Origin: a virus
IMG/VR virus record: IMGVR_UViG_3300035701_004465
Coordinates: 1 to 35,759 of that record
DNA: 35,759 bases
Strand: one strand, 5' to 3'
Under the pieces are notes generated by a model that was given only the letters and a program-made list of their open reading frames with translations, did not search any database and was not told the DNA's origin. Shown piece after piece: positions 1 to 35,759 of the stretch. The position numbers and the translations under genes were made by a program. The first letter of the stretch is position 1; the number at the start of each line of letters is the position of its first letter.

Positions 1-808
1 GCCGGCCGAGTCCATTCAATGTTGCGTCACGTCGCCGCCTTACTGGGGCTTACGGGACTATGACCATCCCGGCCAGATCGGGGCTGAACCGTCACCGGAA
101 GAGTACGTTAGTAACCTTGCGGCGATCTTCCGCCAGGTGTGGCGCGTTTTGCGCAAAGATGGAACGCTCTGGTTGAATGTGGGCGACGGCTACGCCAGAA
201 ATGGTGGGACCGGGAACTGCGGCCCAAACGCCGTTGTCGGCAACACGAAGAAACTAATCCAGCGGCGCAACTGCAAGGTGCCCGACTGTTGGGGCCTAAA
301 GGATCGTGATCTAATGGGCCTCCCGTGGCGAGTTGCCTTTGGGCTACAAGCGGACGGGTGGATATTGCGGTCAAGGGTGACATGGATCAAGAAGACCGCG
401 ATGCCGGAAAGCGTCAAGAACCGACCGACCAGCGCGACTGAGGAGATATTTCTGTTTACGAAGTCGATCACGTACTACTACGATCCGCAGGGAGTCCGCG
501 AGCCGACTGGTGCAAATCTCCGCAACTATTGGCTTCTTGGCCCCGATCCGAACGGGGCTGGGCACCCAGCAGCCTTTCCCAGAGAACTTGCCCGCCGCTG
601 TATACTCTTGGGTTCGCGGGAAGGGGATACCGTGCTTGATCCCTTTGGCGGTTGCGGCACTACAGGCTTTGTGGCGACTGAATTGAAGCGGCGGTCGATC
701 CTGATTGAGTTGAACCCAGCTTACGCCAAAATGGGACGGCATTCTCCAGCCTCTCCTCCGGGGGGGCTGATAGATACGGGACGCCAGCACCGCCGCGGGC
801 GTCGATAG
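1..808 (+). CDS. Site-specific DNA methyltransferase (beta-class N4-cytosine/N6-adenine type), C-terminal main part; start lies beyond base 1
   Basis: The open frame (codons from base 2) runs in from the window edge without a stop. Near its start it has the catalytic motif TSPPYWGLRDY (motif IV, S-P-P-Y), and near its end the AdoMet-binding motif LDPFGGCGTT (motif I). Catalytic motif first and AdoMet motif last is the beta-class order seen in phage and restriction-modification amino-methyltransferases, which methylate an exocyclic amino group of A or C using AdoMet. The middle carries the target-recognition part (about residues 75-170). The gene continues in frame from the other end of the window (35725-35759), giving about 280 residues in all, a normal length for solitary phage methylases. 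The C-terminal 25 residues are basic and low in complexity. No restriction enzyme is seen next to it, so protection of phage DNA or regulation is the likelier role. The family call is firm; the target base is not. Confidence 0.9.
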   Translation, partial: PAESIQCCVTSPPYWGLRDYDHPGQIGAEPSPEEYVSNLAAIFRQVWRVLRKDGTLWLNVGDGYARNGGTGNCGPNAVVGNTKKLIQRRNCKVPDCWGLKDRDLMGLPWRVAFGLQADGWILRSRVTWIKKTAMPESVKNRPTSATEEIFLFTKSITYYYDPQGVREPTGANLRNYWLLGPDPNGAGHPAAFPRELARRCILLGSREGDTVLDPFGGCGTTGFVATELKRRSILIELNPAYAKMGRHSPASPPGGLIDTGRQHRRGRR

Positions 809-813
809 AACTA

Positions 814-926
814 CGGGTGCGAGCGCCATGTTGTGTAACTTGACCCTTTTTTCCACACCCCTTTGCCTGGAGGCACCTGTGACCGGTTCCGACACTCCCA
901 ATCCCCGATTCCGGCGCTCGCACCCG
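814..926 (+). promoter_or_regulatory. 14-bp perfect inverted repeat enclosing the spacer before the virion operon
   Basis: CGGGTGCGAGCGCC (814-827) is exactly complementary to GGCGCTCGCACCCG (913-926), with 85 bases between, and ATTTTGAG follows. It fills the gap between the methyltransferase and the first small gene at 949. A long-range stem could end or pause transcription of the methyltransferase or insulate the ribosome-binding site at about 935. Inside the loop lie a T-run (CCCTTTTTTCC) and a flanking GTGT/ACAC pair. Function is inferred only from symmetry. Confidence 0.5.
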
Positions 927-948
927 ATTTTGAGAAAGGACGTTCATC

Positions 949-1218
949 ATGTCAACTGAAGCAGAACTGATAGCGGGCGAAGTCAAGTTGTCGCTGGACC
1001 AGCCGGTCACAATTCCCCTATCCCAGTTTGTCCGGAGCATCGCCAAGGAGGCGGCGTTGGTGGTGCTCGAAGAGCACCGGTCCAATTGTCCGATCAAGGA
1101 CGTTGAAGCAAAGGTGGACCGGTTGGAAGTCCGATTCGGGACGCTCGTGGGAATGATGATTGGGAGCGGGACGCTGGGCGGGGCGGTGGTGGCTGGCTTG
1201 GCTCGATTGATGGGGTAG
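949..1218 (+). CDS. Small protein with coiled segment and C-terminal membrane helix (holin-like candidate)
   Basis: An 89-residue protein. The start at ATG 949 is supported by AGAAAGGA about 10 bases upstream. Residues 1-65 are polar, with a short amphipathic/coiled stretch (IKDVEAKVDRLEVRF). Residues 67-88 form one hydrophobic glycine-rich segment (VGMMIGSGTLGGAVVAGLAR) that could span a membrane. The size and layout (soluble coiled part plus one membrane helix) resemble haemolysin XhlA-type or class-III-like holin accessory proteins, but there is no diagnostic motif. It is the first gene after the long inverted repeat and is followed 8 bases later by the large structural gene, so it is probably co-transcribed with the virion genes. 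A role in lysis or membrane anchoring is inference. Confidence 0.6.
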   Translation: MSTEAELIAGEVKLSLDQPVTIPLSQFVRSIAKEAALVVLEEHRSNCPIKDVEAKVDRLEVRFGTLVGMMIGSGTLGGAVVAGLARLMG

Positions 1219-1226
1219 GAGCGCAG

Positions 1227-3257
1227 ATGATCGTCTCTGAAAAACGACTGGCGGCGATGCTGGCCCGCGACGAGCGGGGCAAGCCGGTCCATTGGGGCGT
1301 GGACTTCGCCGACTCGGAGATTCGCGGCGGCAAGGGCCAGCCCCACATCGGGTTGAACCTCTGGGGTGTCCGAGGGAAGCTCCGGCTGGTCGGCCACAAC
1401 AGGCCGATGAAGACGGTGGAGACGGAGAAGGGATTTCGATTCGAGCTCGACAACCCGGGAACACTGGCGTTCGAGCACCGCGACGAATTGGTCCTGCCCG
1501 ACCGAAGCGTTTGGCGACCCGAGCAGGGACTGCTCAAGACCACGCTGACGCTCAATAGACGGCCTGCCCGAGGCCGGTGGGAGTTTCAACTGGATCTGCC
1601 CGCCGGGGTCCGCTATCACTACCAGCCCGCCCTCACGCCGGAAGAGATCGGCGAGGGCGTTGTCGGCCGGCCGGCGTGGGCCGTCGGCTCCTACGCAGTT
1701 GACATCAACGGCCTCAAGCACGGCCACGTCGCGCGTCCCTTCGCCATCGACGCGGACGGCAACTGGACGTGGGGCGTGGTTTTTATCGAGGCGACCGGGC
1801 TGGTCGCGGTAGAGATCGACGACGCCTGGCTGGCGACGGCCCGATACCCTGTCGAGGTGGACCCGAACGTCGGCTACACGTCGGCGGGCGTCAGCACCTA
1901 CAGCCTGCTCGCGGATTACATCATCGTCAGAACCGCCGGTGGCGGGAGCGGCGTTGCCACGGCCGTTTGGAGTTACGTATCGGCGACCGTCGCGCGGCCG
2001 CACACCCAAGGCGTGTATCTGTGCGATCTGACCCGGATTGCCGATACGGCCAACGAGAACAGCCCTGTCGCCGCCGCGTGGCACACGCAGACCCTTGACG
2101 CTTCTTTCACGCTCGTCAACGGTGCCCAATACCTGACCGCCGGCTGCCACGACGATGGTAACCTGAGTTACTATTACGACACCGTGACTGGGGCGATTTT
2201 CGGGCTTGGAACCGCAGCGAGCACGTACTCATCCGGATCGCTGCCGAGTCCTTGCGTTGCACTGACCGGGCAAAACAGGACGTACCGAATCAGCAGTTAC
2301 ATCGCGGCCACCGATCCGGTCTGGCCGGCAGCGGCGAATGTGGCAACGGGGAGCGGACTCTTCGGGGTAGCGAGTGAAAACACTCCCAGTTATCCGACCA
2401 CGGCTACCAGCCAGGCGGCACAGAAGGCCACCGACGCCGACTTCCTGGAAACGAACAAGGATGAGATCATCACGACCGACACGGACATCCTGGCCGAGTT
2501 CGGCGTCACGGGCACGGCGATTGGAGTTGGTGCGCCTCCCACCACCCCGACATTGACCGTCGCCGATAACGGAAACGGCACAGGGGCCATGGCGACTATC
2601 AGCGGATCGACCGCCGGAACAACCAATACGGTCTACGGGAGCGACTGGCCGGGCAATGCTTGGGCCAGCAAGGGGAGCCGAACGGGCAACGACACGGTTG
2701 CCATGACGTTGGCGGTTGGTCCCTGGTGGTTTTACGTCAAGAGCACCAATGCCAACGGGACTGCGGCTTCCTCCTTGGTCTACTGTTTGGTGACGGATGC
2801 AACGCAGTCGGTCCTGCTGCGAATCCTCCAGGCAAGCCGAACCTTGTTGCGGAGTCTCAGCCTCTCCGGAATCACCAGCGCGGGAATCGACTACCAGAAG
2901 CTCCCCTGGGACCGCAGCGGTATCAAGCCGGGCGTCTGGATCTACCCGACAAAAGAGGCCGTCAAGCCGGCGACCAACGAGCAGGGCGACGTGGAGTACC
3001 CCATCGAGATCGTCTACGCCCGAGTCAGTAACCAGAATCTTACGGACGAAATGGCAGCTACTACGCTTTGGCGGCAGCGAATCCGGCGGGCCTTTACCCC
3101 CAAACCGGGTTACCGCCCTATTGTAGAGTCGGTGTCGGAGGTATACCATGTACGGGTGGAGGTGGGCGAGATGTACTGGCCGACGGGTTTTGCTGCGATG
3201 CACGACGTAGGGACACTTCGGGTGATTTGCGTGGCTCGGGAGACTCCGGGAGTCTAA
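1227..3257 (+). CDS. Large phage structural protein with a tail-completion-like C-terminal part
   Basis: A 676-residue protein; the start ATG 1227 is preceded by GGAG at a spacing of 5 bases. Residues 1-210 look like a compact domain rich in Trp and Arg/Glu. Residues 210-540 are Thr/Ser/Gly/Ala-rich beta-type sequence typical of phage surface or fibre proteins. Residues 545-676 change character: LLRILQASRTLLRSL, then mixed sequence with WIYPTKEAVKPATN, ending in a compact alpha/beta segment. In size and position beside the portal this last part resembles head-tail joining or tail-terminator proteins. The gene ends 3 bases before the portal start, so the two are certainly co-translated. A fusion of a surface domain to a connector domain is my reading. 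The gene's strand, start and phage-structural nature are reasonably sure; the exact role is not. Confidence 0.75.
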   Translation: MIVSEKRLAAMLARDERGKPVHWGVDFADSEIRGGKGQPHIGLNLWGVRGKLRLVGHNRPMKTVETEKGFRFELDNPGTLAFEHRDELVLPDRSVWRPEQGLLKTTLTLNRRPARGRWEFQLDLPAGVRYHYQPALTPEEIGEGVVGRPAWAVGSYAVDINGLKHGHVARPFAIDADGNWTWGVVFIEATGLVAVEIDDAWLATARYPVEVDPNVGYTSAGVSTYSLLADYIIVRTAGGGSGVATAVWSYVSATVARPHTQGVYLCDLTRIADTANENSPVAAAWHTQTLDASFTLVNGAQYLTAGCHDDGNLSYYYDTVTGAIFGLGTAASTYSSGSLPSPCVALTGQNRTYRISSYIAATDPVWPAAANVATGSGLFGVASENTPSYPTTATSQAAQKATDADFLETNKDEIITTDTDILAEFGVTGTAIGVGAPPTTPTLTVADNGNGTGAMATISGSTAGTTNTVYGSDWPGNAWASKGSRTGNDTVAMTLAVGPWWFYVKSTNANGTAASSLVYCLVTDATQSVLLRILQASRTLLRSLSLSGITSAGIDYQKLPWDRSGIKPGVWIYPTKEAVKPATNEQGDVEYPIEIVYARVSNQNLTDEMAATTLWRQRIRRAFTPKPGYRPIVESVSEVYHVRVEVGEMYWPTGFAAMHDVGTLRVICVARETPGV

Positions 3258-3260
3258 GCA

Positions 3261-4970
3261 ATGGCAAAACAGAGATCCCCGTCCGCAACATCCCAACTTG
3301 CCTCCCTGCGGCGAGAACATGAGGCTTTGCGCCTGACGCTTGAGTCGCGAGCCATGAAGGCAGAGGTTCAGGCGGCAAACCAGGACCATGTGGCCGACGT
3401 GCTGGAAGGCTACAACGACGCAGACAACATGGTCGATATTCGGGACTACCTGCCCGACCTGTACCGGCGGTCCTCCACGGGCGTCTGGCCGTCGCGCGTC
3501 ACTGACCGCGAGGAAGGCCGCTACATGCCGGTTTTCCAGACGGAGCAGGAGTTGTCCGTCATCCGAGGCATCGCCCGGGCCTTGGTGGACGGGAACCCGA
3601 TGGCGGCAGGCACCCTGGAGGCCCTGGCGGACTATACCATCGACAAGGGATTCAAGTATCAGGCGGCCTCGACCAATCAAGACAACCCGGCTGGCGACAC
3701 TGAGTTGGTCCGCCAAGTCCAGAAGGCGATTGATGAGTTTCTGGATCTCAACGACTGGTGCGGAGATTTGGACCGCGAGTTGTTCTCCCGGGCGGAAGTA
3801 GACGGGGAATCGTTCTGCGGTCTGTGGCACGTCGGGGGTGGCAAGGTCAAGGCCCGGGCCATCGAGCCCGACCAGATCACCGAGCCCGTCAACTCTAGGG
3901 CCATCGAAGACTGGCTTGGTTGGGAGCAACCATCCTCTTGGACGTTTGGCATCCACACCGATGCCGACGATACGGAGGAACGACGCGGCTGTTATGCCCA
4001 GTGGACCGCCTTGGGGACTGACTGGGATTACCTCCCAGCCGGAGAAGAACCCTGTTACCCGCCCGGCGTTGGAGAAGAGGCGTGGGTCGAACACTACAAG
4101 ATCGGGACGCCTCGCAACGTGAAGCGGGGGCTGTCTGCCTTCTTTTCGACCCGCAATCAGTTTGACCTTGCCAAGAAGCTCCTCCGCAACATCGGCGAGG
4201 GGGCGTCGATTCAATCGGCCATTGCCTTCTTTCGGAAGCACGCAGCCGGAGTCACGGGCAGCCAGATTTCCGCTTTTCGCTCCTCCCGGGCGACTCGCAC
4301 CTACGTTGAACCGACCACAACTGGAAGTCGCACGGGTTACAGTCAGCAGTTTGTGCCTGGCACCATCGTGGACCACGGCTACGGAGTCGATTACCTGTAC
4401 GGTCCCATGGGTCAGAACAACGCCCCGGTCTTCATTCAGGTCGTCGGGGTGTTGTTGCACACCGCGGGCGTGAGGTGGCGAATACCCGAGCACATCATCA
4501 CCGGGACGCCCGAAAACGCGAACTACGCAGGAATCCTGGTCGCCGAATCACCTTTCGTCAAGGCGACCCAAGTGCGGCAGTGGCGGCTGATCCTCTCGCA
4601 CCTCCGCATTCTGTGGAAGGTGCTGTGGTTCGCGTGGCGGGCCGAGCGGTTTGGTGCGATTTCTTGGGAGGCGCTGCTGGAGGCCATCGACATTCAGGTG
4701 GAACCGCCCCAAGTTTCCATTCGAGATCCCGACAAGGAGACGGCCCGACGCAAGGTGCTGCGGGATGCCGGCATTCTCTCCGATGCGACGTGGGCCCGGC
4801 TGGAGGGTCTGAACCTCGACCGTGAAAAGCTCAACGGGGCAGAGCGGGTACAGGTGGCAGTCCCGGCGCAGTTTGGATCGGCCCCCGACGTGCCGAGGGC
4901 GACGGACGAAACGGGGCATCCGCTGATGAAAGAGAAGGACCCGCTCAAAGAGGAAGATAAAGCGGATTGA
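3261..4970 (+). CDS. Phage portal protein
   Basis: A 569-residue protein; the start ATG 3261 has GGGAG inside the end of the preceding gene. An N-terminal coiled segment (residues 10-45) precedes the portal-type core. The region with RGIARALVDGNPMAAGTLEA (about residues 100-120) is the helix where new-particle portals contact the head, and the wing/stem/crown pattern is visible in order, with the FDLAKKLLRNIGEG helix and a later QVVGVLLHTAGVRWRIPEHI segment. Length, acidic C-terminal tail (residues 545-569) and position (followed by prohead protease, then capsid) all fit lambda/SPP1-like portals. The portal forms the 12-subunit vertex ring through which the terminase pumps DNA. The large terminase, which must dock on it, is encoded far away on the other strand. 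Confidence 0.88.
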   Translation: MAKQRSPSATSQLASLRREHEALRLTLESRAMKAEVQAANQDHVADVLEGYNDADNMVDIRDYLPDLYRRSSTGVWPSRVTDREEGRYMPVFQTEQELSVIRGIARALVDGNPMAAGTLEALADYTIDKGFKYQAASTNQDNPAGDTELVRQVQKAIDEFLDLNDWCGDLDRELFSRAEVDGESFCGLWHVGGGKVKARAIEPDQITEPVNSRAIEDWLGWEQPSSWTFGIHTDADDTEERRGCYAQWTALGTDWDYLPAGEEPCYPPGVGEEAWVEHYKIGTPRNVKRGLSAFFSTRNQFDLAKKLLRNIGEGASIQSAIAFFRKHAAGVTGSQISAFRSSRATRTYVEPTTTGSRTGYSQQFVPGTIVDHGYGVDYLYGPMGQNNAPVFIQVVGVLLHTAGVRWRIPEHIITGTPENANYAGILVAESPFVKATQVRQWRLILSHLRILWKVLWFAWRAERFGAISWEALLEAIDIQVEPPQVSIRDPDKETARRKVLRDAGILSDATWARLEGLNLDREKLNGAERVQVAVPAQFGSAPDVPRATDETGHPLMKEKDPLKEEDKAD

Positions 4971-4979
4971 ACCAAGGGG

Positions 4980-5060
4980 GCCGGTGCGAACCGCCGGCTC
5001 CTGTGCGGGCTAACCCGGAGTAGCTACCGGATTGAGCCTTCACCTCGCGGCCCGTGAAGG
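4980..5060 (+). promoter_or_regulatory. Chain of hairpins between portal and protease genes
   Basis: Four stems lie in the 80 bases before the terminator: GCCGG/CCGGC (4980-4998), CGGG-CTAA-CCCG (5006-5017), CCGG/CCGG (5015-5030, overlapping the previous one), and the 7-bp CCTTCAC/GTGAAGG (5037-5060). The last shares two bases with the terminator stem at 5059-5087, so the two could compete. This density of perfect short stems suggests a structured leader or mRNA-processing site for the capsid genes. Confidence 0.45.
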
Positions 5061-5093
5061 GGGCTGTGCGGAAGACGCACGGCCCCCTTTTTT
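5059..5093 (+). terminator. Intrinsic terminator between portal and protease
   Basis: Stem GGGGGCTGTGC (5059-5069) pairs with GCACGGCCCCC (5077-5087), 11 bp with one G-U, 7-base loop, followed at once by six T residues. This is a textbook rho-independent terminator form in the middle of the head operon, 18 bases before the protease start. It probably gives partial termination or stabilises the processed mRNA end. Confidence 0.8.
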
Positions 5094-5110
5094 CGTTTGA
5101 GGAGTAAACG

Positions 5111-6133
5111 ATGGCGACCGCAACCGACACCCGTTTCTGGCAATGCGTCTGGGGCATGGAGGACAAAGGAGAGTCCCGGGAAGCTGCGCTGAAGGCGTGC
5201 GAGAAGATCGCCGGAGTCTCGTGCGAGAGCACAGGAAAGGAACCCATGAAACCCGATAAGCGGCAACGCGAAGTTCTTGAGTTCGTTCAGGCGTCCAACA
5301 GCCACAAAGTGGACCGCGAGGCCGGGATCATCCGCGGCGTGAAGGTCCTTGGGCACATCTCCAAGAACGGACACAGTTACACCTCTGAGGCCATTCAGAA
5401 GGGCCGCGACCTGTACGAAGGAGTGGCGGTCTTCGTGGACCATCCCGTGGCCGCGCGGGTCGATGATGAGCGCAAACTGGCCGAACAGTTCGGCTGGCTG
5501 GAGAGCGTGCGAGTTGAGCCTGACGGACTCCATGCCGACCTTCACTTCGTGAAGGCCCATCCCATGGCGAGCATCGCGTGCGAGCTTGCAGAGCGTCGTC
5601 CCGACAAAATGGGTCTGTCGCACAATGCCGTGGTGACGGAATCGCGTCGGGATGGAAAGATCGTGTTTGAGAACATCCATCGCGTGCGAAGCGTTGACCT
5701 GGTATGTCGCCCGGCCACGACACGCGGCATTTTTGAGCAGGAGCTTGCAATGAGCCCAGAAGAAGAAGCCGCGGCCCAGGCTGCGGAAGCGGCCAAGAAG
5801 GCCGAAGAAGAAGAGGCGGCCGCGGCGGCACAGGCGGCAGCCAACGCCAACGTGGCGACCGAATCCGAAAAGGCGAAAGCGACCTACGAGCACGCCCTCG
5901 ACGTACTGGAGGCGGCCGGCATCCCCCCCGGCAAAACCAACATAGGTCTGCTCGTGGCCCTGGCCGGCGACGATGCCCGCCAGAAGGCCCTGGTGGAGAC
6001 GTGGAAGCCCGTCAAGGCTGGAGGGGTAAAGCCCAAGAGCATCCCCAAAGACGCCTTGGAAGGGCAGCAGGGAGCCCAGAAAGGAGATAACGAGAAGTTT
6101 GAGGCGGCCTATCAGCAGATGTACGGTCGCTGA
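5111..6133 (+). CDS. Prohead protease fused to a scaffold-like domain
   Basis: A 340-residue protein; start ATG 5111 follows GAGGAGTAAACG. Residues 8-35 hold a small Trp/Cys motif common at the start of phage head proteins. Residues 50-212 fit the serine prohead proteases of the herpesvirus-assemblin-like fold: FVDHP supplies the likely catalytic His111, and MGLSHNAVV supplies the likely nucleophile Ser170. RVRSVDLVCRPAT at about 191-203 is the typical end of that fold. Residues 213-250 are almost pure Ala/Glu and coiled, then a helical tail to 340, as expected for an internal scaffolding protein that the protease cleaves off. An in-frame ATG at 5246 with its own strong site AGGAAAGG could give a second product lacking the first 45 residues. 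The gene lies before decoration and capsid genes, the usual order. Confidence 0.85.
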   Translation: MATATDTRFWQCVWGMEDKGESREAALKACEKIAGVSCESTGKEPMKPDKRQREVLEFVQASNSHKVDREAGIIRGVKVLGHISKNGHSYTSEAIQKGRDLYEGVAVFVDHPVAARVDDERKLAEQFGWLESVRVEPDGLHADLHFVKAHPMASIACELAERRPDKMGLSHNAVVTESRRDGKIVFENIHRVRSVDLVCRPATTRGIFEQELAMSPEEEAAAQAAEAAKKAEEEEAAAAAQAAANANVATESEKAKATYEHALDVLEAAGIPPGKTNIGLLVALAGDDARQKALVETWKPVKAGGVKPKSIPKDALEGQQGAQKGDNEKFEAAYQQMYGR

Positions 6134-6159
6134 TCCTCGATAAGTCACCGAGGGGATTG

Positions 6160-6171
6160 CCGTGGCCACGG
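6160..6171 (+). promoter_or_regulatory. 12-bp palindrome in the leader of the decoration gene
   Basis: CCGTGGCCACGG is a perfect palindrome followed by a run of eight C. The leader of the next gene (7646-7659) has a close counterpart, GGCGTGGCCACGCC, also followed by a C-rich run. In both leaders the 13 bases TTCCTTGCTCGGG come a little later (6194-6206 and 7683-7695). The two leaders therefore look like duplicated control elements. Confidence 0.45.
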
Positions 6172-6195
6172 CCCCCCCCGGTTGTCAATTTCGTT

Positions 6196-6217
6196 CCTTG
6201 CTCGGGATTGAGCGAGG
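6196..6217 (+). promoter_or_regulatory. Hairpin covering the ribosome-binding site of the decoration gene
   Basis: CCTTGCTC (6196-6203) pairs with GAGCGAGG (6210-6217), 8 bp including one G-U, with a 6-base loop. The 3' arm is part of the Shine-Dalgarno sequence GCGAGGAAACA before ATG 6223, so folding would hide it. This suggests translational control of this gene. Confidence 0.5.
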
Positions 6218-6222
6218 AAACA

Positions 6223-7620
6223 ATGAGAGACATGTACCCCTTGCCGCTTGAAACTGTGCAAGCGGCATTCAATGGGACCATCGCCGTGGAGATCGGCGAT
6301 CTAATGTATCAGGCCACCGACGATTCGCGGCCTGTATCGTCTCAGGCAGATACCGGGACTGAGAGCGGCAACGTGGCTGCTGCTGCCCCCAACTTCATCG
6401 GGGTCGCCCGCGAGCGCAAACTCGTCACGGAGACGGCTGCCGGTTACATCGACATTGCCGTCGAATTCTTTGGCGAGTTTCCCTGCGTCTCGAACACGTT
6501 TGAGGTTGGCGATCTGTTGACGCTGACCGAAAACGGTCATGCCACGCACCTCGTCAATGATACGCTTGCCAAAACGACTGACGCTTCAGTCGCTATCGGA
6601 ATTGTGGCACGACGGTACGGTTCGGCGACGACAACGGTGCTTTGCTTGCTGCGCAGCAGGGTGATTCCCCCGCAGCAGACGGGAACGGGTGCCATCAGCA
6701 CCACAACTATCGTCGCCAGCACCAGCGTCACGACGCCGGTGCTGACCTTCTCCGGGGCGACGACTGTTCCCGAGATTCACCTGACGACTAACCTGGCCGA
6801 CGCCCTTTCGATCGAGGATACGGCTGGGGACCTGATGAAGTTCGACACGACCACTGCAAATCAGGTTCTCACGATCACGCCTCCCACGTTGATAGTGGGG
6901 ACGTTGGGGGTAACGGGCATCATCACGGCAACCGGCGGGATTATCGTCCCCGGTGCCGTGGACCTGGCCTTTACCGGCACCACCGGGCAGCCGGAAATCG
7001 TCGTCCCGGACAATTTGGCCGACGCCCTCTCCATCAAGGATGGAACCGGCGGCGCGGACATCGTAGTTTTCTGCACGACCAACGGTTCCGAATTGGTGAC
7101 TTTCACTCCGCGCACCGTTCACAGCGGCGGTCTGCGGATTCCCACCACCAAGACCATCGAAATGAACGCCGCAGCCGCGGCCGCGCTTTCGGTGACCAAG
7201 CTGGTCGTTGCCTCGGCGGCGATGACCGCAATGGCCGACAATGCCACGGTGAACTGCATCACCGTGACGATCCCCAACGCGAACCATTCCGCGGTTCTCG
7301 ACCTGATGCTTCTGGGTGCCGTAACGGGCGGTGCCTCGACCCGGTGTGGTCGCATGATGGTTGCATTTACCCGTGTGGCGGATGCCGTCGCCGTGGCGGT
7401 TGCCGCTACCTTGGACGATGCGCAAATCGCCACATCAGCCGCCGGCGAAACGTTGACGATGACGGCCGCAGTCAGTGCCGTCACTGGAGCCGCCGGGGCC
7501 TCTAACAGCTTCCAGATCACGCTGGCCCTCAACACGTCGGCCGGTGCGACGGCGGAAGCCATGATCGTTGCTGAGTTGCTGAACCTGAACGGAACCGGCG
7601 TCACCATCGCCGCAACGTAG
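6223..7620 (+). CDS. Capsid decoration/head-fibre-like protein
   Basis: A 465-residue protein. I place the start at ATG 6223 because it has AGGAAA at the right distance; an upstream TTG at 6157 has no ribosome-binding site. Residues 1-140 resemble the small beta-barrel decoration proteins encoded just before phage capsid genes (ETVQAAFNGTIAVEIGDLMY, then a glycine/valine-rich body). After a T/S-rich linker two imperfect repeats follow, each beginning NLADALSI (about residues 195 and 265), embedded in beta-type sequence. The last 140 residues are Ala/Thr/Val-rich. The layout suggests an anchored head domain carrying a repeated, outward-facing fibre. The gene sits between protease and major capsid protein. 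Function is inferred from position and composition. Confidence 0.7.
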   Translation: MRDMYPLPLETVQAAFNGTIAVEIGDLMYQATDDSRPVSSQADTGTESGNVAAAAPNFIGVARERKLVTETAAGYIDIAVEFFGEFPCVSNTFEVGDLLTLTENGHATHLVNDTLAKTTDASVAIGIVARRYGSATTTVLCLLRSRVIPPQQTGTGAISTTTIVASTSVTTPVLTFSGATTVPEIHLTTNLADALSIEDTAGDLMKFDTTTANQVLTITPPTLIVGTLGVTGIITATGGIIVPGAVDLAFTGTTGQPEIVVPDNLADALSIKDGTGGADIVVFCTTNGSELVTFTPRTVHSGGLRIPTTKTIEMNAAAAAALSVTKLVVASAAMTAMADNATVNCITVTIPNANHSAVLDLMLLGAVTGGASTRCGRMMVAFTRVADAVAVAVAATLDDAQIATSAAGETLTMTAAVSAVTGAAGASNSFQITLALNTSAGATAEAMIVAELLNLNGTGVTIAAT

Positions 7621-7634
7621 TCCGATCCCGAGCG

Positions 7635-7673
7635 CCTGGGGCTGTGGCGTGGCCACGCCCGCCCCGGGTTTTT
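7635..7673 (+). terminator. Intrinsic terminator-like hairpin upstream of the capsid gene
   Basis: Outer stem CCTGGGGC (7635-7642) pairs with GCCCCGGG (7661-7668), 8 bp with one G-U. Inside it the palindrome GGCGTGGCCACGCC (7646-7659) forms a second stem, and five T residues follow (7669-7673). It ends the decoration-gene message or attenuates it 38 bases before the capsid start. Confidence 0.75.
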
Positions 7674-7710
7674 ACAACCTCCTTCCTTGCTCGGGGTGGA
7701 GTTATGAAAG

Positions 7711-9015
7711 ATGCCACTAAATGGTGTTTCTGTGCGGGACGCCTACGAGTCCTGCTGCGGAATGGGCGAGCACGGCCCCCGAGAGTTTATCAAACGGTTT
7801 TACCGGGACCTCGGACTGTGCGATGAAAACGGCCGGCGTCACTACGACATTGCCAAAGACCGCAACGTCTTGGAATCCACCAAGGCGAAGTTCAAGCCGG
7901 ATGATGTGTCGATCCTCGATCTGGCGATGGGGATTACTGGACTCTGGGGTTCCTCCCTCCAGAGGGTTTTGAGGCAGTATTCACACGGCGGCCGTTCCGC
8001 CGACGTACTGGAGGCCGGGCCCGTCGTGCCCTCACAATTTGCAAATATCTCCGTTTGGAACGCGGCTGTCGCGGGCTTGGTGGAGGTTCGCATTTTGGAG
8101 ACCTATGATTCGCCTGACTATATCAGCGATCGCTTGGCTCGGACGATTCCGACACGCAAGCGGACGGAGAAGTTCATCGGCATTGCGAACGTCGCTGATG
8201 CCGCCGTTGAACGTACGCCCGGAAATCCGCACGCCCGTACCACATTGGTTGAGCGATACGCGGAGACGCCCGAAACGCGCAACTGGGGCATGGCCATCGA
8301 AATTGCGGCGGAAACCGTGATGTTCGATGAAACCGGCCAGGTTTTGCAGCGGGCCCAGGCAGTTACGGAACGCCTGCGTCTCCGCAAGGAAAAGGCGATC
8401 ATCGACATGGTGCTTGGCGTCACCGCCGGCTACAAGTACAACGGAACCGCCTATGCGACCTACCAGGCGACCACGCCGTGGATTAACAACCTCGGCGCCA
8501 ACCCGCTGACCGATTGGCACGACGTGGATGAGGCGCTGCTTCTGTTCGGAAACATGACGGACCAGGAGCGGAGCGAGCCGGTCAACATCATCCCCCGGCA
8601 GATTCTCGTCATGCCGGCCAGGTTTCTGAATGCCCGGAATGTCCTGAACGCCACTCAAGTCTGGCACACGACCAATACGGCCGCGGATCAGACCATCGGC
8701 AACAACCCGCTCAACGGTCTTGCCTTTGAGATGTTGCCGACCAACCCCGGTCAGGGTGCGTGGGTCTATCGTCGCGCGATGGACGCCGACGGGTTGGCCT
8801 TGAGTGCGACCAATGCCAAGGACCTCTGGTTCATCGGCAACTTCCAACGGGCCTTCGCGTACATGGAGAACTTGCCGCTGACCATTGCTTCGGCGAGTCC
8901 GGGTGACTACGAGATGGCAGATCGCCGTCTAGTGACTGCGATTTTTCTGGATGAGATGGGCGTCCCGGCCCCCCTCGAACCCCGTCACGTCGTGAAGTGC
9001 CGTAACGAGGCGTAG
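7711..9015 (+). CDS. Major capsid protein (HK97-fold type)
   Basis: A 434-residue protein. The start ATG 7711 is chosen over ATG 7704, which is in another frame; GGAG lies 9 bases upstream. The N-terminal 120 residues are helical and charged and may act as a delta-like domain. The body includes the long-helix region ETRNWGMAIEIAAE and a segment with QAVTERLRLRKEKAIIDMVLG typical of the spine helix of capsid proteins. The C-terminal third (ILVMPARFLNARNVL, then DLWFIGNFQRAFAYMENLPL) fits the A-domain and P-domain strands. Size, single-copy position after protease and decoration genes, and a private leader with terminator all fit the most abundant virion protein. Confidence 0.85.
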   Translation: MPLNGVSVRDAYESCCGMGEHGPREFIKRFYRDLGLCDENGRRHYDIAKDRNVLESTKAKFKPDDVSILDLAMGITGLWGSSLQRVLRQYSHGGRSADVLEAGPVVPSQFANISVWNAAVAGLVEVRILETYDSPDYISDRLARTIPTRKRTEKFIGIANVADAAVERTPGNPHARTTLVERYAETPETRNWGMAIEIAAETVMFDETGQVLQRAQAVTERLRLRKEKAIIDMVLGVTAGYKYNGTAYATYQATTPWINNLGANPLTDWHDVDEALLLFGNMTDQERSEPVNIIPRQILVMPARFLNARNVLNATQVWHTTNTAADQTIGNNPLNGLAFEMLPTNPGQGAWVYRRAMDADGLALSATNAKDLWFIGNFQRAFAYMENLPLTIASASPGDYEMADRRLVTAIFLDEMGVPAPLEPRHVVKCRNEA

Positions 9016-9016
9016 C

Positions 9017-9238
9017 ATGACCGCGGCCCAATGGATTGTGGAGGCGGAGGGCTGGGAAACCAAGCTCGCCACCGCCCGCACTGACGCCGACGCCGCTGGG
9101 GGAAAGCCCGACAACCCCAGCGGCGTGGCCCACATGGCTTACGTGGACCAGTGCCGCAAGATGGCGGAGTGGTGCCGGGCACAGGCCGCTCTTGTGGACG
9201 GACCCGTCGAACAAACGACTCTGGGGTATTCATCGTGA
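9017..9238 (+). CDS. Small virion-operon protein, unknown
   Basis: A 73-residue protein starting 1 base after the capsid stop, with GAGG six bases upstream. It is mostly helical and charged (QWIVEAEGWETKLATARTDA), with two Cys near the end. Its stop overlaps the next start (GTGA, 9235-9238), so translation is coupled. Such small proteins between capsid and connector genes are often adaptor or accessory head proteins, but no family is recognised. Confidence 0.65.
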   Translation: MTAAQWIVEAEGWETKLATARTDADAAGGKPDNPSGVAHMAYVDQCRKMAEWCRAQAALVDGPVEQTTLGYSS

Positions 9239-9573
9239 CGCTCGGAAGCTCGATAGCCTCCGACTACAACCATATCGACGGCGTGGAGACCGTGACCTAC
9301 ACGACCCCTGCCGGCGCGGCAACCGCCACCGTCAAGGCGCGGCGAATCGACTTGCAGTACAGAGAACTCATGCTTTCAGCCCCACTCGGGCTGGAGGCGA
9401 CCGATATGGTGTGGGAAGTGTGGGCCGCAACTCTGGGTACGACGGTGCCCATACAGGGCGGCATAATCACGGATTCAACCTCAGTCGTGTGGAAGGTGCT
9501 CAGCGTTCTGCGAGGCATCGGCCTTGGGAGTGTCGTGGCAACCTGGAAGTGCCCTTGTCGGAAGCAGCGATGA
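9235..9573 (+). CDS. Head-closure/connector-like protein
   Basis: A 112-residue protein beginning at GTG 9235, which overlaps the previous stop by 4 bases. An upstream reading of the same frame has no good start. The sequence is beta-rich with a compact pattern (VETVTYTTPAGAATATVKAR, then IDLQYRELMLSAPLGLEATD), the size and look of stopper or head-closure proteins that follow the capsid in siphovirus operons. It is followed by an ATGA overlap with a virion-morphogenesis gene, which supports a neck function. No conserved motif allows a firm call. Confidence 0.65.
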   Translation: MTLGSSIASDYNHIDGVETVTYTTPAGAATATVKARRIDLQYRELMLSAPLGLEATDMVWEVWAATLGTTVPIQGGIITDSTSVVWKVLSVLRGIGLGSVVATWKCPCRKQR

Positions 9574-10022
9574 ATCCGATCCCGATAGAACAACTTGGCA
9601 GCGAACTTGATCGGCTCACCAGGGAACTGGAGACGGCTCCCCTGGAAGGGCCGCTTCGGGAGATGCTCCCTTCGCTTCGCGGCGGCTTTTTGGACAACTT
9701 CAACAATGCGTGCGGCGCGGACGGTGCAACGTGGCCCGCGAGAAAACGAGAGGGCGACGGGCACCCGCTGCTGGTGGACACCAGCGCCTTGTTGCAGGCC
9801 GTCATGGGCGGCGGTAGCAACGTCACCATCATCGCGGCCCGCGAATTGCAGACTGGAGTGGATCAGTCGGGTACGGACGGTGGCGTGCCGTTCGCTGGGC
9901 TTCATAACGCCGGCGGGGGCAACATGCCGCAACGCGAGTTTCTTTACGCTTCGGAAGACACGCTGGACCGCATGGTCGGGGTGTTTGCCGATGAAGTTCT
10001 CAAAACGATCTTTGGAGACTGA
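9570..10022 (+). CDS. Virion morphogenesis / tail-completion protein (gpG-like)
   Basis: A 150-residue protein starting at ATG 9570, overlapping the previous stop as ATGA. After an N-terminal helical region (SELDRLTRELET) it shows the pattern of the phage virion morphogenesis family: LRGGFLDNFNN, then GATWPARKR with G-x-P-L-L-V-D-T-S-A-L-L, and a late H-N-A-G-G-G-N-M-P-Q-R-E-F region. These proteins act at the head-tail interface or terminate the tail tube. The position just before the tail tube gene fits. Confidence 0.75.
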   Translation: MNPIPIEQLGSELDRLTRELETAPLEGPLREMLPSLRGGFLDNFNNACGADGATWPARKREGDGHPLLVDTSALLQAVMGGGSNVTIIAARELQTGVDQSGTDGGVPFAGLHNAGGGNMPQREFLYASEDTLDRMVGVFADEVLKTIFGD

Positions 10023-10025
10023 ACC

Positions 10026-10910
10026 ATGGGCAACGCCTCAATGGGTTGGGCTGCGGCATTCGGCGCTGGAGCCACCGATCCCGTCACGCGGCAATTCGAG
10101 TTTTTCTCGTGCTCTATCGGCAAGCGCCCGTCGCTGATCGAATCGCCCGGGATTCGAGGAACGCGGTCGCACATCAAGGAGTCCGTTACGACGGGGGCCG
10201 CTTCGGTTGGTGGCTCCGTCGTGATGGAGCCGAGGCCCGATGAGCTGGACTTCTGGCTTCCGTACATCCTGGGAGCGACTGAGAACGCCAACGTCTTCGC
10301 CTTGGCCGAGACGTTGCCCGAGTGCTACGTCACGGTAGACAAGGTGGCCAAGGTCTACACCTACGCCGGCATGAAGGTCAACCGGGCCCTCTTCGGGTCT
10401 GCCGAGGGGGCCAATCCGAATCTCCGCATGACCCTGGACCTGGAGGGCAAGACCGAGACCGAAGCAGCCGCCGGGACGTTCCCGGCAATCAGCACTACGC
10501 TTTCCGTCCTCCAGCCGTTCACCCATCTACATTCGGTTCTGACGGTCAGCAGTTCGCAGCCGATTCGCAACGTCCAGGTTGAGATCAACAATGCCCTGAT
10601 TCTGGACCGCTTTATGAACACGGCCGCCCGGACGGAACTCCCGGCCAGCGACCGGATCGTCCGGGTGACATGCGACAATCCCTTCACCGCAGACGAAGTG
10701 AGCCTGTATTCCCTCGCCTTGGCGGGCTCTGCGGCCACACTGGTCTATACCAACGGGGCGAAGGTTCTCACCTTCACCTTCGCCAACCTGAAGGCTGCGC
10801 CCGTGGGGCCGGAGATTCCGTCCCGCGAGACGGAGATTCCGCTGCGGATGGAACTCGTTGCCTTCCAGTCCGGGGGCACCAAGGAACTTGTCATTACCAA
10901 CGTCAGCTAG
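10026..10910 (+). CDS. Major tail tube protein
   Basis: A 294-residue protein; start ATG 10026 has GGAG 8 bases upstream, in the end of the preceding gene. The sequence is beta-rich throughout, with regular alternation and few Cys, and a two-part structure (residues 1-140 and 150-294) like siphovirus tail tube proteins that carry an extra domain. It lies between the tail-completion gene and the tail-assembly genes, followed by the tape measure, the canonical place for the tube protein. The protein would polymerise as stacked rings around the tape measure. Confidence 0.75.
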   Translation: MGNASMGWAAAFGAGATDPVTRQFEFFSCSIGKRPSLIESPGIRGTRSHIKESVTTGAASVGGSVVMEPRPDELDFWLPYILGATENANVFALAETLPECYVTVDKVAKVYTYAGMKVNRALFGSAEGANPNLRMTLDLEGKTETEAAAGTFPAISTTLSVLQPFTHLHSVLTVSSSQPIRNVQVEINNALILDRFMNTAARTELPASDRIVRVTCDNPFTADEVSLYSLALAGSAATLVYTNGAKVLTFTFANLKAAPVGPEIPSRETEIPLRMELVAFQSGGTKELVITNVS

Positions 10911-10919
10911 GAGCAAACC

Positions 10920-11324
10920 ATGGCGTTTTCTTTTGCTATTACGCGGGATTGCAAGGTCGATGGCGTGTCAATCGCCGGGATCGTCGGCGAGACGGTTTCC
11001 GTTGGGGCAATCTCCGGCGGAGTCTCCGAGATCATTCCAATCGCGGCTACCGATTTGGTGGTTGCCTCGGCCTGCGATATTACTCAACTCAAAGCCGCCT
11101 GCCTTTTCGCCACTGCGGCGTTGACCGTCAAGACATACTTGGCTGCACAACTCGTCGATACCATTGCGGTGGCGGCCAATCAGGTCCGTATATGGACGCT
11201 GGCCGACACCTTGGGCCTCTGTATGTTTACCGGCGATTTTGACAGTCTCAAGGTGACAAACGCCACCGGAGGACTTGTCACTTTGGAATTACGCTTAGGA
11301 ACGGACCCAACCATAGGTGGTTAA
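10920..11324 (+). CDS. Tail protein of unknown function
   Basis: A 134-residue protein with AGGAG six bases before ATG 10920. It is a small beta-type, Ala/Val/Ile-rich protein with three Cys. It sits between the tail tube and the tail-assembly chaperone candidates and overlaps the next start by one base (TAATG). The position suggests a minor tail or tube-decorating protein; no family recognised. Confidence 0.65.
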   Translation: MAFSFAITRDCKVDGVSIAGIVGETVSVGAISGGVSEIIPIAATDLVVASACDITQLKAACLFATAALTVKTYLAAQLVDTIAVAANQVRIWTLADTLGLCMFTGDFDSLKVTNATGGLVTLELRLGTDPTIGG

Positions 11325-11791
11325 TGAGCAGAAACATCATCAAAGACGGCTACACCCGCAACGGCTACATCGCGGCCATCGAACACTACCACGACGAGCT
11401 GGGGTTCACCTACCGGCCCATGCTGCCCGACCAGACCGAAGTGTTCATGCGGGACGAGTTCAAGCAACGGGCCCCGAAAGAAGCAACGCTGTTGACTGCC
11501 GCGGCGCTCAAGGGCCAACTGCAATCCTGGACCGAGACGGACAAGGCCGGCAAGCCGGAGCCCATCACGGTGGAGAACTTGGCCGCCCTGCCTTGGATAG
11601 TGTTCAACAGGCTTTTCAACATCGTGGCTGGATTCTCGGGCTCGGACGCTCCACCGACCGCTGCCGGCGCAACCGCGACGGCTGAAAAGCAGGGCACCTA
11701 TCTCGCCGAACTCATGGAGTCGATGAAGGCGGGCGTGACACCGGATGCTTTGACGCGACAGGCCGACGAAAAAAACTCCGCGCCGGGGTGA
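11324..11791 (+). CDS. Tail assembly chaperone candidate (gpG-position)
   Basis: A 155-residue protein starting at ATG 11324, overlapping the previous stop. It is helical and charged, with an Ala/Thr-rich low-complexity linker at about residues 108-122. It lies directly between tube and tape measure genes, where tail phages keep the paired tail-assembly chaperones. Its end overlaps the next gene by GTGA (11788-11791), so the two are translationally coupled rather than joined by an obvious frameshift. I saw no classical slippery heptamer at the junction. The assignment is by position. Confidence 0.6.
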   Translation: MSRNIIKDGYTRNGYIAAIEHYHDELGFTYRPMLPDQTEVFMRDEFKQRAPKEATLLTAAALKGQLQSWTETDKAGKPEPITVENLAALPWIVFNRLFNIVAGFSGSDAPPTAAGATATAEKQGTYLAELMESMKAGVTPDALTRQADEKNSAPG

Positions 11792-12204
11792 GACTCCTGC
11801 TGTTTCACCCCGGGGCCCTCAAGGTGACGTGCGAGCAATGTCGCCAGCACCTGTACAACCTGGAGACTGGCGAGCAGCAGACCTACGTGGCCGGTCCCAC
11901 GCGAGAGAAGAGGCCGTGCGTCCGACCCGAAGGGGTGCCGACGCCGTGCGACCAATGCCCAAAGGAATCGCCGCAGAAAGCACGCGACCATGAGTTGTCG
12001 GACAAGAATCGCCGGACGGTGCTCATCTATCTGGAGTCGAGGGCTACGCACGGGGCATCCCTCACGCCGGCAATGCGGCGGGACCCGATCTTGCTGAGGA
12101 ACCTGGCAATCGTGGACGGCATCTATCGAGACTACGAGCGGCGCGAGGTTGGACGCGAATCCGCGTATTCGGCTGCCCTGCTGTTTGTGGGGGCCAAGCG
12201 ATGA
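11788..12204 (+). CDS. Zinc-ribbon-like protein before the tape measure (second chaperone position)
   Basis: A 138-residue protein starting at GTG 11788 in a GTGA overlap. The N-terminal half contains CEQCRQHLYN and a later CDQCPKE, two C-x-x-C pairs that could bind one zinc ion. The C-terminal half is helical and basic. It ends in an ATGA overlap with the tape measure gene, which is where the longer tail-assembly chaperone product normally lies. A zinc-binding protein there is less usual; it could be an assembly factor that dissociates after tail completion. Confidence 0.65.
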   Translation: MRLLLFHPGALKVTCEQCRQHLYNLETGEQQTYVAGPTREKRPCVRPEGVPTPCDQCPKESPQKARDHELSDKNRRTVLIYLESRATHGASLTPAMRRDPILLRNLAIVDGIYRDYERREVGRESAYSAALLFVGAKR

Positions 12205-14315
12205 CCGCACAAGCAGACCGAAGGGTTGTGTTTACGCTGGGGGTGGAGATCGACCCGGCTGCGCAGCAGACCATCCGGCAGTTCAGGTCCGAGATGGACA
12301 AGGCCCGAGGAACGGGCGGGCGCGGTGGTGGACTGGGGCGGGCCGGTATCGGGCCGGATAACGACCAGGCAAAAGTCGCTGCCGCCAACAAGGCTTTTGA
12401 AGCGGAACAAGCGGGACTGATGAAGTTGAAGGCCGTCCGCGAGCGTGCTGAGGCGAGCGAGATTGCCGCAGACAGGCGACGCGAAACACGCGAGACTTCC
12501 GCCCGCCAAAAGGCGATTGCTGAGAATGAGAGGTTCTTTGCAAAGCACGCCGCCGGCGTCGAAATGGAAGTAGCGGGCGAGATCAAGGCCCGCGAAAAGG
12601 CCGAAAAGGAAGCCGCCGGTGCCCGCGAGAAGGCCGTTGCCCTTTCCGAGCGGGCCAATGCACGGATGGTCCGCGCCAATCAGGCCGGCAGCCGGGCGAT
12701 GATGTCGGTCCTCTCTTCGGCCCTCACCATCGGATCGGGCATCGCCAAGCTGGGACTGTTGGGCGAAGAGAGCACCGAGAAAATCGTCAAGGGCTTTGTC
12801 AAAATCTACTCCGTCATGGAGGTGCTGCGGGGCGGCATCGGGATCTGGCGGGCGTTGACCCGTGCAATTCAGATGTACGAGCGGGCTGTAGCGGCCGCTG
12901 CCGTCGCTCAGGCGGCTATGACGGGAGTTGGCATTGCGGCCGGAGCGGCTGGAGGAGTTGGAGGAGTTGGAAGAGCCGCACGAGGCGGCGGTGGTATTGG
13001 CGATATAGCGACCAATGTTGCGGTTGGAGCGGCTGGAGGAGCGGCATTACGGCCTGGACTTTGGGGTTTTCTACAGCACAAGGCTACCCAGGCTGGTGCT
13101 CTCGCTTGGGGAACCGCCAGGTGGGGTGCGCAAAGATTGCCTGGCATAACGGCTGGCCTTACACCGGGCTACCTTTTGGGTGAGAGCTTCAATTACCTCA
13201 GCAGCGGAGAAACTCTCAATACCGCATGGAGAGAATGGCGTCAGGCCCGAGCGGGGGCCAAGGCATCGACTGTGCGGCTGGGAGAACTTGAAGAATCGGG
13301 GATGCAGGCACTCGCCGGGCGCGAACAAGCCAAGGTTGAGGCGAAAGCCCGGACTGCGGAGCGTACCGCTTATCTGGAAACGCAGGCCAGAACCATCGAG
13401 GGGCGGCTTGTAGGCCGAGGTCTGGCGGGCGATGAACTACAAGCGGAACTGACCCGCCGCATGGGCGGCGTCTACTACGGACAACGCACGGCCCTGCAAA
13501 CCAACATCGCTGCCGGTGAGGCAGCCGCCAGCCGTTTGATGCCGGCCCGGGAACAAGCCGCTAATGCGGGCTGGTTGCAGGTCCAGAAGGAGGCTTTGTC
13601 CGAAATCCTGGATAAGGAAACCGACAACCTCCGCAGGCGGCAACAGGCCGAGCGGGACATCGCCAAGACGCGGACGGATTCCGCCAACGACGCCATCGAC
13701 AAGGCGCGAAAGGAAATAGACCTCCGCAAGAAGGATATTGAAGAAGCCCGCAAAACACTCCTTACGGGCGAAGAGCGCTTTGGGGCGATGGACCCTGAAG
13801 AACAGCGGCGCGTCGTAAAGACGATGCAGGCCGTTCAACGAGGCGAGCGGGCCTCAGTCGAGGACCTCAAGCGTCTGGAGGGTCTCGGCACCATGGAGTC
13901 CGAAGGCGCTGCACGCGAGCAGTACCGCCAATACGCTCAAGAAGCTCTTGCCAATATGGGGTTCCGCTCAAGGAGTCCATGGGAAGTAAACCGCTTTGGT
14001 GGCCCCGCCAACGCATTTGAGCGACTCATGGGCCAAGGGCGCGTGACGGGCGGGGAACTGGGAAAAATCGCCGGATTGGAGGGCGAAACCAGAGACTTGG
14101 CCGCAGAGATCGACCGTCAGGGCAGACTCAAGGAAGTTATGAGCCGCAACGCCCAGGAAGTCGCCCAGGCCATTGCCCAGGAGATCGAATCGCTGGAGAC
14201 TTACCGGGACAGCATTCTGATCGAAAACATCCGTCGTGAACTCGGAAACACAGTACACGAGTTGAACAAGAAGTTGGAAGACGCGATTCGAGATCGCCTG
14301 CCCAAAAAGAAGTGA
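12201..14315 (+). CDS. Tail tape measure protein
   Basis: A 704-residue protein starting at ATG 12201 (ATGA overlap). Residues 50-170 are a long charged coiled coil rich in Ala/Glu/Arg/Lys. Residues 170-340 hold hydrophobic, Gly/Ala-rich stretches that can enter a membrane. Residues 345-560 return to coiled coil (ETDNLRRRQQAERDIAKTRT), and a last helical part ends in a basic KKK tail. This order is typical of tape measure proteins, which set tail length and help eject DNA. By the usual rule of about 0.15 nm per residue the tail would be about 100 nm, so short to medium. It is the longest gene of the operon. Confidence 0.85.
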   Translation: MTAQADRRVVFTLGVEIDPAAQQTIRQFRSEMDKARGTGGRGGGLGRAGIGPDNDQAKVAAANKAFEAEQAGLMKLKAVRERAEASEIAADRRRETRETSARQKAIAENERFFAKHAAGVEMEVAGEIKAREKAEKEAAGAREKAVALSERANARMVRANQAGSRAMMSVLSSALTIGSGIAKLGLLGEESTEKIVKGFVKIYSVMEVLRGGIGIWRALTRAIQMYERAVAAAAVAQAAMTGVGIAAGAAGGVGGVGRAARGGGGIGDIATNVAVGAAGGAALRPGLWGFLQHKATQAGALAWGTARWGAQRLPGITAGLTPGYLLGESFNYLSSGETLNTAWREWRQARAGAKASTVRLGELEESGMQALAGREQAKVEAKARTAERTAYLETQARTIEGRLVGRGLAGDELQAELTRRMGGVYYGQRTALQTNIAAGEAAASRLMPAREQAANAGWLQVQKEALSEILDKETDNLRRRQQAERDIAKTRTDSANDAIDKARKEIDLRKKDIEEARKTLLTGEERFGAMDPEEQRRVVKTMQAVQRGERASVEDLKRLEGLGTMESEGAAREQYRQYAQEALANMGFRSRSPWEVNRFGGPANAFERLMGQGRVTGGELGKIAGLEGETRDLAAEIDRQGRLKEVMSRNAQEVAQAIAQEIESLETYRDSILIENIRRELGNTVHELNKKLEDAIRDRLPKKK

Positions 14316-14325
14316 GATCGGCGGC

Positions 14326-15054
14326 ATGTACCTGCGTTACGGTAGTTTTACGCATCCATTGGGCGAGCCTTCGGTAGGTATCACCAGAGAGACGCTCTAC
14401 ACCCAAACAAGAGAGCCTTATGCCGTTCTGGAGCGCTGGAATGTAACCGGGATGACCGTCGAGCAGACGGGCAGCGCCACGGCGATGAAGAGCAAAATCG
14501 GGGCGCTCGAAACAGCCTATGCCGTTGAAAATCAGGACATCACTATTCTTTTGCCGGACGGCACCACGCCAAGCACACATCAAATCCGGGCCAAAGACAC
14601 CATCGGAGGCATTCGCGTGGTGATGCGGCCGAGTTATCCCGAACAAAGCGGCCCCCAAGGCATAACATTTCAGAACTTTCAGTTGGCGGTGGAAGCAACG
14701 GTCGCCCTGCCGGCAAACGGATCGGTCATCTTGGAGTTTGAGGAAACCTTGGAGTTTTCGGGCGGCGGTCCGCAGTATGGACACCTGGAAACGCTTACCA
14801 CGCCTCCTCAGTTGCAACTGCTGCGCCGCATGTCGATCTATCGGGCCATCCAAAGCGGACAAGCAAAAGGACTTTACGCCCGACCAGTCGTACCCGCGGC
14901 GATCTGGCCGGCGGCATTGGTGAGAACGCCTACAAAACGTGTCATCGCCCCCAAACGGCGCGGTAGCGGTTATTACGAATATACCGTTTCATGGAATTAC
15001 GTCTTTGAGGCGGCGGTCCCCTTGATCGGGCTTCCGCACATTTGGACTGCATAG
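14326..15054 (+). CDS. Distal tail-like protein
   Basis: A 242-residue protein, first gene after the tape measure, starting 10 bases after its stop. It is beta-rich (MYLRYGSFTHPLGEPSVGI, then paired strands) with a C-terminal strand set ending in a Trp/Tyr-rich part (GYYEYTVSWNYVFEA). In siphoviruses the gene after the tape measure encodes the distal tail protein, which forms the hub to which tail-tip proteins attach. The call is by position and by beta character only. Confidence 0.6.
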   Translation: MYLRYGSFTHPLGEPSVGITRETLYTQTREPYAVLERWNVTGMTVEQTGSATAMKSKIGALETAYAVENQDITILLPDGTTPSTHQIRAKDTIGGIRVVMRPSYPEQSGPQGITFQNFQLAVEATVALPANGSVILEFEETLEFSGGGPQYGHLETLTTPPQLQLLRRMSIYRAIQSGQAKGLYARPVVPAAIWPAALVRTPTKRVIAPKRRGSGYYEYTVSWNYVFEAAVPLIGLPHIWTA

Positions 15055-15063
15055 GAAACAATC

Positions 15064-16311
15064 ATGGCACTTTGTGTTTGGCGAGGCGACGCACAGGCCC
15101 GGGCCAACATCTGGCACGCAACCCCGGCCCTCGTTGACATTGGCGACACTTTTACGCTGACGATCAATCGCAAGGACGTGATTGTGACGGCTACGGCGGC
15201 AACGGTTGCCAACGTGATCGGACTCTTTATCACGGCCATCACGGCAGCCACCGACCCTGAGTGGCAGGAAGTGACGGCAACTAATGGCACAACCTACCTG
15301 ATCTTGACCGGACCCTCGGACGGAAAGCCGGTGACGATCACGGGGACCTCGACCGGCGGGACGAACACCGTGAACGAAATCACGACGGCCACCGGCCCTA
15401 ATTGGTTTTCCAACACGGAAAACTGGAGTGGAGGGGCCGTTCCTGTAGACGCCGATGAGATCGACTTCGGTTCCTCGACGGTCGGGTGCTACTACGGACT
15501 AGCCCAAGGAACCACCACGCCTGCAACCATCCGGCGTCCGGCCGGCGGCCCGCCGATCGGTTTGCCCGACTGGACGGGTACTTATTGGGAGTATCGGGAC
15601 AAGTACCTGGCCCTCGGCAACGCAGCCGACGCTCAGATTATGACGATCATTTTGGGTGAGGGGGAAGGATCTGGCGGCGGTCGGTGCAAGATCGACGCTG
15701 CGGATTGCCAGGTGACCGGGATCGTCCACGCAACGGGCACCTCGACCGACGAGTATCCGGCCTTCCTGTTCAAGGGGACCCACGCCAGCAACGCCTTCAC
15801 CATCTACAAGGGATCAGTGGGAATCGCCGTTCTGTCCGGCGAAGTGGCGACGGTCCTTACTCTTACGATGGGGTACGAGTCAAGCCAGGACTCCGATGCC
15901 GAGGTGATTTGCGGCAAGGGCGTAACGCTCGGGACCGTGGTGAAAAACGGAGGAATTTTGACCCTTGGCCATGAGACGGCGGTAGTGGCCTCCATGACCA
16001 ACTATGCCGGGGACGCGACAATTAACGGCACCTCCGGAGTGACGGTTCTGATCGTTCGCGGCGGGACGGTCTACTACAACACGACCGGCACTTTGGCCGG
16101 GGCCCCCATCGTGTCGGAATTGGGATCACTGGACTTCTCACGCGACTTGAGAGCCAAGACGGTGACCAATCCCATCGAGGTATATGGCGATGAGGCAACG
16201 GTCAAGGACCCCAATAAATCCGTTACTGCCCTGGTTCTGGATTGGAACGAGACGACGCGATTGGCGGACATCGGACGGCACATCCGTATCACGCGCGGGG
16301 CGGTGGCGTAG
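15064..16311 (+). CDS. Tail fibre/receptor-binding candidate with NW/NWSGG motif and beta-solenoid-like body
   Basis: A 415-residue protein with AGGAAAC before ATG 15064. Residues 1-100 form an N-terminal domain with a repeated T-x-T-x-x-T pattern (TVTATAAT-like). At about residue 115 is the motif NWFSNTENWSGGAVP, the W-x-x-x-x-N-W-x-x-G-x-x-P pattern found at the start of autotransporter-type and planctomycete surface solenoids. The rest is rich in G, V, T and short strands with spaced NGGILTLG and NGTSGVTVLIV-type turns, suggesting a beta-helix. In the tail-tip region this is best read as a host-contact protein. No catalytic motif was seen. Confidence 0.65.
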   Translation: MALCVWRGDAQARANIWHATPALVDIGDTFTLTINRKDVIVTATAATVANVIGLFITAITAATDPEWQEVTATNGTTYLILTGPSDGKPVTITGTSTGGTNTVNEITTATGPNWFSNTENWSGGAVPVDADEIDFGSSTVGCYYGLAQGTTTPATIRRPAGGPPIGLPDWTGTYWEYRDKYLALGNAADAQIMTIILGEGEGSGGGRCKIDAADCQVTGIVHATGTSTDEYPAFLFKGTHASNAFTIYKGSVGIAVLSGEVATVLTLTMGYESSQDSDAEVICGKGVTLGTVVKNGGILTLGHETAVVASMTNYAGDATINGTSGVTVLIVRGGTVYYNTTGTLAGAPIVSELGSLDFSRDLRAKTVTNPIEVYGDEATVKDPNKSVTALVLDWNETTRLADIGRHIRITRGAVA

Positions 16312-16320
16312 GAGATTTGC

Positions 16321-18114
16321 ATGGCCGTCCCACAAGGGCTCTTCTACTATCCGGGCCTTCAATCGCTGTGCAGCGGCCATTTCACGCTTTCGCACGGGAC
16401 ACATCCGTCATCCGCCACGCTTTTCATTGCCCCGCAGCGCGGTTGGATTCCAAAAGTCGGAACCTTGACCGTCAGTTTTGGCTCCTCAGCGATCGCTTTT
16501 CCCAACTGCACCGTTGACAACATCGAGATACGGTATGACGCATCTGGAAAAGAGACGTGGGCAGTCCATATCCTGGATCGCCGGTGGATGTGGAAGTTCG
16601 CCGGCGCGATCTCCGGCTACTACAACGTCCGGCGCGGGGAGCGGGGATTTAGCGGAGAGGGGTCGGCTGAGACGGGTAAAAAGCGTAAGATTCGGTCAGT
16701 GATTCCAGGGACCGAGAAGACGCCGCAAGAACTCTGTCGTCTCTGCCTCGACGCGATGGACGAACAACGGTACGACATCTCCCGCGTGCCGGAGGGCATC
16801 TACCCCGAGATTGAATGGGATTACACGCTGCCGGCCGAAGCACTCTCCCGGCTGGCCGACGACATCGGTTGTCGAGTGATCTTGAGGATCAACAACACGG
16901 TATCGGTCGAACGATCGGGCATGGGTGCGACACTGCCACTGGGCGGCGATGTAATGGAAGGCGGGATCGGGCCAAACCCGGCCGAGCGACCGGACAGCAT
17001 CATCGCCTGCACATCGCGCGTCCGCTGGCAAAAGGTTTTGCCTCTGGAGCCGGTCGGGCGAGACCTCGACAATCGCATTGTGCCTATCGACGATCTTTCC
17101 TACATACCATGGCAATCGGCATACAACAGGTACTCCTGGGGGTGCGAAAGCGAAAAAGGCGAAAAGGCTTTTGCAAACGTAGGACAGGGATGGGACGACA
17201 CCGCGCTGGCGGAACACGCGAGACGACTCGCGCGCGAGTGCGTTTTCAGGTGGTTTCGGATCATTCCCGGCAGTAGAGATCCCAAGACGGGTGAGGTGAC
17301 TAAGGGATTTAACCTGTGGTTTCCAACCGCCTCGCCGCCATCGGGTGAGTTTCGTCGGATTATGTCTCTCGACCGAATCCTGCCGATCGAGGACAAGATG
17401 ATCGACACGCAGCAATTGTGGGACAACGTTGCGGCCGAATACCGTGATGAGCCGAAGCCTGCGGAAATCCGGGGTTGGTTTTTGCGCGATTCCGATACAT
17501 CAACAGACGAGGCGGACAAGGATCGGCAGTACACGGGAAGCGCGACTATTGATCGTGAGACCGGAATCGTCAAGACGGGCGACCGGCTCTTTCTTCGTTC
17601 ATCGGGTGGATTGCTGACTGCACCCAAATTGTGGCTGCGCACATCATTCAGCTTACGCATCGAAGACAGTCGAGGGTGGGTCCGCGCCGAAGAGAGGCGC
17701 AGGTTACCCGGTGCGCAGTCCGGGGCCTTGCCGCGCTACATCGTCAAGGAGGACGTTGAGTTCAACATCGTTTTCGGAACTGACGCAAAGTGGACGAGTA
17801 ATTGGCAGGAAGTCTACAAGCAACTGGTCTACTACCTCGACGTGATCGAGGCTGAATATCAGGACACAGAGCCTGCAAGCGTCACCTACGCCGGGTTCAA
17901 GTGGATCGTTCCGGACGGTGCAATTCAGCAAGTGACGTGGACGGTTGCCGCAGACGGCGCAGCCATAACTCACGCGAGCCGCCAGAAGGAAGAGGTGCTC
18001 ATTGCCCCGACCTACGGCGAGCGGCGGATGCTGGACCAGATCCAGGAGGCGCTCGACGAAGCAAAGCAGACCGCCCGGCAGAAAAAAAAGAAGGGCGAGA
18101 AGGCGCAGGCATGA
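16321..18114 (+). CDS. Tail hub / baseplate-type protein
   Basis: A 597-residue protein; AGGAG lies six bases before ATG 16321. The middle (about residues 130-360) is a helical-beta mixture with ELCRLCLDAMDEQRYDISRV and LSRLADDIGCRVIL, the pattern of hub proteins of the gp27/gpD type that line the tail tip. The C-terminal part ends in a highly basic tail (QTARQKKKKGEKAQA). An ATGA overlap couples it to the next gene. The gene order (tape measure, distal tail, fibre, hub) fits a siphovirus tail tip. Medium certainty on role. Confidence 0.65.
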   Translation: MAVPQGLFYYPGLQSLCSGHFTLSHGTHPSSATLFIAPQRGWIPKVGTLTVSFGSSAIAFPNCTVDNIEIRYDASGKETWAVHILDRRWMWKFAGAISGYYNVRRGERGFSGEGSAETGKKRKIRSVIPGTEKTPQELCRLCLDAMDEQRYDISRVPEGIYPEIEWDYTLPAEALSRLADDIGCRVILRINNTVSVERSGMGATLPLGGDVMEGGIGPNPAERPDSIIACTSRVRWQKVLPLEPVGRDLDNRIVPIDDLSYIPWQSAYNRYSWGCESEKGEKAFANVGQGWDDTALAEHARRLARECVFRWFRIIPGSRDPKTGEVTKGFNLWFPTASPPSGEFRRIMSLDRILPIEDKMIDTQQLWDNVAAEYRDEPKPAEIRGWFLRDSDTSTDEADKDRQYTGSATIDRETGIVKTGDRLFLRSSGGLLTAPKLWLRTSFSLRIEDSRGWVRAEERRRLPGAQSGALPRYIVKEDVEFNIVFGTDAKWTSNWQEVYKQLVYYLDVIEAEYQDTEPASVTYAGFKWIVPDGAIQQVTWTVAADGAAITHASRQKEEVLIAPTYGERRMLDQIQEALDEAKQTARQKKKKGEKAQA

Positions 18115-19028
18115 CGTACATCGAACCCGATACCCGGGACGTGCGATGGCTGCTGGCCTACAACAACAGCGCCGAGGAAGTCCCACCCTACGCTCTGGTG
18201 GAGTTATTGGGCACCCAGGACACCCAGGACGGGTCGCCGGTTTGGGACATCGACAAGCCAAGCGCAACAGCCGAGGCGGATCAAAACCCGCGCATGCTCG
18301 CAGTGAATGGCCCAACGCCCATCCCTGCGGGACAGATTGGCACCATCACCCAAGACTGGCCTGCGCTGGTGCTGCACGACTCGACGGATACGGACTTGAT
18401 TGCCGGCGGGACATGCGGGGCGAAGGAAGACAGTTGGGCGGCATGGAGCACCGGAACGGCGTTCACCTGTCAATCCTACGATGCGACGTTGCCGGCGGCG
18501 TACTTCGCAAGCGGGATGGAGGGCGTATGGGTGGGGGCACTTCCGCCAGCGACGGGCCCCAAGTACGGCAAGCTGGACGGCGTTTGGCAATCCGGCACGG
18601 TGACGGTCTCGATCTGGGCCAACGGAGCGGACACGGGCGAGAACCTGGAAGACGTGGCGATGCCGCCCTGGCTCACGGCCGAATCCAGTTGGAACCTATA
18701 CGAAACGTGGGTGAGACTGGACTACTTCTCTTGCGACTCCAAGTGGTACGCCACGCCGTTCGTGTCGGTGAACGTCCCGACGGGCTTCCATATCAACCTC
18801 GAGACGCATGGCCTCGACTGGGAGACTCGGACCATCATGCTGCCGGCCGTCTTGGACCCTGCCGCCTTCGAGGAGTTGCTCTCGTTCACTATGGTGACGC
18901 TCCTGTGTGACCATCAGGTCGATACGGCCAACAAGAAGCTCCAGAACAAGTTCCAGACCGTGTACGTCTGGAGCGCCGACGCTGAAGGCAGTTGGGAAGA
19001 CGAGCACGTAGGAGCGATCTGCACGTGA
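18111..19028 (+). CDS. Tail-tip-associated protein, unknown
   Basis: A 305-residue protein starting at ATG 18111 in an ATGA overlap; upstream extension of the frame has no ribosome-binding site. It is acidic, Trp-rich and beta-type, with a run of polar repeats early (LGTQDTQDG). Residues 1-120 resemble capsid-decoration-like small barrels. It ends in a GTGA overlap with the cysteine-rich gene. Part of the tail operon, likely a tip or fibre accessory protein. Confidence 0.65.
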   Translation: MTYIEPDTRDVRWLLAYNNSAEEVPPYALVELLGTQDTQDGSPVWDIDKPSATAEADQNPRMLAVNGPTPIPAGQIGTITQDWPALVLHDSTDTDLIAGGTCGAKEDSWAAWSTGTAFTCQSYDATLPAAYFASGMEGVWVGALPPATGPKYGKLDGVWQSGTVTVSIWANGADTGENLEDVAMPPWLTAESSWNLYETWVRLDYFSCDSKWYATPFVSVNVPTGFHINLETHGLDWETRTIMLPAVLDPAAFEELLSFTMVTLLCDHQVDTANKKLQNKFQTVYVWSADAEGSWEDEHVGAICT

Positions 19029-19687
19029 ACTTCGGCATCCAGTTCTCGAACTTCGGCTACATCGTCTGGTTAGACAACCAGATCCTGTTCGGCGAGACGG
19101 ACGACCTGTGCTGCTGCGGAGAAGGGCCGCCCGAGTGCTGGTGCGGCGGGTGCATCGCGGGGACGCAGCCGGATACGGTGACGGTCTCTCTCACCGGCAT
19201 CACCGAGACAGACAACGAGTGCTATGAGTGCCTCGACCTGGACGGCACCTACGTGCTGACGAAGTGCAACAACACTGACCCGACTTGTCCGCGTGGTCTG
19301 ACGGAGGGATGCTGGGGTGGTAGAGACTGGAACCCAGTCCACCGATTTGGCGACTGGGAGTACACACAGGTTTGTCAATGGACTTACGCGGGACAAATAA
19401 TCCTCTGCGATGATATCCCCTGTGACTTTCTCATCAGACTGGCCTTCGACGGACGCTATCAGTTTAGTGAAATGTATTTAGCCCTAGAGGTCTGGGTGGG
19501 GCCGGCGGACAGCGCACCAGAATGGCCATGCGACTTGATGGTAAAGTACGCTCACGTGACTAACGCTCTAAATTGTGCTTCTCTTAGCTCGGTGACTTTG
19601 GATCATTGGTGGAAAACCTGGCCTTCGCCACCAAACCTTTGCGCGATAGGGGACGAGGAGAACGCTTCCTTTGTGATTCTCGGCTGA
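19025..19687 (+). CDS. Cysteine-rich tail-module protein
   Basis: A 220-residue protein starting at GTG 19025 in a GTGA overlap. It holds 17 Cys, several clustered near the N-terminus (DLCCCGEGPPECWCGGC at about residues 28-44). The rest shows spaced Cys pairs in Trp-rich beta sequence. Such Cys density is unusual for a cytoplasmic protein and points to metal binding or disulfides in the extracellular virion. No family recognised. Codon use appears similar to its neighbours. Confidence 0.65.
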   Translation: MNFGIQFSNFGYIVWLDNQILFGETDDLCCCGEGPPECWCGGCIAGTQPDTVTVSLTGITETDNECYECLDLDGTYVLTKCNNTDPTCPRGLTEGCWGGRDWNPVHRFGDWEYTQVCQWTYAGQIILCDDIPCDFLIRLAFDGRYQFSEMYLALEVWVGPADSAPEWPCDLMVKYAHVTNALNCASLSSVTLDHWWKTWPSPPNLCAIGDEENASFVILG

Positions 19688-19693
19688 AAGAAC

Positions 19694-19735
19694 ATGACCG
19701 ACTGCCTCCTCACCCCGCACCCGACCGACCCATGA
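19694..19735 (+). CDS. 13-codon mini-ORF overlapping the next start
   Basis: ATG 19694 opens the short frame MTDCLLTPHPTDP, whose TGA lies inside the ATGA that starts the next gene at 19732. It begins 6 bases after the previous stop. The local ribosome-binding site is weak (GAAAGA). It may only serve to carry ribosomes to the next start. Low confidence as a real peptide. Confidence 0.25.
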   Translation: MTDCLLTPHPTDP

Positions 19736-20169
19736 AACCAGGCCCAAACGACTGCCAGTGGACCCTGCGCGACGGCAGGCTTCACTGTGCCCGGTGTGAA
19801 CAACCTGACTGGCCGCCGCTCGACCCGAAGACCGGCAAGCTGCGCTGGCCTCTTCCCGCGAAGTGGCCGCCTCGCAACTGCCGGAGGCCGCCCTCGCCAC
19901 CTGAGTCGAGGCCGGAAGAAGAGCAAGCGGCGTGCATGGCAGAGTGCCGGTCCTGTCCGAGATTCGGCGACAAGCGCGAAGGCTACGAGGTGGCCGCCGT
20001 CTGCCAACTAGATGCGCCGGCCGACGACAAGGAGCCCTGCCGCAAGAAGACGATGGTGGCCGCCTATCTGCGCCGGGTGCAGTTCAGGGGCGGCGAGTGC
20101 AAGCCGTGGCAAGGCTACCTAAGCGGCGTCGCCGCAATCAGCCCGATCCAGACGGGATCGGCCGAGTAG
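19732..20169 (+). CDS. Cysteine-rich protein with C-x-x-C motifs, last gene of the virion operon
   Basis: A 145-residue protein starting at ATG 19732. It has CARCEQPDWPPL near the start, CMAECRSCPRFGDKRE in the middle, and the end segment KKTMVAAYLRRVQF-RGGEC. The Cys pairs suggest zinc binding; the middle is Pro/Arg-rich. Its 3' quarter has a second, diverged copy at 20398-20508. Its last 51 bases overlap the 3' end of the minus-strand gene at 20119-20385, so the two operons meet tail to tail with no terminator seen between them. Function unknown. Confidence 0.6.
   Translation: MKPGPNDCQWTLRDGRLHCARCEQPDWPPLDPKTGKLRWPLPAKWPPRNCRRPPSPPESRPEEEQAACMAECRSCPRFGDKREGYEVAAVCQLDAPADDKEPCRKKTMVAAYLRRVQFRGGECKPWQGYLSGVAAISPIQTGSAE
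20038..20148 (+). repeat. First copy of a diverged direct repeat (3' end of the Cys-rich gene)
   Basis: The stretch encoding KKTMVAAYLRRVQFRGGEC and a few residues more is repeated at 20398-20508 with mostly synonymous or small differences. This copy is inside the intact gene. Confidence 0.75.
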
Positions 20170-20385
20170 GTCCGTGGACGGGACGGCGATCGGTGGTCCA
20201 AAACTCACTAACTGTGGAGGTACAGAGCGGACCGCACAACGCGGCTCAGCAAACACCAGGGCATCAATCTGGAAGAATGGCGATTCACCGTACACCTCGA
20301 CAACGGCGTTGAACGAGTCCGGTTTTGGGCGGCCCGGTCCTTCGGTGATCTTGGCCCAGTACAGACCTGGCTCTGTGGGAAACAT
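20119..20385 (-). CDS. Small phage protein of the PGLYWAK type
   Basis: An 88-residue protein on the minus strand starting at ATG 20385. The start is strongly supported by AAAAGGAGT, with AGGAG six bases upstream. The N-terminus TEPGLYWAKI, followed by a variable part and NAVVEVYGESPFFQID, matches a pattern common in small phage proteins of GC-rich hosts (PGLYWA, then V-E-V-x-G). The 3' end overlaps the convergent Cys-rich gene by 51 bases. The other strand is also open here, in a frame lacking any ATG, GTG or TTG start, so the minus-strand reading is preferred. Confidence 0.6.
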   Translation of the reverse strand: MFPTEPGLYWAKITEGPGRPKPDSFNAVVEVYGESPFFQIDALVFAEPRCAVRSVPPQLVSFGPPIAVPSTDLLGRSRLDRADCGDAA

Positions 20386-20397
20386 GAGCGACTCCTT

Positions 20398-20508
20398 TTC
20401 GACAAGAAGACGATGGTGGCGGCCTATCTCAAGCGGGTACAATTCAGAGGCGGCGAGTGCGGGCCGTGGCGGCACTACCTCAACCGTCTCGCCGTAAACG
20501 GCGGACGA
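20398..20508 (+). repeat. Second, orphan copy of the Cys-rich gene 3' end
   Basis: This copy of the 20038-20148 segment still reads KKTMVAAYLKRVQF-RGGECGPW in the plus strand, then continues to a stop at about 20550. No plus-strand start precedes it. It lies between two minus-strand genes, and its far end enters the 3' end of 20475-20744. It is best seen as a gene remnant left by a duplication or exchange that put the 20119-20385 gene between the copies. Confidence 0.65.
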
Positions 20509-20744
20509 GGCGGGGATGGCAGCACCGTGAATACGGGCGGCGATTCTTGAGACGGAGACGGCGGCTTGTTGGCCTGAGCATCCACCGACTTCCGAAGTTC
20601 GTTCATTTGCGATATTGCGACCTGGTCAATGATCTGTTGACTCTTGCCAATCGACCGCTGGCTGGTCGCCTCCGAGGAAGCACAAAGGACCTGCACGATT
20701 GCAGACACGATGCCAATGCCGAGCGCTACATAGAGCCATTCCAT
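20475..20744 (-). CDS. Small membrane protein with one N-terminal helix
   Basis: An 89-residue protein; the start ATG 20744 has AAGGAG 8 bases upstream. Residues 3-22 (WLYVALGIGIVSAIVQVL) form a hydrophobic segment, followed by a polar helical part (SQQIIDQVAISQMNELRKSV) and a Pro/Ser-rich tail. One N-terminal membrane anchor with a soluble tail fits small phage holin, spanin-like or phage membrane-anchor proteins. It is the only such protein in the minus-strand late cluster, which makes a lysis role possible but unproven. Its 3' end overlaps the orphan repeat copy. Confidence 0.6.
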   Translation of the reverse strand: MEWLYVALGIGIVSAIVQVLCASSEATSQRSIGKSQQIIDQVAISQMNELRKSVDAQANKPPSPSQESPPVFTVLPSPPRPPFTARRLR

Positions 20745-20852
20745 ATCGGATGCTCCTTCCCGGAAACCGGGCAAAAGAACCTTGCCGCCAGACGGAATCT
20801 GCGGTAGGTTGCCAAGAGATTCGACATGACTCGCACGTTGTGCCGAATCGAA

Positions 20853-20879
20853 GAGCCTGGCGGACCTCCCGCCGGGCTC
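20853..20879 (-). terminator. Hairpin downstream of the 20930-21178 gene
   Basis: GAGCC-T-GGCGG (20853-20863) faces CCGCC-G-GGCTC (20869-20879), with a mismatch or G-U in the middle. The T-tract is weak on both strands. It lies 50 bases downstream of the minus-strand gene end and could be a weak terminator or mRNA-end stabiliser. The rest of 20775-20929 holds nothing else that I can recognise. Confidence 0.35.
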
Positions 20880-20929
20880 ATTTCATCTTCGGCGATGATC
20901 CGCGCCGTGTCAAGCCCCCCCGTTAGCAG

Positions 20930-21178
20930 CTACTTCACCTTCCTCCATCGAATTCCCAACAGCCACCGCTGCATCAGCCGGTGAAACCAGTTGGGACGTG
21001 TCGGAGACTTGAATCGGTTGGTTGGAACGACTTGCCACTCATAAGGCCAGTCAGAGTCGCCAAATACCCATGCACCGCTGCCGGATTCCCGCACCAGCAA
21101 GTCCTTGGTGTCAGGAGGAGTAATGCCCATCATCTCTTCCAGCGACTTCCCGAAGTTTGCAGGGATAACTTGCGACAT
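20930..21178 (-). CDS. Small phage protein with RPNWF-x-R-x-LLG C-terminal motif (copy A)
   Basis: An 82-residue protein, start ATG 21178 preceded by AAAGGAGG. The C-terminus RPNWFHRLMQRWLLGIRWRK is a short conserved amphipathic motif (R-P-N-W-F, then basic-aromatic, then L-L-G-x-x-W). The protein at 24117-24413 has the same motif near its end, so the two are distant paralogues. The amphipathic basic helix could bind membrane or nucleic acid. The gene lies just downstream of the large terminase on the same strand. Confidence 0.75.
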   Translation of the reverse strand: MSQVIPANFGKSLEEMMGITPPDTKDLLVRESGSGAWVFGDSDWPYEWQVVPTNRFKSPTRPNWFHRLMQRWLLGIRWRKVK

Positions 21179-21205
21179 TGATCGTCCTCCTTTAGTGTCT
21201 TCACC

Positions 21206-22675
21206 CTACACCGCCACCGCCATGCTGGGCATCGCCGGCATCGCCGGCAGCACCTCCGCACCCGCCATCTCCATCATGACCGGCAGCGCAATGCTCATCG
21301 CCACCGCTCTGTCGGCGTGACCCGCCTCGTCCGAAACCGCCGTCAGCTTGTACCCGAAATTCCGCTCGCTCAACGTCAGCCGCCCCAGGTCCTCCAGCAG
21401 TTCCTCCTCCCGGTACAGGTCGATGGTCCGCGACTTGAAAGCCTGAATGAGCGAACTCGCCATCCGGTTGAGCGTCTGTCCGTAGAACACCACCTCCACC
21501 ATCGGCACCCCGTCGGCCTCCAACTCCTGACTCATCAGGGCCGCCTGATGCGGATCGTAGAACACCCCCATCAGTTGAAACCGCTCCGAGGTCGCTTTCA
21601 CCTCCTCCTTGACGGCCATCAGGTCCACGCTCCCGCCAGACCCCGGACGCCACGACCGCACCTTCACGACCGCCACACGCCCGCTGCCCGGCTGCGTCCC
21701 CAACACCACCATCGCCGAATGGTCCCGCTTCACACCAAGGTCCAGCCCGGCCCCGTACACCCACCCCTCACGCCCCACCGTGTGCCCCTCCTCCATCGTG
21801 ACGGCCGCCTCGATGTCCTCCACCTCAATCGCGTCCCCGGTCGCCGATACCCAAAGCCCCTGCCAGAGCCGCTGATACCGGGTCCGCGAGTTTCTGACCC
21901 TCGCCTCGTCCAGGTCCGTCTTCGACAGCCAAGGCGCCGGGTCGCTGTACCGATGAAAGAACCACCGCTCCGGATGCTTCCTCGCGTACTCCCGCCACGT
22001 CCATTGCCAGGTGTTCTTGAAACCGGCATTCGTGGCGATGACCGTCACCCCATATCCCGCCATCTTGGCCGCGTTGTCCATCAGGTTCTCGGCAAACGTC
22101 CGACCCCCCGCCGCAATCGCGTGCAACTCGTTGAGAATCATCAGGTCCGGACGGGCCCCGTGCGAACCCGTCGGGTCCGCCGCCAGTATCTCGATCTCGC
22201 CCGTGGCGTCCTGCCGCAGAATCTTGAAGCGATCCGTCACGACCCGCTCTCGAATCCACGGGTTCGCATACAGAATTCCCGTCACGGCCCGGCGTAACTC
22301 CGCCGCCTGGTCCTTGTCGGCCGCCCCAATCTGCCCGTAAATCGGCCGCGTCGAAAACGCCAACAGCCAAATCGCCATCATGCCGAGGTCCGTGTCCTTG
22401 CTGGCCCCCTTGGTCGCCTCCCACCAGTGCCGCCCCACCGGAGGCCGACGCTTCTCCGCCAACGCCGCCATGTCCGGACACAACCACTCAAACCGCTCCC
22501 GCTGAAACCCCGCCATCACCTCCCCAAATCGACGGATTCCGCCCGCAGTCGGCAGCAAAATCGCCTTGCAAAACTCCAGCGGACTCCGCCGATACCGAAC
22601 CAGATCGTCGTGCGTCGGCGTCACACGGCCGTCAGGCTCGAGAGAGTTCACAGACCCGGACGGACCCTTTCTCAT
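21206..22675 (-). CDS. terL: Terminase large subunit
   Basis: A 489-residue protein starting at ATG 22675 in an ATGA overlap with the upstream gene. N-terminal ATPase: a Walker-A-like ATKGASKDTD (87-96) and a Walker-B-like DLMILNELH (177-185), followed by VTVIATNAGF (about 210-219), a typical coupling motif. C-terminal RNase-H-like nuclease: acidic residues at LDLG (Asp312), FYDP (Asp374) and HADR (Asp455). This is the packaging motor that translocates DNA into the head through the portal and cuts it. Both nucleotide motifs deviate: the P-loop lacks the usual GK[ST], and the first acid of Walker B is Asn. The gene is on the minus strand, 16 kb from the portal. Confidence 0.88.
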   Translation of the reverse strand: MRKGPSGSVNSLEPDGRVTPTHDDLVRYRRSPLEFCKAILLPTAGGIRRFGEVMAGFQRERFEWLCPDMAALAEKRRPPVGRHWWEATKGASKDTDLGMMAIWLLAFSTRPIYGQIGAADKDQAAELRRAVTGILYANPWIRERVVTDRFKILRQDATGEIEILAADPTGSHGARPDLMILNELHAIAAGGRTFAENLMDNAAKMAGYGVTVIATNAGFKNTWQWTWREYARKHPERWFFHRYSDPAPWLSKTDLDEARVRNSRTRYQRLWQGLWVSATGDAIEVEDIEAAVTMEEGHTVGREGWVYGAGLDLGVKRDHSAMVVLGTQPGSGRVAVVKVRSWRPGSGGSVDLMAVKEEVKATSERFQLMGVFYDPHQAALMSQELEADGVPMVEVVFYGQTLNRMASSLIQAFKSRTIDLYREEELLEDLGRLTLSERNFGYKLTAVSDEAGHADRAVAMSIALPVMMEMAGAEVLPAMPAMPSMAVAV

Positions 22676-23319
22676 ATCCCGCCCCCAGCGTCCACGTCCT
22701 CAAGCCTCGGCAACCGCACCCGCGGCAGTTCCCCCTCCGGTATCTCGCCCCCCAACGCCTGCTCCCAGTCCATCCGCCCCAGACCCGTCTTCTGATCCCC
22801 GTTCAACCGCCGATGTCCCGACGACCCCTTCGTGATCCCCGACAGCAGTTCCCCAATCAGCCGGTCCCGAATCTCACACCACTCCTCAATAGCGCTTCGC
22901 CCCCGGATCACCTCCCAAACGTCCGGCGTCGTCCGCTTCAACGTCGCCTCCACCATCCTGCTCCCAACCTCCAGCCGGCATATCCGCTGAATCAAAGCCG
23001 TCTCCGCCAACGTCACCACCCCGCGGGCCTCCTGTACCGCCCGCTCCAACGTCTTCCGAAGCGTCAGCAAGTCGATGTAGAGTTGGCTCCCAAAGCATTG
23101 TGCCAACCTCGGCAAGCTAAACCCATACCGAGCCCGGTGCCAACCCTTCGACCCTCGCTTCCGTTCCGTAACCACTTCGGGTGGAATCGGAAGCGGAGTA
23201 TGAAGAAGGGGGGCCCCGCCGACTCCGACCCCCGCCACCCCCTCGTGATTGGCGATCAACGGGCTGTCAGGTGTGGTGACTGGTGTAGTCATCAGCCTGT
23301 CGGGTTCATCATCCATCAT
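22672..23319 (-). CDS. Probable terminase small subunit
   Basis: A 215-residue protein just upstream of the large subunit, overlapping its start by ATGA. The N-terminal 50 residues are Pro/Thr-rich and disordered. Residues 55-150 are helical and basic (RKRGSKGWHRARYGFSLPR, then a long helical part with ETALIQRICRLEVGSRM), fitting a DNA-binding/oligomerising small terminase. The C-terminal tail is Gly/Pro-rich and may touch the large subunit. The call depends on position: no diagnostic helix-turn-helix motif stands out. The neighbouring gene-free region is where its DNA target would be expected. Confidence 0.65.
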   Translation of the reverse strand: MMDDEPDRLMTTPVTTPDSPLIANHEGVAGVGVGGAPLLHTPLPIPPEVVTERKRGSKGWHRARYGFSLPRLAQCFGSQLYIDLLTLRKTLERAVQEARGVVTLAETALIQRICRLEVGSRMVEATLKRTTPDVWEVIRGRSAIEEWCEIRDRLIGELLSGITKGSSGHRRLNGDQKTGLGRMDWEQALGGEIPEGELPRVRLPRLEDVDAGGGI

Positions 23320-23582
23320 CTAACCTCATACGCTGCAATAGGTTGCGTCTTAGGCGGCGCGGCTGGAGTAACGCTTTGCCTAGGCGTTACACCACCTGCA
23401 TTCCACCCGACTGGGAATCCCCTCAGTCAACCCTGTCTCTACACCCATTATAGTGTAACGATCTTGCGCTTGTTGTAATGAATCTGGACAGTCGAGTCAA
23501 GCGTAGTTACGTTGGGTGGTATCCTTCCTTACTCATGGGTGTATCATAATCGCGACACATTGCGACAGGTGGTGTAGTCAGT

Positions 23583-23611
23583 TTGACGACAGTACATCTT
23601 GGGGGTATGCT
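23583..23611 (+). promoter_or_regulatory. Possible sigma-70 promoter in the gene-free region
   Basis: TTGACG (23583-23588), 17 bases, TATGCT (23606-23611). Five of six -35 and four of six -10 bases agree with consensus. Nothing is coded downstream on this strand, but structured sequence begins at the predicted start point. Confidence 0.35.
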
Positions 23612-23751
23612 ACTGGCAGCGTACCGCGCGGTGTGGGATGAGGCAAGCAGCGTCAGCGCGCACTAAGGCCAGTAGACCGTAGAGTAGTCCTGACCCGCCT
23701 AAACCACTATTCCGTGGAGTAGACCTATGTGGCGTGCGTCACTGGATTACC

Positions 23752-23780
23752 ACGCATTGGGGCCGGGCAGAGCGGCCTTG
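23752..23780 (+). repeat. 29-bp direct repeat, copy 1
   Basis: Identical to 24484-24512. The unit begins ACGCATTGG and contains a stem GGCCG/CGGCC with a 7-base loop. The two copies bracket the two small minus-strand genes at 23950-24413. Confidence 0.85.
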
Positions 23781-23872
23781 CCGGAGCTTGCCGTTGCCCT
23801 GGACGCGGTGCTGCGGTTTAGGTGAGCAGTCAGGGCTCTGTAGGGCGGCTGCAGCGCACCGCCAGAGCCACT

Positions 23873-23953
23873 CTACACCCGGCGTCTATGGCTCGTCAAG
23901 TGAGGCCCAAACCTTCCTTCCTTTTTCCGCCTGCGCGGTGAGGAGAGCGTCAT
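23873..23953 (-). CDS. Possible 26-residue basic peptide
   Basis: ATG 23953 overlaps the stop of the zinc-finger gene (ATGA) and has AAGGAG 8 bases upstream. The product starts MTLSSPRRRKKEGRF and is very basic. Such coupled starts are common in this region, but the short length and lack of any family make it doubtful. Confidence 0.25.
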   Translation of the reverse strand: MTLSSPRRRKKEGRFGPHLTSHRRRV

Positions 23954-24165
23954 GGGGCTTTCTCCTTCGCCAGCCACTCCCTCAGACAGTTCATGCCGCA
24001 GAAGTAGACGGGGGCATCTAGTGCTGGCTTCACCATCACGAGCGTCACAAAACCTGATCCGTGCATGGCTTCGCACGTCAGCACCATGCGGTAATCAATC
24101 GCGTTGCTGGTCGTGGTCAAGTCTCGTCCGCAGTTGTCGCAGGTAATGACGGTTGTGCGGGGCAT
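23950..24165 (-). CDS. Small treble-clef-like zinc protein
   Basis: A 71-residue protein; ATG 24165 has AGAAGGAA upstream at 7-8 bases. An upstream in-frame ATG at 24201 has no good site. CDNCGRDL near the N-terminus and YFCGMNCLREWLAKE at the C-terminus give a C-x-x-C plus C-x-x-x-C pair, the layout of small phage zinc proteins in which the second pair starts a helix. The role is unknown, probably protein or nucleic-acid binding. The start of this gene overlaps the end of the upstream gene by 49 bases. Confidence 0.7.
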   Translation of the reverse strand: MPRTTVITCDNCGRDLTTTSNAIDYRMVLTCEAMHGSGFVTLVMVKPALDAPVYFCGMNCLREWLAKEKAP

Positions 24166-24413
24166 GTGTTTTCCTTCTTCGTTAGGTCCTTCCACGTCCA
24201 ACCCAGCAGCGCCCAGTACCAGAAGCGGCGGAACCAGTTGGGCCGACGGATCGTGGAGTCGATGGTCAGTGTTTGGCCGCCTCCTCTGGGATTGATGCGA
24301 AGTCTTGCCAGGAGTTTAGGGTATTGAATAAAGGTGAGCGTATCCGGACCAGACACGGGGGGGCCGGTGGCGTACCGGAAAGGGTCGCCGTCGGGATTGC
24401 TGTCGGGATTCAT
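24117..24413 (-). CDS. Small phage protein with RPNWF-x-R motif (copy B)
   Basis: A 98-residue protein; ATG 24413 is preceded by AAAGGAGG at a spacing of 7. Residues 57-77 contain RPNWFRRFWYWALLGWTWKD, the same motif as in the gene at 20930-21178, but the parts before it differ. After the motif it runs on 20 residues into the start of the next gene, so the real functional end may be near residue 80. The 49-base overlap in different frames is larger than elsewhere in the operon. Confidence 0.65.
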   Translation of the reverse strand: MNPDSNPDGDPFRYATGPPVSGPDTLTFIQYPKLLARLRINPRGGGQTLTIDSTIRRPNWFRRFWYWALLGWTWKDLTKKENTCPAQPSLPATTADET

Positions 24414-24483
24414 GGGCTGTCCTCCTTTCTAGGAGTTGGCTCGAACTCGCCGCACCACCAATCTAGTTGGATCGGAGGCCAAT

Positions 24484-24512
24484 ACGCATTGGGGCCGGGC
24501 AGAGCGGCCTTG
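24484..24512 (+). repeat. 29-bp direct repeat, copy 2
   Basis: Exact copy of 23752-23780. It lies between the terminator of the next upstream gene and the 24117-24413 start, so on the minus strand it is in the leader of the bracketed gene pair. Confidence 0.85.
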
Positions 24513-24517
24513 AACGC

Positions 24518-24551
24518 AAAACCCCCGGCACTCAACAAGTGACCGGGGGTT
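24518..24551 (-). terminator. Strong terminator after the 24557 gene
   Basis: On the minus strand AACCCCCGG plus CACT pairs with AGTG plus CCGGGGGTT, 5-base loop, and the stem is followed by TTGCG. It begins 6 bases after the stop of the minus-strand gene ending at 24557, so it divides the early genes from the zinc-protein pair. Confidence 0.7.
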
Positions 24552-24556
24552 GCGGG

Positions 24557-24826
24557 TCAGCGTGCTACGGGCGGGCTACGCGCCCGGAAGCCACGCGGGA
24601 TCAGGTGCGTGAATGGCTTGGCGACCAGCCGGCCCTGACTGTCGAACATAGCCAGCGTCTCCACCACGTCGCCCTGGTCGCACACGACGCACGCCCACTG
24701 CCGCCATCGGAACGCTGGCACGGCGTACAGATGCCCGGGCGATTGGGCGAGGCGCAGACACGCCAGGTGGGTCACTGCGGAGTTGCACTCACCGAGGCTT
24801 GGGAATCCGAAGCCGAAGAAGCTCAT
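24557..24826 (-). CDS. Small early-region protein, unknown
   Basis: An 89-residue protein starting at ATG 24826, which overlaps the upstream stop as ATGA. The ribosome-binding site is weak, so coupling is likely. It has four Cys, two in ACVVCDQGDVVETL, and an aromatic N-terminus (MSFFGFGFPSLGE). The C-terminus is basic. No family recognised. Confidence 0.6.
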   Translation of the reverse strand: MSFFGFGFPSLGECNSAVTHLACLRLAQSPGHLYAVPAFRWRQWACVVCDQGDVVETLAMFDSQGRLVAKPFTHLIPRGFRARSPPVAR

Positions 24827-25119
24827 GCGGTTCTCTTTCTTCCAGGCCAGTAGGTCCGGCACCAGTCTGTCGCTTCCTTGGGCCACGATTGCACGGCCAC
24901 GGCCGCAGTGTAGGTGTCGTGGCGGGCGGTCAGGTCATCCATCGCCCGCTCTAGGTCCTTGCGTCTGCCGAGGTCCTTGGTCAGTCGCATCTCGCGATAT
25001 GCCGCCTTGAGCTGCGCCTCTACCGCGGATTGACACTGCCGGAGCTTTCGCAACGGCCAGCCGGCGAGCCGTTTGACGAAGACGTCGAAATCGGATCGTG
25101 ATACGTGAGTCGGTTGCAT
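24823..25119 (-). CDS. Small helical protein, unknown
   Basis: A 98-residue protein; ATG 25119 has AAGGAG six bases upstream. The product is almost wholly helical and charged (RQCQSAVEAQLKAAYREMRL, RRKDLERAMDDLTARHD), with Trp/Cys near the end. It may form a coiled-coil dimer. Four bases separate the end of the preceding gene from this start. Confidence 0.65.
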   Translation of the reverse strand: MQPTHVSRSDFDVFVKRLAGWPLRKLRQCQSAVEAQLKAAYREMRLTKDLGRRKDLERAMDDLTARHDTYTAAVAVQSWPKEATDWCRTYWPGRKRTA

Positions 25120-25122
25120 GGT

Positions 25123-25353
25123 TCACTCCTTCCGGTTTGCCTTAGCAACAGCATCGCGCGCTTGTTCGAGATGTGCGCGATAGATTGCCATGCTGGGTTC
25201 GGTGGAGGCCGCCTCCACCAGAAAACGCAATGACTTCAACAGGTCGAGCGCAACAGCATGCGCGGAACAATAGACCAGTTCGTAGCCCCCGTAAGGGGTT
25301 TCCGTCGCACGGCAACCACAGTCCATTTTGATAAGCACGCGCCCAGTCTTCAT
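25123..25353 (-). CDS. Small phage protein of the YC-x-x-H-A type with helical tail
   Basis: A 76-residue protein. I choose ATG 25353, with GAGGTG upstream and an ATGA overlap with the tiny gene before it, over an upstream in-frame start. It has MDCGCRATE and YCSAHAVALDLLKSLRFLVE, then a short loop and AHLEQARDAVAKANRKE. This pattern, Cys/His cluster, L-L-x-x-L helix, variable loop and a closing A-x-x-A-I-A-K-A helix, is very common in small phage proteins of unknown role. Confidence 0.7.
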   Translation of the reverse strand: MKTGRVLIKMDCGCRATETPYGGYELVYCSAHAVALDLLKSLRFLVEAASTEPSMAIYRAHLEQARDAVAKANRKE

Positions 25354-25445
25354 GCGGTCACCTCTTCGCAGACGGACCTGGGCGCGTCCCAAGCTGCCAG
25401 GTCGTATTCCGGCCGCTTCTCTTCTGGTTTGGTTTTGGTCGTCAT
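25350..25445 (-). CDS. 31-residue small protein
   Basis: ATG 25445 is preceded by AAGGAG at 8 bases and reads MTTKTKPEEKRPEYDL, then AAWDAPRSVCEEVTA, ending in TGA that overlaps the next start (ATGA). Spacing, site and coupling all match the neighbouring genes, which is better support than for most peptides this short. It is hydrophilic and probably cytoplasmic. Unknown function. Confidence 0.5.
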   Translation of the reverse strand: MTTKTKPEEKRPEYDLAAWDAPRSVCEEVTA

Positions 25446-25521
25446 GGTTTCTGCTCCTTGCTAAGGTGTGTTCTCCCGCACCAATTCCAACGGTTCATCG
25501 CTCACGCTCCCTTCTCGGGTT

Positions 25522-25569
25522 GGCCCTCGGCCTCCCGGCATCACCGGGCTGCGTTTCGGCCCGAGGGCC
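25522..25569 (-). promoter_or_regulatory. Nested inverted repeat between early genes
   Basis: GGCCCTCGG (25522-25530) is exactly complementary to CCGAGGGCC (25561-25569), and CCCGG-CATCA-CCGGG (25534-25548) lies inside. It sits between the small gene ending at 25580 and the start at 25445. No T-tract, so a processing or stabilising element is likelier than a terminator. Confidence 0.5.
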
Positions 25570-25579
25570 TCTGTGCCCC

Positions 25580-25840
25580 TCAGTCCCCTTCACGACAGTC
25601 CAAACAAAACTCGCCGGGTTGCCTGAGCAACGCACGGGCCTTCGGCAAACTTGTTGCGGTCCCGATCTGTCCGTGCTCGCAGCAGACAACCGCGTATCGC
25701 GTGGCGTCGCCTGTCCCAAGGTCACAGGTGTCGATCCCCTGCTGCATGGCGTCGTAGATCACCACCCATTCACGATTGAGCGAGGAACGTCGGCTGGCAA
25801 TGTAGCCGGCCTCGTTATTATGCGGTTTGCGAATGCTCAC
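25580..25840 (-). CDS. Small phage Cys/His protein, unknown
   Basis: An 86-residue protein starting at GTG 25840 with AGGAG 7 bases upstream. The core VVIYDAMQQGI, then RYAVVCCEHGQIGTA, SLPKARALLRQP and EFCLDCREGD, has a C-x-x-H plus C-x-x-C layout that would bind zinc. It matches a small-protein type seen in phages (V-V-C-x-x-H-G ... A-R ... P-x-x-x-C-x-x-C). Function unknown. Confidence 0.65.
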   Translation of the reverse strand: MSIRKPHNNEAGYIASRRSSLNREWVVIYDAMQQGIDTCDLGTGDATRYAVVCCEHGQIGTATSLPKARALLRQPGEFCLDCREGD

Positions 25841-25869
25841 TTGGTTTCTCCTTGCTTGCCCCTGTCAGT

Positions 25870-25906
25870 CCCCGCGCCGGCTCCGACGCCGGACGGCTCC
25901 GCGGGG
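25870..25906 (-). promoter_or_regulatory. Inverted repeat after the 25914 gene
   Basis: CCCCGCG (25870-25876) pairs with CGCGGGG (25900-25906), with CCGG/CCGG inside. It fills most of the gap between two minus-strand genes. Lacks a T-run. Confidence 0.45.
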
Positions 25907-25913
25907 ATGATCG

Positions 25914-26633
25914 TTACTCGGCGGCCTCCTCGATCCCGCAAATCTCCTTCCACGCCTTGCCCACGCCTTGCGAGTCGTCTACGGCAATCCAGTAGCAGGT
26001 AAAGCGGTTGGCGTACTGGTCGCTGCCGGTCGCCCATCGAACCCTCTGATCAAGGTAGAAGTTGTCCTTCGGACTGATCTTCGTCTCAGTCACCCGCAAC
26101 AACTTGCCTTTGCCAAACTGCCTCGGCCCGTCCACACTGACGGAAACGGGATAAGACGCGGGCGACAGGATGCACTTGACGCGGACCACCAAGTCGCCGC
26201 ACTTGGTGTACCACTCAACGGATTGCTCCTCGCCTCCGGCGTTGTAACCCGGGGCCACGTCCAGCAGCACACCCCACACCTGCTCAGTGTCTTCGGCCAT
26301 TGTCTGCTCATCGGACATGGCCGTGTCTGGGCGGAAGTTGGTGCAACCATCTTTTCTCTTCCAGAGCGGCAAGGGAGGCAACTTGTCCAGCAGCCGGGAC
26401 ACGTCCTCCATCGTGCATCGGTCGTCGATTGCGCCGTACCTGGGGAACGCTTGGCCGATGGTCGCGCGGGCCACCGAGCCGTACAGGTTGTAGGCGTGCA
26501 GGGAGGAAACCTGCACGTCCGGGGGCCACACCTTGGCCACCGTCTCCAGGGTGCGCAGTTCCTTGCGCTTTGACTCCGCGTCCCTTCGGATCGCTTGTTT
26601 TTCAGTCGCCAGCAATTCAGACATACTTTGCAT
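25914..26633 (-). CDS. Early-region protein of 239 residues, unknown
   Basis: The largest gene of the early cluster. ATG 26633 has GAGGTG six bases upstream. Residues 1-35 are a charged helix (MSELLATEKQAIRRDAESKR), the middle has a Cys at about 97, and the second half is beta-rich with VEWYTKCGDLVVRVKC. No nuclease, ATPase or helix-turn-helix motif was seen. Being early and conserved in frame, it may be a DNA-metabolism or host-takeover protein, but that is a guess. Confidence 0.6.
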   Translation of the reverse strand: MQSMSELLATEKQAIRRDAESKRKELRTLETVAKVWPPDVQVSSLHAYNLYGSVARATIGQAFPRYGAIDDRCTMEDVSRLLDKLPPLPLWKRKDGCTNFRPDTAMSDEQTMAEDTEQVWGVLLDVAPGYNAGGEEQSVEWYTKCGDLVVRVKCILSPASYPVSVSVDGPRQFGKGKLLRVTETKISPKDNFYLDQRVRWATGSDQYANRFTCYWIAVDDSQGVGKAWKEICGIEEAAE

Positions 26634-26757
26634 CGTACACCTCTGCCGACTTTTTCGCCCTGGCTCCGGGCGACTGGATTCATGGGCACCAGCAGGCCCT
26701 CTTTCAGTGCCACCGCGGGGTTCCCCGTCGCGTGGTGCGGCGGGGTGCTGCGGGGTG

Positions 26758-26943
26758 TCAGGCGTTATGCCAAGAGTAATCGGCCCGTTGAAATCGTGTT
26801 ATACCGATTGCCACCAGAGCATCCATCGCTTCTTGCTCTGTCGGCCAACAACGAGAGGTCAGTCCCCGCGTAAACCCGGACTGATAGGGTACGCATAACT
26901 CTGTCGGTACGCTGCCAACAGGGATGTTCATCGCTCGACTCAT
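26758..26943 (-). CDS. Small early protein, unknown
   Basis: A 61-residue protein; ATG 26943 has GGGGAG 9-10 bases upstream. Two Cys and an aromatic C-terminus (FQRADYSWHNA). Its downstream spacer (26690-26757) contains GC-rich inverted sequences around GGGGTTCCCC. No family recognised. Confidence 0.5.
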   Translation of the reverse strand: MSRAMNIPVGSVPTELCVPYQSGFTRGLTSRCWPTEQEAMDALVAIGITRFQRADYSWHNA

Positions 26944-26962
26944 TGTCTTTTCTCCCCAAAGG

Positions 26963-27049
26963 CCGCGCGGCGGGCTCTTCCGCAACCGACTCAGAGTGTA
27001 ACCGATCCGGTCCGCGGGCCGGGTGATGAGCCCGGCGCCCGCCGCGCGG
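26963..27049 (-). promoter_or_regulatory. 13-bp perfect inverted repeat in the spacer of the first early genes
   Basis: CCGCGCGGCGGGC (26963-26975) is exactly complementary to GCCCGCCGCGCGG (27037-27049), and CCGGG/CCCGG (27019-27035) lies inside. It covers the whole gap between the 27063 gene end and the 26943 start. Such a stem would cap or protect the mRNA of the first gene. Confidence 0.5.
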
Positions 27050-27062
27050 GAGACTCATCTGT

Positions 27063-27614
27063 CTATTGCTGCCGTCTCGCATCCTTGCGAATCTGAACAA
27101 GATCGCGCGCAACGTCCATCCGGCTCGTCTGCTCGTTGATCCGGATCGTCCATCCGTGCGTTGCCCAACTGAATCCGCCGTGATCTACGTTGTGCTGTCG
27201 CTCGTCGGTCATGGGCACGTCGTGATCGCTGACGCGGACCCGGCAACTGCCCACAGAGTAGTACGCGCTCCCGCTGCCGGTCCGCGTTTCGCGCGTCAAG
27301 CCGATCCGGCGGAGCCAACGGAACGTCCATTGTCTGAGCTGTTCGACAGGATCCGCGGCCCGGGCCGCAGCAGAACGCCGCGAAGCCTCGCGCCGCCGGG
27401 CGGCTTCTCTCTCAGCGATGAGTGCCAGCCGTCGTGCGACGTTTTCCGGGCGACATGCCTGGCCATGCGCCGCATCCCTTGCCGCATTCCGGAGGCGTTT
27501 GCGATCAGGCGTGCCGGCCGCGATGATAGCCGGCTGAAACTGCGACTCGAACGACGCTAACTCCACGTCGATTTCGGCCGCGATCCGCGTCGTCTTCATC
27601 GTTTCCCTGGCCAT
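27063..27614 (-). CDS. First gene of the minus-strand early operon, unknown
   Basis: A 183-residue protein; ATG 27614 has a perfect AAGGAGGAATAAA before it, the strongest site of the operon. Residues 15-95 are Ala/Arg-rich helix (ERREAARRREASRR-like), with a C-terminal half of mixed structure ending in a basic helix. The high Arg content suggests nucleic-acid binding. It is the gene nearest the divergent control region, so it would be among the first expressed after derepression. No family recognised. Confidence 0.65.
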   Translation of the reverse strand: MARETMKTTRIAAEIDVELASFESQFQPAIIAAGTPDRKRLRNAARDAAHGQACRPENVARRLALIAEREAARRREASRRSAAARAADPVEQLRQWTFRWLRRIGLTRETRTGSGSAYYSVGSCRVRVSDHDVPMTDERQHNVDHGGFSWATHGWTIRINEQTSRMDVARDLVQIRKDARRQQ

Positions 27615-27735
27615 TTTATTCCTCCTTCAGGTACGGGCCCCGTGGCCCGGGTCCCCTACGCTGCTACAAGATGCCTCTCCAGCAGTTCCGCAAAAAGCTT
27701 GGTCGCAACTCGCGGCCGGTCGGCTCGACTCCTAT

Positions 27736-27763
27736 ATTATGTCCAACCGGCAACAAATCGCAA
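27736..27763 (-). promoter_or_regulatory. Candidate promoter for the minus-strand early operon
   Basis: On the minus strand TTGCGA (27763-27758), 16 bases, CATAAT (27741-27736). Four of six and five of six consensus bases. The -35 box overlaps a CGCAAC/GTTGCG half-site, so a bound repressor would block it. About 120 bases upstream of the first early gene. Confidence 0.4.
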
Positions 27764-27780
27764 CCGAAAATCCGCATGCG

Positions 27781-27795
27781 CGCAACGTGGTTGCG
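27781..27795. promoter_or_regulatory. Operator candidate, palindrome CGCAAC-GTG-GTTGCG
   Basis: A perfect 6-3-6 inverted repeat. Single CGCAAC half-sites occur at 27704-27709 and 27759-27764, spaced 55 and 22 bases apart. The set is well placed for a repressor binding between the divergent promoters. Confidence 0.5.
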
Positions 27796-27813
27796 GACAA
27801 CGAGTTGCATTCC

Positions 27814-27833
27814 ATCCGGCCGGATTCAATCCG
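27814..27833. promoter_or_regulatory. Overlapping palindromes ATCCGGCCGGAT and CGGATT-C-AATCCG
   Basis: Two perfect palindromes share the bases 27821-27825, giving three ATCCG-type half-sites in 20 bases. A second, different operator type in the control region is possible. Confidence 0.45.
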
Positions 27834-28174
27834 ACTGGACACTTAGTATTTCGGGAAGCCAAAAGTGGGGGTTAATGTAAACCGTTGCAGGATAAGACGT
27901 TACGCAAACAGACTCACGGACAACCCGGCCCGTGCTGCGTCCAGCAGTCAGCCGACAGCCGTTGCCTCAGCCTAAGGGGACCCCAGGGCGAGGGACCCCT
28001 GCCCTAGGAGAACCCCTCGAGAGGAGCAAGCCGCTTTCACCCAACAGGGCTTTCCGGCGCGATTTTCGTCTCCCCTTTAGGCGCTTTTTCGGCGCACTCC
28101 AAATCGCCAAAGACTCCAAAGGCCAAATCCCCCAACACCCCCCTACACCCCCCTGCTGACTTCCGACAATCGGC

Positions 28175-28202
28175 TTGACCTCTATAGCCAAACGGCTACA
28201 AT
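28175..28202 (+). promoter_or_regulatory. Promoter of the regulator/integrase operon
   Basis: TTGACC (28175-28180), 16 bases, TACAAT (28197-28202): five of six bases match in both boxes. Transcription would start near 28209, directly at or before ATG 28210, and 33 bases before the better start ATG 28243. Confidence 0.6.
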
Positions 28203-28242
28203 CAAAGGCATGGAGCAAGCAGCCGGACAAAAGGAACGAGGG

Positions 28243-28506
28243 ATGAAACGAAAACCTTACGTGAAGCCTTGCGGGCGGACGGCGACGGAACCCGACACCA
28301 CAACCCGGGCCGGTCACCTCGGTGCCATCATACGGACCACGCGGATCGCAGTCGGCTTAAGCGTCATGGCCGCGGCGGCACAGGCCGGACTCAGACCACT
28401 CGACTGGCACCGCTGGGAACGTGGCGCACGGATGCCTCGGGCCGATCTTCTGGTCAAGATTGCGGCCGTGCTGGGAACCAGAGTCGAAAAACTCTTTGCC
28501 GCGTGA
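28243..28506 (+). CDS. Helix-turn-helix (Cro/CI, XRE-type) regulator
   Basis: An 87-residue protein from ATG 28243, which has AAGGAACGAGG upstream. An in-frame ATG at 28210 has no site but could start a leaderless product with 11 more residues. Residues 33-85 fit an XRE helix-turn-helix: AIIRTTRIAVGLSVMAAAAQ, LRPLDWHRWERGARMPRADL, then the closing helix VKIAAVLGTRVEKLF. The recognition-helix part W-H-R-W-E-R-G is typical. It probably binds the palindromes of the upstream control region and decides between the divergent operons. The integrase follows 20 bases later, so both belong to one lysogeny operon. Repressor versus Cro-like role cannot be told. Confidence 0.75.
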   Translation: MKRKPYVKPCGRTATEPDTTTRAGHLGAIIRTTRIAVGLSVMAAAAQAGLRPLDWHRWERGARMPRADLLVKIAAVLGTRVEKLFAA

Positions 28507-28526
28507 AGGCGAAAGAAGGCCAAACC

Positions 28527-29651
28527 ATGAAACCTGCCAAGCCCTACCCCGACTTCCCGCTCTTCGCCCATGCCTCGGGCGTCTGGGCCAAGAAGATCCG
28601 GAGCAAGACGCACTACTTCGGCCCATGGGACGATCCCTCGGCGGCTTTGCGGCGATACCTCGCTGAGCAAGATACTCTCTATGCTTACGGCCGTTGCAGG
28701 CACCCGAAAGTGGCAAACGTCACTATCCAGCAACTCATTGACCGATTTCTGGAAGCCAAAGGGCGGCTGCTGAACAGCAACGAGTTGGCCCCGCGCAGCC
28801 TCATGGACTACCGCCACGCCTGCACGCGCATTGCGGAACAATTCGGAGCCGTCCGTCAGATCGGCACCTTGGAACCCGAAGAGTTTGAGCGGTTCCGCGC
28901 CAAGCTGGCCAACGGCTGGGGTCCGGTCACTTTAGGAGCGGCACTCCAGAAGATCCGCACCGTTTTCAAGTATGCGTTTGATGCCGGCCTGATTGAACGA
29001 CCCGTGCGTTTTGGTGTCTGCTTCAAGTCGCCATCGAAGAGGGTGCTGCGGCTGAACAAGAAGAACGGCGAGAACCGAATGTTTGAGGCAGAGGAAGTCC
29101 GCCGGATGCTGGAGACTGCGGGTGTGCAACTGCGAGCGATGATCCTTTTGGGCGTCAACTGCGGCTTCGGCAATGCCGACTGCGCCACGTTGCCGATAGA
29201 GGCCCTGGACCTGGACGGAGGCTGGATCAACTACCACCGGCCCAAGACGGGAATCGACCGGCGATGTCCCTTGTGGCCCGAGACGGTCGCGGCGTTGCGG
29301 AAGTGGCTTGCCCGGCGGCCAAGGTCGCGGAACCCCGAGATTGCCAGGTTGGTCTTCGTCACCAGAAACAAAACAAGTTGGAGCAAGGGTACGACGGACA
29401 ACCCCGTCGCCAAGGCGTTTGCCAAGGTGCTGGGGAAGGTGGAACTTGTCCGCAAGGGCCGAGGTTTCTATGCCCTGCGGCACACCTTTGAGACGATTGC
29501 CGGCGAGGCCCTCGACCAGATTGCCGTGGACGCCATCATGGGGCACGTCCGGGAGGACATGGCGACCGTGTACCGCGAGCGGATCAACGATGAGCGACTC
29601 CGTTACGTAGCGGAACGTGTAAGGACATGGCTGTTTGTGACCGCAGCATAA
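28527..29651 (+). CDS. int: Tyrosine recombinase / phage integrase (first of two), altered catalytic set
   Basis: A 374-residue protein. I place the start at ATG 28527 (GAAGG 9 bases upstream) rather than any earlier frame position. The N-terminal SAM-like arm/core domain occupies about 65-170, the catalytic domain 185-360. Seen: RPKTG (Lys240), YALRHTF (Arg318, His319), IMGH (His340) and VYRER (Tyr349, nucleophile). The position of the first catalytic Arg is occupied by the sequence NCGFGNAD, without Arg, and the H of the H-x-x-R box is Tyr315. This variant set resembles integrases I associate with planctomycete genomes. It follows the regulator gene by 20 bases. Integration and excision of the phage is the expected role. 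Confidence 0.85.
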   Translation: MKPAKPYPDFPLFAHASGVWAKKIRSKTHYFGPWDDPSAALRRYLAEQDTLYAYGRCRHPKVANVTIQQLIDRFLEAKGRLLNSNELAPRSLMDYRHACTRIAEQFGAVRQIGTLEPEEFERFRAKLANGWGPVTLGAALQKIRTVFKYAFDAGLIERPVRFGVCFKSPSKRVLRLNKKNGENRMFEAEEVRRMLETAGVQLRAMILLGVNCGFGNADCATLPIEALDLDGGWINYHRPKTGIDRRCPLWPETVAALRKWLARRPRSRNPEIARLVFVTRNKTSWSKGTTDNPVAKAFAKVLGKVELVRKGRGFYALRHTFETIAGEALDQIAVDAIMGHVREDMATVYRERINDERLRYVAERVRTWLFVTAA

Positions 29652-29660
29652 GGCACCACA

Positions 29661-29684
29661 AGCCCCGGACTCGGGGCTTTTCTT
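29661..29684 (+). terminator. Terminator after the integrase
   Basis: AGCCCCG-GACT-CGGGGCT (29661-29678), a perfect 7-bp stem with tetraloop, followed by TTTCTTT. It stands between the integrase and a convergent minus-strand ORF and may serve both. Confidence 0.85.
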
Positions 29685-29688
29685 TGCG

Positions 29689-29708
29689 CGCTACTCGAAT
29701 GAGTAGCG
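29689..29708. repeat. 20-bp perfect inverted repeat CGCTACTC-GAAT-GAGTAGCG
   Basis: Eight-base arms with a 4-base centre, just after the integrase terminator. Position and symmetry fit a recombinase core-type or regulatory site, but it could also be a second hairpin; its right arm contains the stop of the minus-strand ORF. Confidence 0.6.
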
Positions 29709-29915
29709 TCGCTCGTGAATCGCCGTTGCCAGCCGGGCCTGTGCGGACCCGGCAGCGGACAGTTCGGCGTTGATGTGCTGTCGGATTTGGAGACGTGATT
29801 TGGCAAGCTGCCGTCGATGTCGTTTTTTTCGGCGGGGGCGCAATTGGGAGAAAGCAGCGTCAGCCTCTTGCTGAGCCTCAAGACTCCCATTCCATCGCAG
29901 TCTTGCTTCTTTCAC
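29691..29915 (-). CDS. Possible small basic protein convergent with the integrase
   Basis: A 74-residue frame from GTG 29915, which has TTGGAG 8 bases upstream; the ATG at 29921 is too close to that site. The product is very basic (RPRRKKRHRRQLAKSRLQIR) with a helical tail. The terminator lies between it and the integrase, consistent with convergent genes. It might bind DNA near the attachment site. Could be spurious. Confidence 0.35.
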   Translation of the reverse strand: MKEARLRWNGSLEAQQEADAAFSQLRPRRKKRHRRQLAKSRLQIRQHINAELSAAGSAQARLATAIHERRYSFE

Positions 29916-29954
29916 CTTCATCACTCCAAGAAAGCGCTTTTTAACACCAGGCAA

Positions 29955-30494
29955 CGTAAGAGAACTCTAGCGCGACCCCCCCAAACCCCCCCTAGCAGTC
30001 CTATTGGGCCAGGATGGTTTCGGGTGGTGTCGCTGTGCGGACCCCGCCGAAGCTGATACCACGTTACCGTCAGCTACAAGCCCACGGACGTGTGAATCGG
30101 CGTGTGCGCTTCGCGGCCGAGCTTCTTTAACGCGGCTTTCTCGGCTTTGTCCCCGGCATTTACTCCGAGGCAACCCCTCCGCGCCAAACCGTTTGCCCGG
30201 GGATTGGCCCAGGGCAGGACGCTTGGGAAGACCAACGCCGAAATGGAGAGGCCACTTGCCAGATCAGGCTCAGAAGAGTATTCTGGGATGATGCTCGACA
30301 TGGGGCACGTCCATCGTCGGGTGTTGGGAAGCCCGGTTTCGGCCGGGCTTCTTTCATTAACACCAGTCAACGTGCCTCCATTCTCTCCGCGGCCTTGCCG
30401 CCTGTCAAGCCCCTCTGCCCCCAACGCCCCGCTGCAACTCCCCAGCCGCTCTAGGAATCGCGCGCGGGCTCCGGTCGGGGTTTTCCTGCGACTG
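29955..30494. other. 540-bp stretch without a credible gene
   Basis: Open frames here lack ribosome-binding sites and show no family pattern. It contains C-runs near 29975-29995, one strong terminator at 30328-30355, and a T-rich end before the tRNA region. A sequence reading MMLDMGHVHRRV upstream of the terminator recalls the M-G-H-V box of the integrase, so a decayed recombinase end is conceivable but not shown. An attachment site would fit here, between integrase and tRNA genes. Confidence 0.4.
30328..30355 (+). terminator. Strong intrinsic terminator
   Basis: GAAGCCCGG-TTTCGG-CCGGGCTTC (30328-30351), a perfect 9-bp stem followed by TTTC. No gene ends just before it, so it may insulate the tRNA region or end a lost gene. 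Confidence 0.75.
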
Positions 30495-30533
30495 GCACCT
30501 CTAGCTCAATTGGATAGAGCATCGGCTTAAGGA
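30495..30533 (+). pseudogene. Truncated tRNA (5' half)
   Basis: It begins like a tRNA (GCACCTC, then TA, then the D-arm GCTC-AATTGGATA-GAGC) but ends in the anticodon loop region. No matching anticodon-stem 3' side, T-arm or acceptor end follows. Twenty bases around the D-arm (from TAGCTC to GAGCA) are identical to the tRNA-Arg 70 bases later. A decayed duplicate or half of a site split by integration. Confidence 0.6.
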
Positions 30534-30562
30534 TGGGTAAGCTAGGGATTATGGCGAATGTT

Positions 30563-30636
30563 GCGCCCGTAGCTCAATTGGATAGAGCACCAGATTGCGG
30601 ATCTGGAGGCTGGGGGCTCGAATCCCCCCGGGCGTA
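30563..30636 (+). tRNA. tRNA-Arg, anticodon GCG
   Basis: A complete cloverleaf. Acceptor GCGCCCG/CGGGCGT (first pair G-U), D-arm GCTC/GAGC, anticodon stem CCAGA/TCTGG with loop TTGCGGA giving anticodon GCG (codon CGC), T-arm GGGGG/CCCCC with loop CTCGAAT, discriminator A. The CCA end is not encoded. CGC is a common codon in this GC-rich phage, so it may serve late protein synthesis. It also makes a natural attachment target. Confidence 0.9.
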
Positions 30637-30686
30637 CTTTTGACAGGTGTGGTTGACAGAAAGGCGGGAGTCGGTGAACTGCCCGC

Positions 30687-30715
30687 TTGACACGTTCTAT
30701 TGTCGGCGTTAATAT
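30687..30715 (+). promoter_or_regulatory. Near-consensus promoter giving a leaderless mRNA
   Basis: TTGACA (30687-30692), exactly 17 bases, TAATAT (30710-30715). The next gene's ATG is at 30722, seven bases after the -10 box, where transcription should begin, so the message would have no leader and no Shine-Dalgarno. Confidence 0.75.
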
Positions 30716-30721
30716 AGGGGA

Positions 30722-30946
30722 ATGATCGTGCCATCGACTGAATTCCCGTTTTTCTCAGTCCCAGAGGCAGCAATCGAGCTCGGGATGACTGAAGGCCGAA
30801 TCCGGCAACTGCTTCTCGCCGGGGAATTGAAGGGCCACAAGCTCGGCATCGACGAGAAAAACCAGTGGGCTATCCCTTGCGCTGAGGTCAAAAAGGCCAA
30901 GGGCAATCGCCCAACTACAGGCCGGCCAAGGATTTCCGACCGCTGA
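30722..30946 (+). CDS. Excisionase / MerR-like helix-turn-helix protein
   Basis: A 74-residue protein. Residues 9-60 fit the small winged HTH of excisionases and DNA-binding HTH_17 proteins: FFSVPEAAIELGMTEGRIRQ, then LLLAGELKGHKLG (wing start), and a W-A-I-P strand with a final basic tail (GNRPTTGRPR). The ATG lies at the predicted transcription start of a strong promoter. As an excisionase it could direct one of the two integrases, or regulate the following genes. Confidence 0.75.
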   Translation: MIVPSTEFPFFSVPEAAIELGMTEGRIRQLLLAGELKGHKLGIDEKNQWAIPCAEVKKAKGNRPTTGRPRISDR

Positions 30947-31031
30947 AAAAAATCCGACGAGAAAATCGCCGGACTCCTATTGACTTCTTTTAACGTGGGC
31001 AATAGAACTGGGGCAGAATGGAGTCACCGGA

Positions 31032-31421
31032 ATGAAACCAAGACCAAGCGATGAACCACGGACCTATTTCATCTACGCCTTGGTTGATCCACGGACCAAA
31101 CTCATCGCCTACGTTGGCTGCTCCGAACAACTTAATCGGAGGATACGGTCGCACCAAGTAGGTCGATTGCCCTCGACTCAACCACGACTTGGAAAATGGT
31201 TGGCTGAACTGCGCAACTCAGGTCTGGAGCCGCAATCCTGCCTGGTGGCTGAGGTGAAATTTCATCGCCTCGTGTGGCACGCACGAAGAACAGCACTAGA
31301 TATCGAGAAGGAAGTGATTGGCATACTCGCTCGTTCTGAGCCACCTTTGATGAACATCATTGGTAATCGACGATCCGGATGGGTTCATTGGACGGCAAAA
31401 CACAAAAGTAAAAGCCAGTAA
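31032..31421 (+). CDS. GIY-YIG nuclease-domain protein
   Basis: A 129-residue protein; GGAG lies 8 bases before ATG 31032, and TTGACT-17-TAGAAC may be its promoter. Residues 12-42 give the GIY-YIG signature: YFIYALVDP (Y-x-x-Y), YVGCSEQLNRRIRSHQ (Y-V-G, then catalytic Arg and His), with an Asn-Ile region near the end (LMNIIGN). These domains cut DNA, often as homing endonucleases or in repair and defence. The 96 bases at its 3' end are exactly duplicated at 32121-32216. Single-domain proteins this short in phages are often homing-type. Confidence 0.8.
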   Translation: MKPRPSDEPRTYFIYALVDPRTKLIAYVGCSEQLNRRIRSHQVGRLPSTQPRLGKWLAELRNSGLEPQSCLVAEVKFHRLVWHARRTALDIEKEVIGILARSEPPLMNIIGNRRSGWVHWTAKHKSKSQ

Positions 31422-31431
31422 AACCACCGGC
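31336..31431 (+). repeat. 96-bp exact direct repeat, copy 1
   Basis: From CTGAGCCACC to ACCACCGGC, identical to 32121-32216. It covers the last 25 or so codons of the GIY-YIG gene and 10 bases of spacer. Confidence 0.95.
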
Positions 31432-31489
31432 ACCTCTTCAGGCTGACCTCTTTGGCCGCCTGCTTGGGTGCTCCAAGCGGGAGATTCCC

Positions 31490-31978
31490 ATGAGCTTAAC
31501 CAGTTACAGAACACAGTACGAGGCCCTGGCCATCAAGAAGGTTCTCACCGGCAACGAAGCTCTGAAGGCAGTCGAGCAAAACGGGTACGTCCTCCGGTAC
31601 GTGAAGGAACAGACCGAGGCCGTGTGTCTGAAGGCAGTCGAGCAAGACGGCGACGCCCTCCGGTACGTGAAGGAACAGACCGAGGCCGTGTGTCTGAAGG
31701 CAGTCGAGCAAAACGGGTACGTCCTCCAGTACGTGAAGGAACAGACCGAGGCCGTGTGTCTGAAGGCAGTCGAGCAAAACGGGTACGCCCTCCAGTACGT
31801 GAAGGAACAGACCGAGGCCGTGTGTCTGAAGGCAGTCGAGCAAAACGGCGACGCCCTCCAGTACGTGAAGGAACAGACCGAGGCCGTGTATCTGAAGGCA
31901 GTCGAGCAAAACGGCGACGCCCTCCAGTACGTTGAGGAATGGCTGTTCATAAGGAGCGTGACGGATGCCGAACTCTGA
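31490..31978 (+). CDS. DUF4116-type tandem-repeat protein
   Basis: A 162-residue protein with a start ATG 31490 after GGGAGATTCCC. After a 22-residue N-terminus it is made of six 22-residue units, each with the pattern L-K-A-V-E-Q-x-G-x-x-L-x-Y-V-K-E-Q-T-E-A-V-C. This is the DUF4116 repeat pattern known from phages, giant viruses and some bacteria, function unknown. The DNA units are nearly identical (see repeat), with changes centred on the codons for N/D-G-Y/D-V/A. Alpha-helical pairs stacked into a solenoid are the likely structure, fit for protein binding. The end overlaps the next small gene by 14 bases. Confidence 0.8.
   Translation: MSLTSYRTQYEALAIKKVLTGNEALKAVEQNGYVLRYVKEQTEAVCLKAVEQDGDALRYVKEQTEAVCLKAVEQNGYVLQYVKEQTEAVCLKAVEQNGYALQYVKEQTEAVCLKAVEQNGDALQYVKEQTEAVYLKAVEQNGDALQYVEEWLFIRSVTDAEL
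31562..31937 (+). repeat. Six tandem 66-bp repeats
   Basis: Units start at 31562, 31628, 31694, 31760, 31826 and 31892, each beginning CTGAAGGCAGTCGAGCA. Synonymous positions are conserved, so amplification or gene conversion is recent. Lack of stops in the unit leaves other frames open on both strands. Confidence 0.95.
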
Positions 31979-32135
31979 CCTCAATGTGCTGGCCTTGGTC
32001 AAGGGACCGGAAAACTACGTCTTCCTCTATGACGACATCAGTCGGGCCGAGGCCCTGCGGCTCTTGGGCCGCTTCGCGTCGAATCCCGATCTGAGCTTCA
32101 CCTGGTATGACGCGGCGTTACTGAGCCACCTTTGA
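31965..32135 (+). CDS. 56-residue small protein with recombined end
   Basis: ATG 31965 has AAGGAG 8 bases upstream. The protein reads MPNSDLNVLALVKGPENYVF, LYDDISRAEALRLLGRFA, then SNPDLSFTWYDAALLSHL. The YVFLYDD-x-S-R-A-E-x-L-R-x-L-G-R-F-A-x-N-P-x-L-S-F-T-W-Y-D-A-A pattern is one I associate with small phage/planctomycete proteins that usually continue past WYDAA. Here the last codons (LSHL and stop) come from the 96-bp repeat copy, so the C-terminus has been replaced by recombination. A short, mixed alpha/beta fold is likely. Confidence 0.65.
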   Translation: MPNSDLNVLALVKGPENYVFLYDDISRAEALRLLGRFASNPDLSFTWYDAALLSHL

Positions 32136-32216
32136 TGAACATCATTGGTAATCGACGATCCGGATGGGTTCATTGGACGGCAAAACACAAAAGTAAAAGC
32201 CAGTAAAACCACCGGC
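32121..32216 (+). repeat. 96-bp exact direct repeat, copy 2
   Basis: Identical to 31336-31431. Here it supplies the stop of the 31965 gene and then spacer. The 689 bases between the copies hold the DUF4116 gene and the small gene. Confidence 0.95.
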
Positions 32217-32266
32217 GTCTTGGCCGCCTCTTCGGCCGACCGACGCCCTGACTGCGGAGGCGTCCC

Positions 32267-33187
32267 GTGCCAAAGAAAAAAGCGAAGGAATGGTTTGGCT
32301 GGCATTTTCTGCCTGAAGACCGGCGCACCCGCTGGGGCGGAAAGCTGGTGCGCAAAGGGACGGTCATTCGGGCCAGTGGCCCACTCGTACTCTGTGAAAA
32401 CGGTGTCCATGCCTCCGCAAAGGCGTTGGATGCCCTCGCCTACGCACCGGGCCCTGTTGTGTGTTGGGTGCGGTTGGGTGGCAAAATCCTTCACGGCGAG
32501 GACAAATCCGTCGCGCGTGAGCGGAAGTGTCTGGCGATTGCGGACGCTTGGGCAGTGCTGAGACTGTTTGCGTGCTGGTGCGCGGAACGAGCGCTCCGGG
32601 CGGAGCGCACGGCAGGACGGGAGCCGGATAAGCGCAGTTGGGAGGCCATCAGAGTTGCGCGGCAGTTTGCTAGGAGTAAAGCGACTGCGACAGAATTGGC
32701 GGCGGCTTACGCGGCGGCTGACGTGGCTCGCGTGGCGGCTGGCGCGGCGGCTGACGTGGCTCGCGTGGCGGCTTACGTGGCGGCTGACGTGGCGGCTTAC
32801 GTGGCTCGCGCGGCGGCTGACGTGGCTGACGCATCGGCTGACGTGGCTCGCGTGGCGGCTTACGTGGCGGCTGACGTGGCGGCTGACGTGGCTGGCGCGG
32901 CGGCTGACGTGGCTGACGCATCGGCTTACGTGGCTCGCGCGGCGGCTGACGTGGCGGCTTACGTGGCTCGCGCGGCGGCTTACGCGGCGGCTGACGTGGC
33001 TTGCGTGGCGGCTGGCGCGGCGGCTGACGTGGCTCGCGTGGCGGCTTACGCGGCGGCTGACGTGGCTCGCGTGGCGGCTGGCGCGGCGGCTGACGTGGCT
33101 CGCGTGGCGGCTTACGCGGCGGCCAGGCTTGCACAGAATCGCAAATTGACCGCGATGTTGCGAAAACTATTGAAAGTGAGAACCTGA
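32267..33187 (+). CDS. Mobile-element protein with DUF7666-like head and alanine-rich 11-residue repeats
   Basis: A 306-residue protein starting at GTG 32267 with GGAGG six bases upstream. Residues 1-110 resemble the small domain found at the start of many phage and plasmid proteins of unknown role: GWHFLPEDRRTRWGGK, PLVLCENGVHASAKALDALA, YAPGPVVCWVRLGGKI. I liken it to DUF7666; that name is from memory. Residues 144-290 are an Ala-rich repeat with an 11-residue period (AAADVARVAAY and close variants such as AAADVADASAY). Such hendecads form a long right-handed helix or coiled coil. The tail (LAQNRKLTAMLRKLLKVRT) is basic. It ends one base inside the next gene. Confidence 0.75.
   Translation: MPKKKAKEWFGWHFLPEDRRTRWGGKLVRKGTVIRASGPLVLCENGVHASAKALDALAYAPGPVVCWVRLGGKILHGEDKSVARERKCLAIADAWAVLRLFACWCAERALRAERTAGREPDKRSWEAIRVARQFARSKATATELAAAYAAADVARVAAGAAADVARVAAYVAADVAAYVARAAADVADASADVARVAAYVAADVAADVAGAAADVADASAYVARAAADVAAYVARAAAYAAADVACVAAGAAADVARVAAYAAADVARVAAGAAADVARVAAYAAARLAQNRKLTAMLRKLLKVRT
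32701..33123 (+). repeat. 33-bp-based tandem repeats coding Ala-rich hendecads
   Basis: Units built from GCGGCTGACGTGGCTCGCG-type blocks repeat with lengths of 33 bp or mixed sub-blocks of 12 and 21 bp. The array reads without stops in several frames on both strands, which creates long false ORFs there. Confidence 0.9.
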
Positions 33188-33510
33188 TGTCCGCCAACAT
33201 TGCAAAAGCGGCGCTGACAGAATTGGCACGTCGCCACAGAATCATGCTTAAAGCGTGCCACGCGACCCTGAAATGGTTCAACGCTTGGCGGGACGAGGGA
33301 TTGTTCACGCCAGAAGATGACGCAGTTTTCGACGGATTGAAGGCCGCAGTTGCGACTGGAGAATGGGGCGACAACCACTCCCAATCTTTCGCGGGGCCTG
33401 TGGTAGCGCCTACCGAACCGACGACAGAGTGCGACCATCCGTGGCACGACAATCCCGCCCTCATCTTTCCCTGTCCGAGCTGTGGTGTGGGCCCCCAGGT
33501 GGAGGACTGA
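33187..33510 (+). CDS. Small protein with C-terminal Cys/His cluster
   Basis: A 107-residue protein, start ATG 33187 overlapping the previous stop by one base (TGATG). The first half is helical (AKAALTELARRHRIMLKACH), followed by a helix with W-F-N-A-W-R-D-E. The end CDHPWHDNPALIFPCPSCG gives four Cys and two His that could bind zinc. Unknown function. Confidence 0.6.
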   Translation: MSANIAKAALTELARRHRIMLKACHATLKWFNAWRDEGLFTPEDDAVFDGLKAAVATGEWGDNHSQSFAGPVVAPTEPTTECDHPWHDNPALIFPCPSCGVGPQVED

Positions 33511-33513
33511 CCC

Positions 33514-33702
33514 ATGACGGAACCCCAACTCAGAACGCTGCGCGAACTGGCCGAGAGGCCGAAATACATCAGTCCGTGGTATCAACCCATCCAGGCCCTA
33601 GTGGTCGCTGGATTTGTACGCGAACGTCCGGGCGTAAGTGGCTGGTATCACATCACCAACTCTGGGCGGAACTATCTCGCGGAACTGGACAAGAAAGACT
33701 AA
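33514..33702 (+). CDS. Small winged-helix-like protein
   Basis: A 62-residue protein; GGAGG lies 8 bases before ATG 33514. The pattern EPQLRTLRELAE, helix YQPIQALVVAGFVRER, then wing PGVSGWYHITNSGRNYL fits a minimal winged helix with a recognition helix and wing. Such small proteins in phages often regulate neighbouring genes. Followed at once by a terminator, so it ends the transcription unit. Confidence 0.65.
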   Translation: MTEPQLRTLRELAERPKYISPWYQPIQALVVAGFVRERPGVSGWYHITNSGRNYLAELDKKD

Positions 33703-33725
33703 CCGCGCCGGTTGGCGCGGATTTA
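33703..33725 (+). terminator. Terminator after the winged-helix gene
   Basis: CCGCGCC-GGTT-GGCGCGG (33703-33720), a perfect 7-bp stem with tetraloop, then ATTTAA. The stem starts right at the stop codon. Confidence 0.75.
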
Positions 33726-33817
33726 AGGAACGCGACGGATGCGCATTCACACGGACGCAAGAAACCTTAGTGCTACACTTGAGGTGAATCCCTCTGGTGT
33801 GACTCAGGGTCGCGCTT

Positions 33818-34699
33818 GTGCTCACGACATCCGGCCTCTCGCTTCTGGATTTCCTCCAGACGGTCTATGTCCCGTCGCGGTTGGAGTACGCGCCGGGGTC
33901 GGTCCTGCAAATGCAGGTCAGCATCCGGGTCTTGGAGCGCTGGGCGGGTCGGGTGTTGACGCTGGGGGACCTGTCCGAGGACCTGCTGCGTCGGTTCCTG
34001 TCGGACTACCACCGCACGCGATCATGGGGAACCGTGAACGCGAAACGCTGCCACCTTCTGGCGCTGTGGCGGTGTGCATGGGAAGAGGATTACCTGCCGT
34101 CGCCCCCCAAGTCGCGGAAGGTCCGCAAGGCCAGACCCCGGCCAACCATTCCCGAAGCGTGGACGACGGCGGAGGTCGGCCGGATTCTCCAGGCGGCCCG
34201 GGAGGCGACCGGGGACATCGACGGGATTCCGGCGGCAGACTACTTCGAGTCGATATTTCTCGTCGCTTACGATTCTGGAGAGCGCCGTGGGGCCATCATG
34301 GCCACGACGCCAGCCGACCTCTCGTTAGCTGGCGGCTGGGTGCAGTTCCGCCGGACGAAGACGGGCCTGCCGCGGCTCTGCCCGCTGGCACCCGATACTG
34401 TGGCGGCCTGCCGACGGGTCTACGATTCCTGCCGGGCCCTGGTCTGGCCCTGGCCGTTCAGCCGCGAGCATTTCGACCACCGGCTCAAGGTGCTCTTGCG
34501 TCGGGCCGGCGTGGCGTTTGGGAGAGGGCGCGGGGGGTTGATGCACAAGTTTCGCAGGACCGCCGGGACGCTGGTGGAAGCGGCGGGGGGCGACGGAGCC
34601 CGACACCTCGGCAACACGCGGGCGGTGTTTCTGACGAACTACCGCGACCCGCGATTCTTCACGAGCGATCTCTGCCGGTTGCCTCGGCCGGTTTTCTGA
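33818..34699 (+). CDS. Second tyrosine recombinase
   Basis: A 293-residue protein starting at GTG 33818, with a weak AGGG upstream. N-terminal core-binding helices lie in 10-100, the catalytic domain in 115-275. Seen: SGERRGAI (Arg156/157), RRTKTG (Lys181), HKFRR (His243 and Arg246), HLGN (Asn266 at the usual second His/Trp site) and TNYRDP (Tyr275, nucleophile). So four of the five usual residues are in place, unlike the first integrase. Its partner DNA site is unknown; it may serve a mobile cassette of the accessory region. Confidence 0.8.
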   Translation: MLTTSGLSLLDFLQTVYVPSRLEYAPGSVLQMQVSIRVLERWAGRVLTLGDLSEDLLRRFLSDYHRTRSWGTVNAKRCHLLALWRCAWEEDYLPSPPKSRKVRKARPRPTIPEAWTTAEVGRILQAAREATGDIDGIPAADYFESIFLVAYDSGERRGAIMATTPADLSLAGGWVQFRRTKTGLPRLCPLAPDTVAACRRVYDSCRALVWPWPFSREHFDHRLKVLLRRAGVAFGRGRGGLMHKFRRTAGTLVEAAGGDGARHLGNTRAVFLTNYRDPRFFTSDLCRLPRPVF

Positions 34700-34760
34700 A
34701 CGTGAGCGCGTGGCGGCGGCGTGGTACTGACACGCCTCTCTCGGCGCGGAGCCTGGCCTC

Positions 34761-34954
34761 ACGAGGGCGCGCCGAAGGAAACGAGCCCTCGTCGTCGATG
34801 CAGACGTGCATCGTCGCAAAGGGCCAACGGTCAATCAGGAAGCCGGTAGATACAAACCGGCCCACCGCGCGCTCTTTTCCAACCATAGCCGGGCGGTTGC
34901 GGGATGGTGCCCTCCATGACATCCCGTCAGTTGTCCCACGACGGCCGCCCGGCT
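34761..34954 (+). ncRNA. Four tandem perfect hairpins in the leader of csrA (candidate CsrA-responsive RNA)
   Basis: ACGAGGGC/GCCCTCGT (34761-34792, 16-base loop holding GAAGGAAAC), CGATGCA-GACG-TGCATCG (34796-34813), GCCGGT/ACCGGC (34842-34861, 8-base loop, with CAGGAA just before it), and AGCCGGGCGG/CCGCCCGGCT (34887-34954) with GGGATG/CATCCC inside, followed by GGTTTTC. Several GGA motifs, the core of CsrA sites, lie in loops or between stems. It has the form of a structured 5' leader or a sponge-like RNA. The last stem may also be the terminator of the integrase message. No gene lies in 34700-34987. Confidence 0.45.
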
Positions 34955-34987
34955 GGTTTTCACCATGAAATGGGAAAGGAGTGACTC

Positions 34988-35182
34988 ATGCTCGTTCTAA
35001 CTCGCAAGCGCGACGAGAAAATCCAGATAGGTCGTTACATCACCGTCTCAGTACAGCGCATCGCGTCTGGCCACGTCCGGTTGGGCATTGAGGCCCCGCC
35101 GGGCGTCCAGATCATGCGCGGTGAGTTGGTGACGCGGGCAGTGGAGCCTCAGCAAATCTCAGATACTAAGGAGGAAGGATGA
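34988..35182 (+). CDS. csrA: CsrA/RsmA carbon storage regulator
   Basis: A 64-residue protein; GAAAGGAG lies before ATG 34988. MLVLTRKRDEKIQIG at the N-terminus (Leu4, Arg6) and IMRGEL with Arg44 are the two RNA-binding strands of CsrA dimers, at the same numbering as in E. coli. CsrA binds GGA-containing hairpins in mRNA leaders and blocks or stabilises messages. Its presence here, ahead of methylase and virion genes and behind a hairpin-rich leader with GGA motifs, suggests control of host or phage messages. The stop overlaps the next start (ATGA), so it is an operon gene, not a stray host copy. Confidence 0.9.
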   Translation: MLVLTRKRDEKIQIGRYITVSVQRIASGHVRLGIEAPPGVQIMRGELVTRAVEPQQISDTKEEG

Positions 35183-35427
35183 TGGCGAAGGTGCTCGACG
35201 AATTCGCTTTTGTTTACCCAAAGAATGCCGCAAAGTATCGGTGGGACGAATGGTTGGATGGTCGCATTTGGCAACTCGCGGCAGGTACGGATTTCACCAT
35301 TGCGATTGGACAATTCCGAAGTGCGGCCTTTCGGGCTGCACAAGTACGCAGATTACATCTCCGCACCCGACAGGTTGACGGCGACGTAGTGATTCAAGCC
35401 TACTATCCCCCGCCAGGTGAACCATGA
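35179..35427 (+). CDS. Small phage protein, unknown
   Basis: An 82-residue protein; ATG 35179 overlaps the csrA stop and has AAGGAGG upstream. Pattern: aromatic N-terminus with YRWDEWLDGRIWQL, then TDFTIAIGQFRSAAFRAAQ, and a strand end VIQAYYPPPGEP. The F-R-S-x-x-x-A-A type is one I have seen in small phage and mobile-element proteins. It ends in an ATGA overlap with the next gene. Confidence 0.7.
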   Translation: MMAKVLDEFAFVYPKNAAKYRWDEWLDGRIWQLAAGTDFTIAIGQFRSAAFRAAQVRRLHLRTRQVDGDVVIQAYYPPPGEP

Positions 35428-35714
35428 CCTTTAATGGGGGTGATACGGTCGAGTGGACGAGTCAGTCGGCTGGCACCATCAAGACGAAGCGGGGAGAAAT
35501 CTGGGCCGTGGTACCGGCCGGAACTGACCCCCGTGCCCTCATCCCGCCAGGAGCGGCCGAGAGCGGCGGGTTTGGGTCGATTGGCGGCTGCCTCAGTTCG
35601 CGGCCTCACGAGTCGTATCTCGTGAGCGTCGGTGGAGTGCTGTACTGGCCGCGCGTCTGTCAAGTGCGGAAGGTTGAGCCCCCGCCAGGTGAAGCCGCCC
35701 ACGGGCTAGGCTAG
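35424..35714 (+). CDS. Small phage protein with SRPHESYLV motif
   Basis: A 96-residue protein starting in an ATGA overlap. It begins FNGGDTVEW (small barrel-type start) with G-x-V-x-x-V-V-P, and contains SRPHESYLVSVGGVLYWPRV, a pattern typical of small phage proteins near methylase or replication genes. A DNA- or RNA-binding barrel is possible. The methyltransferase start lies 10 bases after its stop. Confidence 0.7.
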   Translation: MTFNGGDTVEWTSQSAGTIKTKRGEIWAVVPAGTDPRALIPPGAAESGGFGSIGGCLSSRPHESYLVSVGGVLYWPRVCQVRKVEPPPGEAAHGLG

Positions 35715-35724
35715 CCTGCCGCCC

Positions 35725-35759
35725 GTGCAGGTCGGGCCGGGGGTTTTGGAAATGGAGGT
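35725..35759 (+). CDS. N-terminal part of the DNA methyltransferase (continues at base 1)
   Basis: From GTG 35725 the frame reads VQVGPGVLEME and stays open to the end of the window. Joined to base 1 it continues VPAESIQCC, then the catalytic TSPPYW, exactly the usual spacing and pattern before motif IV in phage methylases (G-x-x-L-E-x-x-x-x-P-A-E-S-I-x-C). ATG 35752 is an alternative start. A small stem, GGCTAG-G-CTAGCC (35704-35716), lies before it. Confidence 0.7.
   Translation, partial: MQVGPGVLEME

Follow-up and report, generated by a model that had tools for sequence, protein, structure and literature searches.

Joining the ends of a viral contig restores the reading frame, but not the family N-terminus, of a DNA methyltransferase gene

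Do the two ends of a viral contig that opens inside one gene and closes just after another meet to form a complete phage genome? The window considered here, the whole of a 35,759-bp virus record, enters a DNA methyltransferase gene without its start, and its right end lies ~45 nt beyond the last small gene of an operon containing csrA. A sequence-only reading proposed that the ends join in frame and that the record is probably a complete circular phage genome. The question matters since a closed genome would make absences, such as those of a polymerase or a lysis gene, trustworthy and would fix the operon structure. The features referred to below are as follows.

1..808, plus strand: 5'-truncated DNA methyltransferase (PF01555, phrog_67, TSPPYW motif IV), nearest (77-84% identity) to methyltransferases of planctomycete chromosomes and of viruses
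3261..4970, plus strand: portal (phrog_21)
7711..9015, plus strand: major capsid protein (Phage_capsid_4)
10026..10910, plus strand: tail tube protein (Phage_tube_2)
21206..22675, minus strand: terminase large subunit (phrog_9)
28527..29651, plus strand: tyrosine integrase (PF00589), with the relatives found all in Planctomycetota
30563..30637, plus strand: tRNA-Arg (gcg), complete
30722..30946, plus strand: excisionase-like gene (phrog_66), right of the tRNA
31965..32135, plus strand: small conserved protein, 70% identical to a homologue in viral contig L123
33818..34699, plus strand: second tyrosine-recombinase-like gene (phrog_1)
34988..35182, plus strand: CsrA (PF02599; phrog_9500, phrog_5527)
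35179..35427, plus strand: small ORF, negative in the family search
35424..35714, plus strand: small ORF and last complete gene (phrog_11941, unknown function)
35725..35759, plus strand: last 35 bases, open frame VQVGPGVLEME, with a GTG start at 35725 and further starts at TTG 35746 and ATG 35752

When the ends are joined and translated, positions 35725-35759 followed by base 1 onward give VQVGPGVLEMEVPAESIQCCVTSPPYW. The resulting ORF (35725..808, plus strand) encodes 280 aa, has its upstream in-frame stop at TAG 35707-35709 and begins with a GTG that lies 10 nt past the TAG ending ORF 35424-35714 and is in frame with the methyltransferase entering at base 2. In this literal sense the sequence-only reading was correct on the start codon, the spacing, the residues VQVGPGVLEME and the frame. 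These eleven residues, plus a valine codon split over both ends, are all that the join adds to the protein, and PAESIQCCVTSPPYW is encoded entirely from base 2 on. The pattern x-P-A-E-S-I-x-C-C-TSPPYW, which had been offered as family resemblance produced by the join, falls within the part encoded from base 2 and is therefore silent on it.

Agreement of frame, strand and spacing had likewise been taken to support a circle. If the window is cut 20-80 nt past the end of a plus-strand gene, 67% of such cut points offer a start codon in the matching frame, and 41% offer one positioned within -20 to +40 nt of that gene end. With a chance rate of 41% at comparable cut points, frame, strand and spacing together constitute weak evidence for the join.

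We turned to the methyltransferase itself, whose domain matches (PF01555, 4.6e-42; phrog_67, 1.7e-53), together with motifs IV and I, identify it as an N6/N4 DNA methylase. It resembles the beta-class N4/N6 DNA methyltransferases of phages and Type II restriction-modification systems (PF01555; phrog_67) in its TSPPYW motif IV and DPFGGCGTTG motif I, and the whole domain is present from residue 1 of the fragment. Unlike these relatives, the window lacks the N-terminal [ILV]xxGD block, since the contig begins inside the gene; we take this lack to reflect truncation by the contig end and not a place outside PF01555/phrog_67. Another difference, relative to some restriction-modification relatives, is that a restriction gene was not found beside the methyltransferase in the window. 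The relative in viral contig L003 (76% identical) adjoins a NaeI-family restriction endonuclease gene (L003:7917-9660; PF09126, 7e-119), which suggests that the phage methyltransferase is kin to the modification enzymes of NaeI-type systems. A 50% relative adjoins XcyI.

The family N-terminus provides a direct point of comparison. From 80 viral methyltransferase loci we obtained 53 distinct N-termini, of which 44 carry G(D/N), exactly 19 residues before TSPPYW in 42 of them; most of the remainder have A/C/N-D variants. Eleven of the closest relatives were checked, nine of them copies in planctomycete genomes and two in viral contigs, L002 and L003. Apart from L193, at 50%, they are 76-84% identical, and the GD motif stands at -19 in all eleven. 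The block [ILV]xxG(D/N), defined from the relatives collected here and not a Pfam criterion, thus sits exactly 19 residues ahead of TSPPYW in most viral relatives and in 11 of the 11 closest ones checked. In the joined protein this block is absent: positions -19/-18 read V-G, and VQVGPGVLEMEV contains neither D nor N.

Quantitative scores point the same way. On a position matrix covering -22 to -10, the joined N-terminus scores -23 bits, where random window ends average -27 (p 0.31) and the family leave-one-out median is about +25 bits, although small indels bring 3 of 52 relatives down to that level or close to it when positions are fixed. An HMM gains 1.8 bits from the joined N-terminus; the family gains 17.8 bits at the median and 4.3 at the least, and 9% of ends chosen at random do equally well. 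Shortening or lengthening the join, over the range -12 to +24 bases, did not bring a convincing version of the missing N-terminus into frame. Aligning the joined 280-residue protein to its relatives, the check that the sequence-only reading had itself proposed, therefore returned an N-terminus that fails to match the family, the outcome which that reading had named as counting against it. For this gene split by the contig ends, joining restores the frame and not the family N-terminus.

A comparison at the DNA level locates the discrepancy. In the 60 nt after base 1, the identity of the window to the eleven relatives is 0.60-0.80, as among the relatives themselves. In the 36 nt before base 1, it is 0.19-0.31, the level of chance, whereas the relatives match one another there at 0.36-0.92. 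Homology to the relatives breaks exactly at the contig boundary. We considered a recombinant N-terminus, but its breakpoint would need to coincide by accident with the contig cut, and the simpler explanation is that the join is not genuine. On this simpler reading, the contig's final bases would not be what stands before base 1, and the methyltransferase has probably lost its start together with at least residues -22 to -10, a stretch of about 40 nt or longer. Positions 35725..35759 more likely represent the start of another gene or intergenic DNA, cut by the contig end, than the methyltransferase N-terminus. The last complete ORF (35424-35714) had no match in 392 planctomycete genomes, and its 47% relative in viral contig L008 precedes a DNA polymerase gene, not a methyltransferase.

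The contig ends themselves carry no mark of closure. Terminal repeats, whether direct or inverted, were not found, the ends do not overlap over 10-199 nt, and neither of them has a second copy. Long-read assemblers can trim end repeats or output circular contigs without them, so the absent repeat is not decisive on its own. The exact 34-nt join sequence had no match in viral and genome contig collections from which near records may have been left out. Circular contigs from short-read assemblers normally keep a k-mer-long end repeat, by which closed viral contigs are recognised (CheckV PMC8116208; COBRA PMC10914622). The window is of phage-genome size, like the complete viral contigs classed as 'DTR' by CheckV and IMG-VR, but it is without their direct terminal repeat, for which the CheckV threshold is ≥ 20 bp. 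The ends were also considered as cos or packaging termini, an idea set aside because the left end interrupts a gene and the terminase is >13 kb from either end. A complete circle of 35,759 bp is thus unproven: the N-terminus does not match, homology stops at base 1 and at least about 40 nt are probably missing. With closure unsupported, absences in the window are not evidence; its 35.8 kb yielded no recognisable gene for a helicase, a polymerase or lysis.

Whether the phage map places the two ends side by side is a separate matter, on which gene order in relatives bears. The viral contigs L123 and L124, which are the same phage (99.99% identical), carry on one strand a 31965-like gene, csrA, a TerS-like gene (so called because of where it lies and a weak match to an HTH), TerL, portal, capsid and tail genes. 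The planctomycete prophage G312 has csrA upstream of TerL and portal, again on the same strand. In the window, csrA would lie 3.8 kb upstream of the portal gene only if the ends are neighbours. Two independent relatives thus have csrA ahead of terminase and portal in the same orientation, which suggests that the ends are neighbours. In L143 the csrA cluster comes after the tail genes, and L002 and L003 share just the methyltransferase with the window and so offer no synteny across the join. We consider it reasonably probable that the two ends neighbour each other on the phage chromosome, with a gap between them.

Relatives of other window genes provide information about the host. The integrase has relatives in eight genomes, all of them Planctomycetota in that scan, and four of these eight also contain portal relatives. 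The integrase and portal relatives indicate that the host is probably a planctomycete, and the virion genes together with an integrase of Planctomycetota affinity fit a planctomycete temperate tailed phage. Single-sequence searches of viral contigs and phage records with portal and terminase gave no matches, and a portal alignment search found 24 relatives. Like the window, G312 and the viral contigs L118-L138, which are portal relatives, have the order portal, 5111-, 6157-, capsid, tail tube and tail genes (~25-50% identity). The terminase differs in placement: in those checked (G312, L123/L124, L127 and L135) it precedes portal and shares its strand, whereas the window has it on the minus strand, beyond the tail genes. 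The TerL upstream of portal is a homologue of the window's in L127 and L135 and another TerL in G312 and L123.

Across the whole window several palindromes are strongly under-represented (GTCGAC, 0 versus 18 expected; GACGTC, 1 versus 16; GCGC, 181 versus 274), while GCCGGC is not depleted (46 versus 52 expected). This depletion may reflect host restriction pressure.

The region to the right of the tRNA is phage DNA, whether the circle closes or not, because it shares an unbroken contig with the virion genes and because its genes turn up again in viral contigs. The sequence-only reading had assigned this accessory region to the same phage by way of the join, and the assignment holds on these other grounds, namely a single contig with excisionase-like, recombinase and CsrA genes. 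Of 392 sampled genomes of Planctomycetota (the phylum of the reference genome), 47 have a homologue of the 31965-32135 gene, as do four viral contigs, each of which also has csrA. Its product matches no Pfam family and is apparently an uncharacterised planctomycete protein acquired by phages.

Several repeats were observed in and beside this region. The core of the 31965-32135 protein reads NVLALVKGxExYVFLYDD...LSFTWYDAA. In a 96-bp exact direct repeat (31336-31431 and 32121-32216), the 3'-terminal part of a GIY-YIG-like ORF (31032-31421) is duplicated at the 3' end of 31965-32135, whose product is thereby truncated relative to homologues that continue ...LSQKIRQ. A 66-bp repeat array at 31495-32005 encodes DUF4116 repeats, and an array of 9/12-bp units at 32683-33162 encodes an Ala/Val/Asp-rich repeat protein (ADVARVAAYVAADVA...). 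Just ahead of the tRNA-Arg, at 30495-30547, lies a degenerate tRNA-like copy that is 75% identical over 53 nt.

Three other accounts of the contig can be weighed against these observations. An exact closed 35,759-bp circle, whose methyltransferase would have a divergent or degenerate N-terminus read from GTG 35725, TTG 35746 or ATG 35752, draws on the correct frame and start codon and on the gene order in relatives, which fits neighbouring ends. It also draws on a weak similarity to phage phiAH14a, whose one-residue-gapped alignment to the joined N-terminus reads V.VG....M, and on the position-matrix p of about 0.06 obtained when one unknown codon is inserted at the join, which still does not restore the motif. 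The coincidence of the homology cliff with the contig boundary, a motif without D or N, the small HMM gain and the missing terminal repeat make such a circle improbable. A more specific version, in which the first strand and GD motif of the methyltransferase were replaced by an unrelated leader precisely at the contig boundary and the gene is fused to a csrA operon running into the virion genes, is very improbable.

Alternatively, the contig could be a piece of a larger phage or prophage, with ends that are not neighbours and several kilobases missing. The lack of a recognised helicase, polymerase or lysis gene fits this account, as do the larger sizes of relatives (a 41.5-kb contig, G405, and the roughly 55-kb G312 prophage) and the csrA cluster of L143, whose position after the tail genes also agrees with the unjoined order. 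However, the integrase, repressor-like and xis-like genes are all internal to the contig and flanked left and right by phage genes, which is not the layout of an integrated prophage, and csrA is upstream of portal in L123/L124 and G312; we regard this account as rather unlikely. A third account, in which the contig contains an integrated prophage and host chromosome begins to the right of tRNA-Arg (30.6-35.7 kb), draws on the complete tRNA-Arg that adjoins the integrase, on a tRNA-Arg likewise found next to a related integrase in G118, and on the presence of the 31965-like gene in host genomes. The same segment nonetheless holds xis-like, csrA (phrog_9500), phrog_11941 and recombinase genes, and csrA and the 31965-like gene lie near terminase and portal in viral contigs, so that a host origin seems extremely improbable.

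We conclude that the join is very probably coincidental and the window a linear, incomplete metagenomic contig of a temperate tailed phage that probably infects planctomycetes. The left contig end would happen to fall inside the methyltransferase gene, removing its start, and read-through from the right end into that gene would be a coincidence of the kind expected about 40% of the time. Frame continuity and a start codon over contig ends are thus weak evidence of closure, and the test to use is whether homology to relatives runs on through the boundary. The ends would be neighbours on a circular or circularly permuted form, across a gap of about 40 nt or longer. On such a map, csrA and the accessory genes would lead into the methyltransferase, portal, capsid and tail genes as one plus-strand unit. 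The sequence-only reading had proposed a continuous unit of this kind; the join lends it no support, but a broader csrA-to-tail plus-strand unit is plausible from the gene order of L123/L124 and G312.
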